From Adhaeribacter rhizoryzae (lineage in GTDB: Bacteria; Bacteroidota; Bacteroidia; Cytophagales; Hymenobacteraceae), in assembly GCF_008629685.1 (NCBI RefSeq), contig NZ_VWSF01000001.1, positions 1-64,000 on the forward strand: a stretch of DNA of 64,000 nucleotides, written 5' to 3'. Position numbers and translations under genes: made by a program. The first letter of the stretch is position 1. Every line of letters starts with the position of its first letter. Positions 1-64,000 of the stretch are shown piece after piece. A model generated the notes under the pieces. It had not been told where the DNA came from. It saw only the letters and a program-made list of their open reading frames with translations, and ran no database searches.

Positions 1-339
1 TTAGTGCAACTCACGCTGCTGGCTTTGTTTGCCGCTAGCAAGATAATGCTCTTGCACCTGGCTTCTAAACAGAAAGAAGCCGTGCCGCTGGCAGAAAGCT
101 TTACCCGGCAAGAAGTCGCTTGTATGCAGGCTTTACAAAAACGTTATGAAGGAAAAACAGCCAAGCAGCGGAATCCTTACCCCCAAGACTCTTTACAATG
201 GTGCTACTGGATAATAGCCCGATTAGGCGGGTGGAAACCCCACGAAAAGCAGGCGGGGGTGATTACCCTTTTGCGCGGTTGGAATTACTTCCAGCATATC
301 TTGCACGGGTGGACCCTGGCCCAAAAATTTGTGTCCTAA
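1..339 (+). pseudogene. IS4-family transposase, C-terminal part (cut by window edge)
   Basis: The reading frame is open from the first base and ends at a TAA at 337-339, so only the last 112 codons are visible. The residues W-x-IARLGGW, then an acidic/basic stretch and TLLRGW near the end, match the C-terminal tail of IS4-type DDE transposases common in Bacteroidota. The catalytic YREK region would lie upstream, outside the window, so I cannot tell whether the gene is intact; it is typed pseudogene only because it is partial here. A dispersed repeat starts directly after the stop codon. Confidence 0.6.
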
Positions 340-345
340 TCGTAG

Positions 346-545
346 CCCTAATTTAGGGAAGGTGCCCGGAGGGCGGAAGGGTTAAGCTACTCCAGAAGAA
401 AAGCCGCACCAGCAAAAGCTAAAAAGACCGGAAAAGTACCACAGCATAACAAAGCATCCTGAATAGACAACAAAGAACCTTCATTTTCAAATAATGCCTG
501 TTCAGCCTTCCTCTGGAATAACGATAATATAAATTGGTATAAGAC
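346..545 (-). repeat. Dispersed ~190 bp repeat, copy 1
   Basis: The reverse complement of this stretch aligns along nearly its whole length with 16952-17150. Shared blocks include GAAGGCTGAACAGGCATTAT, TTCTTTGTTGTCTATTCA, GGTGCGGCTTTTCTTCTGG and CCTCCGGGCACCTTCCCTAA. By eye the copies are roughly 85 percent alike. No conserved reading frame is seen in either copy. The rest of the gap up to the MFS gene at 737 is AT-rich and presumably holds its promoter; I see no other gene there. Confidence 0.8.
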
Positions 546-736
546 CGAACTTCTAATTTTCAAATGTGAACCAGTTAATTTTTAAGGTGCTGCAAATACT
601 GCCGGCTAAACCATAATCGATTTTTATGCTTTCTCTTTTTTCCTAATCACTTTCTTGTATATTTAATCTTTGAGAAAATACCAATAAAAGACTTATAACC
701 CAACGCTTACCAACCACCACAAAGAAAATTACCCTT

Positions 737-2017
737 ATGGAAAATCATATTGCTCAGTCGCGGTGGTACCGCCTGATACCAGTAGCCTTTATCACGTACA
801 GCCTGGCTTATCTCGACCGGGCTAATTTTGGTTTTGGGGCGGCCAGCGGCATGGCCACCGATTTGGGTATTACTCCGGCTATGTCGTCGTTGCTGGGATC
901 GTTGTTTTTTCTGGGCTATTTTTTCTTTCAGATTCCCGGCGCGCACTATGCGGCGCACAACAGCGCTAAACGTTTAATATTCTGGTCTTTAATTTTGTGG
1001 GGCAGTTTAGCTACGGCTACCGGTATGGTAAGCGATGTTAACTTGCTCATCGTAATCCGGTTTATGCTGGGCGTAGTAGAAAGCGCCGTAATGCCGGCCA
1101 TGCTCATTTTATTGAGTAACTGGTTTACCAAAACCGAACGCTCGCGGGCCAACACATTTTTAATTTTAGGCAATCCGGCTACAGTGCTTTGGATGTCTAT
1201 TTTATCGGGTTATTTAATAGAGGCTATGGGCTGGCGCTGGATGTTTATTCTGGAAGGAATACCGGCCGTAGTTTGGGCTTTTTTTTGGTGGCGCTTAGTA
1301 GACGATAAACCGGCAGATGCCAAGTGGCTGACCGACCCCGAGAAACAAGCATTGGCCAACCAATTACAAGCCGAGCAACAAGGCCTGAAACCGGTAAAAA
1401 ACTACTCAGAGGCTTTCCGCTCCCGCACCGTAATTTTGCTTAGCTTACAATACGCCTTTTGGAGCATTGGGGTATATGGCTTTGTAATGTGGCTGCCCTC
1501 CATTATTAAAGCTGCCCCCAACATGGATATGGTAACTACCGGCTGGCTTTCTTCGGTGCCTTATTTGCTGGCAATAATAGCAATGCTGAGCGCTTCTTAT
1601 TTCTCCGATAAAACCCTGAACCGGAAAGTTTTTGTGTGGCCATTTTTATTTATTGGCGCCTTGGCTTTTTACGCGTCGTACGTGGTAGGTCCCGATAGTT
1701 TCTGGGTGTCGTTTGGGTTACTTACGGTAGCGGGTGGCGCCATGTACGCACCTTACGGGCCGTTTTTTGCTATTATTCCGGAAATATTGCCGCGCAATGT
1801 AGCCGGCGGTGCCATGGCTTTAATTAACAGCATGGGTGCGTTGGGATCGTTTGCGGGTTCTTACATTGTAGGCTACTTAAATGGTACTACCGGTGGTTTT
1901 GGGGCTTCTTATATTTTTATGGCGGGGTCGTTGTTTTTAGCGGCTGTGCTAACCTTGTTGGCCGTAAAAAGCACCACCGCCACCCACCAACCCAAACTGG
2001 CCGTAAACCCGGCTTAG
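737..2017 (+). CDS. MFS transporter, anion:cation symporter (ACS) type
   Basis: This 426-residue protein has about twelve hydrophobic segments and the usual length of a major facilitator carrier. The N-terminus (YLDRANFGFGAASG after the first helix) and the loop RFMLGVVESAVMPAM match the ACS subfamily, which imports organic anions such as sugar acids, tartrate or phthalate with protons. LSNWFTKTERSRAN after helix 4 is also typical. The substrate cannot be read from the sequence. It stands alone: the transposase end lies upstream and a separately promoted ABC permease downstream, so no pathway partner points to a substrate. Confidence 0.88.
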   Translation: MENHIAQSRWYRLIPVAFITYSLAYLDRANFGFGAASGMATDLGITPAMSSLLGSLFFLGYFFFQIPGAHYAAHNSAKRLIFWSLILWGSLATATGMVSDVNLLIVIRFMLGVVESAVMPAMLILLSNWFTKTERSRANTFLILGNPATVLWMSILSGYLIEAMGWRWMFILEGIPAVVWAFFWWRLVDDKPADAKWLTDPEKQALANQLQAEQQGLKPVKNYSEAFRSRTVILLSLQYAFWSIGVYGFVMWLPSIIKAAPNMDMVTTGWLSSVPYLLAIIAMLSASYFSDKTLNRKVFVWPFLFIGALAFYASYVVGPDSFWVSFGLLTVAGGAMYAPYGPFFAIIPEILPRNVAGGAMALINSMGALGSFAGSYIVGYLNGTTGGFGASYIFMAGSLFLAAVLTLLAVKSTTATHQPKLAVNPA

Positions 2018-2035
2018 TTCGCCAGCCCTGTTACA

Positions 2036-2128
2036 GAACCGAACAATATTTTGTATCATAACCGAACAAATAATTTTTTATTTATCAACGTAAATTATTG
2101 ATTAATAATATTTTATAGTTGTGGCATA
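2036..2128 (+). promoter_or_regulatory. Upstream control region of the first ABC permease: CCGAACA direct repeats and TTGTGGCAT
   Basis: Two copies of AACCGAAC lie at 2037-2044 and 2060-2067 (starts 23 bp apart), followed by TTGTGGCAT at 2119-2127. The same arrangement recurs at 4772-4871 ahead of the second permease. The TGGCA resembles the -24 half of a sigma-54 promoter, but the TTGCA that follows is 3 bp too far for a normal -12 half. I therefore call only a shared, probably activator-dependent control region. Confidence 0.5.
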
Positions 2129-2236
2129 ATTATGATTGCAGGATGTTTGTGCAATAACGCTTGTTGTAAATATTTCCGGAAGGATGGTGTTTTTACAGGC
2201 AGGAGCGCACAACCAGAAACCTTTTAATCAGATATT

Positions 2237-4645
2237 ATGCTCCAGAACTACTTCAAAATAGCTATTCGCAATTTATTGCGGCATAAAGCTTTTTCTGTCC
2301 TGAACATACTTGGGTTGGCCGTGGGCATTGCGGCGGCGCTGGTTATTTTTCTGGTGGTTTCGTTCGAACTGAGTTTTGATGCTTTCCATACCAAAAAAGA
2401 TAGGATATACCGGGTAGTAAACGAGTTTAAGCACGCGGCTGGTAAAGATTACCAAACCGGCGTTCCTTTTCCGTTTGGTAAAGCTTTGCAAACCGATCAT
2501 CCCGAACTGGAAAAAGTGGCTATGGTTTTTAACGGCAACAACAACCAGATTTCGGTACTAGATGCTAACGGCAATGCCGGTAAAAAATTTAGAGAAGAAA
2601 TTACCGTTGCTTTTGCCGGTCCTGAATATTTCGAAATATTTGATTATAAATGGCTTTCGGGTACGGCTGTGCAAGCCCTGAATAAACCAAATGCCGTAGT
2701 TTTAAGCCGGCGCATGGCCGAAAAATATTTTGGCAACTGGCAAATTGCCACGGGTAAATTCCTGAAACTCGATAACGAAGCCTTGTTGCAGGTAACCGGC
2801 ATTCTGGAAGATTTACCCGAACACACCGATTTAAAAAAGGAAGTAATTATTTCGTATGCTACTATCCGGAGCTTAATTGATGCCAGAGAATTTACCAATT
2901 GGCGCAGTGTCTGGAGCGATTCGCAATGTTACCTCTTGTTGCCCGCCAGTACCAGCGAGAAAACGTTTAACGCTTCTCTGGTAAATTTTTTAAAGAAACA
3001 CCAGCCCGAAGATAAAAACCATATTTATCTTTTACAGCCGCTCCACGATCTCCACTTTAATCCTAATTATCCGCCCCCTTCGTTTCGCAGCATCAGCAAA
3101 CAGACTATTCTGGCGCTGGTATTAATTGGCTTGTTTATATTGGTAATTGCCTGCATAAACTTTGTGAATTTAGCTACCGCCCAAGCCTTGGGCCGGGCCA
3201 AAGAAGCGGGCGTGCGCAAGGTGCTGGGCAGTAATCGCAAGCAGTTGGTATGGCAGTTTTTAGGCGAAACTTTCTTAATTGTGCTTCTGGCTGTACTGTT
3301 TGCCGCCGTGTTGGTTCAGTTTATGTTGCCGGTTTTGCAACCGGTTTCTAATCTGCCCGAAAATTACAATGTAACCGATAATATTTACCTGTGGCTTTTC
3401 TTAGCGGGGCTGATAGGCGTTGTAACGCTTTTATCTGGCCTTTACCCAGCTTTGGTGCTATCGGGTTTTCAGCCCATACAAGCGCTTAAAAGCAAAATGA
3501 CCATCCAGACTATTGGCGGGGTTTCGTTGCGCAAAGCTTTGGTGGTACTGCAATTCTCTGTTTCGCAGGTATTAATTATTGCCACGCTTATTGCGGTTTC
3601 CCAAATGGATTTTATTCAAACCAAAGATTTAGGGTTTAACCAAAAAGCCATTTTGCTGGCCGAAATTCCGGATGATAGTTTAGCTATTAGTAAAATTAGC
3701 ACCCTGCGGAACCAGTTTGCGGCTTTACCGGGCGTAGAAAAAGTAAGTTTTCATTCGGATGCCCCGGCTTCGGGTAATTCTTCCATGACCAACTTCCGGT
3801 TTACCAATATGGCCGAGGACGAAGATTTTCCGCTGAGCATGAAGGCAGCCGATGCATCTTACTTCGATACGTTTGCGCTAAGGTTTCTGGCCGGCCGACC
3901 TTACACCCCCAGCGATACGGCCCGGGCAGTGGTCATAAACCAAATGTTACTCGAAAAAACCGGTATTAAAAATCCGGAAGATGCTATTGGCAAACCCATC
4001 AGTATTGCGGGCCGCCGGTATCCGGTGGTAGGGGTGGTAGAAAATTTTCATCAGGCCTCCTTGCGCCAGAAAATTGTGCCCATTGGCCTGGTGAGCCAAA
4101 AAACCAGTTTCCGGCAGGTTGCCCTGAAAGTATCGGGCCATAACTTAAAAGAAACGCAGGCCGCTGTAAAGAATATCTGGTCGGCAGCTTTCCCGGACTA
4201 CGTTTATGAAGCTACTTTTCTGGACGAACGGATAGCTGAATTTTACGAAGAAGAAGCAAAATTGGCCACCTTGTTTCAGTTGTTTGCCGGCGTTGCCATC
4301 TTCATCGGGTGTTTGGGCTTGTACGGGCTGGTATCGTTTGTAGCGGTGCAGAAAACAAAAGAAATTGGCATTCGCAAAGTGTTAGGCGCATCCCTCACCA
4401 ATATTGTGGCCTTGCTTTCGAAAGATTTCTTAAAACTAGTAATATTGGCCAATATTATTGCCTGGCCGCTGGCCTGGTGGGCCATGAATAATTGGCTCCA
4501 GGATTTTGAATACCGCACCCCAATTGGTTGGTGGATGTTTGCCGTTGCCGGCTTAGGCGCTTTAATAATTGCTTTGGTAACCATCAGTTTCCAGGCAATA
4601 AAAGCCGGCTTGGCCAATCCGGTTAAAGCCCTAAAGAATGAATAA
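2237..4645 (+). CDS. ABC transporter permease, MacB/FtsX type (first copy)
   Basis: This 802-residue inner-membrane protein has the double arrangement typical of Bacteroidota: an N-terminal helix (about residues 20-45), a MacB-like periplasmic domain, three FtsX helices around residues 290-430, then a second helix plus periplasmic domain and a second FtsX block at about 680-795. FVNLATAQALGRAKEAGVRKVLG and KTKEIGIRKVLGAS are the conserved cytoplasmic coupling loops of the two halves. Such proteins act with an ATPase in tripartite efflux or mechanotransmission; no ATPase gene is present here. It is a paralogue of the gene at 4984 and is followed by its own terminator, so the two are separate transcripts. 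Confidence 0.93.
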   Translation: MLQNYFKIAIRNLLRHKAFSVLNILGLAVGIAAALVIFLVVSFELSFDAFHTKKDRIYRVVNEFKHAAGKDYQTGVPFPFGKALQTDHPELEKVAMVFNGNNNQISVLDANGNAGKKFREEITVAFAGPEYFEIFDYKWLSGTAVQALNKPNAVVLSRRMAEKYFGNWQIATGKFLKLDNEALLQVTGILEDLPEHTDLKKEVIISYATIRSLIDAREFTNWRSVWSDSQCYLLLPASTSEKTFNASLVNFLKKHQPEDKNHIYLLQPLHDLHFNPNYPPPSFRSISKQTILALVLIGLFILVIACINFVNLATAQALGRAKEAGVRKVLGSNRKQLVWQFLGETFLIVLLAVLFAAVLVQFMLPVLQPVSNLPENYNVTDNIYLWLFLAGLIGVVTLLSGLYPALVLSGFQPIQALKSKMTIQTIGGVSLRKALVVLQFSVSQVLIIATLIAVSQMDFIQTKDLGFNQKAILLAEIPDDSLAISKISTLRNQFAALPGVEKVSFHSDAPASGNSSMTNFRFTNMAEDEDFPLSMKAADASYFDTFALRFLAGRPYTPSDTARAVVINQMLLEKTGIKNPEDAIGKPISIAGRRYPVVGVVENFHQASLRQKIVPIGLVSQKTSFRQVALKVSGHNLKETQAAVKNIWSAAFPDYVYEATFLDERIAEFYEEEAKLATLFQLFAGVAIFIGCLGLYGLVSFVAVQKTKEIGIRKVLGASLTNIVALLSKDFLKLVILANIIAWPLAWWAMNNWLQDFEYRTPIGWWMFAVAGLGALIIALVTISFQAIKAGLANPVKALKNE

Positions 4646-4677
4646 TATTCAGCACTAGTTTCTTCTTACTTCACTTT

Positions 4678-4716
4678 ATAAAAAGCCGGTTTTCTGTTAA
4701 AGAAGCCGGCTTTTTA
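4678..4716 (+). terminator. Intrinsic terminator after the first ABC permease
   Basis: AAAAGCCGG at 4681-4689 pairs with CCGGCTTTT near 4707-4714, and a T run follows. It lies about 35 bases after the stop codon and separates the two permease genes. Confidence 0.75.
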
Positions 4717-4770
4717 CTGGAATATTTATTCTGGGTTTAAAGGTATTATTGCCGCTGCTAACCTGTTGCA

Positions 4771-4872
4771 AAACCGAACATAATTTGTATCAAAACCGAA
4801 CAATTTTAGCGTTGTTTAAATAATATTTAGATGGTAAGTTGCTGATATTTAATAAGATATAATTGTGGCATT
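4771..4872 (+). promoter_or_regulatory. Upstream control region of the second ABC permease, matching the one at 2036
   Basis: AACCGAAC occurs at 4772-4779 and 4794-4801 (starts 22 bp apart) with TTTGTATCA between them, as at the first permease. TTGTGGCAT follows at 4863-4871. The distance from the second repeat to TTGTGGCAT is about 10 bp longer than in the first region, close to one helical turn, which would keep bound protein on the same DNA face. Confidence 0.5.
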
Positions 4873-4983
4873 TTTATTACTTATACAGTTGCGGGGGCAG
4901 CCTTTGCTAATTCCAGCGCAGTAATATTTTGCGTTATACCCGGTTTGCTTTTTGTTGAATTTCAAAATCCTAAACTTCTTATT

Positions 4984-7374
4984 ATGTTTCAAAACTATTT
5001 TAAAATAGCCCTCCGGAATCTGCTGAAACAGAAGTTTTATACTTTTATCAACGTAGCCGGCCTTACTTTAAGCATTTCCTGCTGCTTGCTCATTTTCCTG
5101 TTCGTACAAAACGAGTTAAGCTACGATAATTTTCATAGCAAAAGCGACCGGCTTTACCGCGTATTACGGGTAGCGGCCATGAACGGGGAGGAAGGTAAAA
5201 TTCCCTACACCTCCGGACCTTACGGCCGCGCGTTGGTGAACGATTTCCCCGAAGATATTCAGGCTGCGGTGCGGGTAATGCCGGGCAATACCCTGGTTAC
5301 CATCGGGAATAAATCTTTCCAGGAAAACGAATTTGTGCTGGCCGATTCTAATTTTTTCCAGGTGTTCAGCTTTCCGCTGGTAAAAGGCGACCCTAAAACT
5401 GCCCTGGCCGGACCGGATGACCTGGTAATTAGCGAAGAGTTAGCTACGAAATATTTCGGCACCGAGAACCCCATAGGCAAGGTCATACAACTGGATAAAA
5501 CCGAAATAGGCAAAATATCTGGCGTGATGGCCAATGTGCCCGAAAATTCGCACCTGAAATTTGATATGGTAGCTTCGCTTAAAGCTGCCGAAAAGCAAGA
5601 GTGGTTTTATGTTTGGCGCAATAATGCTATGTATACGTATGTGTTGCTGGCATCGGCAACGCAGGTGCCCGCGCTCGAATCTAAATTCCCGGCTTTTATG
5701 GATAAGTACATGAGCAAGGAATTTAAAGAATGGGGCGACAAAACGAATCTGGAACTGCAGCCGCTCCCCGAAATTTATTTAGCCGGCGGTACTATTTTCG
5801 ATGGCGTGGAGCACGGCAGCCGCACCAATGTGTATATGTTTTCGGCCATTGCCTTGTTTATTCTGGTTATTGCCTGCATCAACTTCATGAATTTAGCTTC
5901 GGCGCGTTCGGTGGGCCGGGCCAAAGAGGTAGGCGTGCGCAAAGTGCTGGGCGCTTATAAAAAGAACCTGATTGCCCAGTTTCTGAGCGAAAGTACTTTG
6001 CTGGCTTTGGTGTCGGTGGTGCTATCGGTGGGCATGATTATGCTGGTAATGCCCTACTTTAATGCGCTGGCGGAGAAAAACTTAGCGGTGCCGTTTGCCG
6101 ATGTGCGTTTGTATTTGTTTTTGCTGGGTGTAGCGGTACTGGTAGGCTTGCTGGCGGGTAGTTATCCGGCTTTCTTTTTGTCGGCTTTTCAGCCGGTAAA
6201 GGTGCTGAAAGGGCGGCTAACCACTGGTGCGGGTAACTCCATTATGCGCAAAACGCTGGTGGTTTTTCAGTTTAGCATATCTATATTTCTGATTATTGGC
6301 ACCGCCGTAATTTTTAGGCAAATGCATTATATGCAAAACAAGAACCTGGGCTTTACCAAAGAGCAGGTAATTAAAATGCCGATGAATAATAGCGAAATCC
6401 GCGAGCGCGAGCAAACTTTTATCAGCCGGGTAAAACAATTATCCGGGGTAAAAAATATTTCGGTTATGTCGGGCGAGCCCGGCGGCTTCCACGATCGGTT
6501 TACGTTTGATGTACCCGAAAAGCCCAACGAAAAGTGGAACTTCCGGACCGTTTTCACCGATTATGATTACTTGCCAACCATGGGGATTAAATTATTAGCC
6601 GGCCGCAATATTTCAAAAGCTTTCCCCACTGATTCTACCAAAGCAATTATTTTAAACGAAAGTGCTGCGAAGCATTTGGGCTGGACGGTTAACGAAGCAA
6701 TTGGCAAAGAAATAGAAGACCTGGGCTTTGGCAGCGATACGCACAACCGCCGGAAAGTGGTAGGCGTGGTGCAGGATTATCATTTCTCTTCGCTGAAAGA
6801 CCCCATTGAGCCCATGGTTATTATGATGCGCAACGACCACCGCGTGGCGGCTATCCGGTTAGCGCCCGGCAACCCCAAAACAGCCCTGGCGGCCATCGAA
6901 AAAGTATACACCGAAACCGCCCCGCAATATCCTTTTGAATATACTTTCCTGGACGAAGAATTTGCAAAACTCTACCGGACTGAGCAAAAGCAAGCCCAAA
7001 TATTTACGGTATTTTCTATCCTGGCTATATTTATTGCCTGCTTGGGTTTGTTTGGTTTGGCATCTTACACCACCGAGCAGCGCCGCAAAGAAATTGGTAT
7101 CCGGAAAATATTAGGTGCTTCTACTACTGGCATTGTATCACTACTTTCGTTCGATTTTCTGAAACTGGTACTACTCGCTAACTTGCTGGCCTGGCCGTTG
7201 GCCTGGTATGCCATGCACCAGTGGCTCGCTAATTTTAGTTACCGCATTAACCTGGGCCTGGCCATCTTTCTTCTGGCGGGTGTGTTAGCCTTAATTATTG
7301 CTATCCTAACCATTAGCTTCCAGGCGGTTAAAGTTGCCGTGGCCAATCCGGTTAATGCGCTACGCGAAGAGTGA
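4984..7374 (+). CDS. ABC transporter permease, MacB/FtsX type (second copy)
   Basis: This is a paralogue of the preceding permease with the same two-halved layout. The ATG at 4984 is chosen because its MFQNYFKIALRNLL start lines up with MLQNYFKIAIRNLL of the paralogue; an upstream in-frame TTG at 4945 would add 13 residues of unlikely sequence. Conserved coupling loops are FMNLASARSVGRAKEVGVRKVLG in the middle and RRKEIGIRKILGAS near the C-terminus. It is probably an inner-membrane component of an export or lipoprotein-release type complex. A TolC-like channel gene follows about 215 bp downstream; no ATPase or adaptor gene is in the window. Confidence 0.93.
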   Translation: MFQNYFKIALRNLLKQKFYTFINVAGLTLSISCCLLIFLFVQNELSYDNFHSKSDRLYRVLRVAAMNGEEGKIPYTSGPYGRALVNDFPEDIQAAVRVMPGNTLVTIGNKSFQENEFVLADSNFFQVFSFPLVKGDPKTALAGPDDLVISEELATKYFGTENPIGKVIQLDKTEIGKISGVMANVPENSHLKFDMVASLKAAEKQEWFYVWRNNAMYTYVLLASATQVPALESKFPAFMDKYMSKEFKEWGDKTNLELQPLPEIYLAGGTIFDGVEHGSRTNVYMFSAIALFILVIACINFMNLASARSVGRAKEVGVRKVLGAYKKNLIAQFLSESTLLALVSVVLSVGMIMLVMPYFNALAEKNLAVPFADVRLYLFLLGVAVLVGLLAGSYPAFFLSAFQPVKVLKGRLTTGAGNSIMRKTLVVFQFSISIFLIIGTAVIFRQMHYMQNKNLGFTKEQVIKMPMNNSEIREREQTFISRVKQLSGVKNISVMSGEPGGFHDRFTFDVPEKPNEKWNFRTVFTDYDYLPTMGIKLLAGRNISKAFPTDSTKAIILNESAAKHLGWTVNEAIGKEIEDLGFGSDTHNRRKVVGVVQDYHFSSLKDPIEPMVIMMRNDHRVAAIRLAPGNPKTALAAIEKVYTETAPQYPFEYTFLDEEFAKLYRTEQKQAQIFTVFSILAIFIACLGLFGLASYTTEQRRKEIGIRKILGASTTGIVSLLSFDFLKLVLLANLLAWPLAWYAMHQWLANFSYRINLGLAIFLLAGVLALIIAILTISFQAVKVAVANPVNALREE

Positions 7375-7375
7375 T

Positions 7376-7545
7376 GCGGTTTACAGTTAGCAGTAATCAG
7401 TAAACAGTTAGCAGTAAACAGTAAACAGTTAGCAATAAACAGTAAACAGTAAACAGTAATCAGTCAGTAGTTAGCAATCAACAACTAACAACTAACAATC
7501 AACAATCAGCAACTAACAATCAACAACTAGCAATCACCAATATTC
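7376..7545. repeat. Low-complexity run of CAGTAAA/CAGTTAG and CAACTAACAAT units
   Basis: The gap between the permease and TolC genes consists of irregular tandem units: first CAGTAAACAGTTAG-like, then from about 7475 CAATCAACAACTAACAA-like. Unit length and order vary, and there are no unique spacers. A shorter stretch of similar character (CGAATAACGAACAACG) lies at 56532-56570. Confidence 0.8.
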
Positions 7546-7589
7546 ATTAACAATTTTCATACAGCCTGGCGGCGGTAAACAATACAACT

Positions 7590-9062
7590 ATGTCTAAAAT
7601 TTTAACTTTTCTGCTTGGTTTCCTGGTGTTAAGTGGTCCGGGTAACCTCTTCGCCCAAAACCACCAGGGGCCTTGGTCCTTAGAAGATTGCATTAGTTAT
7701 GCCTTAACCCACAACAGCGATGTAAGGCAGAGCGAGCTGGCGCTGGAAGTAAGTAAAGCCACGCAGGCCCAGGCCAAAGCTGCTATACTACCAACGGGCC
7801 GGGCCGGAGTTTCGCACGGCTATAATTTTGGCCGCTCTATTAACCCATTTACGAACCAGTACGTGGAAGAACAAATCCAGACCAGTAGCCTCGATGTAAG
7901 CTCTAATTTATTATTATTTAATGGCTTGCAGTTGCAGAACAATATTAAGCAAACTACTTTGGGCGTGAAGGCCAGCCAGCAGGATTTAGAACAAGCCGCT
8001 AATACTGTTTCGTTAAATATTGCCTTAGCTTATTTGGCTATTTTGCAAAACCAGGAATTACTGGAAATTGCCACCCGGCAGTTAACTACCTCGCAGGAAC
8101 AAATAACGCGGGCCGAAAAACTGGTAAATGCCGGTGTAATTGCGCAATCTACCCTAGCCGATTTACAGGTGCAGGCCGGCAACGACGAACTCGAAAAAGT
8201 AAACGCTCACAATAATTTAACTACCGCTAAACTTACGCTCATGCAGCTCATGAATTTGCCCGCTGAGGCCGATTTTCAGGTGCAGCCGCTAAACGTTAAT
8301 TCTTTGGCCGTGGGTACTTATGATAAAACAGCGGCCGGGGTTTACGAGATTGCCCAGAAAACCCAGCCTGCTATTATTGGGGCCGATTTGCGGGTACAGA
8401 GCAGCCAAAAATTGGTGCAAGCGGCGCGGGGTGCGCTTTTGCCCTCGTTGTCGTTGGTGGGTTACATGGGCACCGCGTATTCCAGCGCCGTACCTACCAG
8501 CCGGTTTGTAGCCGATGGTACCGGTTTTACCACCCAAGATGTAGCTTCCGAAACCGATTATGTACTCGTAAATGGCAACCGGCAACCCATTATTTCAACG
8601 CAGCAAGTACCCAACGGCCAAATGGAAAATTTTTATTACCTCGACCAGTTAAAGTTTAATTTGGGGCGCTACGTAGGTTTAAATTTAAGCATTCCTATTT
8701 TAAACGGCTGGCAAACGCGCAATCGCATCAGCAATGCCGTTATTACCCGCAAACGCGCCGAATTTGCCGCCGATAACGCCCGCATTCAGTTGCGCCAGAA
8801 TATTGAGCAGGCTTATACCAATTTAAACGCCGCCCAAACCCGTCTGGAAACCTCGCGCAAGCAAGCCGATGCTTCCGCTATAGCGTACCAGGCAGCCCAA
8901 AAACGCTTCGAAAATGGCAGCGTGCACTTTGTAGACTTAAACTTAGCCAAAACCAACTACGACCGGGCGCAACTAAACATGGTGCGCGCCAGGTACGATT
9001 ACGTGTTCCGGAAAAAAATACTTGATTTCTACCAGGACAAACCTTTGACTTTACAGGAGTAG
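7590..9062 (+). CDS. TolC family outer-membrane efflux channel
   Basis: This 490-residue protein has a signal peptide ending near residue 22 (LSGPGNLFAQ), then WSLEDCISYALTHN, the usual opening of TolC-type proteins. Two OEP repeats follow, each rich in long Ala/Gln/Asn helices (NTVSLNIALAYLAILQNQE in the first, RIQLRQNIEQAYTNLNAAQ in the second). Family members form a trimeric outer-membrane barrel with a periplasmic tunnel and join an inner-membrane pump. Here the likely partners are the two FtsX permeases upstream, with which it may be co-transcribed despite the repeat-filled gap; the adaptor protein is missing locally. Confidence 0.92.
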   Translation: MSKILTFLLGFLVLSGPGNLFAQNHQGPWSLEDCISYALTHNSDVRQSELALEVSKATQAQAKAAILPTGRAGVSHGYNFGRSINPFTNQYVEEQIQTSSLDVSSNLLLFNGLQLQNNIKQTTLGVKASQQDLEQAANTVSLNIALAYLAILQNQELLEIATRQLTTSQEQITRAEKLVNAGVIAQSTLADLQVQAGNDELEKVNAHNNLTTAKLTLMQLMNLPAEADFQVQPLNVNSLAVGTYDKTAAGVYEIAQKTQPAIIGADLRVQSSQKLVQAARGALLPSLSLVGYMGTAYSSAVPTSRFVADGTGFTTQDVASETDYVLVNGNRQPIISTQQVPNGQMENFYYLDQLKFNLGRYVGLNLSIPILNGWQTRNRISNAVITRKRAEFAADNARIQLRQNIEQAYTNLNAAQTRLETSRKQADASAIAYQAAQKRFENGSVHFVDLNLAKTNYDRAQLNMVRARYDYVFRKKILDFYQDKPLTLQE

Positions 9063-9463
9063 ACGAATAAAAGTTTAGAACTACTTTTGAGAAACTTCTG
9101 CGCTGTTCTGGTATTAAAATTAAGGTAAGAAACCACCTTAATAGATAACGTCACAACTTATCGGAAATAAATATTGCCGAAAAAGGTAACTTAGTTCCCC
9201 GCCTAAGTTTAGGAGGGGTTAGGGGTGGTTGTTTTTCTTAACTTAACTTCCATCAGGTTCTGTCGCCGTCTATATTTTAGCCCATTTCAATATTTTCGCT
9301 AATTCAACTATCATCAAGTCTTTAGCAATGTAAACCAGCAGAACCGGATAGCACTGGTTTTGGCTTTATTATTGTCCAGTGCTGTAGCAAACGCTGTGTG
9401 TTTTTCCTGTGGGCAAGCGTAACGCTGGCGTTTATTTGCTGGTTGGCAATATTTAAGAAGATT
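9063..9463. other. Intergenic region with a GCCTAAGTTTAGG-type repeat
   Basis: Around 9193-9232 there is a C-rich to G-rich stretch, ttccccgcctaagtttagg then aggggttaggggtggtt, of a kind often repeated between genes in Bacteroidota. Its centre is a short imperfect palindrome. No convincing gene was found in the remainder; an in-frame extension of the next gene up to 9398 lacks a signal-like start and is better read as untranslated. Confidence 0.5.
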
Positions 9464-10006
9464 ATGATGAAAAGTTTCTGGCTGCTTTTATTCAGTTTGT
9501 TAATAGCGTTCAGTGGATTAGCGCAAGGACGCGACTCCTTGATTTATAGCCCTGACCGGCAATTAACCTGGGCCGATTTTAAAGGTAAACCTAAATTTTC
9601 TGACCAGGCGAGTGGCGCCCAAATAACCGTAACCATTAATCTGAAATTAAAAAAAGTAAACTTCTGGACCGGCAAGGCGAAATACGACGCTTTTGCGGTT
9701 GCCTTTACCGATGCTTCCTGGGTAAAAACCGCTTACAAAGATGCCTACACCTTGGCGCACGAACAGCTACATTTTGACATTGCGCACCTGTATGCCGAAA
9801 CCCTGGAATTAGAACTGAATAATTTAGATAAATCTGGCCGGCAACCAGAACAGGTAGAAAAGCTGCTGCAAAAATATATAAAGCAGATGACCGACTATCA
9901 GAAATTATATGACCAGGAAACCAGCGGGGGCAATAATATTGCCCGGCAAAAAGAATGGGCCGCCAAAATTAAAAAAGACCTGAGTATTATTAATAAGGTG
10001 CTCTAA
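9464..10006 (+). CDS. Secreted DUF922 protein, putative zinc protease
   Basis: The start at ATG 9464 (or the next codon, ATG 9467) gives a clean signal peptide (MMKSFWLLLFSLLIAFSGLAQG). The 180-residue protein then shows LTWADFKGKP near residue 35 and HEQLHFD at about 99-105, an HExxH-type metal site in the position expected for DUF922 proteins, which are annotated as probable zinc-dependent proteases. A coiled, charged C-terminal half follows. It probably acts in the periplasm or outside the cell; the substrate is unknown. It stands alone, with long gaps on both sides. Confidence 0.8.
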   Translation: MMKSFWLLLFSLLIAFSGLAQGRDSLIYSPDRQLTWADFKGKPKFSDQASGAQITVTINLKLKKVNFWTGKAKYDAFAVAFTDASWVKTAYKDAYTLAHEQLHFDIAHLYAETLELELNNLDKSGRQPEQVEKLLQKYIKQMTDYQKLYDQETSGGNNIARQKEWAAKIKKDLSIINKVL

Positions 10007-10092
10007 ATATGCCCGGCAAAAGTGACCATTAACAATGCCTTAAACAAGCTTAAACCGCGAAGCCAGCCAAATAATACTACTATCAAATAGAA

Positions 10093-10156
10093 AATGCGCT
10101 TAAATGTACATTATTTGTCATCCTGAGCTTGTCGAAGGATCTATAACAGCATTGTA
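10093..10156 (+). repeat. REP-like composite repeat (GCGCTTAA ... CATCCTGAGCTTGTCGAAGGATCT), copy 1
   Basis: Bases 10093-10156 match 29683-29742 almost throughout: AATGCGCTTAAA, a short variable stretch, TCATCCTGAGCTTGTCGAAGGATCT, then ATAACAGCATT. Related copies are at about 20572-20621 and, inverted, at 44602-44648. A degenerate inverted second arm (TTTCGATAAGCTCAG) follows at 10171-10186. The rest of 10007-10799 holds no recognisable gene. Confidence 0.8.
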
Positions 10157-10799
10157 CAGTAGCTACTACCTGTTTCGATAAGCTCAGACTGCACTAATTT
10201 AAGCAAGCGATAAGCTAAGCGTTAATCTAAAGTATTCAGGTCTACGCATGTGCAGGCTGAACAAATATTTAGGTGAGAATACAAATCTTAGTTCTACCAG
10301 CAGCCTAAATATTCATGACCGGAGTTAAAGCCCGCACTTTTATAATCAGCTTCTGTCTACTTCTAAAACTAAATTCTTTACCCGGCAGACACCTGACACT
10401 TCCCGCTTAAGGTGAACTACCAACTCCACAGAAATATTCCATTCCGACTAATGTTCATAACCCAATACTTGTTGTTTAACCTGCCAAACCGGGCATTAAG
10501 CAGATAAAAATTGATTTGCGCCGGGCGCTGATGCAACTTTAAAATGCCGAATGGTATCCTGTTAAAGCGGGCCTGATTTTCTGTACCTAAAATCAGGGAA
10601 GAACCGGCTAAACCGATAAAAAACGAGAAATATTAAACCAACTCCGCTTATGAAAATGGTTTTTTAGCAAGTAGAAAATTAACGCTGTTTTAAAACAGAA
10701 TAGAATACTAACAGGTATCCACTGCAACAGCAGGGCTCGCCTCAACCAATTACCAATCGCGCTTTAATCCCCGACCTAATAAAATAAAACTATTGAAAA

Positions 10800-13700
10800 A
10801 TGAATTACAAACCCCTTATCCGGAAAAACAAAAGAACACTTAAAGACCTCTCGTCTGTGTTGCTGTGGCTTTTTGTTTTAATATTCTTGATTCAGTACAC
10901 CGCCCGCGCCGAAAATATTGATCCTGGTTTAGACCCTACTTTTCAGGTGCCCGATGTTTGGGCCAACGGAACGGTTACGCAACTACTGCCGCTGCCGGAA
11001 AACAAAACGTTAATCCGTGGTAATTTCGAGAAAGTACATAACCAGTCTAAACCAGGTCTGGCCCGCCTTACCGCCGATGGTTTGTTAGATAACAGCTTTA
11101 CCGCCGATGTTTCGGCCTATACCATTCAGGTGATGGCGGCGCAGTCGGATGGGAAAATATTAATTGGGGGCTACGTTAAAAATAATAATGGTACGGCGCA
11201 ACCGGCGGTGGTGCGCTTAAACCCCGATGGCACCCCCGATAACAGTTTTTTGGTTCAGCTAACCCCAAACGCCAACGGCTTTTTGCTGACTAAAATATTG
11301 GTGCAGCCCGATAATAAATTTATTTTGGTGGGGGGCTTTAAAGTAAAAGATACGGCTAAGCAGGATTTGGTGCGATTTAATGCCAACGGTACGCCCGATG
11401 CCGGATTTAATGTAACCTTAGTGCCGGAAATTCCTAACCAAGACCCCACGGAGTTTATTCAGGGTATAGGTTTGCAGCCGGATAATAAAATTTTGCTGAG
11501 CGGCTTTTTTACCCAGGTAAACGGCGAGGCCATTATGGATTTGGTGCGCCTGCATCCCAACGGCACCGTTGATCATACTTTTACCAGTGCCATTATGGGT
11601 GGCGTGCATACATTTGCCTGTCAGGCCGATGGTAAAATATTAATTAGTGGCTGGTTTTACGATCAGCAAGATAAAAGTTTTGTACTGGCCCGTTTAAACC
11701 CGAACGGTTCTTTAGATACTGGTTTTGATGCCGTAGAAGAACACGACGACGGGTATACCACTTATTATAATGCCATAAAAGCCATACAATTGCTGCCGGA
11801 TGGCAAAATATTGGCCGGTGGGTATATTTATAAAGTAAATGGTACAGAAAAAGTAGCACCGGTGGTTCGGATTAACAGCAATGGCACCCTGGATAAAAGT
11901 TTTAACTACCAAATGCCTTTTACTGCTTTTGCGGCTTTCCGGGTATTGCCTTTTGGTATATTGGTGGCGGGTACTTTTAACAAAACGGTTGCCGGCGAAT
12001 GCGTGCACCTAACTCGTTTGCACGCCAACGGCGGTGAAGATGGCAGTTTTAATTTAGCTTTGCAGTACCGTACCGGGGTATACCTGGCGCAGCAACCCGA
12101 CGATAAAATATTGGTGTATGGTTCGTTTTACCAGGTTGGCCCCCTGGATCGGCGGAGTTTAGCCCGGCTGCTTCCCAATGGCCACCTCGACGTTAACTTT
12201 AATCCTGTTTTCGAAAGCCAGGGGCCTTTGTATATTTATGCGGTTAGCGTATTGCCCGACGGTAAAATATTGGTAGGTGGCAATTTTACGAAAGTGAACG
12301 GGCAACCCCGCCAGGCGCTGGTAAAACTTAACCCCAACGGCTCCCTCGATAACACCAGTAATTTCCCGGCCATTGAAGGTTACCCCGATGTGGTGCCGGA
12401 AATCAGGAGTATACTGGTGCAGCCGGACAACCGGGTAATTATAAGTGGTGTTTTTGCCAAAGTTGCTGGTAAAAATAAGGTCAGCCTTGCCCGGCTAAAC
12501 AGCAATGGCACTTTAGACGAATCTTTTAACCCCGCCGTGGATAGGGGTGCTGCCAGCCGCATGTATTACCAGGCCGGTGCTAACCCAAGCTCCAGCAAAA
12601 TTATTATGGCTGGTCTTCTGCGGTTTACCGGGGCAGATGGCCGGCAATTTTACAAAACCATTTCGCGCTTAAACGAAGACGGTACCCTGGATAATAATTT
12701 TGCTTTAGATGAAAGTAGTTTTACCTCGTTCAACAGCTTTGCCGTTTTGCCCGATGGCAAAATATTATTGGGTGGCCGCAAGGGAGCTAACGACCCGTCT
12801 AAACTTTTTTTGTGCAACGCCAATGGGCAGCCCGATGCAAATTTTAGTGTAACCCTCAATAGCAGCAGCGAAAGAATTCTGGCAATTGCCCCGCAGCCCG
12901 ATGGTAAAATATTAGTAGGCGGATATTTTTCTGGCATCAACAACAGCAGCCAAACCAATATTGCCCGCCTGCACGCCAACGGCTCCGTAGATACCGAGTT
13001 CACCACCAACTTAAGCAGCCCCGCTTTTGTTAGTAGTCTGCTAACCTTATCCGATAATACTATTATTCTGAGCCGGTATACCTTGTTAGCGGGTTCGGGA
13101 GATTTACCGGCGGTGCAAAAGCTGGTATTTACTAATAATGTGCCCCCGCCAGCCGAGCAAACCATTACCTTTGCGCCAATACCAAATAAAATATTGGGGG
13201 AGGCACCTTTTCTGCTATCCGCTACGGCTTCGTCGGGTTTACCTGTGGCATTTACGGTGGTTTCGGGACCGGCTACCATACAAGGCAACCAAATTACTTT
13301 AACAGGTGCCGGCGAAGTAAAAGTAAGAGCCCTGCAAGCCGGTAATAATAATTATAAACCCGTGGCCCTGGAAAGATTTTTTTGCGTTAATCCGGTTAAA
13401 CCAACCTTAACCGCTACAGGTAATCTGCTTTCTTTTAGCGGCACTGCCCATACTAATTATACTTACCAATGGTACCGGAACGGCTCGGCTATTATTGGTG
13501 CTACAGCCGCTAACTACACCGCTACGCAATCCGGCGATTATACCTTAACCGTTAGTGTAGGAGATTGTAATTCGGTTAGTTCGGAAGTGCAAGCGGTAAA
13601 TCTTCCGGAAGAACCGGCCACAGAACAAATTGCTTTCTTCCCGAATCCCACCCGCCAGGATTTACAAGTGCGGGCAACAGCAATAGCTAGTAGCAAAATA

Positions 13701-13871
13701 GCGTTCCGGTTAATAGCCGCTACGGGTAAGTTGGTTTGGCAAAAAGAAACGGCCGTGGTAAATAAACAAATCGCCGAAAAAATTAACTTACAGCCATTTG
13801 GCGCGGGTTTGTACGTGCTGCAAATAAATACCGGCAGCGGCTGGGTTAGCCATAAAGTTGTAAAAATATAG
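10800..13871 (+). CDS. Type IX secreted protein with delta-60 (PDGKILVGG) repeats
   Basis: This 1023-residue protein begins with a long, basic-then-hydrophobic export signal (helix at about residues 18-36). More than a dozen delta-60 repeats follow to about residue 775, each with variants of LPDGKILVGG and LARLNPNGSLDxxF, a pattern expected to form a beta-propeller-like surface. Residues 790-865 and 866-930 look like Ig-type domains (GxAHTNYTYQWYRNGS in the second). The last ~80 residues are a type IX sorting domain (FFPNPTRQDLQV ... GLYVLQINTG ... KVVKI), so the protein is exported by the PorSS system and anchored or released at the surface. The ligand is not known. Confidence 0.9.
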   Translation: MNYKPLIRKNKRTLKDLSSVLLWLFVLIFLIQYTARAENIDPGLDPTFQVPDVWANGTVTQLLPLPENKTLIRGNFEKVHNQSKPGLARLTADGLLDNSFTADVSAYTIQVMAAQSDGKILIGGYVKNNNGTAQPAVVRLNPDGTPDNSFLVQLTPNANGFLLTKILVQPDNKFILVGGFKVKDTAKQDLVRFNANGTPDAGFNVTLVPEIPNQDPTEFIQGIGLQPDNKILLSGFFTQVNGEAIMDLVRLHPNGTVDHTFTSAIMGGVHTFACQADGKILISGWFYDQQDKSFVLARLNPNGSLDTGFDAVEEHDDGYTTYYNAIKAIQLLPDGKILAGGYIYKVNGTEKVAPVVRINSNGTLDKSFNYQMPFTAFAAFRVLPFGILVAGTFNKTVAGECVHLTRLHANGGEDGSFNLALQYRTGVYLAQQPDDKILVYGSFYQVGPLDRRSLARLLPNGHLDVNFNPVFESQGPLYIYAVSVLPDGKILVGGNFTKVNGQPRQALVKLNPNGSLDNTSNFPAIEGYPDVVPEIRSILVQPDNRVIISGVFAKVAGKNKVSLARLNSNGTLDESFNPAVDRGAASRMYYQAGANPSSSKIIMAGLLRFTGADGRQFYKTISRLNEDGTLDNNFALDESSFTSFNSFAVLPDGKILLGGRKGANDPSKLFLCNANGQPDANFSVTLNSSSERILAIAPQPDGKILVGGYFSGINNSSQTNIARLHANGSVDTEFTTNLSSPAFVSSLLTLSDNTIILSRYTLLAGSGDLPAVQKLVFTNNVPPPAEQTITFAPIPNKILGEAPFLLSATASSGLPVAFTVVSGPATIQGNQITLTGAGEVKVRALQAGNNNYKPVALERFFCVNPVKPTLTATGNLLSFSGTAHTNYTYQWYRNGSAIIGATAANYTATQSGDYTLTVSVGDCNSVSSEVQAVNLPEEPATEQIAFFPNPTRQDLQVRATAIASSKIAFRLIAATGKLVWQKETAVVNKQIAEKINLQPFGAGLYVLQINTGSGWVSHKVVKI

Positions 13872-13945
13872 GTTGAAATATTACGGAATGCTGTTGCACA
13901 AATATTGGTAAATATTACTAAGGTAGGGTTCAAGTAACCCACATT

Positions 13946-14001
13946 TGTCCTTCAGGAGGAACCTATTTTGCAGGTAACCAAATAATTTCCTCCTGAATGA
14001 C
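13946..14001 (+). repeat. Palindromic extragenic repeat (CAGGAGGAACCT ... TCCTCCTGAATGACA), copy 1
   Basis: The arms TTCAGGAGGAA and TTCCTCCTGAA fold back around ACCTATTTTGCAGGTAACCAAATAA. Copies lie at 23605-23662 and 48451-48507, with more divergent ones at 20749-20806 and 29801-29855. Just outside the 5' arm is a shared GTTCAAGTAACCCA-like sequence. Confidence 0.8.
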
Positions 14002-14211
14002 AGCCTTGAATTCCTTAGACTTGTAAATTATTTAAAAGAAAATCTGGTGTAATATCACTTAGTAAGCAAGCAGGGATTATGTTTGAATATTTTAGTAACA
14101 ACAACGCAGTTTGAGTAACCAGAAAGGCAATATTTTTGGCCGGTTTAATAAAAATACTTTGGGTTAATCTGGTGTATAAAGAAATTTGTAGGCAGAATCC
14201 TAATTTATATA

Positions 14212-14258
14212 GGTTTAATAAATATATTTATCAATCAGTAATTTAAGTTTATTAAACC
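14212..14258. promoter_or_regulatory. Perfect 11 bp inverted repeat upstream of the TM2 gene
   Basis: GGTTTAATAAA at 14212-14222 is the exact reverse complement of TTTATTAAACC at 14248-14258, 31 bases before the start codon. It could be an operator or an RNA hairpin in the leader. No T run follows, so it is not a normal terminator. Confidence 0.4.
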
Positions 14259-14289
14259 AACTTCCCTAATCACTTAAAATATACACACC

Positions 14290-14664
14290 ATGGCCAATGT
14301 ATTTAACTTTATGCCCGAACTGGAGCCCGACGAAATGGCTTTTGTGCAATCGGTTATGCAAAACATGAACGATGCGCAGGCCCAGCAGTTCACCAATATT
14401 TACCGGTCGCGGCGCAAAGACCCCATGCTGATTTTAATTACCGCGGCCATTGGCTTTTTTGGAGCGGCTGGTATTCATCGGTTTATTACCGGCAGTATTG
14501 GTTTGGGCGTAGTTTATCTGCTTACGGCCGGCTTTTGCTTTATTGGTACCATTGTAGATGTTATTAATTACAAGCGCATCACTTTTAAATATAATGCCAA
14601 AGAAGCGCAGCGGGCTGCGGCCTTAGTGGGCGGGCTGTATAATGGCGGCCCCGGCTTTTATTAA
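14290..14664 (+). CDS. TM2 domain membrane protein
   Basis: This 124-residue protein has a soluble, acidic N-terminal third (about 1-45), then two hydrophobic helices at about 48-65 and 72-92 linked by GIHRFITGSIGLGVVYL, the typical TM2 pattern (DP..., G-x-HRFY-x-G). Members are small inner-membrane proteins of uncertain function. The C-terminus is Gly-rich (GGLYNGGPGFY). The gene stands alone between a type IX protein and rtcB on the same strand, 120 bp before rtcB. Confidence 0.85.
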   Translation: MANVFNFMPELEPDEMAFVQSVMQNMNDAQAQQFTNIYRSRRKDPMLILITAAIGFFGAAGIHRFITGSIGLGVVYLLTAGFCFIGTIVDVINYKRITFKYNAKEAQRAAALVGGLYNGGPGFY

Positions 14665-14784
14665 GGTTTATCTCTTTTTTTTATTTCTCTGGTAATAAAG
14701 TTGGGCTTATCGTTAAAATACCAACACTGCGCCGCCGAATGCCGTAGCTAATTAGCACCAATTATTAAGCGCTAAAGCAGCTAT

Positions 14785-16185
14785 ATGGCACGTGAGAAAC
14801 TGAAAGGCAAAGATATTCTGGATTTGGGCTATCCCGAAGGCAAAGCAATTGGCTTGGCCCTGAACCTGATGGAAAAATATTACAAGAGTACCGCCAAGGA
14901 CGAGCAGCTGGCTATCCTGAACGACTTGTTTCATAACCCGGAAAAATACCGGCACCACAAAAAACTGGAAAAGCTGGTGCAGGAACTGGATGCCGAGAAA
15001 AACAAGCTGCGCGAAATTGCCTTAACCGAAAGTGTGCTGGATTTTAAAACCTACGGTGCCGAATATATTGAGCCGGGCGCGGTATTCCAGATGGAAACGG
15101 CCATGAGTTTGCCCGTAACCGTCGCCGGAGCCTTAATGCCGGATGCCCACCAGGGTTACGGTTTGCCCATTGGCGGGGTACTGGCCACCGAAAATGCGGT
15201 AATTCCGTATGGCGTAGGCGTAGATATTGGCTGCCGTATGTGCCTGACCTTGTACGATTTGCCGGTGCAGGTGCTGGACCGGGACAAAGCCAAGCTAAAG
15301 CAATTCCTAAACGACAACACCCGTTTTGGCGCCGGCAAAGGTTTCGAAAAACCGATGGACGACCCAATATTCGACCGGAATGAGTTTAAAGAAATAGCGG
15401 TAGCCAAAGCCAATAAAGCTAAAGCCCGTGATCAGATAGGCAGTTCCGGCTCGGGTAACCATTTTGTAGAATTTGGCATTGCCGAACTTACCAGCGGGCA
15501 AAACGAATTTGATTTACCAGCCGGCCATTATTTGGCGGTGTTGTCGCACTCCGGCTCGCGGGGTTTAGGCGCTTCCATTGCCAACCATTATACCAAACTA
15601 GCTACGCAAAACCGCAAATTGCCACCGCACGCTCGGCATTTGGCCTGGCTCGATTTAGATTCGGAAGAAGGGCAGGAATATTGGGCCGCCATGACCTTGG
15701 CCGGCGATTATGCTTCGGCTTGCCACCACCACATCCACGAGCGCCTGAGCAAAGCCCTCGGCGAAAAACCTTTAACCATGATAGAAAACCACCACAACTT
15801 TGCCTGGAAAGAAAAGTTAGGTGATGGGCGGGAAGTAATTGTGCACCGCAAAGGCGCTACGCCGGCCGGCAAAGGGGTACTGGGCATTATTCCGGGTTCC
15901 ATGACTTCGCCGGGCTTTATTGTGCGGGGCAAAGGCGTAGAAGAAGCCATTTATTCAGCCTCGCACGGGGCGGGGCGTATAATGTCGCGGCGGCAGGCCA
16001 TGGATACGATTTCGGCCAAAGATGTAAAAGAAATATTGGCCCAGCACGGGATAGAATTAATTGGCGGCGGCCTCGACGAAGCGCCTATGGCCTATAAAAA
16101 TATTCACCACGTAATGGCCAGCCAGGCCGAGTTGGTAGAAGTGCTCGGCACCTTTACGCCCAAAATTGTGCGCATGGACCGGTAA
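14785..16185 (+). CDS. rtcB: RtcB family RNA-splicing / RNA-repair ligase
   Basis: RtcB joins 2',3'-cyclic phosphate (or 3'-phosphate) and 5'-hydroxyl RNA ends using GTP and manganese. All key metal and guanylate sites are visible: DAHQGYGLPIGGV near residue 117, Cys150 in VDIGCRM, GNHFVEFG with His226, HSGSRG with His255, ENHHN at 334-338, and SHGAGR with His394, the residue expected to carry GMP. At 466 residues it is longer than E. coli RtcB (about 408), with an extra ~50 residue charged N-terminal part. No archease or RtcA gene is adjacent. The function is likely tRNA or rRNA repair after nuclease stress. Confidence 0.95.
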   Translation: MAREKLKGKDILDLGYPEGKAIGLALNLMEKYYKSTAKDEQLAILNDLFHNPEKYRHHKKLEKLVQELDAEKNKLREIALTESVLDFKTYGAEYIEPGAVFQMETAMSLPVTVAGALMPDAHQGYGLPIGGVLATENAVIPYGVGVDIGCRMCLTLYDLPVQVLDRDKAKLKQFLNDNTRFGAGKGFEKPMDDPIFDRNEFKEIAVAKANKAKARDQIGSSGSGNHFVEFGIAELTSGQNEFDLPAGHYLAVLSHSGSRGLGASIANHYTKLATQNRKLPPHARHLAWLDLDSEEGQEYWAAMTLAGDYASACHHHIHERLSKALGEKPLTMIENHHNFAWKEKLGDGREVIVHRKGATPAGKGVLGIIPGSMTSPGFIVRGKGVEEAIYSASHGAGRIMSRRQAMDTISAKDVKEILAQHGIELIGGGLDEAPMAYKNIHHVMASQAELVEVLGTFTPKIVRMDR

Positions 16186-16295
16186 TAAGTCAATACTTTT
16201 ATCTGGAATCGGGTAATCCAAATATTAAGTATAATTCGTACAATATATTTAAATAAAAAACGATATTTGTTTAACACACCAAAAATTTAAGCGCT

Positions 16296-16856
16296 ATGAC
16301 CAATATTTCTGTTTTTCAGTTTTTTAGAACCGGCCTGCTTGCGGGGTTGGTAATGCTTTGTTCTTTTATGGCAGTAGCCCAGGAAAATAAAGCTCCTGCC
16401 AGTCCGCCGGCCACGGTTAGCGGTAAAATTGGCACCGCCGACGTAACCATTAATTACAGCTCGCCAAGCGTAAAAGGCCGTACCATTGGTAAAGAAATTG
16501 CCCCTTACGGACAAGTTTGGCGTACCGGAGCCAATGCTGCTACCAAAATTACTTTTTCTAAAGACGTAACCCTCGAAGGCCAGGCGGTAAAAGCTGGTAC
16601 TTACTCTCTTTTTACTTTACCTAGCGAAAACGAGTGGGTAATTATTCTGAACAAGACTGCCGACCAATGGGGTGCCTTTAAATACGACCAGGCCCAGGAT
16701 GCGCTACGCGTAAAAGTGAAACCTACAACCTCCAAAGAAAACAACGAACGCTTTAAAATAACCGTTGCGCCTAAAGGTAAAAATGCCGGGGTAATTACTT
16801 TACTGTGGGGAAATATTGCCGTACCGTTTAATGTTAAATCGGCGGGTGGTGTTTAA
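16296..16856 (+). CDS. Secreted DUF2911 protein
   Basis: This 186-residue protein has a signal peptide (hydrophobic residues ~12-29, ending AVAQEN). The mature part shows the DUF2911 pattern: INYSSPSVKGRTIG, then YGQVWRTGANAATKI, GTYSLFTLPSENEW and WGAFKYD. DUF2911 proteins are common in Bacteroidota, predicted beta-rich and periplasmic or secreted, of unknown activity. It has its own strong terminator, and the gap from rtcB (110 bp) suggests its own promoter. Confidence 0.9.
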   Translation: MTNISVFQFFRTGLLAGLVMLCSFMAVAQENKAPASPPATVSGKIGTADVTINYSSPSVKGRTIGKEIAPYGQVWRTGANAATKITFSKDVTLEGQAVKAGTYSLFTLPSENEWVIILNKTADQWGAFKYDQAQDALRVKVKPTTSKENNERFKITVAPKGKNAGVITLLWGNIAVPFNVKSAGGV

Positions 16857-16898
16857 GCTGTCATAAGCATATGTAAGTGGTATAAATATTTTAAACAT

Positions 16899-16938
16899 AA
16901 AAAAGCGCTAATCAATTATTTGGTTAGCGCTTTTTTTT
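16899..16938 (+). terminator. Strong intrinsic terminator after the DUF2911 gene
   Basis: AAAAGCGCTAA (16901-16911) pairs with TTAGCGCTTTT (16924-16934), with an A run before and a T run after, so it could work in both directions. Confidence 0.85.
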
Positions 16939-16951
16939 ATAGCTAAACGTG

Positions 16952-17150
16952 AGTAATACCAATTGGTATAATCATTATTGCATAGGAAGGCTGAACAGGC
17001 ATTATTTTAAAGTAAAGGTTCTTTGTTGTCTATTCAAGGCGCTTTGTTATTGGGTGCTACTAAAGGCCTTTTTAGCTTCACTGGTGCGGCTTTTCTTCTG
17101 GGATAGATTAACCCTTCTGCCCTCCGGGCACCTTCCCTAAATTAGGGAAG
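16952..17150 (+). repeat. Dispersed ~190 bp repeat, copy 2
   Basis: Inverted relative to the copy at 346-545 and alike along most of its length. It begins near ACCAATTGGTATAA, itself a palindrome, and ends near CACCTTCCCTAAATTAGGG. No transposase lies next to this copy, so it is either a non-autonomous element or the remnant of one. Confidence 0.8.
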
Positions 17151-17159
17151 GAGTTCGGC

Positions 17160-17833
17160 CGAACCGTATTGTTGCGCATTAGATTTGTTCGGGAGGTTTA
17201 ATATCTGATAGTGATTGAGACTTAGAAAAGCAGCAGCTACTGGCAAACGACAGCAGTTTGGACAGTGAGGGCCTTCTGGAAGATGCTCTTCTAAGGTTGT
17301 GGTGCGAAGCATTCCGACGGAGGAGGAAAACAAGCTTAGACAGCCCGAATGACCAAACGGGGCCCTGCGGCCGGGAGCTAACTTAGGCTTATATATTTAG
17401 TTAGCACTTCTGCATTGAAAGATAGAATCTTTCAAAAGATAAACAGAAAGACCAGACTGTTTAAGGAATATCGTTAAGGAGCATTCCTGATAAGTATTAT
17501 TTTAGTAGCCTCCCGCATTATTAATGTATTTTGTAAATATTATTATACAAGCTCAATTCTGCCTTTCGGCCTAATCTAGCCTTAAAATATAATTATAATA
17601 AAATTTAGTGCCGATATATTTATAATTACAATTGTAAAATGTAATTAAACTTTTATGCATTAATATCATGTAAAAAATAAATTTAAATAAAAATAGATAA
17701 AATATATATAGTATATTATATATGTTTCTATATTTGTATCGAATTGTATCGGAGAAATTAAAATTTAAACAAATTAAATATTTGTTGCTAATACCAAAGA
17801 TAATATTGCCATTTATAAATTAAGATTTTCATT
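17160..17833. other. Long AT-rich leader before the adhesin-like gene
   Basis: About 670 bp without a credible gene. The last 330 bp are extremely AT-rich. TATATTTG at 17729-17736 fits the Bacteroidota -7 element (TAnnTTTG) about 98 bases before the start at 17834, but I see no clear TTG at the -33 spacing. A short minus-strand frame at 17142-17333 contains CPNC but has no other gene-like feature. Confidence 0.4.
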
Positions 17834-19615
17834 ATGAAGCTGTCTACTCAAAGTAAATATTTATTAAGTACTAAAAAGGAACATGGTTTTAAAGCTTTGT
17901 TACCAATACTAAGCTTATTTGTTTTGGTAAGTATTGGTTTGGTGTTTTTACCTAAAATTGCCTTAGCCGAATGCCCGGATTTCCCGGCTTATGCAACAGT
18001 AGTTAATGGCGGACAAGGAGATTATAAAATAAACGGCAACAAGGTTTACGTTTTTAAAGGTAATTTTACCGGCAATATATCCGAACTTGGCAAGAATGCC
18101 AGAATATATGTGGATGCTGCGGCTACTTTTAAACCGCAAAATTTTCAGAATGTGGCGGGCGAAGTAATCAATTGCGGTTCCGTAAATCTTAATAATCTTA
18201 ACCCATCATCTAATTTTAAAATTAGTAACTATGGGGCTGTTAATATTGGTAACCTTAATGCTGCACCTAATTTTGGCTTTACCAACTACGGGTTGGTTGT
18301 TATAGGCACTCTGAATACGGCAACCGGCTTTACCCTTACCAATTTTAAAGAAGTTACTTTTAATGGCAGCATTAATTTTAACGGGCAATCATATATTAAT
18401 AACATGACCGGTGCTACTTTAAATTATGATAAAGGATTTAATTTAAGTAGCGATTCTAAAGTAACCAACGATGGTACCATTATTCAAAAAACGGGCGGCT
18501 TTACTTTAAATTCCGGTAAAATTATTAACTACGGTTATTTATCGAGTAGTGCTGGCAATGCTTCTATTAACGGTAGTATAGAGAACTTTGGGGTATTTAC
18601 CATTAATGGCGGAACATTAACTTTAAATAGTGCGGCTGGGCTGATAAATTATTGTACGGTAGTGGCGAAGCACGGTATTATAAATAACACCACCCTGGAA
18701 AATGCCGGTTTAATACTTGCCTCGCAGAATTCAGATAACAGCATTACCAATAACGGCAGAATTATAAACAACGGTTATATACAAGGCTCTGATTTTAAAA
18801 ACAACAACGCTGTTAACGGCAAGGGTAGTTTTTACTTTACCGGGCACACCAGTACGCAGGGGAGTTTTGCCAATAATGCAGCAGATGATATTACATTTTA
18901 CGATGCAACTTCTAATAGCGATAAAATATTTGACCAGGGGCAAAATGTGGGTAAAGTGAAGCGCAGCGTAGTAACACCTTTGCCGGAACAACATCGGCCG
19001 GAGGCTTGCAGCGCCATTATTACCCCCGTGCCGACGCCAGATGATAAAGACCCGTTGCCGGTAGAACTGGTTAACTTTAAAGGCAAGCTTGTAAATGGCA
19101 ATATATTGCTGGAGTGGCTTACGGCTACTGAAAAAAACAACGAGAAATTTGAGGTAGAGCGTAGCACCGATGGCCTGAACTTTATTAAAATTGGCACGAT
19201 TGCCGGCAATGGTACTACTACTCATAAAAACAATTACCGATTCGAAGACCAACGGGCACCTGGTAACAAAACATTATATTACCGCCTAAACCAGGTTGAT
19301 TTCGACGGAAAGCACACTTATTCTAAAGTTATTGCTGTAAAAACCAGTAATCACCAAATGGTAGTAACCCCCACGCCCAACCCTTTTGGCAACGGCGATC
19401 GGGTAACCTTAAATATTACCACAAACGAGAATACGCCAGTGGTGCTAACGCTGCTAAATTTGGCCGGCAATACCATGCTGAAAAAACAAGTGCAGCTAAA
19501 CAGTGGCAATAGTACCCTTAACCTGGAAAACTTAGAACAACTTACTGCCGGTATGTACGTGTTGGTGTTAGAATATAATGGTAGCCGCCTGCAACATAAA
19601 TTATTAAAAAAGTAA
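17834..19615 (+). CDS. Type IX secreted surface protein, adhesin-like with Asn-rich repeats
   Basis: This 593-residue protein starts with an export signal (hydrophobic ~24-45, ending ALAEC). Residues ~70-370 contain short, imperfect repeats rich in Asn and Gly (FKISNYGAVNIGNLN, FGFTNYGLVVIGTLN, and later xxNNGxIINNGYIQG) that should coil into a right-handed beta-helix. Residues ~405-505 (LPVELVNFKGKLVNG, then LEWLTATEKNNEKFEVERS) are the linker domain often found before type IX tails. The last ~80 residues are the sorting domain (TPNPFGNGDRV ... GMYVLVLEYNG ... LLKK). The likely location is the cell surface. The actual binding partner is unknown. Confidence 0.85.
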   Translation: MKLSTQSKYLLSTKKEHGFKALLPILSLFVLVSIGLVFLPKIALAECPDFPAYATVVNGGQGDYKINGNKVYVFKGNFTGNISELGKNARIYVDAAATFKPQNFQNVAGEVINCGSVNLNNLNPSSNFKISNYGAVNIGNLNAAPNFGFTNYGLVVIGTLNTATGFTLTNFKEVTFNGSINFNGQSYINNMTGATLNYDKGFNLSSDSKVTNDGTIIQKTGGFTLNSGKIINYGYLSSSAGNASINGSIENFGVFTINGGTLTLNSAAGLINYCTVVAKHGIINNTTLENAGLILASQNSDNSITNNGRIINNGYIQGSDFKNNNAVNGKGSFYFTGHTSTQGSFANNAADDITFYDATSNSDKIFDQGQNVGKVKRSVVTPLPEQHRPEACSAIITPVPTPDDKDPLPVELVNFKGKLVNGNILLEWLTATEKNNEKFEVERSTDGLNFIKIGTIAGNGTTTHKNNYRFEDQRAPGNKTLYYRLNQVDFDGKHTYSKVIAVKTSNHQMVVTPTPNPFGNGDRVTLNITTNENTPVVLTLLNLAGNTMLKKQVQLNSGNSTLNLENLEQLTAGMYVLVLEYNGSRLQHKLLKK

Positions 19616-19639
19616 GCTAATATTTTTGTTAGAAATAAT

Positions 19640-19667
19640 AAGGCCCGGTTTTAACCGAGCCTTTTTG
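19640..19667 (+). terminator. Intrinsic terminator after the adhesin-like gene
   Basis: AGGCCCGGTT pairs with AACCGAGCCT (one mismatch) around TT, followed by TTTTTG. Confidence 0.75.
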
Positions 19668-19727
19668 CTTTTACCGGGGAAAGGAATAGAACACTGGTGT
19701 TTAAGAAATCCTGCTGTTAGCGGCCGT

Positions 19728-20474
19728 TTATTTATTGGGTGTTGTACGCATATTAGCCGTCTTGCCGCTTGCTTTTGCCTTTTCGTAATCTGCTAAACAT
19801 TTGCTTAGCGGTTTGCCCTGGTTATGAATACAATCGCAAAATGCTTCGCAAGCCTTAGGGTTACTATTCCCAGGACAGCCATTCCAGCATTCCGCTGGTT
19901 CATTGCCAGGCCGAATATCATAAATAACATTGTTAAAAAACACAACCGTTGCCAGCGTAGCCACTACGCCGCCAAAAAACAAAAATGGAAATTTGTTATC
20001 TAGCTGTTTTTCAACTGTCGGGTTCGCAGTAATTTTAACCTGCTTAAAAGGCAGAATAGATTTAAGTCGGTTGTAGTCCCAGCATAATAAAAATGAATTA
20101 GCCAATAGCATAAATGTTGCGGCACGCGTGCCTTCAAACCTAAGCGCATAGGTCAGTACACAAATATTTAGTATAATCGGAAAACTGCTAAGGGCACCCA
20201 GTAGGGCCGTTCTTGGAATGAGTAATAAGATAGCCACTATTACCTGGCTTACACCAATAAATGTATAATAATACCCGGTATTGAGTAAAGCATCAAAATA
20301 TTGTCCTAATGGGTGATTATGCGATAAGCCGGCTGCAAAGCGTTCGCCTTTAATTTTTATTAATCCTGAAATTACCCACGCAATAGCTAAGCTCAAACGG
20401 CAAAAAACAGCAAAGTAGCCATACCATTTATTCCCTTTTGCTTCATAATAATATTGCTCAAGTTTGTTCAGCAT
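19728..20474 (-). CDS. DoxX family membrane protein with a Cys-rich C-terminal tail
   Basis: This 248-residue protein has four or five hydrophobic segments in the first 140 residues. Motifs include SGLIKIKGERFAAG and HPLGQYFDALLNTGYYY, typical of DoxX-like membrane proteins, some of which take part in redox processes. A further helix lies near residues 165-185. The tail after it, outside the usual DoxX length, holds six cysteines between residues 197 and 226 (C-x3-C-x8-C-x3-C-x-C-x9-C), suggesting a disulfide-linked or metal-binding domain outside the inner membrane. No functional partner lies nearby. The family assignment is firm; the role is not. Confidence 0.8.
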   Translation of the reverse strand: MLNKLEQYYYEAKGNKWYGYFAVFCRLSLAIAWVISGLIKIKGERFAAGLSHNHPLGQYFDALLNTGYYYTFIGVSQVIVAILLLIPRTALLGALSSFPIILNICVLTYALRFEGTRAATFMLLANSFLLCWDYNRLKSILPFKQVKITANPTVEKQLDNKFPFLFFGGVVATLATVVFFNNVIYDIRPGNEPAECWNGCPGNSNPKACEAFCDCIHNQGKPLSKCLADYEKAKASGKTANMRTTPNK

Positions 20475-20571
20475 TTTGCTATGTATTTATTTTTATGTTT
20501 TAAATCGGCTTTAATTGCCGCTAATATTGCGCTTATAGAAAATAGCTACTAGATGTTTTGTAATTCGAAAC

Positions 20572-20694
20572 TTACGCTTAGGTGTTTACTACTGGGTTAT
20601 CCTGAGCTTGTCGAAGGATCTGTTACAACCAAATAAAAGTAGATTCAGCTACATCGGGAGGCGCAACATGACTACAATATTTTAAGCGCAATAC
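20572..20694 (+). repeat. REP-like composite repeat, copy 2, with an inverted partial copy
   Basis: ATCCTGAGCTTGTCGAAGGATCT lies at 20599-20621. At about 20668-20694 the reverse complement of GCGCTTAAAATATTGTAGTCAT, the 5' part of the copy at 29683, appears, so the element seems doubled head to head. The surrounding gap 20475-20974 also holds the palindromic repeat at 20749-20806 and no gene. Confidence 0.65.
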
Positions 20695-20748
20695 CAAAAT
20701 AAAATGATTGCTGCGCTTTTAAATATACAAGGGCATACTACCCAACGT

Positions 20749-20806
20749 AGTTATTCCGGAGGAATCTTAACGGTTACCTGCTAATAAGATTCTTTCAGAA
20801 TGACCG
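20749..20806 (+). repeat. Palindromic extragenic repeat, divergent copy
   Basis: GTTATTCCGGAGGAATCTTA and AAGATTCTTTCAGAATGAC form imperfect arms around CGGTTACCTGCTAAT. It is related to the elements at 13946 and 29801. Confidence 0.6.
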
Positions 20807-20974
20807 GGTTGCGTGGGTATGCTTTAGAAAATATTGGAAAATAAACTAAGGCGCATCTTCAATTTGATAATGGTATAATATTGGTATAATTACTTTATAA
20901 GGCGGTTATAGAGCTTTTGACAAGCGCCGGAAAACAAAATGTTAAGCACGGTTACTGTTTAGCAGTATATTCCG

Positions 20975-22219
20975 TTACTTAAACCCAAATATTACCGGAA
21001 ATATAAACGTGACGATGATGGCCCAGCAGGCGTAAACGGGCAAAAAGAAAGCAATAGATTTGCCTACTTCGGAAACATCTTTTTTCCGGATAATTACCTG
21101 CCAAAGCTTTATGGCTACCAACAGCAGATTTATTAATATTAAAATATTGCTACCCATTACTGCGGCCCGGTTAGGCGTAATGCCCCATTCGGAAATCCGG
21201 AATAAAATGGCCGATAGGGCAATACCGTTCACGATTACCGTTACTACCGACAGCAAAAACAAAATAATTATTTCTGTTTGGCGCTGGCTGTTTTTAGCAG
21301 ATTCGGCCACCGAAAACAAAATAATAGCCATTACCCCAACTAACAGCGCGTTAAAAATAATTAAGAATTCCCGGTCGTTGTAAGGGTCTTTGCCCGAAGT
21401 AATAATAGCTACCAGGTAACCAACCAGGGTAATTAAAACCAACGGGCTGAACAGGCGAGCAATTACCGGCGATATTTTATTAACCAGTTGAGGATTGGTT
21501 TGGGTAATGTAAGTGCCCACAATAGGCAAGGCGGCCAGGCCCATAATTACCACATATTGAAAATAAATTTCTTCAATTTTATAGCCAATAATGGCGAAAA
21601 GGTTAATGGTTATACCGGTAAGAATGCCGCCTGAAATTAACAGCAGCGCACACATAACCAGCAGGTCGCCGTTGTACCGTAAAAAAGAAAGCCGTTTTTG
21701 GAGATTGCCCGGTTGGTTGCCTACATAAGCAAAGCCTAACATTGCCCACAAAAGCAAGATCAGGTGTATGCAGGACAAAATTAAGGTATCGCTGTTTTTT
21801 ACATTAGGCAGGAAGTTGATATAAATTAAAGAAATTACCGTTACGCCAATAATTAAAGCGGTTTTCCTGATTTCTAGGTGGCTTTTTAAGGCAAAGTAGG
21901 TGGTAAGCAACGGGAAAACGATAAAACCTATATTACGCGGGTAAAAAAACTCTTCGTCCAGAGAAAATATTGCCGGTATTTTGGCCAGAATACCGGCTAC
22001 CAGCGCGGCAATAATTACGAATTGCAAATCCCGTCGCGTTCCCCAATAAATTTCATCGGTTTCGTAGTGCAGCCTTTCGTGCCAGAATTGGGCCAGCGAA
22101 TTATCGCTCAGTTCGGGGTATAAAGCGCTAAAAGCTTTTTTAAAAGCCGATTTGTTTTGCCGGTACAGTTTCTCTAACTGTTGCGGTTGGTTTAAGTGGG
22201 TTAATATTTCGTTTTCCAT
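20975..22219 (-). CDS. DUF4153 multi-pass membrane protein
   Basis: This 414-residue protein has a ~65 residue charged N-terminus (WHERLHYETDEIYWGTRRD) and then ten or more hydrophobic helices to the end. This matches DUF4153 proteins, which are widespread in Bacteroidota with unknown function. It lies downstream, on the same strand, of the winged-helix regulator at 22450 and has a copy of the same operator 65-90 bp before its start codon, so it probably belongs to that regulon although separately promoted. Confidence 0.75.
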   Translation of the reverse strand: MENEILTHLNQPQQLEKLYRQNKSAFKKAFSALYPELSDNSLAQFWHERLHYETDEIYWGTRRDLQFVIIAALVAGILAKIPAIFSLDEEFFYPRNIGFIVFPLLTTYFALKSHLEIRKTALIIGVTVISLIYINFLPNVKNSDTLILSCIHLILLLWAMLGFAYVGNQPGNLQKRLSFLRYNGDLLVMCALLLISGGILTGITINLFAIIGYKIEEIYFQYVVIMGLAALPIVGTYITQTNPQLVNKISPVIARLFSPLVLITLVGYLVAIITSGKDPYNDREFLIIFNALLVGVMAIILFSVAESAKNSQRQTEIIILFLLSVVTVIVNGIALSAILFRISEWGITPNRAAVMGSNILILINLLLVAIKLWQVIIRKKDVSEVGKSIAFFLPVYACWAIIVTFIFPVIFGFK

Positions 22220-22283
22220 GATGTTGTAGTTTAATATTTTCGTTCTCGGGTTTCTGAGTTATGTACTTTTAAATTTTTTTGTC

Positions 22284-22309
22284 TTAAAGTACTTTGTATT
22301 TCAAAGTAT
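22284..22309 (-). promoter_or_regulatory. Operator-like palindrome upstream of the DUF4153 gene
   Basis: On the plus strand this reads TTAAAGTACTTTGTA, three bases, then CAAAGT: the dyad ACTTTG-N5-CAAAGT overlapping AAAGTACTTT. The same arrangement recurs at 23393-23417 before the regulator operon. The likely ligand is the winged-helix protein encoded between the two sites. Confidence 0.6.
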
Positions 22310-22449
22310 ATAATCAAAAAAATAGTGCTCTGTATATTTTATAAAAGCATCAATGGTTAATCTGGAATATTTGCGAACATCCACCAATTAAATATTACTG
22401 CTGCCATTGTGCTTCGTTCCGCATAAATTTCTTAGTAATGCATAATAAT

Positions 22450-22746
22450 TTACTCCCGGGTTTTAATGAGCTGCTCCAGCGCATCTAAGTGTTGGTCGAA
22501 AGCTTGTTGGCCGGAAGTGGTTACCGCGTAAGAAGTGTTTGGTTTTTTGCCAATAAATTGCTTGCGTACCTGAATAAAATCCAGTTTTTCCAGAGCCGAT
22601 AAATGGCTGGCCAGGTTGCCATCAGTTACCTGTAAAATTTCTTTCAGTTCTGTAAATTCCATCCAGTCATTCACCCTTAAAACCGACATAATACCCAACC
22701 GAATTCTGCTTTCAAATGCTTTATTTAATTCGCCAACCCAGTTCAT
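22450..22746 (-). CDS. Winged-helix transcriptional regulator
   Basis: This 98-residue protein consists of one winged-helix domain. Residues ~10-25 (FESRIRLGIMSVLRVNDW) form helix 1, TELKEILQVTDGNLASHLSALEKLDFI (given here as the helix-turn-helix at about 32-58) the DNA-reading part, and QFIGKKPNTSYAVT the wing. It is of the small ArsR/MarR-like type (HTH_34) common in Bacteroidota. Its ATG overlaps the stop of the upstream membrane-protein gene by 4 bp, so the two are translationally coupled. It probably represses its own operon and the DUF4153 gene through the shared palindrome. Confidence 0.85.
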   Translation of the reverse strand: MNWVGELNKAFESRIRLGIMSVLRVNDWMEFTELKEILQVTDGNLASHLSALEKLDFIQVRKQFIGKKPNTSYAVTTSGQQAFDQHLDALEQLIKTRE

Positions 22747-23381
22747 CGTTCGTATTTTTGGTACATGCGCGCACCGTAAAAAATATGCAGTACCCCAAAC
22801 CCAATGGCCCAGATAAACAACCCGTAGCCAACTACAAAAGAGGCGAGTAAACCCAAAGAAATTTCGCTTAAAGCCAGGTACCGTAAATCGGGGTAAGTGT
22901 ATTTGCTGGTATTAAGCAGTGCCAAGCCGTAAAACAACAGGGTAGCCGGCGCTACCAGCGTAAATATACCGTGATCTAGCAATACTAAACAAAAAATGCC
23001 GCCCGCCGAGAGCGGTATAAACATATTCCAGACTACGCGCTGCGCGGTTCTATCCCAAATAGGCAAATTATGTTTGCGGGCGCGTTGCGTGGTTAAAAAA
23101 ATAGCCACCGATACCGAGGCTACCAACACCAGGATGGCCACAGTAAACAGGTAAATAAAAAACTCAGCATCAGGAATACCCGAACTAAGGGTGGCCCGGG
23201 TGTAATATTCTTCCATGGTAAACGACAACCGGTACCGGATAGCTACCGCAGCTGCACCCAATAAAGCAAAAATACCCGCAAAAACGCCCGATAAACCGCT
23301 CAGGGAAATGAACCGGGAAGAACGCTCCATCATCGACCTGATATCGGTTAATGTTTCCAGGGGATCGGGCTTGTGTTCCAT
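22743..23381 (-). CDS. Membrane protein of unknown function, first gene of the regulator operon
   Basis: This 212-residue protein has a charged N-terminus (LETLTDIRSMMERSSRFISLSG) followed by about six hydrophobic helices. I do not recognise a named family, but this gene order (membrane protein, winged-helix regulator, DUF4153) fits a conserved Bacteroidota module. It could be the signal-sensing partner of the regulator, since the two genes overlap by 4 bp. A copy of the shared operator ends 12 bases from its start. Confidence 0.7.
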   Translation of the reverse strand: MEHKPDPLETLTDIRSMMERSSRFISLSGLSGVFAGIFALLGAAAVAIRYRLSFTMEEYYTRATLSSGIPDAEFFIYLFTVAILVLVASVSVAIFLTTQRARKHNLPIWDRTAQRVVWNMFIPLSAGGIFCLVLLDHGIFTLVAPATLLFYGLALLNTSKYTYPDLRYLALSEISLGLLASFVVGYGLFIWAIGFGVLHIFYGARMYQKYER

Positions 23382-23392
23382 TAGTAAATGTT

Positions 23393-23417
23393 TTAAAGTA
23401 CTTTGTAATGCAAAGTT
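23393..23417 (-). promoter_or_regulatory. Operator-like palindrome upstream of the regulator operon
   Basis: The plus strand reads TTAAAGTACTTTGTA, ATG, CAAAGTT. It is identical in all conserved positions to 22284-22309. It lies 12 bp ahead of the start codon at 23381, where a bound repressor would block transcription or early elongation. Confidence 0.6.
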
Positions 23418-23604
23418 AAAATAACGAACCCGATAACCTAATGTTTCGGCCAGAATATTTTATTTATTAATTGGAATTAAGGAAAATTTCAGATGAAAGT
23501 AGTTTAAGAAAAGCGCAGCCATTATACAGCGGAAGTTATTAAGATGCTTACCTGATTGCAATAAAGAGAAAAGCGTTTGTTACGGCGTTTAAGCAACCCA
23601 TCGC

Positions 23605-23662
23605 TGTTATTCCAGAGGAACCTGTTTTGCAGATAACCAAATAGGTTCCTCCTGAATGACAA
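23605..23662 (+). repeat. Palindromic extragenic repeat, copy 2
   Basis: CCAGAGGAACCT and AGGTTCCTCCTG are the arms around GTTTTGCAGATAACCAAAT. AAGCAACCCA stands just outside it at 23591-23600, as at the copy at 13946. The remaining gap 23663-24019 has no recognisable gene. Confidence 0.75.
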
Positions 23663-24019
23663 TTGTGGGTGTTTTAGGTTGATATTAAGTATCTGAAATA
23701 CAATGCGATAAATATTTATTGGCGTAAAATTAGGCTTGCGGCATGCTTTGGTAGTTTCAAAATTGGAGGAGGAGGTATCTGCTTAGAATAACCAACCACC
23801 AAAGCCAGGTTTAAGTAGTTCGAATAAAATAGCAGCAGCATTCAGGTTCTTATTTGGCTTGTTCAGGACTAATATTCCGGCATTTACCCAATTAAAATTG
23901 ATTACGGCTTCTTGTTAGTGCTACTTTGTAGAGCAGGAAGGCAAAAACCACGCTGTTAGTTGTTGGGTTTAGCCGCCGCCAGTACCAGAGTTACCCGACC
24001 CATTAGCCAAAATAAAACT

Positions 24020-24163
24020 ATGAAAACTATTACCAACCTTTTTAACCTGAGTGCCCTGGAATGGGTACACTGCTGCCAGGAAAGCATTTCTGTTATTTAC
24101 CGGAATTTTACTTCGCCGGCCAGAAACTTAAGGCCTCTTTTAATAACTGCCCGCGTGCGCTAA
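24020..24163 (+). CDS. Possible 47-residue small protein with hairpin at its 3' end
   Basis: An ATG frame starting MKTITNLFNLSALEW runs to a TAA at 24161-24163. A perfect 14 bp stem (24141-24154 with 24176-24189) covers its last codons, with the stop in the loop. It has no recognisable domain. It could be a leader peptide for the lipoprotein gene at 24347 or a chance frame. Confidence 0.25.
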   Translation: MKTITNLFNLSALEWVHCCQESISVIYRNFTSPARNLRPLLITARVR

Positions 24164-24196
24164 AGCCAATAAGCTGCGGGCAGTTATTATTTATTT
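24141..24196 (+). terminator. Perfect 14 bp hairpin followed by a T-rich stretch
   Basis: TAATAACTGCCCGC at 24141-24154 pairs completely with GCGGGCAGTTATTA at 24176-24189; the loop is 21 bases and TTTATTT follows. It could be an intrinsic terminator or attenuator 150 bp ahead of the lipoprotein gene. Confidence 0.5.
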
Positions 24197-24346
24197 CGGC
24201 CTTGCCCATATAAATACAAGCCCTGACATAAACCAATCACTTAAAGAACTTACAAACCGGAAAGTAGCTAAAATGCTTTTCTTAAAATTTTATTGCCAAA
24301 CCTTTTTTCCTAACCTAAAAAAACACCTGACCTATTAACAAAAACT

Positions 24347-26509
24347 ATGAAAACCAAAAACCTACCAAGTGCCTTTACCCCAGCAAATAACCGGCTCCGC
24401 CTGTACAACCTGGCCCAGTTTAATTTTTCGGTAAAAACTTTAATGCTGCTGCTGGTAGCTGTTATGGCCACCTTAACCAGTTGCGAAGAAGATAAGCCGG
24501 AGCCAAAACCCGCTACCACCGTTACAGCCAAAGCCGGCGACGACCAAACCATTAACCTGGGTACTTTGGTTACCTTAGATGCCAGCGCCTCTACTGATAG
24601 TGAAGGCAAAACTTTAACTTATAGCTGGGCCATTGTTACCAAACCCGCTACCAGCAACGCTACGCTTACCAACGCCAACCAGGCTAAACCAACTTTTACG
24701 CCTGATGTAGCCGGCGAATATGAACTGGAAGTATCGGTTTCGAACGGCACCGGATCGGCCAAAGACAAAGTAAAAATTACGGTAACTGCGCCAACTGGCG
24801 GCAATATTAACCTGAACGAGCCCATTGAGCAAGATATAGTGCTAACCAACGTAGTAGCCGACCCTACTAAACCCGATTACCGGCTTACCCAAAACTTGCT
24901 GGTGAATGCCAAATTAACCATTATGCCCGGGGTAGTAATAGAAGCAGATGCCGATAAAGGTATTTACATTAACGAAAACGGCGCTTTAATTGCCAAAGGT
25001 ACGGCCACCAACAAAATTGTATTTACCGGTAAAGATAAAACCAAAGGTTACTGGGAAGGCATTATGGTTATTTCGGGCAACCCGGCCAACGAGCTGGATT
25101 TTGTAGAAGTAAATTATGCGGGCAGCAGTAACTTATCTGGTATTGGCTCAGCTATTAAAGCCGGTATGGTTATATCTTACCACGGCACTATTCCGGGCCA
25201 GATGAAAATATCCAACACCACTTTTTCCCAAAGCAATGGTTATGGTTTGTACCTGCACGGCATTGGTCAGGTATCTGCTTTTGCCAACAACACTTTCTCG
25301 AACAACAGCGGCAACGCCATGTACCTGGCCGCTAACTTAGCCCATAAACTAGATGCCGCTACTAAATTTAAAGGCGGTAACGGCTACGAAGGCGTAGAAA
25401 TTGCCGGCGAAGTAGAACACAACGACGAAGTAACCTGGCCTGCTTTTACCGATGGGGCTTCATACCTGGTTTCGGAAGATATTATTTTAGAATCGGGCGT
25501 GAAAATTACTGCCGGTGCTAAATTAGAATTTGCGAACGAAACCGGTTTTTATGTAAGAGACAACGGTGCCTATTTAATTGCCAAAGGTACTGCCGCTAAT
25601 AAAATTGTATTTACCGGCCGCAACAAAGTAACTGGTTTCTGGAACGGCGTAATGATAATATCGTCTAGCCCGCTAAACGAAATGGATTATGTAGAAATAG
25701 CGTATGCCGGCAAACGCAACTTATCTGGTATGGGTTCGGCTATTAAATCTAACCTGGTATTATCGGGCTTTAACCCGGGCGCTAAATTAAAAGTTACCAA
25801 CTCCAGTTTTACCCACAGCGGCGGCTACGGCATGTACGTACAAGACGGCCACGCCCAATTTACCGGTTTTGCTAACAACACTTTCAGCAACAATACCGGC
25901 TCTGCCTTGTTTGTTTACGCCGAGCAAGTACACAAAATAGATGCCGCTTCTAAACTGAAAAACAGCAACGGTTTTGATGGTGTGGAAACCAGCGGTGAAA
26001 TATCGCTCGATAACGAAGTAAGCTGGGCAGCCTTTACCGATGGCGCTGGTTACTACATCAACGGCGATTTGTTCTTCGATTCTGGTGTAAAACTGGAAGC
26101 AACTGCTAACGCTACTCCAACCCTCTACTTTGCTACCGATAAAGCTTTGTATGTACGCGAAAACGGTTACATTATTGCCAAAGGTACTGCTACTCAAAAA
26201 ATTACTTTTACCGGTAAAACAGCCCAAAAAGGCTTCTGGAAAGGTATCATGATTGCTACTGACAGTCCGTTGAACGAAATGAACCACGTAAACGTAATGA
26301 ACGGCGGCAAAACCAACCTAAGCGGGGTTAACGAAAAAGCTAATGTAACAGTACGCTACGATGCCGCTCTGAAAGTGGTTAATTCCAAAATAAGTAACAG
26401 CGGCGGCTACGGATTATTTGTAAAGAGAAACGGTATTATCAATGCCGATGCCGGCACCGCCAATACTTTCGAAAACAACACCAGCACCGGCTACCACAAA
26501 GAACAATAA
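24347..26509 (+). CDS. Lipoprotein with PKD-like domain and three beta-helix repeats
   Basis: This 720-residue protein has an unusually long basic n-region, then a hydrophobic helix and lipobox LTSC with Cys46, so it should be a lipoprotein. Residues ~60-150 are a PKD/K319-like domain (AGDDQTINLGTLVTLDASAS). Residues ~158-720 are three copies of a ~185-residue unit. Each copy has AKGTATNKIVFTGK-like and KGYWEGIMVISG-like stretches, then YAGxxNLSGxGSAIK and NTFSNNSGNAMY, which suggests right-handed parallel beta-helix folds of the pectate-lyase or Beta_helix type. No catalytic site is evident. It is likely exposed on the outer membrane and may bind polysaccharide; this is inference. Confidence 0.8.
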   Translation: MKTKNLPSAFTPANNRLRLYNLAQFNFSVKTLMLLLVAVMATLTSCEEDKPEPKPATTVTAKAGDDQTINLGTLVTLDASASTDSEGKTLTYSWAIVTKPATSNATLTNANQAKPTFTPDVAGEYELEVSVSNGTGSAKDKVKITVTAPTGGNINLNEPIEQDIVLTNVVADPTKPDYRLTQNLLVNAKLTIMPGVVIEADADKGIYINENGALIAKGTATNKIVFTGKDKTKGYWEGIMVISGNPANELDFVEVNYAGSSNLSGIGSAIKAGMVISYHGTIPGQMKISNTTFSQSNGYGLYLHGIGQVSAFANNTFSNNSGNAMYLAANLAHKLDAATKFKGGNGYEGVEIAGEVEHNDEVTWPAFTDGASYLVSEDIILESGVKITAGAKLEFANETGFYVRDNGAYLIAKGTAANKIVFTGRNKVTGFWNGVMIISSSPLNEMDYVEIAYAGKRNLSGMGSAIKSNLVLSGFNPGAKLKVTNSSFTHSGGYGMYVQDGHAQFTGFANNTFSNNTGSALFVYAEQVHKIDAASKLKNSNGFDGVETSGEISLDNEVSWAAFTDGAGYYINGDLFFDSGVKLEATANATPTLYFATDKALYVRENGYIIAKGTATQKITFTGKTAQKGFWKGIMIATDSPLNEMNHVNVMNGGKTNLSGVNEKANVTVRYDAALKVVNSKISNSGGYGLFVKRNGIINADAGTANTFENNTSTGYHKEQ

Positions 26510-26641
26510 GAACAACCTGGTACACCGTGCCTGCTAATTTAAAATATTCATTCTTTTCCCCCGGAGAACAAATTACACAAGTCTCTTTTAGAAAGGTAAA
26601 GAATAAAGATTAATAAAAGTTTTACATGCAGTTTGTTTTTA

Positions 26642-26672
26642 AGGCCTCCTGGTTTCCGGGAGGTTTTTTTTA
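26642..26672 (+). terminator. Intrinsic terminator after the beta-helix lipoprotein
   Basis: CCTCCTGG pairs with CCGGGAGG (one mismatch) around TTT, followed by eight T residues. The remaining gap to 27132 contains a weakly palindromic stretch (about 26872-26980, from TGTCATTTTGAAAAAATC to TCCTTCCAGGATGACA), distantly like the other CATTC...GAATGAC elements, and no gene. Confidence 0.7.
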
Positions 26673-27106
26673 TATCTGCTCGTTCTTTTTCCAGTAACAA
26701 TTTTGGTAGTTAAACTACAATATTTGCACCAGGTACAAGCCCCTTAGTTCAGAAGGTTTATAGCTTGCAATATTTAGGCTATGGTGCAAAAGCTAATAAA
26801 ACTTAGTATAAAGGCTTATATTAAGTATTATACCAAATAGTATAAGCTATCTTCCATAGATACGCTCTCTGTCATTTTGAAAAAATCTATTGTTTAGAAG
26901 TTCTTACAGGCAACTAGCGTTAAAAGGTATATTACCTTCTTGATTTTCTAACCAAAAGGTCCTTCCAGGATGACAAAAATAAAGGTGCGTTTTATGGAAC
27001 AGCAAATTTACTATTTGGTATTACTTATTTACAGAAGTTTGCTATAGCTTACTTGCTTTTAGTATTCTATATTAGCTGTATAAACGCACCGCTTACGTTT
27101 ATAAAC

Positions 27107-27116
27107 AAGTTAGGCG
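27107..27116 (+). other. GTTAGGCGTA border, cassette-like
   Basis: GTTAGGC at 27109-27115 precedes the YcxB-like gene, and GCCTAAC follows directly after the gene at 27684. An exact palindrome GTTTATAAAC lies at 27097-27106. The pair resembles the ends of mobile gene cassettes, but no proper attC inner stem was found. Confidence 0.3.
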
Positions 27117-27132
27117 TAGTAAACAATAATTT

Positions 27133-27690
27133 TTGAAATTGGAAACAATTAAATTAAATAAAACCATTGAAGAAGAATACCGGCAAGCTTTGTTCCTTCT
27201 CAACTTCATTAGAGCCATAGAATTAAAGAGTATCAGGTATAAACTCATTTATATACTTTCTTTGACTGCTATATTAGTTGGACTATCTGTGTTCGGCTCC
27301 ATAGAATATTTAATTGGTTTCTATATTGTTTTAATCGTGTCCTGGGCTATTTTCATAATAAACTACTTTATTAAGTTTCGGAAATACAAACAAAAAAAAG
27401 CCAAGTTGAAGGTTGTTGCGGAAGAAAATTTTAATCAGCTAGGAGATTTTATATTGGAATTTAATCAGGATTTAATAAAAGTTACAACTGAAAAATTTAA
27501 TTCTGAGGTTAAATGGGAATATTTTAGAGCTTATTTGGAGGAAGAAAATACTATTTATATTCTAATGGAGCAGATTAGTTCGACTTGGTCCTTTTCAAAG
27601 CAAGAAATTGGCGAAGATGCTCTTAACAAACTGAAACAAATCGTTAAAGAGAAATTGCCGCCACTAAAAATAAAGAATTTTAATGCCTAA
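27133..27690 (+). CDS. YcxB-like membrane protein
   Basis: This 185-residue protein has two hydrophobic helices at about residues 43-60 and 65-85 and a soluble C-terminal half (LGDFILEFNQDLIKVTTEKFNSEVKWEYFRAYLEEE), the pattern of YcxB-like proteins. There is no ATG before residue ~143, so translation must start at TTG 27133 or TTG 27139. Base composition is richer in A and T than the neighbouring genes, which suggests transfer. The function is unknown. Confidence 0.6.
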   Translation: MKLETIKLNKTIEEEYRQALFLLNFIRAIELKSIRYKLIYILSLTAILVGLSVFGSIEYLIGFYIVLIVSWAIFIINYFIKFRKYKQKKAKLKVVAEENFNQLGDFILEFNQDLIKVTTEKFNSEVKWEYFRAYLEEENTIYILMEQISSTWSFSKQEIGEDALNKLKQIVKEKLPPLKIKNFNA

Positions 27691-27760
27691 CAAGGCATAT
27701 ACCAAACCCTTGCTCAGCTGTAGGCTTTGCATATACTAAAAGTTCGGCAGCATTAATATC

Positions 27761-27892
27761 ATGAATTTAATAAAAGCAATAGTAGACAAAAGCAATTATA
27801 AAATATTTGACGACTTTCTGAATATCCAAATTGGCGAATACTGGCTTGAGGAAAAATTAATATTTCTTATCCTGATCTTTTTGTCCGAATAA
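27761..27892 (+). CDS. Possible 43-residue hydrophobic small protein
   Basis: The frame runs from ATG 27761 to TAA 27890-27892: an N-terminal amphipathic part (MNLIKAIVDKSNYKIF) and a hydrophobic end (EKLIFLILIFLSE). It lies between two small membrane-protein genes in an AT-rich stretch. It could be a real small membrane protein or the start of a decayed gene. Confidence 0.3.
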   Translation: MNLIKAIVDKSNYKIFDDFLNIQIGEYWLEEKLIFLILIFLSE

Positions 27893-27925
27893 AGTGCCTC
27901 AAAACCAGAAACAAAATTTAAGAAA

Positions 27926-28672
27926 ATGATTTATGTATTAATTGGCATGAGTATACTTTTTGTTGCAATCGGGTTTATTGTAACAGAAAATAATGCGAAA
28001 TATTTGCTTTCCGGCTACAACACCATGCGTGAAGAAGAACAGAAGAAAGTAAACATCAAAGCATTTATTCCTTACTTCCGGAAGTTTCATGTTTTTTTAG
28101 GCATATCTTTTCTGGTATTCGGATTAATATTAAATTATTTAATAGATGAAAACGCCGGGGGTATTTTTCTGGCGGTTTATCCTATTCTGGCTTATATTTA
28201 TTTTATTAGCACAAGTTCAAAATATGCAATAGGTTTCAACACAAGAAGCAATAAAGTTGGTATTTATATTCTTATCGGAACACTAATATTTGTAATAGGG
28301 CTGTTAGGTTTTGGTTTAAAGGAAAATAAATTAAATATCAACGCAACGGCAATAGCATTCAGCGGAAGCTACGGCGAAACTTTAACACCATCTGAAATAC
28401 AAAGTATTGAACTCGTAAACCAACTGCCAAAAATAACCTTTAAAACCAATGGGTTGGCGCTTGGGAAGGTAAAGAAAGGTTATTTTAAAACAGGAACCGG
28501 CGAAATCGTAACGCTCATTTTAAATGCAGATAATAAACCGTACATTCTTGTAACAAAGTCCGATGGGGAGAAAATATATTTTTCAGCGAAGCAAACATCT
28601 AACACAAGTTTATTAGAAGAAATGAAAAAAGCTTTGCCCGCTATTAAGTATAAGCAGCAGTCAATTCAATAA
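27926..28672 (+). CDS. DUF3784-like membrane protein with PH-like C-terminal domain
   Basis: This 248-residue protein has two N-terminal helices separated by LLSGYNTMREEEQKK, the hallmark loop of DUF3784 proteins, and further helices to about residue 130. The C-terminal ~100 residues (AIAFSGSYGETLTPSEIQSIEL, then GYFKTGTGEIVTLIL) look like a bacterial pleckstrin-homology-like domain. No enzymatic role is indicated. It lies in the same AT-rich block as the YcxB-like gene. Confidence 0.6.
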   Translation: MIYVLIGMSILFVAIGFIVTENNAKYLLSGYNTMREEEQKKVNIKAFIPYFRKFHVFLGISFLVFGLILNYLIDENAGGIFLAVYPILAYIYFISTSSKYAIGFNTRSNKVGIYILIGTLIFVIGLLGFGLKENKLNINATAIAFSGSYGETLTPSEIQSIELVNQLPKITFKTNGLALGKVKKGYFKTGTGEIVTLILNADNKPYILVTKSDGEKIYFSAKQTSNTSLLEEMKKALPAIKYKQQSIQ

Positions 28673-28788
28673 TAATTTAAGGGTTTGTACCGGTAATAAG
28701 CTTGAGGTTAGCAGAAAATTAATCATCTTGAAATGTGCTTCTATTGCTATACCAGACTGTTATGTACCATCAATAATTAACTAAAATA

Positions 28789-29664
28789 ATGCAAAGAGTT
28801 CTGCTGGTTTTTACGCTAGTTTTGGTTGCTTCGGTGTTGCAGGCGCAGAATATGCCGAAAACAATTCTCTGGAAAGTATCAAAACCTGGCAGTAAAAACG
28901 AATCTTTTTTGTTTGGTACTTTTCATGAAGTAAGCCCCTTTTTTTTCAATTCTTTACCCAATGCTGTAAGCAAATTGCAGCAATCAAATATTTTATTTGT
29001 AGAAGAGCGCATGGCTGCAGCTAAAGCGTTGCTGCCGGAGGAACAGCCGTTATGGAATTATAACCGATGGAAGAAAACTTTGAGTCAGGCGCAGGCCCAA
29101 ATATTTACTGATTTTGTTAATAAGGCGGAAGATTCTTCTTACTATAAGCTCGATCCTTTGCTTTTAACGCTAACTACCTCCCGCTTGTACTTGACAAATT
29201 TTTGCAATACCGATCCGGTTCTATCGGAGTTGATGGATCATTATATTGAGAAATTGGCCATAAAGCAGCAGAAACAAATTTACTCTTTAGATGGAAATCA
29301 GAATGCAATGCTACACCAGGAAGCTAAGCGTTTTAGTGCACCAGAAGATTCTATGTACGCTACTTACGCCATACACTTTATGAAGAGCATGCTCAACAAT
29401 GATACAACGAGTTGCCAGATAGTAAGTGCCTATAAAAAGTTTGACCTCAACTACGAATTAAACTTAGATATTACCCGCAGCGCCTCCCACTCACCTTTAC
29501 TTATAGAGCGGAACACCAAGTGGACCCAAATCCTGGATAAAGCATTTGCAGCTAACAATTGTTTTGTTGCTGTTGGGGTCAGGCATTTGTTTTACAAACA
29601 AGGTTTAATTCAGCAGTTAAGAACGCTGGGTTACCAGGTTACCCCGGTGCCAACCGCACAATAA
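28789..29664 (+). CDS. TraB/GumN family protein, secreted
   Basis: This 291-residue protein has a signal peptide ending near residue 20 (VASVLQAQ). The mature part begins ILWKVSKPGSKNESFLFGTFHEVSP, the first GxxH motif of the TraB/GumN family. Residues 265-285 (FVAVGVRHLFYKQGLIQQL) carry the second, with Gly and His spaced as expected. The family is thought to be metal-dependent hydrolases or proteases, mostly unproven in bacteria. A distant relative may be the DUF5694 protein at 55419. Confidence 0.85.
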   Translation: MQRVLLVFTLVLVASVLQAQNMPKTILWKVSKPGSKNESFLFGTFHEVSPFFFNSLPNAVSKLQQSNILFVEERMAAAKALLPEEQPLWNYNRWKKTLSQAQAQIFTDFVNKAEDSSYYKLDPLLLTLTTSRLYLTNFCNTDPVLSELMDHYIEKLAIKQQKQIYSLDGNQNAMLHQEAKRFSAPEDSMYATYAIHFMKSMLNNDTTSCQIVSAYKKFDLNYELNLDITRSASHSPLLIERNTKWTQILDKAFAANNCFVAVGVRHLFYKQGLIQQLRTLGYQVTPVPTAQ

Positions 29665-29682
29665 TATTATTATCTAATATAG

Positions 29683-29742
29683 AATGCGCTTAAAATATTG
29701 TAGTCATCCTGAGCTTGTCGAAGGATCTATAACAGCATTATA
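29683..29742 (+). repeat. REP-like composite repeat, copy 3
   Basis: AATGCGCTTAAAATATTGTAG, TCATCCTGAGCTTGTCGAAGGATCT and ATAACAGCATT follow one another as at 10093. No gene was seen in the gap to 30015. Confidence 0.8.
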
Positions 29743-29800
29743 AATCTAAATTGGACTTTAAAAACAATAAAATAATGACAACCAAATATCTACTCACCGG

Positions 29801-29855
29801 GGTCATCCTGGAAGAATTTTATTGGCTACTTGCTAATAAGACTCTTCCAGAATAC
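29801..29855 (+). repeat. Palindromic extragenic repeat, divergent copy
   Basis: GTCATCCTGGAAGAATTTTA and AAGACTCTTCCAGAATAC form imperfect arms. The core TGGCTACTTGCTAATAAGA matches the core of the copy at 20749. Confidence 0.6.
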
Positions 29856-30015
29856 CTCCTATGGGAGGTAGAGCCTTTGCTTTATTAAAAGCGCAGTATG
29901 CATTTGATAAGGATGTTAGCTATTTAGACAGGCTCAACAGGACCGCGATAATGTAAGCGCAGTACCTAAATAATAATGCTATTAAACTAAATTTCTGATA
30001 AAAAGAAGGTTTTTT

Positions 30016-30603
30016 TTAAGGAGCTGCTTTTACGAGTTCGGTAACCGATAAATAGCCCCGGCCATCTTTGCGCACAACCTGCCAGCCTAGTTTTCTTAAA
30101 CATTTCCGGATAAAAATATTCAGGACGCCGTGTGCCACCAGTACGGTTTTGTTTTCTTGTGCGGCGTATTGTTGCAGCTTCTCGGCGCACTGGCGAGCCC
30201 GGTTTTGGGCTTCTTTGTAGGTTTCGATGCCCTGGTTGTTCAGGCCCAGCAGCCACAAGGCCCGGGCACCGGCTAGCCATACTTTAATCGGGAAGCGGAA
30301 CAAAGGCAAGGATAATATTTTGCGTTCGCATTCATTAAATAATTTATCTTCTACCAGTTCCACTTCCGGACCAAATATTGCCAAAGCCGTTTGTTTTGCC
30401 CGCGGCAGCAAACTGCAATGCACCCGTTTTACTTCGGTAAATGGCAAACCCGTGGGTTTGTTAATAATGTTTTCTATACCGGCCGCATCGTATTCCGAAA
30501 TAAACTGCGTAGCCTGGGTGGCATCAAATAAGCCTTGCTGGTTAACCTTAGGCTTGTAGTGCCGCACCAGAAAAATATGCAGTTGCTCAGTTGGATGCGC
30601 CAT
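30016..30603 (-). CDS. Histidine phosphatase superfamily protein
   Basis: This 195-residue protein starts with the phosphate-binding loop LHIFLVRHYKP (the usual RHG is RHY here), with the nucleophilic His near residue 15. The middle has LLPRAKQTALAIF, holding the second Arg, and the C-terminal KTVLVAHGVLN holds the second catalytic His. Members remove phosphate from small molecules or proteins; the substrate cannot be named. It lies 26 bp after the large outer-membrane protein gene on the same strand and is probably co-transcribed with it. Confidence 0.85.
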   Translation of the reverse strand: MAHPTEQLHIFLVRHYKPKVNQQGLFDATQATQFISEYDAAGIENIINKPTGLPFTEVKRVHCSLLPRAKQTALAIFGPEVELVEDKLFNECERKILSLPLFRFPIKVWLAGARALWLLGLNNQGIETYKEAQNRARQCAEKLQQYAAQENKTVLVAHGVLNIFIRKCLRKLGWQVVRKDGRGYLSVTELVKAAP

Positions 30604-30629
30604 ATTTTTGCCGCCGGTTTAAATTAAAC

Positions 30630-33600
30630 TTAGAACAGGAAACCGGCCCGTAACAAAGGCATGCGGCTTTCTTTCGAAACAGCGTATTCTGCCGATAGTA
30701 CCAGCAAATTAACCGGCGAAATCCAGATGCCTCCCCCGTAACCGGTGTGCCACTTTTTAGAATTCTCGTTTTTCTCCCACACCCGGCCAATATCATGAAA
30801 GCCCAGGATACCCATTGAGCCCGGAAATAAATAAGTCTGGAAGTTAAATAATTTCAGGCGAGCCTCGGTGTTATTGTAAAAGCTGCTGCGCCCGGCAAAG
30901 CGGTTTTGACGGTAACCCCGCAGGTTAGATAAGCCATCGAGGCGGTTTGCCTGGAAGAATTCGTAATCGCCGTAGTTTTTAGCGGCACCTGTGCGGTTGG
31001 CTAGGGTAAGCCGCACGGGTACCCGGAAAGTACGGTATAAACTAACCTCGCCCGATAACCGGTTAAAATCAGAAGCATCTCCGCCCAAACCTTTATACAG
31101 GCCCGGACCTAATGCAATATAAACGCCCTTGGTAGGTTGGCTGGCTTTATCGCGGGTATCTAGCTGGTACCTGAATTCCAGACCACCGTACGTTTTAGCT
31201 TCAAATAAATTGTAGTTGCCCTCTTGCTCCCAGGCAAAATTGGTAATAAACCGCTCGGGCGTAAGGTTCAGGTTTATGCGCTGGTACGATGGACCCAACA
31301 GCAAGGTCTGGCTCTTGCCAATTTTGCGGCCCAGCATGGCATTAAAATAATATTGCCGCGATGTATAACGGTAAAAATCAATTTCTTCTTTATCCTCGTC
31401 GTACTGGGTTTCGTTACCTAAGCCAAAAAAGGTGGTATTAAAATTAGGCGCCCGAACATCGAAGTTTAGTTGTAAATCGAATTTTTTAATAATATGGGTA
31501 AAATAGCCGTCGTAGGTAAAGCGGTACGAGTTGGTGCGCAGCGCGTATTTGCCTATTATTCGGTGGGAAGCCGCAAACGGCTCTTTTTTAAAACCCTGGG
31601 TTTTAATTAAAGCCCCGGCTCCGAGTTGTATACCGTTATCGCGGTTAAATTCTATGGCGCCCAGCGGACCAAAATAATCGTACACAAAAGCTTTGCGGTC
31701 GTATGCGTTTACTTCTTCGCGGTTAGAAGTCAGGTTTTTGGTTTCCGGCCCAAACTTAAACTCGTTTTCGGCGCGGGTATCGTACACGTAGGTTTTTTTA
31801 GAGAGGCCGGCAACTTTAGAATTATCGGTAATTTTATCTTTATCATCGCCGCCAATAATGCGCACTTTTATACCCTTGTTTACTTCTCCTGATATCCGGA
31901 ACTCATCTTCGCCCCCCAAACCATACAACCGGATTTCTTTTGTTTCGGCGGTTTTAAACTGGCGCTGATAAATAACTTGTTCTAAATCGCCGGATTTACT
32001 GATTTTGCGCACCGTAACGTTGGTGTGCGCATCGTCTTGCCGCTCTACCAAAAATAATTCAGATTTATCGCTGCCGACTACATCTACTTCTTTGGCCAGG
32101 AACTTATAATAATCAACGGCATCGCGGGGTAAGGCATCCCGGCGGGCTTTCAGGTCCGAAATAATGCGCGGCCCGGATAAGCGGAATATTGGTGCGGGCA
32201 GTTGCTTAATAGATTTTTCTATTTCAGCATCGCTAATAGAATTTTTAAGATCGTTGGCCGTCTCCAGCCAATCAGTTAATGAAAGTTCTGTTAAGAAAGT
32301 GCGGTCGAAATAGCGGGCATTAAAGTTAAAGCTGGCTACATCGCGAATATCATCGTCGAAGCCCTGAATTTTAGGTAGCAACCATTTACGGCTGGCAATA
32401 TTGGGAATTACGCCCTGGTTTATAAAAAAAGCCATGTCGCGGTCGCGCGGAATAGGCTGGAAAATATCGCCTTTCTCGCCTTGCTTTTCGAAACTGGCCC
32501 AGCGCCACTGGTCGTCGTGGCGGTCCCAGTCGCCGATTATAAAATCAAATAATCGGGCCCGCGCCACCGATTTCTGGTCTACTTTGTTGTCGTTGTCTTC
32601 CTGCAGGTTTTCGAGTACTTTTTCGGTGCCCTTTACATTTTTAGAATTACCAAAATGCGGCGCATCCGACTGGTCTTCGTCCGGCCGCTCTTCAAATAAA
32701 CCTACTGTGTTGGCAAAACCTTCGCGGTATTTACCCAGACGCGGATCGTCGGGGATGTAAAAATATTGCGGATTGGTGTGGTATATTTTGGCGGCATCGG
32801 CCAAACTACCCAAGGTAAGCGGGGCATAAGGGTGCGAAGCAGAAATCTGGTCTTTCACCACATCGGCCGCAATGGTTTTGCGCAAAGGCCGGGGCAGAGC
32901 CGCCGCCGGGTACTTTTCTACGGAACGCAGCACGTATTCGCGCCCGGTAGAGTCGGCGAGGCGCAACGACCGGGTCTGAAACCCGCCACCTTGCTGCACT
33001 ACTTTCAGGCCACCTTTTACTTGGCCAATATCAAAATAAGGCAGTTGTACTTTAGTGGCCCATTCTTCGCGGTAATTTTCGCCCATGAGCCACTTCCGGA
33101 AATTGCTGGCTATGTAATCGGTGCTGGCGCTAACGCTTTTAACACTATCGGCGTAATTAAAATGCTGACCTTTTAAGCTGGCGGTTATCATGGCTTGGGT
33201 AGGTTTGCGCATGAGCAGGGTGCGGTAAGCTACCTGACCGGTGGTGTTGCCGGGGTTGGCCGCCGTAATAAATTCGAGCCAGGCCTCACCGTTTTTATAA
33301 AAATTTACGCGGGCTACTCCGGCTGTATCGGCCGCGAACAGCTCCTTTTCGCCTTTGGGTAATTTTATTTGACCTGCTTTATTGCCAACCGAAACATAAT
33401 GAATGCTATCGGAAAAACTGTGGCGCAGGGCAGTACCATTATTTTCGATGTAAATAAGACCAGGATGCTGCTTAAAAAACTGGGCAAAATTGCGGCGCAG
33501 GTATTTATACTCCATTGGTTTTATAGTCTGCGGAATATTGGCCGCCACTATAACCTGCTTTTCGTCGTAATTGCGCAAAATATCATCGAGCAGGGCCACC

Positions 33601-34196
33601 ACCTGCGAAGGTCGGGTTGCGGGGCAGGTGCTAAACTCATCGGTTATTTCGTTGCCGGGCAACAGCCGGCGGGTATCCAGCAGAATAAGTAAAATATCCT
33701 GGTTAATGTGTATTTCCAGCGGACCGGGGCAGCCGCCTTCGGGTACAAATATTTTTTCGTTCTGGAGGTGGGTTGCAATAAATGCTTCCTGGCGTTGGTA
33801 AGGTTTATCGTCGCGGTCGGTTTTACCGCCCGGTGCGCCCGGTATAATCATGGCTTTGCCCTCGTAATTGCTTAAGGGCGCCAGTTGTTCTTTAAGCTTG
33901 TTTTCTTCGGTTGCCCGGTTTTCTTTTTGGTTGTCGGGCAAGGTTTGGGGATATAGCGGATTGCCAATAAAGACAACACTGCTATTTTTACCGGCCGCCG
34001 GCAAAAGCTGGCTAAGAATAGGGGTAACTATTTGCTTAGCGTTTGCTTCGCCGGTGTTGCCGGTTACAATTACCGAGTAAGTTAGTTCGCTGTTGGGTGA
34101 GGCCGGTATATTGGGGGTTTGTGCCTGGCTTAAAGCCGGAATAGTAATACAAATATATACTAATAGTTGTACATATTTAGAAAGTGGCAGGTACAT
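30630..34196 (-). CDS. Outer-membrane protein: degenerate metallophosphoesterase, kinase-like middle and BamA-type barrel
   Basis: This 1188-residue protein has a signal peptide (to about residue 25). Residues ~40-300 follow the calcineurin-like phosphoesterase pattern, but the metal ligands are gone: GNTGE at 46, GNPLYP at 78 instead of GDNIYP, PGAPGG at 119 instead of GNHD, and VAANIP at 217 instead of AGHHP. Residues ~390-690 hold FDFIIGDWDRHDDQW (GDWDRH at 555-560) and RDRDMAF at 584-590, like the catalytic and metal loops of HipA/CotH/FAM20-type kinases (inference). Residues ~840-1188 are an Omp85/BamA-type beta-barrel (GLEFRYQLDTRD, ending RMPLLRAGFLF). The likely site is the outer membrane. 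The cargo and reaction are unknown. Confidence 0.8.
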   Translation of the reverse strand: MYLPLSKYVQLLVYICITIPALSQAQTPNIPASPNSELTYSVIVTGNTGEANAKQIVTPILSQLLPAAGKNSSVVFIGNPLYPQTLPDNQKENRATEENKLKEQLAPLSNYEGKAMIIPGAPGGKTDRDDKPYQRQEAFIATHLQNEKIFVPEGGCPGPLEIHINQDILLILLDTRRLLPGNEITDEFSTCPATRPSQVVALLDDILRNYDEKQVIVAANIPQTIKPMEYKYLRRNFAQFFKQHPGLIYIENNGTALRHSFSDSIHYVSVGNKAGQIKLPKGEKELFAADTAGVARVNFYKNGEAWLEFITAANPGNTTGQVAYRTLLMRKPTQAMITASLKGQHFNYADSVKSVSASTDYIASNFRKWLMGENYREEWATKVQLPYFDIGQVKGGLKVVQQGGGFQTRSLRLADSTGREYVLRSVEKYPAAALPRPLRKTIAADVVKDQISASHPYAPLTLGSLADAAKIYHTNPQYFYIPDDPRLGKYREGFANTVGLFEERPDEDQSDAPHFGNSKNVKGTEKVLENLQEDNDNKVDQKSVARARLFDFIIGDWDRHDDQWRWASFEKQGEKGDIFQPIPRDRDMAFFINQGVIPNIASRKWLLPKIQGFDDDIRDVASFNFNARYFDRTFLTELSLTDWLETANDLKNSISDAEIEKSIKQLPAPIFRLSGPRIISDLKARRDALPRDAVDYYKFLAKEVDVVGSDKSELFLVERQDDAHTNVTVRKISKSGDLEQVIYQRQFKTAETKEIRLYGLGGEDEFRISGEVNKGIKVRIIGGDDKDKITDNSKVAGLSKKTYVYDTRAENEFKFGPETKNLTSNREEVNAYDRKAFVYDYFGPLGAIEFNRDNGIQLGAGALIKTQGFKKEPFAASHRIIGKYALRTNSYRFTYDGYFTHIIKKFDLQLNFDVRAPNFNTTFFGLGNETQYDEDKEEIDFYRYTSRQYYFNAMLGRKIGKSQTLLLGPSYQRINLNLTPERFITNFAWEQEGNYNLFEAKTYGGLEFRYQLDTRDKASQPTKGVYIALGPGLYKGLGGDASDFNRLSGEVSLYRTFRVPVRLTLANRTGAAKNYGDYEFFQANRLDGLSNLRGYRQNRFAGRSSFYNNTEARLKLFNFQTYLFPGSMGILGFHDIGRVWEKNENSKKWHTGYGGGIWISPVNLLVLSAEYAVSKESRMPLLRAGFLF

Positions 34197-34309
34197 GTTT
34201 TTAGCGTTTCAGTATTTAGTTACGTGTATTGGAATTTAAAAGAGGCGGGTTTAATGCCTCTTTAAACGGAAGGTATTTTATACCTGACTACACGTACGTT
34301 TAAACGCTA

Positions 34310-34699
34310 TTAATCGTTTGCTTTGGTGCTTTCTAAAGCAAAGGTTTGGTTTTCGCAAGGTACTACCCGGAAATAAAGCTGCCGGCGCTGATCCAGCCAC
34401 AGCAATTCTTCGCCTTTAACCTTGGCGCAATTCGAATTCAGAATTTTTTCCCACTGCTGTAACTTCTCGTTGGGGTAAATGCTTACCGTTTTATCGCATT
34501 TATCGTTGTTAAAATAACAAATCAGGTAAAGCGAGCCCGCTTCGGCTTTGTTGCTCCAGATACTCATATTAGGCAGATCTACAATCAGGGTAGAAGTAGG
34601 CTTAATAGAGCTGATGTATTTCTTCTTCTTGCCAATTAATTCCTGTGCAAACAAGGTTACCGGAAACAAGATTAATAAGAGTGTAATGATTTTTTTCAT
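34310..34699 (-). CDS. Small secreted protein of unknown function
   Basis: This 129-residue protein has a clear signal peptide (KKIITLLLILFPVTLFAQ). The mature part is about 110 residues with four cysteines, two of them as C-x6-C in CYFNNDKC, suggesting disulfides. No family was recognised. It is the first of the minus-strand genes here, 113 bp before the barrel protein gene. Confidence 0.6.
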   Translation of the reverse strand: MKKIITLLLILFPVTLFAQELIGKKKKYISSIKPTSTLIVDLPNMSIWSNKAEAGSLYLICYFNNDKCDKTVSIYPNEKLQQWEKILNSNCAKVKGEELLWLDQRRQLYFRVVPCENQTFALESTKAND

Positions 34700-35090
34700 A
34701 AGCCTGAATAGAAAATAATTAATAATAAAATATTTTTCAAAAATTAGTCTTACAAAAATAAATACAGAATAATAATATTCCTAAGCAATATTTTAAGCTT
34801 ATTTATAAATAAAATTATAAATTTAACTATTAATTAATAGGGTTAGTAATTTGTAGTTTGATAAGAATTAAAACAAGCGCTTCGGGTAACGTGGTAAGCT
34901 TTGTAATTAGCAGTAAGCGGCAGATGTAACCTAAAGGGGTAATTAATAGCATTAGTTATTAACCAAATTTAGCATGAGCCGGCTTATTTATATTCAAAGC
35001 TGCGGGCTTAACAAAAAACAGCTACGTAGTTTATAGCTGGTTTTAGTACGTGGGGCAGAAAAGAAGCGCAGGCCTGAAAGCAGGCGTTAC
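34700..35090. other. AT-rich intergenic region, no gene seen
   Basis: The first ~150 bp are strongly AT-rich and probably hold the promoter of the secreted-protein gene at 34310-34699. The rest shows no long frame, repeat or clear hairpin. Confidence 0.5.
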
Positions 35091-35291
35091 TTACGCCTGA
35101 GGCTCCGTTAAAGTTAATTCCTTAATCCGATGCTCCAATTGTTCCATCGATCGGCTAAGTTCTACCCGGTGCGCCAGGTCTTCTTCCCGTCGGTACAGGT
35201 AACGCAGCAGCATTAAAGTTTCTTCGCACGCCGCTTTATCAAAGGTGTTTAGCTGATTTAATTTAAATCTTTTTTCGTATGTATTTTCCAT
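35091..35291 (-). CDS. Small helical protein, paralogue 1 of 3
   Basis: This 66-residue protein is predicted mainly helical and highly charged. It shares with the two genes at 35532 and 35899 a core: an F/L-D/N start, then a hydrophobic LRYL motif (LMLLRYLYRREEDLA), about twenty residues, and a second helix ending L-x-HR-I-x-x-L (MEQLEHRIKELTL). I do not recognise the family. The three tandem copies, each with its own upstream gap, argue that they are real genes that arose by duplication. Two amphipathic helices suggest dimerisation or a binding partner. Confidence 0.6.
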   Translation of the reverse strand: MENTYEKRFKLNQLNTFDKAACEETLMLLRYLYRREEDLAHRVELSRSMEQLEHRIKELTLTEPQA

Positions 35292-35531
35292 AGCAACTCC
35301 GGGTTTTAAAACCTTGTGCTTACATAATAACAGCCGGCAAAACAGAGGCAGAAGCCTGAAAGATTAAATATTATTATAGTATGGAGTAATATAAATTATA
35401 GCAGAATATACAACCACCAATAAAAACCTGGCAGATAATTATGCCTGCCGGAACATTAAGGTTACTACTTGCCCAAGCTTTGTAAACCGGTTGGTACCGG
35501 CAAATAGAGAGATAAATAAAAACAATAAAAT

Positions 35532-35720
35532 TTAACCAATAACCAAGGTAGTAATGCGGTGCTTAATTTTCTGAATATAGGTTCTTATTCTGCCCGATTC
35601 GGCCGGAGCTGGTTGCAGGCTTTGCAGATAGCGTAAAAAGTCCAGGGCTCTTCCTATATCTAGCTTTTCAAGAGAGTCGAGCGCAGGCAGGTGCATGGTA
35701 GAATTAGTTTCGGATTTCAT
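35532..35720 (-). CDS. Small helical protein, paralogue 2 of 3
   Basis: The ATG at 35720 is preferred over an upstream one at 35786, because the conserved part begins just after it and the extra residues are hydrophobic and unlike the paralogues. The resulting 62-residue protein has LDIGRALDFLRYLQSLQ and then YIQKIKHRITTLVI, matching the core of the neighbours. No function is recognised. Confidence 0.6.
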   Translation of the reverse strand: MKSETNSTMHLPALDSLEKLDIGRALDFLRYLQSLQPAPAESGRIRTYIQKIKHRITTLVIG

Positions 35721-35898
35721 GGTGTTAAGCGTTAGGTCGTGAAATAAATTTACTAAAAAAGAAATAGATAAGCAATTGAAAATCAATAAATAATAATGGG
35801 TTTATGCTTGCCGGAAGATGGATGGAAATGTACTGTCGCATTCCCATCCATTTAGGTTATAAACTTAAATAGTAAATATTTTCAGGTAGTTAATATTA

Positions 35899-36102
35899 TT
35901 AAGCCGCATTCGGTTTCATTAACTGCACAAACCTCTTTTCTAATTTTTCGATCTTAGCTTTGTTTTCTGCTGTTTGCAGGGCGGCTACTTCCAAGGTTTG
36001 TAAATAACGCATAAAAGCAATGCACTCCCGAATGTTAAACCGCTCTAAGTGGTCTACTTTTGATAAAATGTAAGGCTGAGTTTCCTCTTGTTGTAACATC
36101 AC
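35899..36102 (-). CDS. Small helical protein, paralogue 3 of 3
   Basis: This 67-residue protein contains FNIRECIAFMRYLQTLEVAA and IEKLEKRFVQLMK, the same two-helix core as the genes at 35532 and 35091. It is the first of the tandem set in transcription order. Gaps of about 180 and 240 bp between the three suggest separate promoters rather than a tight operon. Confidence 0.6.
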   Translation of the reverse strand: MMLQQEETQPYILSKVDHLERFNIRECIAFMRYLQTLEVAALQTAENKAKIEKLEKRFVQLMKPNAA

Positions 36103-36551
36103 CGAATGATTATAATAGATATTTAAATGTTAATAAATGGTTTAATTAATCATACAACACTAAAATGCTGATAAGATTCATTGTTGTAAATAAATTTGCT
36201 GATTTTTAAGTATTTACACCTTATTTTAAGTAAATGCCGAAAAAAATATTGATTGGTAAGTTAAAAGCAAGGCTATTCTTATACTTTAACACAAACCTGT
36301 TCTCCGGCAGTTACCATACAACAATATTTAGTTTTCTTTACACCAATCAGAACGGCTCCGGTAAGAATTAGTTTAGCTCCTGAAGTTACCAAATAGTTAA
36401 GTTAATAAGGGCAGGCGGTTATTCTTGGTTTGATTATTGGCTATATTAAATCAGAAAAAATAAATACTGGCGCAAGCAACCAATTACGGCTGAATTTACT
36501 CTTACTCATTAAAGAACTTGCTTTTTTACCGGCTTAATTAACCCATTGGTT
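36103..36551. other. Divergent promoter region, AT-rich
   Basis: About 450 bp separate the small-protein set (minus) from the lipoprotein gene at 36552 (plus). The part near 36120-36260 is very AT-rich. No further gene, repeat or strong hairpin was noticed. Confidence 0.5.
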
Positions 36552-36941
36552 ATGAAAAATACATACTTGAACCGTTTTATGTTGCTTTTCCTAGTGTGGG
36601 CTTTTTCTTTTTCGGCCTGTACCCAGAAAGAAGATGCTGTAATGCCGCAGGAAAATTGCGATACCCTGGCGGTAGTGCAGTACGTGCCCAGTTGCGGCCT
36701 GCAATTGCTGTTAGAGAACAACCAGGTAGTGGTGCCGGTAAATGCCTCTTACGCCTATGGGCCAACAAATGAACTGGTGTTTAAAATAAAAGATTTTCCT
36801 GTACAAGTGGGGCAGCAAATTATTATAGGCTACAAAAAATCTTACGTAGAAATGGGCGCTACACCTTGTAATGTGGCGGGCTATGGCCATAATAATTTAG
36901 TAGATATTACCTGTATAGCCGGTATTGAGCAGGATATTTAG
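36552..36941 (+). CDS. Small lipoprotein of unknown function
   Basis: The ATG at 36552 is chosen because it gives a good signal: MKNTYLNRFMLLFLVWAFSFSAC with a lipobox FSAC at about residue 23. The mature part of ~107 residues has three more cysteines (ENC, PSC, PCN) and a further pair near the end. It looks like a small beta-rich domain. No family was recognised. The next gene starts 10 bases after its stop, so they form an operon. Confidence 0.6.
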   Translation: MKNTYLNRFMLLFLVWAFSFSACTQKEDAVMPQENCDTLAVVQYVPSCGLQLLLENNQVVVPVNASYAYGPTNELVFKIKDFPVQVGQQIIIGYKKSYVEMGATPCNVAGYGHNNLVDITCIAGIEQDI

Positions 36942-36951
36942 TTAACTTTAT

Positions 36952-37455
36952 ATGAAGAAAGGTTGTCTTGTTTTCCTGCTTTTAACGTTTTATAGCAATT
37001 TTTCTTTCGGCCAGTTTTTGCCCGAAACGCCATCTCGCCCTAAAATGGCAATAGTAACGGTTAAGCAGCCTTTAATAATAATTGGTTCGTTGGAAACAAA
37101 TCATCATTCTTTAATTCTCGATCGGAGTAACCTGAAAATAATTAAAACTTACACCGATTCGCTGGAGTTGGTGCCTTTTGGCGAAAAGGGGCAAGGCGGC
37201 ATTATTTTGGCCCAGTTACAAACCAATATTCCGCTGTTAAGATTAGATGAAGTGCTGGATTATTACAAAATTCCGGCTAGTGACCGCACCTTAAAAGTTA
37301 TGGTCGATAATAACTTAGTTAATCCGGACCTGTTTTTAGCCGATGTTTCGCGCATTATTAAAATAGAAAAGACCAAACAAGCTATTACCAGCCCATTTTT
37401 GTATAGCCTAAATAAAGACGAAGAATACCTGAATATTATAACCCAAAAGGATTAA
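36952..37455 (+). CDS. Secreted protein of unknown function, operon with the lipoprotein
   Basis: This 167-residue protein has a signal peptide ending near residue 21 (FYSNFSFGQ). The mature part, PLIIIGSLETNHHSLILDRSN and later LRLDEVLDYYKIPASDRTLKVMVDN, resembles the plug-like segments sometimes found next to TonB receptors in Bacteroidota, where a short peptide follows a PLxxxG motif; this resemblance is weak. It lies directly after the lipoprotein gene. Confidence 0.6.
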   Translation: MKKGCLVFLLLTFYSNFSFGQFLPETPSRPKMAIVTVKQPLIIIGSLETNHHSLILDRSNLKIIKTYTDSLELVPFGEKGQGGIILAQLQTNIPLLRLDEVLDYYKIPASDRTLKVMVDNNLVNPDLFLADVSRIIKIEKTKQAITSPFLYSLNKDEEYLNIITQKD

Positions 37456-37559
37456 TCGTTTTTATTAAAGTTGCTTCTTGCCCCCAACAAGCAAACTACT
37501 GGCTACCAGATTTAAGACATAAGTAGGTAAGCCAATATTTAGTATTTGGTTTCTGATGC

Positions 37560-37592
37560 AAAAGCTCCTTTAAATTTGAGGAGCTTTTTTGT
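37560..37592 (+). terminator. Intrinsic terminator after the lipoprotein operon
   Basis: AAAGCTCCTT pairs with AGGAGCTTT around TAAATTTG, followed by TTTTTTG. It lies about 105 bp after the last stop. The rest of the gap to 37879 shows nothing but AT-rich sequence. Confidence 0.7.
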
Positions 37593-37879
37593 TTTTTTAA
37601 GTTTAGCACGAGTAAAGACTCAACCGCCAAACCCCAGGCAGGTGGCTACAAGAACTAATATTAGTGCAAAAAATGCTTATTTAATATACTATATATCAGA
37701 TGTATGCCGTTAGTAAAAACAGGAATATTTGCTTTTGGTAAAATGCTATTTTTATAAAAATTGGCAGCAAGTTTGCTAATATAGGTAGAGCAACATTAAC
37801 CAGACAGCCCAATAAAGCAGACAGGTTATTTGCCTTAAAAACAGGAAAATAATATTAAAAATATTTAATTATAAACGCT

Positions 37880-38827
37880 ATGAAAAACATGATTAAACGG
37901 GGTTTGGCCTGGTTGGTAGTAGTAGTGTCGTTGGTGCAAGCGCCCGCCTTAACCGAGGCAGCCGTGGCTACCAAAAATACGAGTGCTGTTCCGGGTAATA
38001 CGTATGGCGCACCGGGTGCCCGCGATATTATTAAAGAAATTATTGATGTAGTGGGTCTGAAGCCGCGCTTTGAAGTACGGGAAGCTGATGTAGATAATGC
38101 AGCAGCCGTTATTTATAACGGGCAACGGTATATTTTATACAATCGCCAGTTTGTGGCCGCGGTAAATAATGCCGTTAAAACCGACTGGGCTGCCGTAAGT
38201 ATTCTGGCCCACGAGATAGGCCACCACCTGAACGGCCATACTTTATCCAGAAGTGGCAGCAACCCGCAAGACGAATTGGAAGCCGATGAATTTTCTGGGT
38301 TTGTACTGCGCAAGATGGGCGCCAGCATGGCCGATGCCCAGGCTGCCATGCGCCTGTTATCCGATGAAGAAGGTTCTTATACGCACCCGGGCCGGAGTTC
38401 CCGGTTGGCTTCTATTAGCAAAGGCTGGCAAAGTGCCAACGAGCAAATTATTGCCAGTACCAAATCTAACGGTGCAATTGCCCGGCCAGTAACGCGTCCG
38501 CAGCAGCAAGCGCCGGTAGTGGCATCGGCTCCAAACCGTACACCGGTTCGGCAAACCAGCGCGCAGCGGGTAGTATTAACCCAGGCCGATATTCTGCGGA
38601 AAGTAACTTTTAGAGCGGTACCGGGCGAGCGGTTTTACCTGACCAAAAAATTATCTTTGATTCACGTAGATGATAATGGTAGGGTAGAGGTAATTGGTAA
38701 AATGGCCAATACCAACAGCCGCAATTATCCTTTTGTATTACAAAGCTCTTATTTCGATACTATTTATGTAGGTAATAATGGCGTGCTGGTAACCGAAGAC
38801 GGCGACCGGATAGGTTACTTATCTTAA
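37880..38827 (+). CDS. M48-type metalloprotease, exported
   Basis: This 315-residue protein has a signal peptide (hydrophobic to about residue 28, ending TEAAVA). The active-site helix ILAHEIGHHLNGH (HEIGH at 111-115) binds zinc, and DELEADEFSG at 131-140 supplies the third ligand Glu (E132) in the ExxxD motif of M48 peptidases. Residues 185-230 are a Pro/Gln-rich linker, and 235-315 a small beta-rich domain (VPGERFYLTKKLSLIHVDDNGRVEVIG). The likely site is the periplasm. The substrate is unknown. It is a single-gene transcript with its own terminator. Confidence 0.85.
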   Translation: MKNMIKRGLAWLVVVVSLVQAPALTEAAVATKNTSAVPGNTYGAPGARDIIKEIIDVVGLKPRFEVREADVDNAAAVIYNGQRYILYNRQFVAAVNNAVKTDWAAVSILAHEIGHHLNGHTLSRSGSNPQDELEADEFSGFVLRKMGASMADAQAAMRLLSDEEGSYTHPGRSSRLASISKGWQSANEQIIASTKSNGAIARPVTRPQQQAPVVASAPNRTPVRQTSAQRVVLTQADILRKVTFRAVPGERFYLTKKLSLIHVDDNGRVEVIGKMANTNSRNYPFVLQSSYFDTIYVGNNGVLVTEDGDRIGYLS

Positions 38828-38870
38828 CGTTTAAAAATATTCCGGAAGAATAATTAATTATAATTAATAC

Positions 38871-38902
38871 CAAAGCCCTGAATTTATTCAGGGCTTTTTT
38901 TA
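38871..38902 (+). terminator. Intrinsic terminator after the M48 protease
   Basis: AAAGCCCTGAA pairs with TTCAGGGCTTT around TTTA, followed by TTT. Confidence 0.8.
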
Positions 38903-38968
38903 TGCTTATGTAACTAATTTAAAGCTGCTATATACTTCTGGTAAAGACCTTTATATTGGTAAATCATC

Positions 38969-39079
38969 TTGCAGAACTATGAAAAAACCATTCTTTATTT
39001 TTTATTCTTGGCGCTGTTTACTTCCTGTCAAAATAATTTGCCACCCCAACGGCGGCATTCTCGGCCGCGGCGGCGGTAA
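38969..39079 (+). pseudogene. Possible tiny lipoprotein, start codon out of frame
   Basis: The frame ending at TAA 39077-39079 reads ILYFLFLALFTSCQNNLPPQ and then an Arg-rich tail, which looks like a very short lipoprotein with lipobox FTSC. The ATG at 38979, followed by six A residues, is in a different frame; a seventh A would join them. Either an in-frame TTG at 38969 is used, or the run of A residues is a real or sequencing frameshift. Confidence 0.35.
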
Positions 39080-39208
39080 ATGCGAGGATTTTTTTACAAC
39101 GCGTCAGCACGAGAAATTAAATTGGGAAGATAAGCGCTAAATAAAATAATTAGCGTTTGTTTCTGAGTTAAAAACAGACAATAATATTAGTATTCTTATC
39201 ACTTACAT

Positions 39209-39235
39209 CAGGGCACGTTGTGACGTGTAACCCTG
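39209..39235. other. Hairpin CAGGG-CACGT ... ACGTG-CCCTG
   Basis: CAGGG and CACGT at 39209-39218 pair with ACGTG at 39223-39227 and CCCTG at 39231-39235, with a four-base loop and a three-base bulge. No T run follows. It stands at the left edge of the AT-rich block and could be a border or regulatory structure. Confidence 0.4.
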
Positions 39236-39260
39236 TAAACAAATCTCTTGGCAAGTACTT

Positions 39261-39268
39261 TATATTTG
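39261..39268 (+). promoter_or_regulatory. Putative -7 element TATATTTG before the AT-rich lipoprotein gene
   Basis: TATATTTG followed by CA fits the Bacteroidota -7 consensus TAnnTTTG. No TTG is present at the ideal -33 distance (the nearest is at 39248). If used, it would give a leader of about 170 bases, which includes the perfect 9 bp inverted repeat TAGCTGCAA / TTGCAGCTA at 39361-39389. Confidence 0.4.
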
Positions 39269-39442
39269 CACCCAAATAGAGAACTACTAAGCGCAAAATA
39301 TTCTACTGCTCTCTTTATACTTGTTTATATAGATAGTATATTCGATAGTTCAGTTATAGTTAGCTGCAACTACTAATATATTGCAGCTAAGCCAAATATT
39401 CGGTTTATACCCTAGTTAACAATAGTTTGACAATATTACTCA

Positions 39443-40216
39443 ATGAAAATTTACCTGCTTTTATTTTCAATTCTCTGCTTGTTAACTAACTGTAATAAGA
39501 TAAATCAGCCTACACAAAAAACGCACAAAGAGGAATTAATCCGTGCTGAAAGTATATTAAGGTATGGAAATGGTAATTCTATTTTCAAGTTCTTCAATGA
39601 TAGTAGCTATACCTATGAAGTTAACTATAAGGACTACGATTATGAGAAGAAAGAAAAGTTCGTAGGTTACTGTTCTATAAATAAAGATACAATTATATTT
39701 TTCCCTAGTCGGTTTAGATTTAACGGTTGTGAGAAAGCGGTTATCAAGAATGGATTTATTGAGTTTGTAGATGCGGAATCAACATTTAAGTTAAAGATAA
39801 GTAAATCTAGAGTGCCAGTAGTCTCTAAACTTGATTTTGAAAGCTTTAATGATTACGCTATCTTTTCTTTTAATCCTAACCTATATATCTATTTCCCTAA
39901 AAGTTCCAGCCCTTATGATATAACTCAATCAGATCTAATTAAAATAGATGAAATTCTAAAGGCTTGTTTGAAAGAAAATCCAAAAGAAATTGAAAGAGAT
40001 ATAACAGAGTACATTAAGCAATGTATGATAGTTATTAATGAAAAAGGAGAAAAAGAAGCTTTAATAATGTGCCACTGTAAAAGCCCGGAATCAATTAAAA
40101 CATTTGAGTACAGTATGTTTAGTTTAGGACATGATGGTGGCGATTGCCGATTTAGAGTAAAAATAAATCTTACTAAAAATACTTATTCAGAATTATTAGT
40201 CAATGGTTTAGCATAA
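39443..40216 (+). CDS. Lipoprotein of unknown function, AT-rich
   Basis: This 257-residue protein has a signal (MKIYLLLFSILCLLTNC) with lipobox LTNC at about residue 17. The mature part has a first half rich in Tyr, Lys and Phe (FKFFNDSSYTYEVNYKDY) and a second half with scattered cysteines (CLKEN, QCMIV, MCHCKS, DCRF). No family was recognised. Codon use is richer in A and T than genes such as the one at 37880, consistent with recent acquisition. Confidence 0.6.
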   Translation: MKIYLLLFSILCLLTNCNKINQPTQKTHKEELIRAESILRYGNGNSIFKFFNDSSYTYEVNYKDYDYEKKEKFVGYCSINKDTIIFFPSRFRFNGCEKAVIKNGFIEFVDAESTFKLKISKSRVPVVSKLDFESFNDYAIFSFNPNLYIYFPKSSSPYDITQSDLIKIDEILKACLKENPKEIERDITEYIKQCMIVINEKGEKEALIMCHCKSPESIKTFEYSMFSLGHDGGDCRFRVKINLTKNTYSELLVNGLA

Positions 40217-40327
40217 TAACTTCTACCAACAACCCCTGAAAAGTATTTAAATACATTTTAGCCCAACCGTTGTGCGTCATGTCCTTGATATTTTTTCAAC
40301 GCTCACTTTATTTAAACCTCTGCTTAG

Positions 40328-41685
40328 ATGAGAATTGCACTACTGAAGTCAACTTTCCTTTTTCTGACCCTATGTTCTGTTTTGCTTGTTAAGGCACAGA
40401 CGAATTATACCACAGTGGGAATAATTGGTTCTGCCACTCCAAAAGGATGGGATGCATCAACTCCGATGAAACCAGTCAGAGGGAACGAACCGCACCAATG
40501 GCAGGTAATGTTGCCCTTGTCGCACGGAGAAGTAAAATTTAGAGCAAACAACAGTTGGGATGTGAACTGGGGCAACAGCTCTTTTCCTTTGGGCATCGCT
40601 GTTGCAAGCGGAGCAAACATTCCCATTTCTCTTGCTGGTACTTATAAAGTAACATTCAACGATCTTACAGGGGACTATTCGTTTACGGCTGTTTCCTATG
40701 CAACTCCACAAAAAAGAAATGTCCAAAGAGGCTTAAACAGTCAAAAAACAGGTGGCGGAAACATTTTTCCAGCAGCGGCAAGCGTTCAGGAAATCTTTTC
40801 AAACGGTGAGGATTTTCTGGAAGGACCTGCAATGTCCCAGGATGGTCTTCTTTACTTCTCTGATTTTAGCGAACAAACAAAGACAGGGATCATCTGGACG
40901 TTGAACCCACAAACCAGAGCGTATAAAGTTTTTCGCTCTCCAAGTGGAATGGCAAATGGACTTGCATTTGATGCAAACGGTGACCTCATCGTTTGCGAGC
41001 AGGCCGGTGGTGGTGGCCGACGCGTTACAAAGACAAACATGAAGACGGGCATCACCCATGTCCTTGCCGGTCAGTATCGAAACAAACCGTTCAATTCACC
41101 TAATGATCTTTCAATAGATGCAAAAGGAAGAATTTATTTTACAGATCCCAGCTACGTTGCCAATGATCCAGTCGAGCAGAATCAAATGGGCGTTTACCGC
41201 ATTGATGGCGACAGCAGTGTGCACTTGGTTGCCGCTAATGTGAACAAGCCCAACGGCATAGCTGTCTCACCTGACCAGAAGAACCTCTACGTGGTGAATT
41301 GTGATTTTCCCGGTAATGGCAACCGGTGGTTTTTGCCTGAAGAAAAAACACGCTGGGGCCAAGCGGTGAAGGGTCAATAATTGCCTTCAACCTACAGGAA
41401 AATGGTTTGCTTCAGGCACCTTTAAAACTCATTGATTTTGGAAACAGCATTGTACCGGATGGCATGACAGTCGACGCAGAGGGCAATCTTTATATTGCTT
41501 TAGGCGGCCGTGTGGTCGTTTATGATGCAGCTGGAAACAAATTATCGGAGATCAGATGTCCGCAGGCGACCAATCTTTGCTTTGGAAGAGGAAAATACAG
41601 TAAAACACTATTTATCGCAGGCGGAAAAAGCATTTATATGGTCGAGACGAACAAAGAAGGATTCGCTTTTTCTGAAAACAAATAA
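40328..41685 (+). pseudogene. SusE/F-like domain fused to SMP-30/gluconolactonase, single frameshift
   Basis: The first frame (40328-41380, 350 codons) has a signal peptide (to about residue 23), an N-terminal SusE/SusF-like starch-binding-type domain (~25-120), and the start of an SMP-30/gluconolactonase beta-propeller (SPSGMANGLAFDANGDLI, PFNSPNDLSIDAKGRIY, KPNGIAVSPDQKNLYV). It stops early at TAA 41378-41380. The plus-one frame from 41374 continues as SIIAFNLQENGLL up to 41685 with the remaining blades (IVPDGMTVDAEGNLYIALG). One base missing near 41371-41374 explains the break. The intact protein would be an exported lactonase-like hydrolase. Either the gene is dead or the base call is wrong. 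Confidence 0.75.
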
Positions 41686-41844
41686 AACAGCAAGCACGAA
41701 CGTACAACATAATGTTTCTAAAAACAGCGGCTTCAAGGCAAATACTCAACAACATAGCTTTGTTCAAGAATAAATCATGGCTGTTGCGGAAGCAACACAG
41801 AATACCGCTACTGCAGAAATACCCTCAACATTATATGCAATCAA

Positions 41845-42483
41845 ATGTATAAACTACTTGCAATTCTATTTTTAGGGTTATCATCGTGTCAGCAGATGGA
41901 AAAGGTGAATGAATTACCGCCATTGAAAAATGATGTAGTTGAGCCAATGAAATCTATAATATCTGAAGATGCTCAAAAAAAATATAGCCTGGACGAAATT
42001 TACCAAAAGTATATTAGTACAGAATTGCTGTTATTTATTGAAAAAAATCATCCGGCTTGGTCTATTCCGAATGAAAACATGTGGTATCCGCAGTTATTTA
42101 ATAAATACAAAACGGATAGTTCTCTTGTGAATTCTATAGCGGGTGACTTTGATTGTAATGGGCAAAAGGACCAAGCATTGATCGTTGACAAGGGAAAGAA
42201 CAGTTTGTCAGCTGTGGTTTTTTTAAAAGTTGATAACAGTTTTGAAGCCGTGGAGTTAACAGAAATTGGTGCCGCCGGTGAAAAAATTGAGTTTGTGCTT
42301 ACATTATATAAACCTGGGCGCTATAATATAATAGACCCCGATTTAAGCCCATCGGATCTTAATACCGTAGATTTTAAGTGTGATGGTGTGGGAATTGGTA
42401 AGTTTAAAGAGCTTTACGAAGGAGGCAACGATGTATTTTATTGGAATCGGAACCAATTGCAATCTTGCCTGATAGAGGAATAG
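41845..42483 (+). CDS. Lipoprotein of unknown function
   Basis: This 212-residue protein has a short signal with lipobox LSSC (Cys15). Residues ~90-105 (AGDFDCNGQKDQALIV) resemble the Asp-rich calcium-binding loop of FG-GAP or VCBS-type repeats. The rest is not recognised. It lies in the AT-rich block and is preceded by a spacer with short direct and inverted motifs (GCTGTTGCGGAAGCAACA near 41780). Confidence 0.55.
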   Translation: MYKLLAILFLGLSSCQQMEKVNELPPLKNDVVEPMKSIISEDAQKKYSLDEIYQKYISTELLLFIEKNHPAWSIPNENMWYPQLFNKYKTDSSLVNSIAGDFDCNGQKDQALIVDKGKNSLSAVVFLKVDNSFEAVELTEIGAAGEKIEFVLTLYKPGRYNIIDPDLSPSDLNTVDFKCDGVGIGKFKELYEGGNDVFYWNRNQLQSCLIEE

Positions 42484-42635
42484 CTGCGTACAACAGTATG
42501 GTTATGAAATTAGGCTTGGCCAAATGAGCAATTAATTATAAATTATTACTTTGTTATTGCGGTTAATTAAAACTAACCTATTTTAATGTTGCAGCTTCAT
42601 AAACACTTTAACATTGGCAAGCATTAAAACAAGAG

Positions 42636-42971
42636 ATGTATAATTACAGAATTAGACTTGGTTATGGAAGTGGCAAGCTTTTAATTGAATTTGTGAAAGG
42701 TGTAGAGAAGGAAAACTTCTTGACAGACTTAAAAGAAGCTTTAAGCCCAATTAATTTAGAGTTTGAAGAAATCTTGGAGTTATGGATGAATAACGAAGTT
42801 TTATTCCATGTTAATTCTTCAGAGGGAAAATTCTTGCTGTCAAAGGATATATGGGATTTTGCCTTTATTTTGGCAGACGATAATCAGGAGTGTGTTAAAA
42901 GAATTGATCAAATTTTGAGTAAAAGCAAATTCTTTATAAAGGAAGAAGTTGATTTATCTAAAAATAAATAA
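42636..42971 (+). CDS. Small soluble protein of unknown function
   Basis: This 111-residue protein has no signal peptide and is acidic (KEALSPINLEFEEILELWMNNE, then DDNQECVKRIDQIL). Size and composition are like immunity-type or other cassette-borne small proteins, but nothing adjacent looks like a toxin. No family was recognised. Base composition is AT-rich. Confidence 0.5.
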   Translation: MYNYRIRLGYGSGKLLIEFVKGVEKENFLTDLKEALSPINLEFEEILELWMNNEVLFHVNSSEGKFLLSKDIWDFAFILADDNQECVKRIDQILSKSKFFIKEEVDLSKNK

Positions 42972-43053
42972 AAGATAACTACACTTAACCACAACTAAAA
43001 CCCACTAACGCGTGTCTTAATCTAACACGTTGACTGAAAATTAAATAAGAAAT

Positions 43054-44475
43054 ATGAGTGAGGTGTCATACGAAGTGCTTTTTAATTCGGCGCCCGTGCC
43101 ATTAATTGTTACGGATACTAAGGGAGAGATTAAACTCATAAATGAACATGCAGTTGCCTTGTTAGATGATAAAATGCTTGCATTTTCGGGGTTAAACTTT
43201 TGCGATTTTATTGAAAAATCATTTTTGAAAGATTATATCAAAACCGATGCAAGCTTTAGTTTTGAAGATTTTTTAGAAATATACCAGACAGAACATAAAT
43301 ATTGGGTAAAAAGTAAAGCAGGCACAATTATTTACGCCGATATTAAAGCTGTACTTTTTGAATCGGTTGAGCAAAGTTTATATATCTGGACCATCGACCC
43401 AATTGAAATAAGCAAAAAACTATCTTATGAATTAAAAGAGCGCGTAAAAGAACAATTGGCTATTTTAAAAGTAGTGGAAGTCTTTTCGCAATACCCCGAT
43501 ACGCAAACTGCCTTAGAACTTTGTTTACCTATTATTAAGGAAGGCTGGCAATACCCGGAAGTTACTGGGGTTCGCATATTACTGGCGAATGATGAAGAAT
43601 ATATTACAGATAATTTCCAAAGAACAGAATGGCTCTTGCAAGCAGCAATAAAGAGTGAAAAGGAACAGTATGGTTATTTAGAAGTTTGTTACCAACAGGA
43701 AGTGCCTGCCTACGGAAGTTCGATATTTTTGTACGAAGAAGAAAGATTGATTAATATACTTGCCAAGTTGTTAGCAATATTTATTGAGCGTTGGCAAGCG
43801 ATTGAGAAAAATAATGCGGATGCTTTACTGTTAAAAAAAATTACGAGCAACATACCGGCTAATACTTATCAGTTCGAAATATTACCAGACGGCCATACTA
43901 AAATGTTGTTTATTAATAAAGGCAATGAAGCTTTTAATTACGACTATGATTATATAGATATAATTGAAGACACGACAGGAACAACTGAAGTATTATACGA
44001 AGCTGATAAGGCTAAAGTACATAATGCGTTTTTAGAGGCTTATAAAACCAAAAAGAATCTTATTGTTCAGTACAGAATTATTATAAATGGTATAATAAGA
44101 TGGCGGTGGCTAAGCGCCATTCCGGAAAATACAGCCGATGGCAAAACAATATGGTATGGTGCTTCGCAAGATATAACCCCCTTTGTTGATTATGTAACTT
44201 CCGTAGAACAAATCCTGTTCGATATTTCACATATTATCAGAAGGCCCATTGCCAATATTAAAGGTATCAGCAAGCTTTTAAAAGATATTAAATTAACCGA
44301 AAGTGAACTGCACCATCTTTCAAAACTTTTACTTACAGCTTCTGAAGAATTAGACTCTTTTATTCAGCAATTAAATCTATCGTACGAAGAAAAGCGAAAA
44401 CTTAATCAAGACTTTCAAATCGACTTCTCGGCATTAGTTGATAAAAGAAATAATTTTTTTGATGCTAGAAATTAA
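43054..44475 (+). CDS. PAS-GAF-PAS sensor protein with a His-box helix but no ATPase domain
   Basis: This 473-residue soluble protein has a PAS domain at about 5-115 (FNSAPVPLIVTDTKGEIKLIN), a GAF-like domain at ~130-245, a second PAS at ~255-375 (KTIWYGASQDITPF), and a helical segment DISHIIRRPIANIKGISKLL with His393, which resembles the phospho-acceptor H box. It ends about 80 residues later without any HATPase motif (N, G1, G2 boxes). Such shortened sensors occur in Cytophagales and may act as phosphotransfer or dimerisation partners. The open frame ends cleanly, so it is not an obvious truncation. It is the last gene in the AT-rich block. Confidence 0.7.
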   Translation: MSEVSYEVLFNSAPVPLIVTDTKGEIKLINEHAVALLDDKMLAFSGLNFCDFIEKSFLKDYIKTDASFSFEDFLEIYQTEHKYWVKSKAGTIIYADIKAVLFESVEQSLYIWTIDPIEISKKLSYELKERVKEQLAILKVVEVFSQYPDTQTALELCLPIIKEGWQYPEVTGVRILLANDEEYITDNFQRTEWLLQAAIKSEKEQYGYLEVCYQQEVPAYGSSIFLYEEERLINILAKLLAIFIERWQAIEKNNADALLLKKITSNIPANTYQFEILPDGHTKMLFINKGNEAFNYDYDYIDIIEDTTGTTEVLYEADKAKVHNAFLEAYKTKKNLIVQYRIIINGIIRWRWLSAIPENTADGKTIWYGASQDITPFVDYVTSVEQILFDISHIIRRPIANIKGISKLLKDIKLTESELHHLSKLLLTASEELDSFIQQLNLSYEEKRKLNQDFQIDFSALVDKRNNFFDARN

Positions 44476-44601
44476 CATTCGCCTAGACTTGCCTTACACC
44501 AGTTATAATATACTATTATCAATTGATTAATGCGCTCAAATTTTTGCGGTTACGTTAAGTTTGTTGAAATAGCTGAATTTACTTTTTCATAGTTTTAATA
44601 G

Positions 44602-44648
44602 AACCTTCGACAAGCTCAGGATGACCCAGTAGCAAAAACTTAAGCGCA
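44602..44648 (-). repeat. REP-like composite repeat, inverted copy
   Basis: The minus strand reads GCGCTTAAG, a short variable stretch, then GGTCATCCTGAGCTTGTCGAAGGTTC. The order of parts is the same as in the copies at 10093 and 29683. Confidence 0.75.
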
Positions 44649-44683
44649 GGCTTCGTTTTATAATAATATTTAAGTTTCTTTAT

Positions 44684-47167
44684 TTAATCTAGTTCTGGAG
44701 CATTGGTGTCGTCGGAGTCGTTGTCTTGGTTGCGGCGGTTACGGTCGCGGTTTTGCTGGCCCGGAGTGGAGCCGAAGCGGTATGAAAAGCCAATAAAAGC
44801 AATCCTCGATTGGCGTTTACGGTAGCTTTCGGAATTGAAGTTTTCGCCAGCTTGGCTAAAATTAAATTCCATGGTATTAAATATATCGTTCAGCCGGAAG
44901 CTAATGGTACCTTTTTTATTCAGCACATCTTTTTTCAGGGCCATCTCGGTGAAAAATATAGCCGACATGGTGCCTTGCGGCAATAATACCGGCGAACGGT
45001 AATTGGCGGCAACCTGTAAGTCCAGGCCTTTCCAGAAAGTAAGGTTAGAGTTTAGCCGAGCCGTCCAGCTAAAGTTGCGGTTATCTATATTGGTGCCTTC
45101 GTTGGTGCCATTTAAAATATTCCGGAAAGCCGAAGCCGTTCCGTTCAGTTTCCAGTTGCGGGTCAGATTTTTGGTGGCAATAAATTCCAGGCCAAATGCT
45201 TGCCGCGAAGCCAGGTTAATATCGGTGTTAAACGTGGTAACGCTATCAATAATTTGGCGGTAGCGCTGAATTACATCGGTAGTTTTGCGGTAAAACAAAG
45301 TGGTATTCAGGCCGGAGTTATTTTTGCCGTAGTGAATTTGGCTCAGTTCAAACGCATTCGAAAATTCGGGGCGCAAAGCCGGATTTCCGCCCCGCGGGTT
45401 CAAGGGGTCCGATACATCTACAAACGGGTTCAAATCCCACATGCCCGGCCGGTTAATGCGCCGGCTGTAACTTACCTGTAACTGGTTGTCTTTATTGATT
45501 TCCTGGGTAATAAATACACTCGGGAAAAAATTAAGATAACTGGTATCGGGGGCGGTAATATTCAAGGCTTTTTGCACGCCTTTGTTGCCGGTATATTCCA
45601 GGCGGCTACCCAATTGGTAACTGGTTTTATTAAATTTATTGCCGTAAGTCGCATACAAAGCGTGCACCTGCTGGTCGAAAATAAAGTTGTTCGAAATGCC
45701 CGGGTTATTTTCCCAAAGGCCGGTCAGGCTGTTTAATCCCTCAAATCGGTAATCGTCGTCGCGGGTACTAATAATGCTTTTGTAACCGGCGTCGAAGCGG
45801 CCATCTTCGCCAATGGGGTCGGAGTAATCTATTTGGGCGGTGAGTTGCGAGTTGGTTTCGTCGGTATTGCTTCTTTCCAGAACCGGGGTTCGGGTTTCGG
45901 CCGATACTAAGTAGCGTTGGGTGAAATTCTGGTTTTCGCCGCCGGTAGCCGTGCTGTAAATAAGATCAGCGGTGAGTTCACGGCCTTTTTTTGCGAAAGT
46001 TTTGCGGTAGCCCAGCGTATATTCCGAATTGTGGCTGCGGTCGTTCTCGATATTGTTCCGGCTATATTGCTCTTGCAGGCTTTGGATAGGACTAAACAAC
46101 CGGTTTATTACTTCTTCGTTTTCTTTGGAAAGGCGGTTGCGGTACTGCCACGAGGCACTCAGCGTTTGAGTATTAGTTAAGCTAAAATCGGTGCCTAGTT
46201 TAATTACATTGTTTGTAAAGTTGCGGGTTTCTTCTTCGTCCTGGTCCAGCAACGTGGTGCGGCCTTCAAAAGTGGTGTAGCGTTCCTGGTTGCCGTAGCC
46301 GTTGCGGTTATCTTTCCGGAAATCGTAGTTGCCAAAAATATTCCATTTGCGGTAACGGTAATTGCCACCCACCGAAGCATTGTAGCGGTTATTGGTACCC
46401 ACATTTACCGAAGCTAAGCCGTTAAAACCCTGGTTTTTTTCTTTCTTCAGAATAATATTAATAATGCCGCCTTCGCCTTCGGCATCGAATTTAGAAGAAG
46501 GGTTGGTAATGATTTCGACGCTTTCGATAGAACTGGCTGGAATTTGTTCGAGAATCTGGGCCTGGTTATCGGCGACCATGCCGGTGGGCCGGCCATCAAT
46601 TAAAATACGCAGGTTGCTGCTGCCCCGCATACTTATGCCACCATCGGCATCAACGGTAACCGAGGGTACGTTCTTCATCACGTCGGTGGCGGTGCCGGCA
46701 ATACTGGTTAAATCTTTGGCTACATTTACTACTTTGCGGTCCAGGCCGTAAGCTACGGTGGGGCGCTCGCCTTGCACTTGTACTTCCTGCAACCGAGCAC
46801 TACTGGCCGCAAACGTTATGGTACCCAGGCGCGCTTCCGGGTTTTCGGGCGTTAAAGCAATAACCGGCAGGCGTTTAGACTTGTAACCTACCAACGATAC
46901 TTTGGCAATAAACCGGCCATACGGCAAATTATCGACAAGGAAATTGCCCCGGTCATCGGTCATGGCGCCGCCAGCAATCTGGGAGGTATCGGCAATTGGC
47001 AGCATTATAATATTGGCGTAGCCTACGGGTTGGCGGCTGTTCTGATCTATTAAAGTTCCCCGTACTTTACCGCCACCTGCAACAGGATTTACCGGGTTTA
47101 ACTGTGCTGCTACCTGATTTGTGAGGAAGATGCTGAAAATCAAAGATAAATATAAAAACTTCTCCAT
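44684..47167 (-). CDS. TonB-type outer-membrane receptor (OMP_b-brl_3 family)
   Basis: This 827-residue protein has a signal peptide (to ~22). A carboxypeptidase-regulatory-like domain at ~33-120 (VRGTLIDQNSRQPVGYANI) is followed by a plug domain at ~130-240 (SIAGTATDVMKNVPSVTVDADGGISM and IESVEIITNPSSKFDAEGEGGIINI), then a large barrel to the end. The C-terminus is unusually rich in Arg, Asn and Asp. Members are outer-membrane barrels that probably import or export large ligands. It has its own promoter region and no SusD-like partner next to it, so the substrate cannot be guessed. Confidence 0.88.
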   Translation of the reverse strand: MEKFLYLSLIFSIFLTNQVAAQLNPVNPVAGGGKVRGTLIDQNSRQPVGYANIIMLPIADTSQIAGGAMTDDRGNFLVDNLPYGRFIAKVSLVGYKSKRLPVIALTPENPEARLGTITFAASSARLQEVQVQGERPTVAYGLDRKVVNVAKDLTSIAGTATDVMKNVPSVTVDADGGISMRGSSNLRILIDGRPTGMVADNQAQILEQIPASSIESVEIITNPSSKFDAEGEGGIINIILKKEKNQGFNGLASVNVGTNNRYNASVGGNYRYRKWNIFGNYDFRKDNRNGYGNQERYTTFEGRTTLLDQDEEETRNFTNNVIKLGTDFSLTNTQTLSASWQYRNRLSKENEEVINRLFSPIQSLQEQYSRNNIENDRSHNSEYTLGYRKTFAKKGRELTADLIYSTATGGENQNFTQRYLVSAETRTPVLERSNTDETNSQLTAQIDYSDPIGEDGRFDAGYKSIISTRDDDYRFEGLNSLTGLWENNPGISNNFIFDQQVHALYATYGNKFNKTSYQLGSRLEYTGNKGVQKALNITAPDTSYLNFFPSVFITQEINKDNQLQVSYSRRINRPGMWDLNPFVDVSDPLNPRGGNPALRPEFSNAFELSQIHYGKNNSGLNTTLFYRKTTDVIQRYRQIIDSVTTFNTDINLASRQAFGLEFIATKNLTRNWKLNGTASAFRNILNGTNEGTNIDNRNFSWTARLNSNLTFWKGLDLQVAANYRSPVLLPQGTMSAIFFTEMALKKDVLNKKGTISFRLNDIFNTMEFNFSQAGENFNSESYRKRQSRIAFIGFSYRFGSTPGQQNRDRNRRNQDNDSDDTNAPELD

Positions 47168-47433
47168 GCCGTTCGTCTAACGTTTGCCTATATAAAAACG
47201 ATTAACGAGGGGTATTGTTTAAATTTATATTTAATCTACCGCATTCATAAAGAAGCAGTTGTTAAAATAAAGTGCAAAAAGGCAGGCAATCCGGCTATAA
47301 TTTTACCTAAACTTTTGCCGGAATAAACCGCCTGGTGCTACGTGTAAAGTAATATTTTGCTAAGGACAGGGCTCCTTAAATTAATAAACTGTTTAAAAGA
47401 AAATATTGCCTTACAACGGAAACTTAACAGCGT

Positions 47434-48309
47434 TTATAATATTAATTTATCAATTTTGGCAATGGTTTCTTGGGGCAGTTCTTTTAAGGTGGTAATGTGC
47501 TTGGTACGGGTTTTCCAGAATTCTTTTGGCTCTTGGGCGTGGTCGTAAATTAACTGGCCGTGGTAAAAAGCTACTTCTTTATCAACTTCGCTGTGAATAA
47601 TTAATTTGGGTGTATTTTTTATATTTTTAATATCTCTTTCGGCTACGTACTCCTGGTTAAAATCTTGCGGCGATTCTTTAGCTTTTTGTTTCAGAAAACT
47701 AACCGGCGAATAATCAATGGCTATATTCTGGGCCGAACTGAAACTGCCCTCCAGCACCAGCGCATCAATTAAATTTTGGTTTTCGCTTACAATTTTAACG
47801 GCCATTTGCCCGCCCAACGACATGCCGTATACTAATTTTTTCAGAGAATCGGATTGGGTAAGGTTTATAAAATCTTTAAAAGCTACCTGGGTATCTTGCA
47901 TAACTCCTTTGTAGTTAGGGCTACCCACCGATTTACCGTAGCCCCGCCAATCTACTGTGTACACATTATAATTGCCCTTTATTAAAGTTTGAATAAGGTC
48001 CTGGTAGTAGGTAACATTTCCGCCTGCTCCGTGTACCAGAAAAATATTGGCTTTGGGCGTAGACGTAGCCGCTTTAAAAAAATAAGTTTGAATTTTAACG
48101 GAATCAGCTACCGGTAACGATTTTTCGGTGAAAGCTAAATGGCTCATATCCCGCATATCTTTTCTAGGAAAATAATACAGTTTAGACTCATCGTTATTAA
48201 CCATTGCTTTTATAGTGGGGTTGGTTTTATAAGTATAAAAGCCAAACCCAATAATTAATAAAAATATAATTAAGACGATAATCCCGACTATTTTAAAAAG
48301 CTTTTTCAT
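47434..48309 (-). CDS. Alpha/beta hydrolase
   Basis: This 291-residue protein has an N-terminal membrane anchor or signal (KIVGIIVLIIFLLIIGFGFY). The fold motifs are NIFLVHGAGGNVTYY near residue 90 (oxyanion loop HGAGG), YTVDWRGYGKS near 117, and VYGMSLGGQMA near 163 with the nucleophile Ser in GMSLG. IIHSEVDKEV near 239 supplies the Asp, and a His near 270 (TKHITTL) probably completes the triad. The likely reaction is ester or peptide-type hydrolysis on the periplasmic face. The substrate is unknown. It is a single gene. Confidence 0.85.
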   Translation of the reverse strand: MKKLFKIVGIIVLIIFLLIIGFGFYTYKTNPTIKAMVNNDESKLYYFPRKDMRDMSHLAFTEKSLPVADSVKIQTYFFKAATSTPKANIFLVHGAGGNVTYYQDLIQTLIKGNYNVYTVDWRGYGKSVGSPNYKGVMQDTQVAFKDFINLTQSDSLKKLVYGMSLGGQMAVKIVSENQNLIDALVLEGSFSSAQNIAIDYSPVSFLKQKAKESPQDFNQEYVAERDIKNIKNTPKLIIHSEVDKEVAFYHGQLIYDHAQEPKEFWKTRTKHITTLKELPQETIAKIDKLIL

Positions 48310-48450
48310 GTTGGGGTGTTTGCCGCAAAGCAGGTAAAAAAGTAAGTTTAGTGTTTAAGAAAGTAAATAATTTTCGAAGCTGGTAATTAATAATTTCTGT
48401 TAAGCATAAATTATACAAATGACTTTCTATCAGCCTTCGGAAGCCACTCC

Positions 48451-48507
48451 TGTCATTCAGCAGGAAACTATTTGGCAGTCTGCTACATAGGTTCCTCCTG
48501 AATGACA
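48451..48507 (-). repeat. Palindromic extragenic repeat, copy 3
   Basis: CATTCAGCAGGAAACTAT and ATAGGTTCCTCCTGAATG are the arms around TTGGCAGTCTGCTAC. CAAGCAATCCA stands just outside (48513-48523, read on the minus strand), as with the other copies. The remaining gap to 48616 is AT-rich without a gene. Confidence 0.75.
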
Positions 48508-48616
48508 AGAGTGGATTGCTTGAACTCTCATTTTGTTGGCTTTTGCGTAACAGCGGTTAATAAAAGAGTAAAATAATATTTCGGCCGATAATCTGAAAAC
48601 AAAATATAATTGTGGG

Positions 48617-49744
48617 TTACATAATTACTTTCCGGGTAATATTATTCAGGCTAAGCAGCCAGCTAACCAACAAAGAAATAACAAAAGAAATAATGGCAAT
48701 TAATATTATTTTAACAAAAGCCGGCAGGAAGGTAAGCGGGGAAACAAAGTCGTAACTTAAGTGCACAAATATATAATGGCATAAAAATATTCCGAAAGAC
48801 AGCGCGGCCATTTTGGATAACCAGGGCCTTGCTTTGGGGTTACTTTTCTGGATTACCATAAATATCGGTAAAGTCATTAAAATCACGTTTATGCCGTAGA
48901 AATACCAGATAATTTCGAGGCTAGCGTAGCTGCCAGGGAAATATTGCTGAATTAGGATAAAGCCCGCTGTGGTAACCGCGTACCCAACTAGGAACAACGG
49001 AATAGCCACAGCCAGGGTGCGGCGCCAAGACCAGTTTAGGGGATATTTAATCAGGTAAAAGGCTAGCACCAGGTAACCTAAAAAGCCGGCAAAATAATAA
49101 AACGTGCCAAAAGCATTCCAGAAGCTTACGCCCAATACGCCCCGGTTGCCGTAGTTGCCGGTGTAGCCAAAATGCGGCGCAACTATCTCCAGATAAGGTA
49201 CACCCATACTAATTATCCAGAAAAGCAGAAACCAATGCAAATCGCGTTTAGAAGCTTGTTTTAGCCACGCGCTAATGATGGGCATAAACAGGTAAAGGCC
49301 AATTAGCATATAAACGTACCAGAGGGCAGTTGTATCGTAATTAAAGTTAAACACAAACGTGTACATCTTTTGGATGGTCGTCTGCCAGGTATAATCGGCG
49401 GGTAACAAGTTGGAATTAATATTTTTTAGCCCCGAATTAACGTATAAGTAAAAAAGAATGGGCAGCATTAACGACCAGAAAACAAAAGGTAATATTAATT
49501 TTTTAAGCCGTTTGGCGTAAAAAGTGGTCATATCGGTAGTTACCGGCAACAGCAATACGCCCGAGATCATGACAAACAGCGGCACGCACGATCGTACTAA
49601 GCTACCCATGTAAGCGCCGGCCAGAAATTCGTCAGAATATTTATCTGTATGCCCTACAAACGGACCGCAGGCATGCGAAATAATTACCAGCAAACAGGCC
49701 AGCACCCGTAACACATCTACCCAAGGAAGGTGCTCTTTTTGCAT
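48617..49744 (-). CDS. Acyltransferase family 3 membrane protein
   Basis: This 375-residue protein has about ten hydrophobic helices and starts WVDVLRVLACLLVIISHACGP, with the catalytic-type His in ISHA, the hallmark of the acyltransferase-3 (OafA-like) family. FVMISGVLLLP follows near residue 58 and TLPIFMVIQKSNP near 294. These inner-membrane enzymes acylate surface sugars or peptides. The acceptor is unknown, since no polysaccharide genes are nearby. It is a single gene with its own promoter gap. Confidence 0.88.
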   Translation of the reverse strand: MQKEHLPWVDVLRVLACLLVIISHACGPFVGHTDKYSDEFLAGAYMGSLVRSCVPLFVMISGVLLLPVTTDMTTFYAKRLKKLILPFVFWSLMLPILFYLYVNSGLKNINSNLLPADYTWQTTIQKMYTFVFNFNYDTTALWYVYMLIGLYLFMPIISAWLKQASKRDLHWFLLFWIISMGVPYLEIVAPHFGYTGNYGNRGVLGVSFWNAFGTFYYFAGFLGYLVLAFYLIKYPLNWSWRRTLAVAIPLFLVGYAVTTAGFILIQQYFPGSYASLEIIWYFYGINVILMTLPIFMVIQKSNPKARPWLSKMAALSFGIFLCHYIFVHLSYDFVSPLTFLPAFVKIILIAIISFVISLLVSWLLSLNNITRKVIM

Positions 49745-49892
49745 TCTATTAATTTAAGTTACCCGAAATTAGAAAGATTAATATGGCTCGCAAATGCCGC
49801 CGAAACTAACTTCCGGCCCGAAATATTATTAGGAATATTATTAGAAGGCCCGAAAATTTCAACTCGAATAATTTTCGGAAAGAATGGTTAAA

Positions 49893-49932
49893 ACAAAAGG
49901 CGTTACCTGTTTTAAATAGGTAACGCCTTGTT
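49893..49932 (-). terminator. Intrinsic terminator after the receptor gene at 49953
   Basis: On the minus strand AAGGCGTTACCT pairs with AGGTAACGCCTT around ATTTAAAAC, and TTTGTTTT follows. It is 12 bp, perfectly matched. Confidence 0.85.
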
Positions 49933-49952
49933 TGTTGAATATTTAGGATTGC

Positions 49953-52697
49953 TTAATCACGTTGTGGTTGGCCTTCAAAATCTTTTTGGCTGGTACCTAC
50001 TCCAAAGTAGCGAATGTTGTAGGTAAAGCTAAGCATGAAGTAGCGTTGCAGCACGTTGGTTTGCACATCTTCTACGTAGGCATCCGAAATATTGCGCCAA
50101 ATGCTGTTGTTTTGTTTGAGTAAATCGTACACGTTCAGGTTTATTTCGCCGCGCTGGTTCCGGAATATTTTTTTACCTACACTCATGTTCCAGAGCAGGA
50201 AATTATTGCTTAAATCCGAAAGACCGGAGTAGGCCTGGTGGTGCAAATCGGTGCGGTACACAAAACCTTTCCAGAAAATCCAGTTATAACGCAGGCGGGT
50301 AGTCTGGCTAAAGTAGTTGTTGTTCAGGGCCGGCCGCAGGGTATTTTTTACAATATTGTAGTTAGCCCGCGTAGAAATATTAAAATCTATTCTTTCGGAA
50401 ATATTGCTGCTCAACGATAACCCTAATCGGAAACTGCTGGAGTTAGCCACGTTTATTTCGTTGTTTATTAAGCCGGGCCGACTGGTATGGCCGAAGCCGC
50501 CGCCCAAATTAATGTTAGAAGAAATAAAATTAACCGGCTGGCCGTAGCTAAAATAAGAGCGCACATCCCAGTAGCCATTCAGGTTTACCGGCCGGATGAG
50601 CTGGGCACCGCGGCCCAAGGTTACTTCTTCGTTTATTTGCAGCGGCTCCTGGGCTATTAAGGTACTGTTGGTTATATAATTTTTAATGAACGTTCCCCAA
50701 ACTGATGAATAGAATGTGCGGTTAGTATTAGGGTTATGCGAGCGGTATTGTAACCGGGTCCAGTTCTGGTAAGATTGGTTCAGGTTGGTATTACCCACGC
50801 GTACTTGCAACGGATTTGAATAATCAATAACGTCTTGTAACTGCCCCACCGAAGGCGCAATGGTAGAAGCCCGGTAATTAAATTCCAGGTTGTTCGCTTC
50901 CGAAAATTTATATTCGAAGCGGGCCGAAGGCAGTACGCTTTGGAAACTGCGGTTTAAATTGGCGGACATGGGAAATTCCTGTTTGTTTTTTAAAGTAGCT
51001 TCCTGGAAAGATGCTTCTACCTGAAATTTTAACTTCTCGGTATTATACCGGTAACCGGCTTCGGCTTCCTGGGTAATGTAGTTGTTGGTAAAGGTGTTGC
51101 TCAACGGAATATTCAGGCCGGAGTAATCATTGTTCGATTCGAGGTAATCGTAAGTGCGTTTATCTGAATCGTTTACGCGGTTGCCTACTTCGTATTCCAG
51201 TTCCAGTTGGCCGTTTTTGCCCAAAGGTTCGGTAAACGATACTTCGCCTTCCCAGTCAAAGCCTTTGCGGTCCAGGTTGGTGTATTGGTTTAATATTTCG
51301 GTACTATCGCGGAGGCGGCTGTAAAAAATATTCTCGGCCAGCCGGTAGCTGTCGGCATTATCCATGTGGTAGCCGGTACGCAAATTAAACGTAATGCTGC
51401 GGCCGGGTTTCAGGAAACGGTGGCTGTACAAAAAGTTATTGTTAATGTCGGAGTTTACATTATCGCCGTGGGCGTTATTCGTCGATTGGTTCAGCGGGTT
51501 AAAATCGTTTTGCGTGCGGCCCAGAAAATAAGAGTTGTTGTTGAAGTTCTGTAAATAAATGCTGGGCCGGAAACGAATGCGGTTCCGCTCATTAATATTA
51601 TAATCTATGCGCATCCGTAAGGTGTGGTTGGCATCGTTGTTTGTATTCCGGTTTTCTTCGGTGTAAACCTGCCCCGAATCGGTGGGCAGTACAAAATCGC
51701 GGAAACGTTGCTGGGTGGTAACACTGCGGCGGTTGTTGTAAAAATAACTACCCGATACTTCCAGTTTTTCGCCAAAGGTTTCGCTGTAGTTTAACCCAAA
51801 ACCATTGGTGTTAATAATGCCGTTCTGCGGCCGTTCGCCGCCGCCATTATTTGGGTCGGCGGTAAAGTTTAAAGTGTTTATGTTGTTGCTGAGGCCGGTT
51901 ACGGTAATGCGGCGTTCATCGCTGAAAAAGTTTACGCTGGCGCCTGCCTGGTAGCGGTTATCGGAGCCATAACCCACGGAGGTACGGCCAAACCGGCCTA
52001 TTTTGCGACTGGGCTTGGTAATAATATTAATGGTTTTTATTCTTTCGCCATCGTCGAAACCACTTAATTCGGCTTTATCGCTTTTTTTATCGAATACCTG
52101 AATATTGGCAATAACGCTGGCGGGTAAGTTTTGCAGGGCGGTACTCACATCGGTACCAAAAAACGGTTTGCCGTCAATTAATATTTGCTGCACATTTTCG
52201 CCCTGGGCCTGAAGGGCACCGTCTTGTACGGTAATACCGGGCATTTTTTGGACTAAGTCCTGGGCGCTGGCATCTGGCGCGGTTTTAAACGCTTCGGCAT
52301 TAAACTGGGTGGTATCGCCTTTTTGCTCGCCGGGCGGTATTTTGCCAATTATCTGCACTTCGCCCAAATTGGTTGCTTCTTCAATTAAAGCCAGGGTACC
52401 TACGTTTACGGCGGCGTTTTCTATTTCAATGGGTTTCCGAAACGTGCTATATCCTAAATATTGCACTTTAAGCGTGTACTTACCCGGTGCCACTTTTTCA
52501 ATCCGGAATTTACCTTCTACGTCGGTGGTGCTGCCGGTTATGGTAACATCATCTACGCGGTTGGTAATTACTACGGTAGCCCCAATCAGAGGGGTTTTAT
52601 CGGCGACACCTTGTACCGTGCCCGTTACATCATAGCCCTGGGCATAAGCGCCCAGCATATTTAAACAGCAAAAGCAAAAGAGTAAAACGTTTTTCAT
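49953..52697 (-). CDS. TonB-type outer-membrane receptor, operon with a two-component system
   Basis: This 914-residue protein has a signal peptide (to ~20), a carboxypeptidase-regulatory-like domain at ~22-105 (YDVTGTVQGVADKTPLIGATV), and a plug domain at ~115-230 (APDASAQDLVQKMPGITVQDG and VQQILIDGKPFFGTD). A barrel of the OMP_b-brl_3 type follows to the end. It lies 105 bp downstream of the histidine kinase gene on the same strand, so it may be the target or the co-transcribed sensor partner of that system. The ligand is unknown. It has a strong terminator of its own. Confidence 0.88.
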   Translation of the reverse strand: MKNVLLFCFCCLNMLGAYAQGYDVTGTVQGVADKTPLIGATVVITNRVDDVTITGSTTDVEGKFRIEKVAPGKYTLKVQYLGYSTFRKPIEIENAAVNVGTLALIEEATNLGEVQIIGKIPPGEQKGDTTQFNAEAFKTAPDASAQDLVQKMPGITVQDGALQAQGENVQQILIDGKPFFGTDVSTALQNLPASVIANIQVFDKKSDKAELSGFDDGERIKTINIITKPSRKIGRFGRTSVGYGSDNRYQAGASVNFFSDERRITVTGLSNNINTLNFTADPNNGGGERPQNGIINTNGFGLNYSETFGEKLEVSGSYFYNNRRSVTTQQRFRDFVLPTDSGQVYTEENRNTNNDANHTLRMRIDYNINERNRIRFRPSIYLQNFNNNSYFLGRTQNDFNPLNQSTNNAHGDNVNSDINNNFLYSHRFLKPGRSITFNLRTGYHMDNADSYRLAENIFYSRLRDSTEILNQYTNLDRKGFDWEGEVSFTEPLGKNGQLELEYEVGNRVNDSDKRTYDYLESNNDYSGLNIPLSNTFTNNYITQEAEAGYRYNTEKLKFQVEASFQEATLKNKQEFPMSANLNRSFQSVLPSARFEYKFSEANNLEFNYRASTIAPSVGQLQDVIDYSNPLQVRVGNTNLNQSYQNWTRLQYRSHNPNTNRTFYSSVWGTFIKNYITNSTLIAQEPLQINEEVTLGRGAQLIRPVNLNGYWDVRSYFSYGQPVNFISSNINLGGGFGHTSRPGLINNEINVANSSSFRLGLSLSSNISERIDFNISTRANYNIVKNTLRPALNNNYFSQTTRLRYNWIFWKGFVYRTDLHHQAYSGLSDLSNNFLLWNMSVGKKIFRNQRGEINLNVYDLLKQNNSIWRNISDAYVEDVQTNVLQRYFMLSFTYNIRYFGVGTSQKDFEGQPQRD

Positions 52698-52802
52698 TAT
52701 AATTTAAGCGACAAAATATTCCAAACTAATCTTTACGGCAGCAGCCCATTTTAAGCCTAGTTTGGGAAATATACTTTACAATTCTGTCGTAAATCTGAAG
52801 TA

Positions 52803-54065
52803 TCAGAAAGTCAGGTCGAAAAAATGGCGTTCGTTTTGGTAGTGGTGGGTAATGCTGAGGCCGTTTATATCGCAGATTCTTTTAACAATAGCCAAGCCTA
52901 AACCCAGGGATTGCGGCTTATCGGGGTTTTTGCGGAAACGGTCAAAAATCTGGTGCGACTCGAACGTAAGCGGCGTACCGGTGTTGCTAATACTTAATTT
53001 ATGCGGTATTAGCGTAAGACTGATTTCGCCTTTTTTAAAGTTATGGGTAAGGGCATTTTTGAGCAGGTTGCTGAGCAAAACATCTAATAAATACGGATCG
53101 ATAAACAAGGTGGCTTGCTCGTCTAAATCGGTTATTATTTTTACATTTTTCAGTTCGGCCAGTTCTTTAAAATTAAATAAAATATTCTGAATAAAAGCTT
53201 TTAGGTTAATGTGCTCTTTGTTCTGAAACTCCTGGTTATTAATGCGGCTCATGAGCGCCAGCGTTTTACTGAGTTTAGATAACCGGGTGGTAGACTGGTA
53301 AATGGCATTGAGCGCCTGGTATTCTTTTTCCGGAATATTACCTGATTTTAGCAGCATTTCGAGTTTGGCCCGCATAACGGCCAGCGGTGTTTGTACTTCG
53401 TGCGAAATATTATCGGTAAACTCTTTTATGTTGCGGTAATCGTATTCAATGCGGGTTACCATCTGGTCTATTAAGTGGTTTAACTCCTGAAATTCTTGCG
53501 TGCTGGTAGGCTGCAAGGCAATAGCCTGGTTTTTATTAACGGAATAATGCCGGATTTGCTCCAGTGTATGCCGGAACGGTAGCCACAAAAAATGCGACGA
53601 TAAATAATTGAGCAGCAACAACACCACCATTAAGGCCAGAAACAAGTACACCGCCGCCTGAATAATAAATTTTTGCAGCAGTACGTAATCCTGCATGGCT
53701 ATAAATATAGAAATGCGGTATACTTTGCCCCGAATGGCTTTGTCAAAAGTGCGCACCCGGAATAATTCGGTGCGGCCCGACATGTCATTAAACAGTTCTA
53801 CATCTCTGTCGAAGCCCGCAATAACCGGGGCTTTCACGTTAGGTAACCGTTCTACTTTAAGCGTGTTGTAAGAATTTATTAGGTCCAGATCGGGTTTGGG
53901 CTCCGATAACAAAGTAAGTACGCGGTGCTCGCGGTACCGGAAGTTTTGCTTTACCTGTTCCTGGATAAAATTATTGGCGGTGGTATATAAAATATAACCG
54001 CTACCCGAAATTACCAGCGCAATAATAAGCAAGTACAGCAGGGTAGTTTTGGTTATCAGCTTCAT
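52803..54065 (-). CDS. Sensor histidine kinase
   Basis: This 420-residue protein has two membrane helices (about 5-28 and 136-153) framing a ~105 residue periplasmic domain. A HAMP-like linker follows, then the H box FTDNISHEVQTPLAVMRAKLE with His222, and a HATPase domain with NLLKNALTH (N box) near residue 340 and LGLGLAIVKRI (G2 box) near 390. It autophosphorylates His222 and passes the phosphate to the regulator encoded 6 bp upstream. The periplasmic domain is unlike well-known sensors I can name. It is transcribed with the regulator and probably with the receptor. Confidence 0.92.
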   Translation of the reverse strand: MKLITKTTLLYLLIIALVISGSGYILYTTANNFIQEQVKQNFRYREHRVLTLLSEPKPDLDLINSYNTLKVERLPNVKAPVIAGFDRDVELFNDMSGRTELFRVRTFDKAIRGKVYRISIFIAMQDYVLLQKFIIQAAVYLFLALMVVLLLLNYLSSHFLWLPFRHTLEQIRHYSVNKNQAIALQPTSTQEFQELNHLIDQMVTRIEYDYRNIKEFTDNISHEVQTPLAVMRAKLEMLLKSGNIPEKEYQALNAIYQSTTRLSKLSKTLALMSRINNQEFQNKEHINLKAFIQNILFNFKELAELKNVKIITDLDEQATLFIDPYLLDVLLSNLLKNALTHNFKKGEISLTLIPHKLSISNTGTPLTFESHQIFDRFRKNPDKPQSLGLGLAIVKRICDINGLSITHHYQNERHFFDLTF

Positions 54066-54071
54066 TTTGTG

Positions 54072-54749
54072 CTACGCCGAAATAAATTTATAGCCCATGC
54101 CGTACACCGATTTAATATTATTGCGGCTGCCTTTGGTTAAAACTTTTTTGCGCAAATTTTTAATGTGGGTATAAATAAAATCAAAAGAATCGGCCATATC
54201 AATATTATCGCCCCACAGGTGCTCCGCAATAGATTCTTTGTTTAAAATGCGGTTGCGGTTGCTAATAAAATAAAGCAGCAGTTCGTATTCTTTGCGGGTT
54301 AAGGTAATTTCTTCGTTTTTTACAAATACCTGGTTGGTGGTGGTATTTACCCGAATATCGTCTAAAACAATTTCGTTGCTGCCGTTAAAGCGTTTGCGCC
54401 GCATTAAAGATTGTACCCGGGCATTCAGTTCGGCCAAATGAAAAGGCTTCGTTAAATAATCGTCGGCACCCAAATGCAAACCTTCCAGTTTATCGTCGAG
54501 CGCATTTTTCGCCGAAACAATTAACACGCCAGCCTCGGAGCGGTTTTGTTTTAAATTTTTTAAGAGTTCCAGGCCGCTGCCATCGGGTAAGGTAATATCC
54601 AGCACGATAATATCGTACTGGTAAATGGCAATTTTTTCGTCGGCTGTTCGGTAATCGGGCGCTGCTTCACAAATGTAACCTTCCTGCCGCAAGTAATTCA
54701 CCACGGTCTCCGACAAGTCAGCATTATCCTCCACCAATAATATTTTCAT
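54072..54749 (-). CDS. OmpR-family response regulator
   Basis: This 225-residue protein has a receiver domain (1-115) with the acidic pair ED at 7-8, phospho-acceptor Asp51 in IIVLDITLPDGSG, and Lys101 in LTKPFHL. A winged-helix DNA-binding domain (~130-223) contains LTRKEYELLLYFISNRNRIL and THIKNLRKKVL. It is first in the operon with the kinase and the receptor, so it likely controls its own operon. Confidence 0.94.
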   Translation of the reverse strand: MKILLVEDNADLSETVVNYLRQEGYICEAAPDYRTADEKIAIYQYDIIVLDITLPDGSGLELLKNLKQNRSEAGVLIVSAKNALDDKLEGLHLGADDYLTKPFHLAELNARVQSLMRRKRFNGSNEIVLDDIRVNTTTNQVFVKNEEITLTRKEYELLLYFISNRNRILNKESIAEHLWGDNIDMADSFDFIYTHIKNLRKKVLTKGSRNNIKSVYGMGYKFISA

Positions 54750-55095
54750 ATCTCTCCAAATAAAAACTAAAGATACAACGGGAATCTGAAGTAAAATTGA
54801 AGCGCCGACTGGTTGTTTAGCCGGTCATAAAATTAAACGGTTTAAGTGGTGCTGGCAAAATATTCTTCTGGTAATGGTTAATTGGTTAAAACCAATATTA
54901 TAATTAAATGGGCGCAGGTGGTGATTGGGTGGTATGAGAAAAGTGGTAAGGCGTACCGGTAATTTTACCTTGTGGAGGTAGGTAAATAATTCCAAACTGT
55001 ACCTTTTGAATTCTCATTTCGGATTTCTATCACTTTTTTCAGGGGACTCATCACACTTATTCTCTACTAGAAGAAAATCATAATAGGTTTGTCAC
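54750..55095. other. Divergent gap, no gene seen
   Basis: AT-rich, with the promoter of the response-regulator operon expected near 54750-54850. No repeat or strong hairpin was recognised. Confidence 0.45.
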
Positions 55096-55266
55096 ATGAA
55101 AATAAGATACCTAAAGACAGCCATAGCATCCCTTTTCTTTTATACCAATACTTATGGTTTACAGCAGATAGTTGACTTTCACTGGAGAGGGGCAGTTCCT
55201 GATTTATTTGGCTCTCCCAACTGTAAAGGCCGTCACCTTCAGTTGAATTTTATAGGTTTCAATTGA
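55096..55266 (+). CDS. Possible 56-residue small exported protein
   Basis: The frame from ATG 55096 begins MKIRYLKTAIASLFFYTNTYG, which looks like a signal peptide. The short mature part contains DFHWRGAVPDLFGSPNCKG. It ends at TGA 55264-55266. It could be a real small secreted protein or the decayed start of a longer one; no relative was recognised. Confidence 0.3.
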   Translation: MKIRYLKTAIASLFFYTNTYGLQQIVDFHWRGAVPDLFGSPNCKGRHLQLNFIGFN

Positions 55267-55418
55267 CTTACTCGGGCACCTACCTCCTGTTTATTTATAT
55301 TTTTAGATTCTGTGAGCATTGCAGTTATTCACCCCAATGTCTTTTTGATCGATTTCTAAGACTATTCAAAGACATTTACAGCTTTATTTCATTTTTATTA
55401 AAGTAATCAACGCATAGC

Positions 55419-56252
55419 ATGAAGTTATTTTCTTTTAACATAATCTTTTTCCTTTCGATAAGCCTTTCCGGCTTTTGCCAGCAAACGTTAATTCATCCCA
55501 AAGAAAAAATTAAAATACTTCTTTTAGGTACATATCACTTTGCTAATCCTGGACAGGATAAGTTTAACGTTAAGGTCGATGACTATTTTTCAGAACATCG
55601 GCAGAAAGAGATTCAAGAGGTAAATAATTCCCTGGCGAAGTTCAAGCCGGAGAAGATTTTCACTGAAATTGGTGTCAGATTTCAGCCAGAAGTAGATGAG
55701 ATGTATCAGAAATTTAAATCCGGAAAAGTCGAACTTACAAAAGGATATGTCAACGAAAAGTTTCAAATTGGCTTAAAGCTTGCCAGGCAACTTAATAATG
55801 AGCGGTTCTATGGTGTTGATGCGGGTGGATTATGGTTTGAAGATAAAGTTAAGCGATATGCAGATAGTACTGGGATGGGGTTTTATGCTGCTTTTGAGAA
55901 AGCCACACAAAATCATGTGGAGTATTTGAATAATTACTTCAGCACGCACACAGTTAAGCAAAATCTATTACTCCTAAACAGCAAGCAGGAGCAATTAGAG
56001 CAGAATCATTACATTTATAATTACATTTTAAGCCGTGTTGGTGCAGGTGATAACTATATTGGTGCTGATTTGGTTGGCGAATGGTACAAACGTAACTTAA
56101 GAATATATAGCAATATACTCAAGTTTGTAGATACTGAAAAAGACAAGCGATTGTTGGTGATTTTTGGTAATGGGCATATGCACATTCTTAAACAGCTATT
56201 CGAAGATAATCCGGACTTTGAGGTGGTTGATGCTACTAAGTTTCTGAAATAA
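55419..56252 (+). CDS. DUF5694 protein, secreted
   Basis: This 277-residue protein has a signal peptide (FSFNIIFFLSISLSGFCQ). The mature part starts KIKILLLGTYHFANPGQDKFN, the hallmark of DUF5694. KPEKIFTEI follows near residue 78 and ends in a conserved acidic residue. The C-terminus has LLVIFGNGHMHILKQL. The GTxH and GxxH pair resembles TraB/GumN proteins, suggesting a distantly related metal-dependent hydrolase. The function is unknown. It appears to be a single gene, with a MITE-like palindrome downstream. Confidence 0.8.
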   Translation: MKLFSFNIIFFLSISLSGFCQQTLIHPKEKIKILLLGTYHFANPGQDKFNVKVDDYFSEHRQKEIQEVNNSLAKFKPEKIFTEIGVRFQPEVDEMYQKFKSGKVELTKGYVNEKFQIGLKLARQLNNERFYGVDAGGLWFEDKVKRYADSTGMGFYAAFEKATQNHVEYLNNYFSTHTVKQNLLLLNSKQEQLEQNHYIYNYILSRVGAGDNYIGADLVGEWYKRNLRIYSNILKFVDTEKDKRLLVIFGNGHMHILKQLFEDNPDFEVVDATKFLK

Positions 56253-56314
56253 AGCGTATCGCTGTCTGCCCCATTTGCCGATTAGTACATTTATAAATCT
56301 CTTTCAGCCTGCAT

Positions 56315-56462
56315 GGCGCGCGTTTAACGGAGTGTAACGCGTGCCAAAGTTATCTTGAAAATAATTGTAGTCTTTTAATGGTGCTTTAACATCACCTAAT
56401 AAAAAGGTTCCGGCAGAAAAGCTTTTTGCGTAGCACGCGTTGCGCTTCGTTAAACGCGCGCC
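56315..56462. repeat. MITE-like element with 30 bp terminal inverted repeats
   Basis: 56315-56344 (GGCGCGCGTTTAACGGAG then TGTAACGCGTGC) and 56433-56462 are inverted repeats of 30 bases with three mismatches, enclosing 88 bases that do not code for anything recognisable. The high GC of the arms contrasts with the core and the flanks. It could be a miniature transposable element or a large REP-type unit. Confidence 0.65.
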
Positions 56463-56571
56463 AGCTGCTGGGCAAGCATATTGCTTTCGTCTCACAGAAT
56501 TATATTAACCCCTAAATATTTTTCTGTAGATCGAATAACGAACAACGATTAACGGCTAACGAATAACGCCC

Positions 56572-56766
56572 TTACCCCTGCACGTAATCCTGCAATATTG
56601 CCATGGCTTCGGCATCGGAGGCAGCTTCTACCACTTCGTCCATTACATACTGGATTTCAACTTCCGACCAGTTTTCTTTTTCGGCGGCTTTTACAAAGGC
56701 TCCTAAGGCCACATACCGGGAGGCTTCTACGGGCAAAATCATTTTTACTTTTTTCCGGATTCTCAT
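56572..56766 (-). CDS. Small acidic protein of unknown function
   Basis: This is up to 64 residues; the second ATG at 56742 would give 56. The main part is predicted helical: [22 protein letters not shown] and [15 protein letters not shown]. It lies 26 bp after the gene at 56793 on the same strand and is likely in one operon with it. No family was recognised. Confidence 0.5.
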
Positions 56767-56792
56767 GCGCAGGTTTACGGAAAACCAGAAAA

Positions 56793-57254
56793 TTAAAGCA
56801 ACCTTAATATTTTAGGGGCTTGGGGTTCCTGGGCAGTTTTCCGGTTTATTTCGGCTATTACTTTTTCGTGCAAATAAGCAATATTCGCGCAAACTTCATA
56901 TTCTTCCAGCGTAGAGAATATTACTTCGTAAATGCGCAGGTTAACCAATAATATTTCTAAATCGATTAATAAAGCAAAATGCAGGAGCCGGGCTGTATTT
57001 TCCTGAGCTGCGGCATCAGCATTACTAAATAACGTGCACGAAAATAGTTGGGAACACGTAGTATCGAGCAGCGAACAGAGTGTTTCGAGGTATTGAATAT
57101 TATATTTCTGCTGAATGCCGTTCTCGAAAAACAGGTGCAGCAGCTTCATTTTAGCAAAGCTTAGTTTGTCTTCTTCCTGCTGGTAAAGCGGTATAAGGGT
57201 TTGGGTTAAGTATTCCTGGTTTTCCAGAAGTTCCCGGTAATGCTGAATAGTCAT
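56793..57254 (-). CDS. Helical soluble protein of unknown function
   Basis: This 153-residue protein has no signal peptide and is predicted almost entirely helical ([20 protein letters not shown] and [21 protein letters not shown]). It has four or five cysteines. No family was recognised. It is transcribed away from the large helicase gene at 57539, with a 284 bp shared gap, and toward the small acidic gene. Confidence 0.55.
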
Positions 57255-57538
57255 GATAAGGGTAAGCAGTAAATATTTTGCTAAAGTAATTTAATAAAAT
57301 ATTTTAGTAACAAAGGTGCTCTTACCCGAAAATTTTTGATAAATAAAGTATATTATTATAATAATTGCATTTAGTTTAGAATTTGTTTGAATTAATCTTA
57401 AAGCAAACCTCTCGTTGGTTTTGTTAGTATATTAGCTCCTGATTTAAGGTTAATACGTTTTTGGCCCGCCTCAAAATAATGTTTTAAGTTAAGGGCCGTT
57501 ATTGTTGGATTGAACTTGTTGAAAATTTAGCCTGCTAC

Positions 57539-60500
57539 ATGCCTGTTTCCGAACACCCGATTGCTGCTAAACTAGAAGCTGCCCGCCGCGAGCTCCTGGA
57601 TTTGAGTTTGCGTAACCCTTTGCTGAATTACCGGCCCTTAAAATCGAGGGGCGTAGAAGTGGTAAACGAAATACCCGCTACGGTTTACCGCATATTGGTA
57701 AAAGAAGGTAAAGCCATGTCTTTTTTGCCCATAAATGCTAAAACAGCAGTAACGCTGGGTGAACCAAACCCGGAACCCGGAGTAGAAGAAGAACCGACGC
57801 CGGAACAATCCGATAACAAACTCCAGACCAAAGAAGCCCCGGCTAAACTAGATGCGCGCCTCCTCGATACCTACCACTCGGCGCGGATGTTTATGGAAGA
57901 GCAGGGCGTTAGTATCTTATATTTAGCATTAGGGTCTTTAACCTGGTACGAAGCCGAAAACAGCACCGAAGGCCGTTCGGCTCCCCTGATTCTGGTGCCC
58001 GTAGAGCTGGAACGAACCACCGCCCGCGACCGATTTCAGGTACGTTTTACCGGCGGCGAAATTGGTTCTAACCTTTCGCTGATTGCCCGCATGAAGGCCG
58101 ATTTTGATATTATTTTGCCGGAGCTGCCCGAAGCCGAAGAAATTAACGTGGGGCAATATTTTGATGAAATTTGGCGCCGGGTGGTGGGCCGGAAAGGCTG
58201 GGTAATTAATTCCAAAGCTATAACGCTGGGTTTTTTCTCTTTTGGTAAGTTTATGATTTATAACGACCTAGACGAAGCTAATTGGCCCGATACGAGTAAA
58301 CCCCAGCAACACCGCATCCTGAACGCCTTATTACTGGATCAAGGTTTTACCGAACCAGCCTCGCATATCTCGGAAGATGCCCACCTCGATGAATATTTAG
58401 CCCCGGCCACAACCCGGCAAGTAGTAGATGCCGATAGCTCCCAAACCTTGGCTATTCTGGATGTAAACCAAGGCCGCAACTTGGTTATACAAGGCCCACC
58501 GGGCACCGGTAAATCCCAAACCATTACCAATTTAATTGCCGAAGCGTTGGGCCAAGGCAAAACGGTGTTGTTTGTAGCCGAAAAAATGGCGGCGCTGGAA
58601 GTGGTAAAACGGCGACTGGATAAAGTGGGCTTGGGCGTAGCCTGTTTAGAACTGCACAGCCATAAAACAAATAAAAAAGATTTGCTGCAGGAGCTTAACC
58701 GTACCCTGGAATTAGGCAAACCTAAAAACCAAACCCTGGACAGCGACCTGAAATTGCTGGAGCAAGTACGCAGCCGCCTGAACGACTACGCCGAAGCCGT
58801 AAACACCCCGGTAGGCGTAAGCGAATTAACGGTGTATACTATTTTTGGACGGCTGATGCAACTCCGGAAAAAGTATGCGGGCGTGGTGCTGCCGCGCTTG
58901 GTATTACCCGCTTTCTTAAACTGGACGCTGGATGAATTTAAAAGCCGCGAGGTGCTGGTAGAAGAAACCCAGGCCCGCCTGAAACAAATTGGTCAGCCTA
59001 CTAATTTGTTGTTTTGGGGCAGCCAGCGCAAAACCTTATTGCCTTCGGAACAAAACCGCTTAGAGCCGGCTTTGGAAGCGGCCGCCGCTGCCACGCAAAG
59101 CTTACGCGAAGCCACTGGCCAACTGGCCCAAACCCTTTCTTTGCCAGTTCCCGAAACCATACCGGAAGCCGAAAACTTAAGTAAAATTGCTTACCGTTTG
59201 CAGCAAAGCCCCCGGTACCAGGGTATAAATTTGCGTTCCGAAGTTTGGCTGCAACAAGCCACTGATTTACAAAAGCTGATTGCGGCTGGTAAACAAGTAG
59301 CGGTTATTCGCCAGCAACACGAACTGGTGTTGTTGCCCGAAGCCTGGGATGCGCCCGATATGTTACCCATTCGCCAGGATTTAATGGCGTACGGCGATAA
59401 ATGGTGGAAATTTGTATCGGGGCCTTACCGCCAAAGCAAAAAGAAATTAGCCGGTTACACCCAAGCCGGTCTGCCTACTGATAATGCCGGGCAGCTAGCT
59501 CTGGTAAATGCCGTGCTGGAAGCTCAGCGGCAGCAAAAAGTAGTAACGCAATATGCTGAGTTGGGCAAAAATGCTTTTGGTACCCAATGGCAAGCCGAAG
59601 CCTCTAACTGGAACCAACTGGATGAAGTAAGCCGCTGGGCCACCGCGCTGCACCAAGCCGTAGAAAAAGCTGAACTCCCGGGGGCCGTTATTGCTTTCTT
59701 GGCCCAGGACCCGAATCTTGCTGGTTTAAAACCATTGCAGGTAGCGCTGGAAATCGCCTTACAAGAGCAAAACGCCCAACGCCTGGAAATAACGCAATTG
59801 CTGCAGCTAAACGATACCCAGCGGTTCGGCGAAAATAATGATTTGCGTAATCCTACTTTCCGGGAGCAGGAAGCCTTGTTTTTGGTATGGCGCCAGCACC
59901 TGGATGAACTACACCAGGTAGTAGCCTGGAATAATTTAACCCAGCGGTTACAGGATGCCGGGCTGCAGGAAATAATAAACCTGGCTAATACCTGGCCGGA
60001 GGCGGCCCAATATTTAACCGTGGCGTTTGCGCAAACCTGGCTGGAAGCCCTCCTGGAAAAAGCGTACGAAGAACGACCGGCTTTACTGCATTTTGAACGG
60101 GCCAGCCACGAAGAAGTAATTCATAAATTTACGCACCTCGATAATTTAATGCTGGCTTATAACCAAACCCGGTTGGCGGCTTTGCATTATAATCAATTGC
60201 CTTTACACGAAGCCGGCGGACAATTGGGAATATTAAGACGGGAGTTTGAAAAGAAATCGCGACACTTGCCTATCCGGCAGCTCATGGCCAAAGCGGGCAA
60301 AGCCATCCAAACCATTAAACCGGTATTTATGATGGGCCCGCTTTCTATTGCTAATTTTCTGCCGCCCGAAAGCCTGCATTTTGATTTGGTGATTTTTGAT
60401 GAAGCCAGCCAGGTAAAACCCGTAGATGCTTTAGGTGCTATTTTACGGGCCAATCAGGTGGTAGTAGTCGGCGATAGCCGCCAAATGCCGCCCACCAGTT

Positions 60501-62248
60501 TTTTTGATGCGCTGGTAAAAGAAGATGAAGTAGTAGAAGAAGAAAATTTTACCGCCGACGTAGAAAGCATATTAGGATTATTTGCCGCGCAAGGCGCTCC
60601 CCAACGCATGCTGCGCTGGCATTACCGCAGCCGCCACGAATCGTTAATTGCCGTATCGAACCAGGAATTTTACGAGAACCGGCTGGTTATTTTCCCGAGC
60701 CCGGATGCGGGCCGCAAAAAAGCTGGCCTGGTATACCATCACTTACCCGAAACTTTTTATGACCGCGGCAAAACCCGCACCAATCCCAAGGAGGCTGAAC
60801 GGGTAGCCCAAGCCATAATGGAACACGCGCGCACCTCACCGGAACTGAGCCTGGGCGTAGCTGCTTTCAGCATGGCCCAGATGCAGGCCATTATTAATTA
60901 CTTAGAAATATTGCGCCGCGAAAATCCGGAGTTAGAAAGCTTTTTTATGGGTAATCCTAATGAGCCTTTCTTTGTTAAAAACCTGGAGAATGTGCAGGGC
61001 GATGAGCGTGACGTAATATTTATCAGCATTGGGTATGGGCGCACCGAAGACGGGCAACTCTCGATGAGTTTTGGACCTTTAAACGGCATAGGTGGGGAGC
61101 GTCGCCTGAACGTGCTCATCACCCGGGCCCGTTTGCGCTGCGAAGTATTTACCAACCTAAGCCCCGATGATATTGATTTAACCCGTACGCAGGCCCGCGG
61201 CGTGCAGGCTTTCAAAACTTTTCTCAGTTATGCGCAAAATGGCCAGTTAACGTTAGCAGCCGGTAACAGCAAAGAATTAGAATCGCCGTTTGAAACCCTG
61301 GTTTACGAAACCTTAATTAAAGCCGGCTACGAAGTGGTCGCCCAGGTGGGCTCGGCGGGTTTTTACCTCGATTTAGCGATTGTGCATCCTAAACAGCCGG
61401 GTCGTTATTTATTAGGCATTATAAGTGATGGTGCCAGTTACCACCAGGCGCGCACTGCCCGCGATCGCGACCGACTGCGGCAATTGGTAATGGAAGGTTT
61501 AGGCTGGCGCATTTACCGTGTTTGGAGCACCGATTGGTTCCGGAACCCCGAAGCTGAACAAAAACGCTTATTGCGGGCCGTGGAAAAAGCCCTGCAGGAA
61601 AATACCGAATCCCAGCCCCAGCTAAATGGACAGGTAAAGCAAGTGCTACCCCAAATCCAGCGCGAAGAAGTAAAAGCACCGGCTCCAAATAATGCTTTGC
61701 CACTTTACGAAATTGCATCGTTAAAAATTAATACCGGCGCTCGTGAGTTACACGAAGTGCCCGCCGCGGAATTAGCCAAATGGGTTGAGGAAGTGGTTCA
61801 GGTCGAAAGCCCGGTGCACCAGGAAGTGGTTCTGGAACGGTTAGCCGAAGGAGCCGGTGTAAACCGGGTAGGACCGCGGTTGCGGCTGGCTTTTGCTACG
61901 GCGCTTGATCGGGTAGTACTGGCCGGAACCGTAAAGCAAGCCGGCGAATTTTTGTGGTTACCCGAGCAAATAACGCCGCCCTTACGCGACCGCAGCAATT
62001 TACCCGCCGATTCGCGCGACCTGGAATTAATTTCTCCGGAAGAGTTAAGCGGTGTTATTTTAAAAGTAGTAGGAGAGGCTTTGGGCTTGGCGCTAGCGGA
62101 AGCAGCCCCAGCTGTAACCCGGCTGCTGGGCTTTACACGCTGCACCGATTATATGCGGGAGCGCACTACCCTAATAATAGACGAAATGCTACAAGCCGGG
62201 AAATTAGTAAAACAAGGCGAACAATTGCATTTACCCCGGCCCAAGTAA
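57539..62248 (+). CDS. DUF4011 - SF1 helicase - Vsr/MTES-type nuclease - DUF3320 protein (Hhe-like defence candidate)
   Basis: This 1569-residue protein has an N-terminal DUF4011 (LDLSLRNPLLNYRPLK at ~20), Walker A GPPGTGKS at 319-326, Walker B DEAS at 954-957 with the Q-motif-like GDSRQMPP soon after, and later SF1 motifs (GDERDVIFISIGYGR, RLNVLITRARLRCEVF). Residues ~1248-1345 look like a Vsr/MTES_1575 restriction-type fold: SPFE at 1249-1252, Asp1278 in YLDLAI, and the position where an acidic residue is expected in GIxxDG is Ile1295. A DUF3320 domain lies near the C-terminus (~1415-1460). This architecture matches what I recall as the Hhe phage-defence type, which acts as a single protein. 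Confidence 0.85.
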   Translation: MPVSEHPIAAKLEAARRELLDLSLRNPLLNYRPLKSRGVEVVNEIPATVYRILVKEGKAMSFLPINAKTAVTLGEPNPEPGVEEEPTPEQSDNKLQTKEAPAKLDARLLDTYHSARMFMEEQGVSILYLALGSLTWYEAENSTEGRSAPLILVPVELERTTARDRFQVRFTGGEIGSNLSLIARMKADFDIILPELPEAEEINVGQYFDEIWRRVVGRKGWVINSKAITLGFFSFGKFMIYNDLDEANWPDTSKPQQHRILNALLLDQGFTEPASHISEDAHLDEYLAPATTRQVVDADSSQTLAILDVNQGRNLVIQGPPGTGKSQTITNLIAEALGQGKTVLFVAEKMAALEVVKRRLDKVGLGVACLELHSHKTNKKDLLQELNRTLELGKPKNQTLDSDLKLLEQVRSRLNDYAEAVNTPVGVSELTVYTIFGRLMQLRKKYAGVVLPRLVLPAFLNWTLDEFKSREVLVEETQARLKQIGQPTNLLFWGSQRKTLLPSEQNRLEPALEAAAAATQSLREATGQLAQTLSLPVPETIPEAENLSKIAYRLQQSPRYQGINLRSEVWLQQATDLQKLIAAGKQVAVIRQQHELVLLPEAWDAPDMLPIRQDLMAYGDKWWKFVSGPYRQSKKKLAGYTQAGLPTDNAGQLALVNAVLEAQRQQKVVTQYAELGKNAFGTQWQAEASNWNQLDEVSRWATALHQAVEKAELPGAVIAFLAQDPNLAGLKPLQVALEIALQEQNAQRLEITQLLQLNDTQRFGENNDLRNPTFREQEALFLVWRQHLDELHQVVAWNNLTQRLQDAGLQEIINLANTWPEAAQYLTVAFAQTWLEALLEKAYEERPALLHFERASHEEVIHKFTHLDNLMLAYNQTRLAALHYNQLPLHEAGGQLGILRREFEKKSRHLPIRQLMAKAGKAIQTIKPVFMMGPLSIANFLPPESLHFDLVIFDEASQVKPVDALGAILRANQVVVVGDSRQMPPTSFFDALVKEDEVVEEENFTADVESILGLFAAQGAPQRMLRWHYRSRHESLIAVSNQEFYENRLVIFPSPDAGRKKAGLVYHHLPETFYDRGKTRTNPKEAERVAQAIMEHARTSPELSLGVAAFSMAQMQAIINYLEILRRENPELESFFMGNPNEPFFVKNLENVQGDERDVIFISIGYGRTEDGQLSMSFGPLNGIGGERRLNVLITRARLRCEVFTNLSPDDIDLTRTQARGVQAFKTFLSYAQNGQLTLAAGNSKELESPFETLVYETLIKAGYEVVAQVGSAGFYLDLAIVHPKQPGRYLLGIISDGASYHQARTARDRDRLRQLVMEGLGWRIYRVWSTDWFRNPEAEQKRLLRAVEKALQENTESQPQLNGQVKQVLPQIQREEVKAPAPNNALPLYEIASLKINTGARELHEVPAAELAKWVEEVVQVESPVHQEVVLERLAEGAGVNRVGPRLRLAFATALDRVVLAGTVKQAGEFLWLPEQITPPLRDRSNLPADSRDLELISPEELSGVILKVVGEALGLALAEAAPAVTRLLGFTRCTDYMRERTTLIIDEMLQAGKLVKQGEQLHLPRPK

Positions 62249-62369
62249 GTAGCGTAAATATTCATGAACAACGCCAGAACAACCCTCTAAATCCAACGTA
62301 TGTGCTCTAGGTACTTAGAAACGACCCTTTTAACTTAAATATTCCGGATTTTTTATATTTAAAATCACT

Positions 62370-64000
62370 ATGGATAAAGACTTAACCAACGTCGTTTCTC
62401 CAACGCATGCCCCTAAGCTGAAAGAATTACCTGCCACGGCTATTTGTGGTAACGATATTACTTCTTCCTGTTTATACGTTTCGGCGCTGGCTATTATTTA
62501 TGCGGGCCAACTGGCCTGGGTAGCCTTGCTAATTGTGGGCCTGGTGTTGTTTTTGTTCCGGAAAATATACGCCGAAGTAGTAGGGGCCTTGCCTTTAAAC
62601 GGCGGCGCTTATAATGCCCTTTTAAATACTACCAGCAAGCGCACGGCCTCGCTGGCAGCTTGCCTTACCTTGTTATCGTACATGGCTACAGCAGTTATTT
62701 CGGCTACCGAAGCCATGCACTACGTGCATCATTTATGGGAAGGCTTGCCGGTAATAGCGGCAACCGTTGGGCTCCTGGCTTTTTTTATGGGCCTGACTAT
62801 TCTGGGCATCGGCGAATCTTCTATTGTAGCAATTGTTATTTTCATTATTCACATGGTTACGCTCTGCTTGCTAATTATAGTCGGAGCTATTTTTCTTTTA
62901 AACCATGGCTTCGATACGCTAACCTTAAATTATAGTCAGCCAGTGCAGGGTAGTGTTTTCCGGGCTTTATTTTTTGGTTTTGCGGCGGCTATGCTGGGTA
63001 TTTCGGGCTTCGAGAGTTCGGCCAACTTCGTAGAAGAACAAGCGCCCGGCGTATTTATTAAAACCTTGCGCAACATGTGGCTGGCCGTAACCATTTTTAA
63101 TCCGTTAACTGCTTTTTTGGCTTTAGCTATTATTCCAATGTCGGAAGTAGCGCCGCATCAGGCGGCTTTACTGGCTTATTTAGGCGAAATTGCCGGCGGC
63201 AACTGGCTGGCCTGGCTAATCTCGATTGATGCGGCGCTGGTACTCAGCGGGGCGGTTTTAACTTCGTATGTGGGCGTAACCGGGTTAGTTCACCGCATGA
63301 CTTTGGACCGTTGCTTGCCCCAGTTTCTTTTAAAAACCAACCAGCGTGGCACGGCTTACCTTATTATTATTGCCTTCTTTATTTTGTGCGTATCTATTTT
63401 GTTTATTACCGAGGGCGATTTGGGCGCTTTGGCCGGCGTTTATACCATTTCTTTTCTATCGGTAATGGCTTTGTTTGGCATTGGTAATTTGTTGCTGAAA
63501 TTTAGGCGTAACCGTTTGCCCCGGCCGGTAAGGGCCCCCATTATAACGGTGCTTTTAGCGGTAGTGGCAGTAGTGGCCGCGCTGGTGGGCAATGCCTTGT
63601 TAAATCCGGCTTACTTATGGGTATTCCTTAAATATTTTATTCCTACAATGGCTGTGGTATACATGATGTTGTACCGCATTAGTTTGCTGCGCCTGCTAAC
63701 GTATTTGCTGCAACGCGCCGAGAAAAAACTGGGGTGGATGCTCCCCATTACTTCTTATAACCTGAAAAGACTTATTACTGACATTAATTCGCAGCAGTTT
63801 GTGTTTTTTACCAAGGGCGATAATATTGCCAATATTAATAAAGTAATGCGCTACATTGAAGACAATGAAAATACCCGGCGCATTAAAATTGTGAATATTT
63901 TAACCGAAAATGAATCGCCGCCCAAAAAGCTCATGCACGAGGTAGATGTACTGGACCGGGCTTACCCCGATCTGGACGTAGATTTTATTATTATGAAAGG
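62370..64000 (+). CDS. APC family amino-acid permease, cut by window edge
   Basis: The frame starts at ATG 62370 and is open to the last base (543 full codons). About twelve hydrophobic helices follow an N-terminal LKELPATAICGNDITSSCLYV. Typical APC features are EVVGALPLNGGAYNALLN near residue 72, and GISGFESSANFVEEQ near 212. The last ~85 visible residues form a soluble domain (KVMRYIEDNENTRRIKIVNILTEN), as found in long APC members with a cytosolic tail. The substrate is probably an amino acid or related compound, not known. The 120 bp gap to the helicase gene suggests separate transcription. Confidence 0.88.
   Translation, partial: MDKDLTNVVSPTHAPKLKELPATAICGNDITSSCLYVSALAIIYAGQLAWVALLIVGLVLFLFRKIYAEVVGALPLNGGAYNALLNTTSKRTASLAACLTLLSYMATAVISATEAMHYVHHLWEGLPVIAATVGLLAFFMGLTILGIGESSIVAIVIFIIHMVTLCLLIIVGAIFLLNHGFDTLTLNYSQPVQGSVFRALFFGFAAAMLGISGFESSANFVEEQAPGVFIKTLRNMWLAVTIFNPLTAFLALAIIPMSEVAPHQAALLAYLGEIAGGNWLAWLISIDAALVLSGAVLTSYVGVTGLVHRMTLDRCLPQFLLKTNQRGTAYLIIIAFFILCVSILFITEGDLGALAGVYTISFLSVMALFGIGNLLLKFRRNRLPRPVRAPIITVLLAVVAVVAALVGNALLNPAYLWVFLKYFIPTMAVVYMMLYRISLLRLLTYLLQRAEKKLGWMLPITSYNLKRLITDINSQQFVFFTKGDNIANINKVMRYIEDNENTRRIKIVNILTENESPPKKLMHEVDVLDRAYPDLDVDFIIMK

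Follow-up and report, generated by a model that had tools for sequence, protein, structure and literature searches.

The gene at 30630..34196 on the minus strand of the window (the whole 64,000-nucleotide stretch of Adhaeribacter rhizoryzae DNA analysed here) encodes a 1188-aa protein that we read, with a probability of roughly 0.55, as a kinase-fold phosphotransferase anchored in the outer membrane at its periplasmic face, in which a former phosphatase persists, under constraint, in a binding or regulatory role and the kinase site is kept. The basis of this reading is domain order, predicted fold, residue conservation, repeated loss of phosphatase metal ligands and purifying selection.

Architecture and genomic setting

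The open reading frame spans exactly this interval. A full-length counterpart in A. aerolatus shares 84% identity, and against the two nearest relatives every one of the four domains has a dN/dS within 0.05-0.16; the gene is therefore real and a chance reading frame is excluded. A signal-peptide-like N-terminus, judged by eye from the sequence (residues 1-26; 34119..34196), is followed by a degenerate calcineurin-like domain of the purple-acid-phosphatase type (residues 38-335; 33192..34085), a predicted kinase-fold domain (about residues 384-702; 32091..33047), a beta domain with GGxGxD-like turns seen by alignment, model and profile (residues 703-840; 31677..32090), and a 16-strand Omp85/TamA-type barrel (residues 841-1188; 30633..31676), all on the minus strand. 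An earlier note, made from the letters alone, had placed phosphatase-like, kinase-like and barrel parts in this one protein, which is borne out by the sequence, Pfam and predicted structure; the motifs it quoted (GNPLYP, GAPG, ANIP, GDWDRH, and RDRD within PRDRD) are all present. The barrel that it had called Omp85-type is confirmed by a match to Pfam Omp85 (PF01103, E 4.7e-15) and by a structure model with 16 long strands resembling TamA (Z 27.3, 289 aligned, rmsd 2.7), so that on the model the protein has the 16-strand barrel of the Omp85 superfamily. Because the N-terminal parts of Omp85 proteins face the periplasm, the surface placement, one of two options suggested earlier, is not supported by established knowledge and is less likely than a periplasmic one.

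A histidine phosphatase (30016..30603, minus strand; PF00300, E 1e-8), which we place outside the system, lies 26 bp downstream and had been put forward as the active counterpart of the 1188-aa protein. It is adjacent, on the same strand, and at L010 and L011, the two further loci from Adhaeribacter, it also adjoins the gene, but among ORFs of at least 150 aa it has no match in the Rufibacter loci or the remaining searched loci. By eye, no signal peptide is visible at its N-terminus; a cytosolic location is therefore probable, in contrast to the export of the 1188-aa protein. We consider such a partnership very improbable.

Loss and constraint of the phosphatase domain

The phosphatase domain is matched in two pieces (1.2e-59 and 1.5e-30) by an own-family profile that itself includes the window protein. 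PF00149 does not match this segment at E up to 10, and is matched above cut-off by the intact relatives L022, L002 and L003. Intact relatives carry GDxG, GDxxY, GNHD, HHP and GHxH, which we take to be the purple-acid-phosphatase motif set. When the window protein is aligned with them, GNTG (residues 46-49; 34050..34061) replaces GDxG, GNPLY (residues 78-82, within GNPLYP at 78-83; 33951..33965) replaces GDxxY with its Tyr kept, GAPG (residues 120-123; 33828..33839) replaces GNHD, ANIP (residues 219-222; 33531..33542) replaces GHHP, and NNGT (residues 252-255; 33432..33443) replaces GHxH, all on the minus strand; a loop of ~50 residues after ANIP is also missing. The earlier note had argued that metal binding should be lost, and the degenerate motifs that it listed do fall on metal positions; the GNTG and NNGT losses are additional to it. 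Only Y82 is left of the seven metal ligands of an active metallophosphoesterase, and on this alignment the domain is a pseudo-enzyme.

Shifted residues might have supplied the metal ligands instead. A search for D, E, H, C, Y or N fixed in the 14-row clade and present in <20% of intact relatives returned four positions, N79, E229, N253 and E304, two of which are Asn at old ligand sites. Substitution by shifted ligands is not supported, as no consistent replacement set exists across the 14-member clade, and the pseudo-phosphatase reading stands; the Asn residues may still allow weak metal binding.

How often relatives lose these ligands had been raised as a check. Of the 121 phosphatase domains that could be scored, 93 are intact, and damage arose several times separately: the tree requires 10 or more state changes, 7 of them forced by strong branches. 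One intact paralogue is encoded at C1:257196-260864. Selection was compared in ten hand-picked pairs, in several of which dS is high. Damaged domains give dN/dS of 0.078-0.155, 1.4 to 2.7 times that of the kinase domain (six pairs), and intact domains 0.022-0.060, 0.6 to 2.1 times that of the kinase domain (four pairs); within Adhaeribacter the phosphatase domain is at 0.11-0.16. The dead phosphatase domain is under purifying selection, and its decay is ruled out by the values in the six damaged pairs. A phosphatase-to-kinase ratio near two is usual for intact domains, and therefore no special relaxation of the dead ones is shown across the ten pairs.

The kinase-fold domain

The middle domain is modelled by AF2 with high scores (pLDDT 91.4, pTM 0.91). 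By VIA, this predicted model is closest to PI4KII-beta (Z 14.9, 247 aligned, rmsd 4.2), followed by CotH (Z 14.1, 252 aligned, rmsd 4.2), CtkA (Z 13.2, 228 aligned, rmsd 4.7) and HipA (Z 10.9, 216 aligned, rmsd 4.2). The PI4KII lipid kinases match over the same span, but at 10-12% identity and here in a bacterial outer-membrane context. With Foldseek the top match is CotH (5jd9, E 5e-4), with a low TM-score (TMq 0.26) and 9-10% identity; only three matches reach E 0.001, one being YihE with probability 0.44. FAM20, also named in the earlier note, is not among the 50 structure matches listed for Foldseek and VIA, an absence that is not evidence.

Profile comparisons point the same way at lower strength. 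A kinase profile built from 166 of 170 rows scores 34.8 against CotH (E 5.1e-4, hhalign probability 31%), compared with 34.4 for HipA versus CotH and 12.8-19.2 for the controls, which were reversed profiles and three further domains from these proteins. The probability falls to 6% with a narrower alignment of 27 of 30 loci, the three excluded being cut by contig ends. Against HipA the comparison is weak (score 24.4, E 0.021, probability 2.3%) and covers 8 of 30 loci owing to a motif filter. Both CotH comparisons place the DRH loop on the CotH loop, and one of the two also aligns the metal loop. The best PDB sequence match is CtkA, weak (E 0.32) and aligned on the DRH loop (CtkA DRHNGNW, here DRHDDQW). 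Pfam and NCBIfam name no kinase in the 1188-aa protein, and PF08757 (CotH) does not match it at E up to 1 under HMMER filters. When 60 members were scanned against Pfam in search of a kinase family, the 25 of 28 families listed were chance-like matches only; PF08757 is absent from these, and HipA_C is matched in one member (E 0.12). Together, the predicted structure supports a two-lobed kinase fold of the CotH/PI4K/CtkA/HipA type. The earlier kinase-like reading of the middle thus survives the structural comparison with CotH and HipA that had been suggested for it, the region folding like kinases in the model and retaining the key residues.

These residues follow the order expected of atypical kinases (glycine-rich loop, Lys, Glu, catalytic Asp, metal Asp) and are conserved, the agreement being one of order and conservation. 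On the minus strand they comprise the glycine-rich loop GGGFQTRSLR (residues 403-412; 32961..32990), Lys428 as candidate nucleotide-site lysine (32913..32915; 163 of 170 rows), Glu502 as candidate Lys partner or hinge (32691..32693; 166 of 170 rows), the catalytic-loop-like GDWDRHDDQWRW (residues 555-566, with GDWDRH at 555-560; 32499..32534; sequence and profile alignments), and the metal-loop-like PRDRD (residues 583-587; 32436..32450), which is displaced in the wider CotH profile alignment. Alignments A1 and A2 hold 60 and 58 rows, near-copies or incomplete sequences having been left out. Eight key residues of the Lys, Glu, DxDRH and DRD set are kept in 156/170 kinase-domain rows, in all 27 proteins with a damaged phosphatase, and in all 37 phosphatase-bearing rows from the profile survey; some are lost in the other 14 rows, all of which are without a phosphatase.

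Those decayed rows, together with the TamA/BamA-like barrel and the repeated loss of the phosphatase metal site, would suit an Omp85-type factor for assembly or transport at the outer membrane, its two enzyme-like N-terminal domains being only scaffolds that replace POTRA domains; assembly is the default role proposed for new Omp85 subfamilies in the consulted text of Heinz and Lithgow 2014 (PMC4104836). But every phosphatase-bearing protein examined retains the key residues of the kinase, and barrel-less kinase forms exist, which makes a pure scaffold rather improbable.

In HipA/CtkA-type kinases an Asn after the catalytic loop binds metal. The window protein has Gln563 at the position aligned to the CtkA Asn, as do 161 of 170 rows in all, so this feature of atypical kinases is missing. 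We know of no ATP source in the periplasm, and ATP is not expected there. The domain might therefore be catalytic with another donor or reaction, such as nucleotidyl or other group transfer, which would fit an ATP-free periplasm. The exported, barrel-bearing protein, the conserved Gln563, the DRD in the metal loop and the hydrophobic N-termini of barrel-less forms speak for this; but no sign of an alternative cofactor is seen, and ordinary phosphotransferases have the same Lys/Glu/Asp set. We regard it as unlikely, while a stronger rival than the scaffold. The lack of a known ATP source in the periplasm, Gln563 for Asn, the 14/170 decayed rows, the missing Pfam kinase match and the weak profile and Foldseek scores all count against the outer-membrane kinase.

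In the preferred reading, an exported protein would have as its working unit a phosphotransferase of the PI4KII/CotH/CtkA/HipA kind, held to the outer membrane by the TamA-like barrel, probably on the periplasmic side. In the common four-part form, the kinase would be joined to an active-looking purple-acid-phosphatase-type metallophosphatase, and on a lipid or protein of the envelope the two may act in opposition or one after the other. Within the Adhaeribacter-Rufibacter clade, the phosphatase has lost its metal site and would remain under constraint for binding or regulation, with the kinase site kept.

Relation to known proteins and significance

The kinase-beta part is matched in 92/247 sampled Bacteroidota genomes, phylum-wide. 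With this part as the survey query, and so present by construction, the kinase part also occurs without the phosphatase, without the barrel, or alone. By eye, barrel-less forms have a hydrophobic stretch at the N-terminus. Compared with the spore-coat kinase CotH, the fold is alike, but structural identity is 13% and the window protein is exported and barrel-linked. The bacterial kinases CtkA and HipA, also alike in fold, have Asn in place of Gln and to our knowledge are not barrel-linked.

The Omp85 'Metallo' subfamily is described as an N-terminal PF00149 domain plus an Omp85 barrel (Heinz and Lithgow 2014, PMC4104836), and relatives here have the same N-terminal Pfam family and barrel class; by that domain description they probably belong to the subfamily. 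The window protein belongs to it by descent on the tree, without a PF00149 profile match. In its consulted text, that paper labels PF00149 a metalloprotease, whereas in Pfam it is the calcineurin-like phosphoesterase family, and describes genus-level conservation, in contrast to the phylum-wide spread of the kinase-beta part; 'kinase' and 'phosphatase' are absent from its main text. Among the literature matches listed (titles and starts of abstracts, subscription papers mostly uncovered), none reports Omp85 proteins with a kinase domain, and 'kinase', 'phosphatase' and 'phosphoesterase' are absent from the consulted text of the F. johnsoniae BAM paper (PMC12611786).

More tentatively, and at somewhat less than even odds, Bacteroidota may hold an unrecognised family of outer-membrane and periplasmic kinases. 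The kinase would be the domain shared by proteins until now classed as Omp85 'Metallo' or 'no N-terminal domain', and would phosphorylate lipids or proteins of the envelope, outside the cytoplasm, with a built-in phosphatase repeatedly switched off. The family offers repeated changes from enzyme to pseudoenzyme, a natural series set beside an unchanged kinase site. If the proposal is true, a published Omp85 subfamily would be reread, the power source for phosphorylation at the outer membrane would be an evident puzzle, and such phosphorylation would become a testable process across the phylum.

Predicted kinase-type fold of the middle domain

The gene at 30630-34196 (-) is an ORF of 1188 aa in a genome of 6.5 Mb, and its product is 84% identical to an Adhaeribacter aerolatus protein. 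The Omp85 barrel is the only Pfam family named in it, even at E up to 1. Four more matches to the middle domain were found in the same genome: two four-part proteins (C1:257196-260864 and C52:16158-19724) and two shorter proteins without a barrel match (C52:145942-147393 and C34:36617-37912). A separate phosphatase gene is also present (C34:30184-31188).

An earlier note had called the middle domain kinase-like and proposed structure prediction as a check. The AlphaFold2 model, built from 60 aligned members, reached a pLDDT of 91.4, and its best matches indeed all belong to a single group of kinases: PI4KII-beta (Z 14.9), CotH (14.1) and CtkA (13.2) by VIA, followed at Z 10-12 by PI3K/PI4K-type members and HipA (10.9). 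These matches span model residues of about 50-366, corresponding to 384-700 of the protein. VIA re-ranks matches taken from Foldseek, in which CotH ranks first (E 5e-4), TM-scores are low and only three matches reach E 0.001 or better.

Sequence profiles support the kinase-group relationship in part. Against CotH the family profile scored 34.8 (E 5.1e-4, probability 31%), compared with 12.8-19.2 for controls (reversed profiles, and three further domains from these proteins) and 34.4 for the HipA-CotH pair; HipA against the middle-domain family scored only 24.4. With a narrower alignment of the family the score against CotH was 29.4 (E 0.0057, probability 6%), and GDWDRH was paired with CotH's NLDSY loop and PRDRD with WDVNE. 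The wider alignment again aligned the first loop, with the second motif displaced.

Damaged phosphatase ligands and conserved kinase-domain residues in relatives

Relatives were drawn from a search of genome contigs (best 80 of 519) and from a phylum survey that returned 30 loci, the window's own among them, with 40 further stretches fetched. Together they supplied 123 phosphatase domains, two of which (the second short frame in locus L032, and L076) are cut short and unscorable. All seven metal ligands are present in 93/121 scorable domains, Tyr alone is missing in L065, and two or more are missing in 27/121, a count inflated by near-identical Rufibacter rows; in the survey loci alone, 3/38 are damaged. 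The window protein retains one of the seven, in keeping with the earlier note's view that metal binding should be lost. Its domain is assigned to the phosphatase fold by homology, through relatives with a PF00149 match.

The distribution of damage was assessed on a tree of the kinase-plus-beta segments (124 rows), built by a quick maximum-likelihood method with SH-aLRT as its sole support measure, in which L076 was dropped, five phosphatase-free proteins were left unlabelled, and 119 proteins were labelled as intact (92, including L065) or damaged (27). The label changes at least 10 times, and strong branch support makes seven of these changes unavoidable. Long branches leave the placement of several damaged rows (L003, L211, L217, L223) uncertain. 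The window's clade (Adhaeribacter, Rufibacter and Sabulibacter; 14 rows, support 99) is entirely damaged. The tree is unrooted; we read the changes as losses because intact forms match PF00149 and are scattered over it.

Decay of the dead phosphatase domain is ruled out by its dN/dS, which is 0.11-0.16 among three Adhaeribacter genes (kinase domain, 0.057-0.062) and 0.078-0.135 in three Rufibacter pairs. The domain is constrained. Four pairs with an intact phosphatase gave 0.022-0.060, and in three of these the phosphatase value was 1.6-2.1 times that of the kinase; since such an excess is common in intact pairs too, it demonstrates no special relaxation of the dead domain. The window protein retains both C156 and C191, and 96/123 rows retain each of them, which suggests a putative disulfide in the phosphatase domain.

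The eight key kinase residues (K428, E502, D556, D558, R559, H560, D585 and D587) are all present in 156/170 domain rows, two of which come from one protein. Loop invariance in the 80-locus set is partly by construction, since these loci were found partly with the peptide WDRHDDQW. Survey rows, free of this bias, retain all eight in 37/37 phosphatase-bearing cases and in 24/38 without a phosphatase. All 14 departures are in phosphatase-free proteins, and some are partial matches. Ligand damage in the phosphatase is never joined by loss of these kinase residues in this sample (27/27). Kinase domains with changed residues (some frames of L197-L203, L212, L214-L216, L221 and L222) are possible pseudokinases, seen only in phosphatase-free forms.

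Architectures and gene neighbourhood

Matches to the kinase-beta part occur in 92/247 sampled genomes of the phylum Bacteroidota. Profiles of the family itself distinguish four architectures, with lengths given as stop-to-stop frames: phosphatase-kinase-beta-barrel at about 1190-1370 aa, kinase-beta-barrel at about 855-963 aa, kinase-beta at about 500-590 aa and, at four loci, kinase alone at 429-433 aa. L113 has phosphatase and kinase-beta as adjoining genes, and L213 has beta and barrel with no kinase match; because the survey searched with the kinase-beta part, forms without it are under-sampled. In the window protein the beta domain (31677-32090, -) lies between barrel and kinase, and by eye its GGxGxD-like turns resemble short RTX-type repeats.

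Neighbours were counted at the 73 of 80 loci whose family frame starts beyond base 1300. In 39/73 the gene immediately upstream, on the same strand, is of beta-propeller type (e.g. L023:6758-7702 and L071:6927-7856), a likely functional partner; 4/4 tested match PF06977 (SdiA-regulated). An HD-type gene is nearby in 41/73, mostly divergent (e.g. L023:5297-6511, L041:6496-7746 and L227:5445-6650, all -); both of the two tested match HD and PycTM, the Pycsar effector membrane domain. Five damaged loci have the propeller gene, all of Marinifilum or Labilibaculum type.

The window gene has no propeller neighbour, the genome's own propeller matches being on other contigs, and the four genes scanned around it gave no HD match. 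By eye, an HD-type gene is divergent upstream of the intact C1 paralogue, which therefore looks like the conserved family copy, with the window gene the lineage-specific one. The downstream histidine phosphatase (30016-30603, -), once suggested as the active counterpart, adjoins the family gene in no searched locus outside Adhaeribacter, which argues against that role. The C34 region (24000-42000) carries separate phosphatase and kinase-plus-beta genes, and, by eye, diacylglycerol-kinase-like and phosphatidate-phosphatase-like genes lie within 7 kb of them.

Barrel, location and proposed activity

N-terminal parts of Omp85 barrel proteins normally face the periplasm, as is well established for TamA and BamA. 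A model of the whole protein (pLDDT 85.7, pTM 0.76) has 16 long barrel strands and matches TamA (Z 27.3, rmsd 2.7, 289 aligned) and BamA, in agreement with the Omp85-type barrel noted before. Pfam names no POTRA domain in the protein. By analogy, the domains N-terminal to the barrel are predicted to face the periplasm.

The best-supported account is that of a kinase-type enzyme that would be anchored in the outer membrane and paired, in most relatives, with an intact phosphatase. Phosphotransfer by the window protein is inferred from fold and residues, and the chief difficulty for the kinase reading is that no ATP is expected in the periplasm. A lipid substrate is a reasonable first guess, no more, prompted by PI4KII as top match and by the genes resembling lipid enzymes, read by eye, close to the C34 copies.

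For three proteins of the kinase-beta-barrel form, the barrel was all that Pfam and NCBIfam (the latter below cut-offs) recognised, and one kinase-alone protein matched neither database; such proteins would appear to have no known N-terminal domain. The text of Heinz and Lithgow 2014 (PMC4104836) defines an Omp85 'Metallo' subfamily by PF00149, described there as a metalloprotease domain whereas Pfam has it as calcineurin-like phosphoesterase, and says that 'noNterm' barrels resemble this subfamily; neither 'kinase' nor 'phosphatase' occurs in its main text. If these are the same proteins, a link made here by domain description, the kinase-like domain would account for both the 'Metallo' and the 'noNterm' groups.
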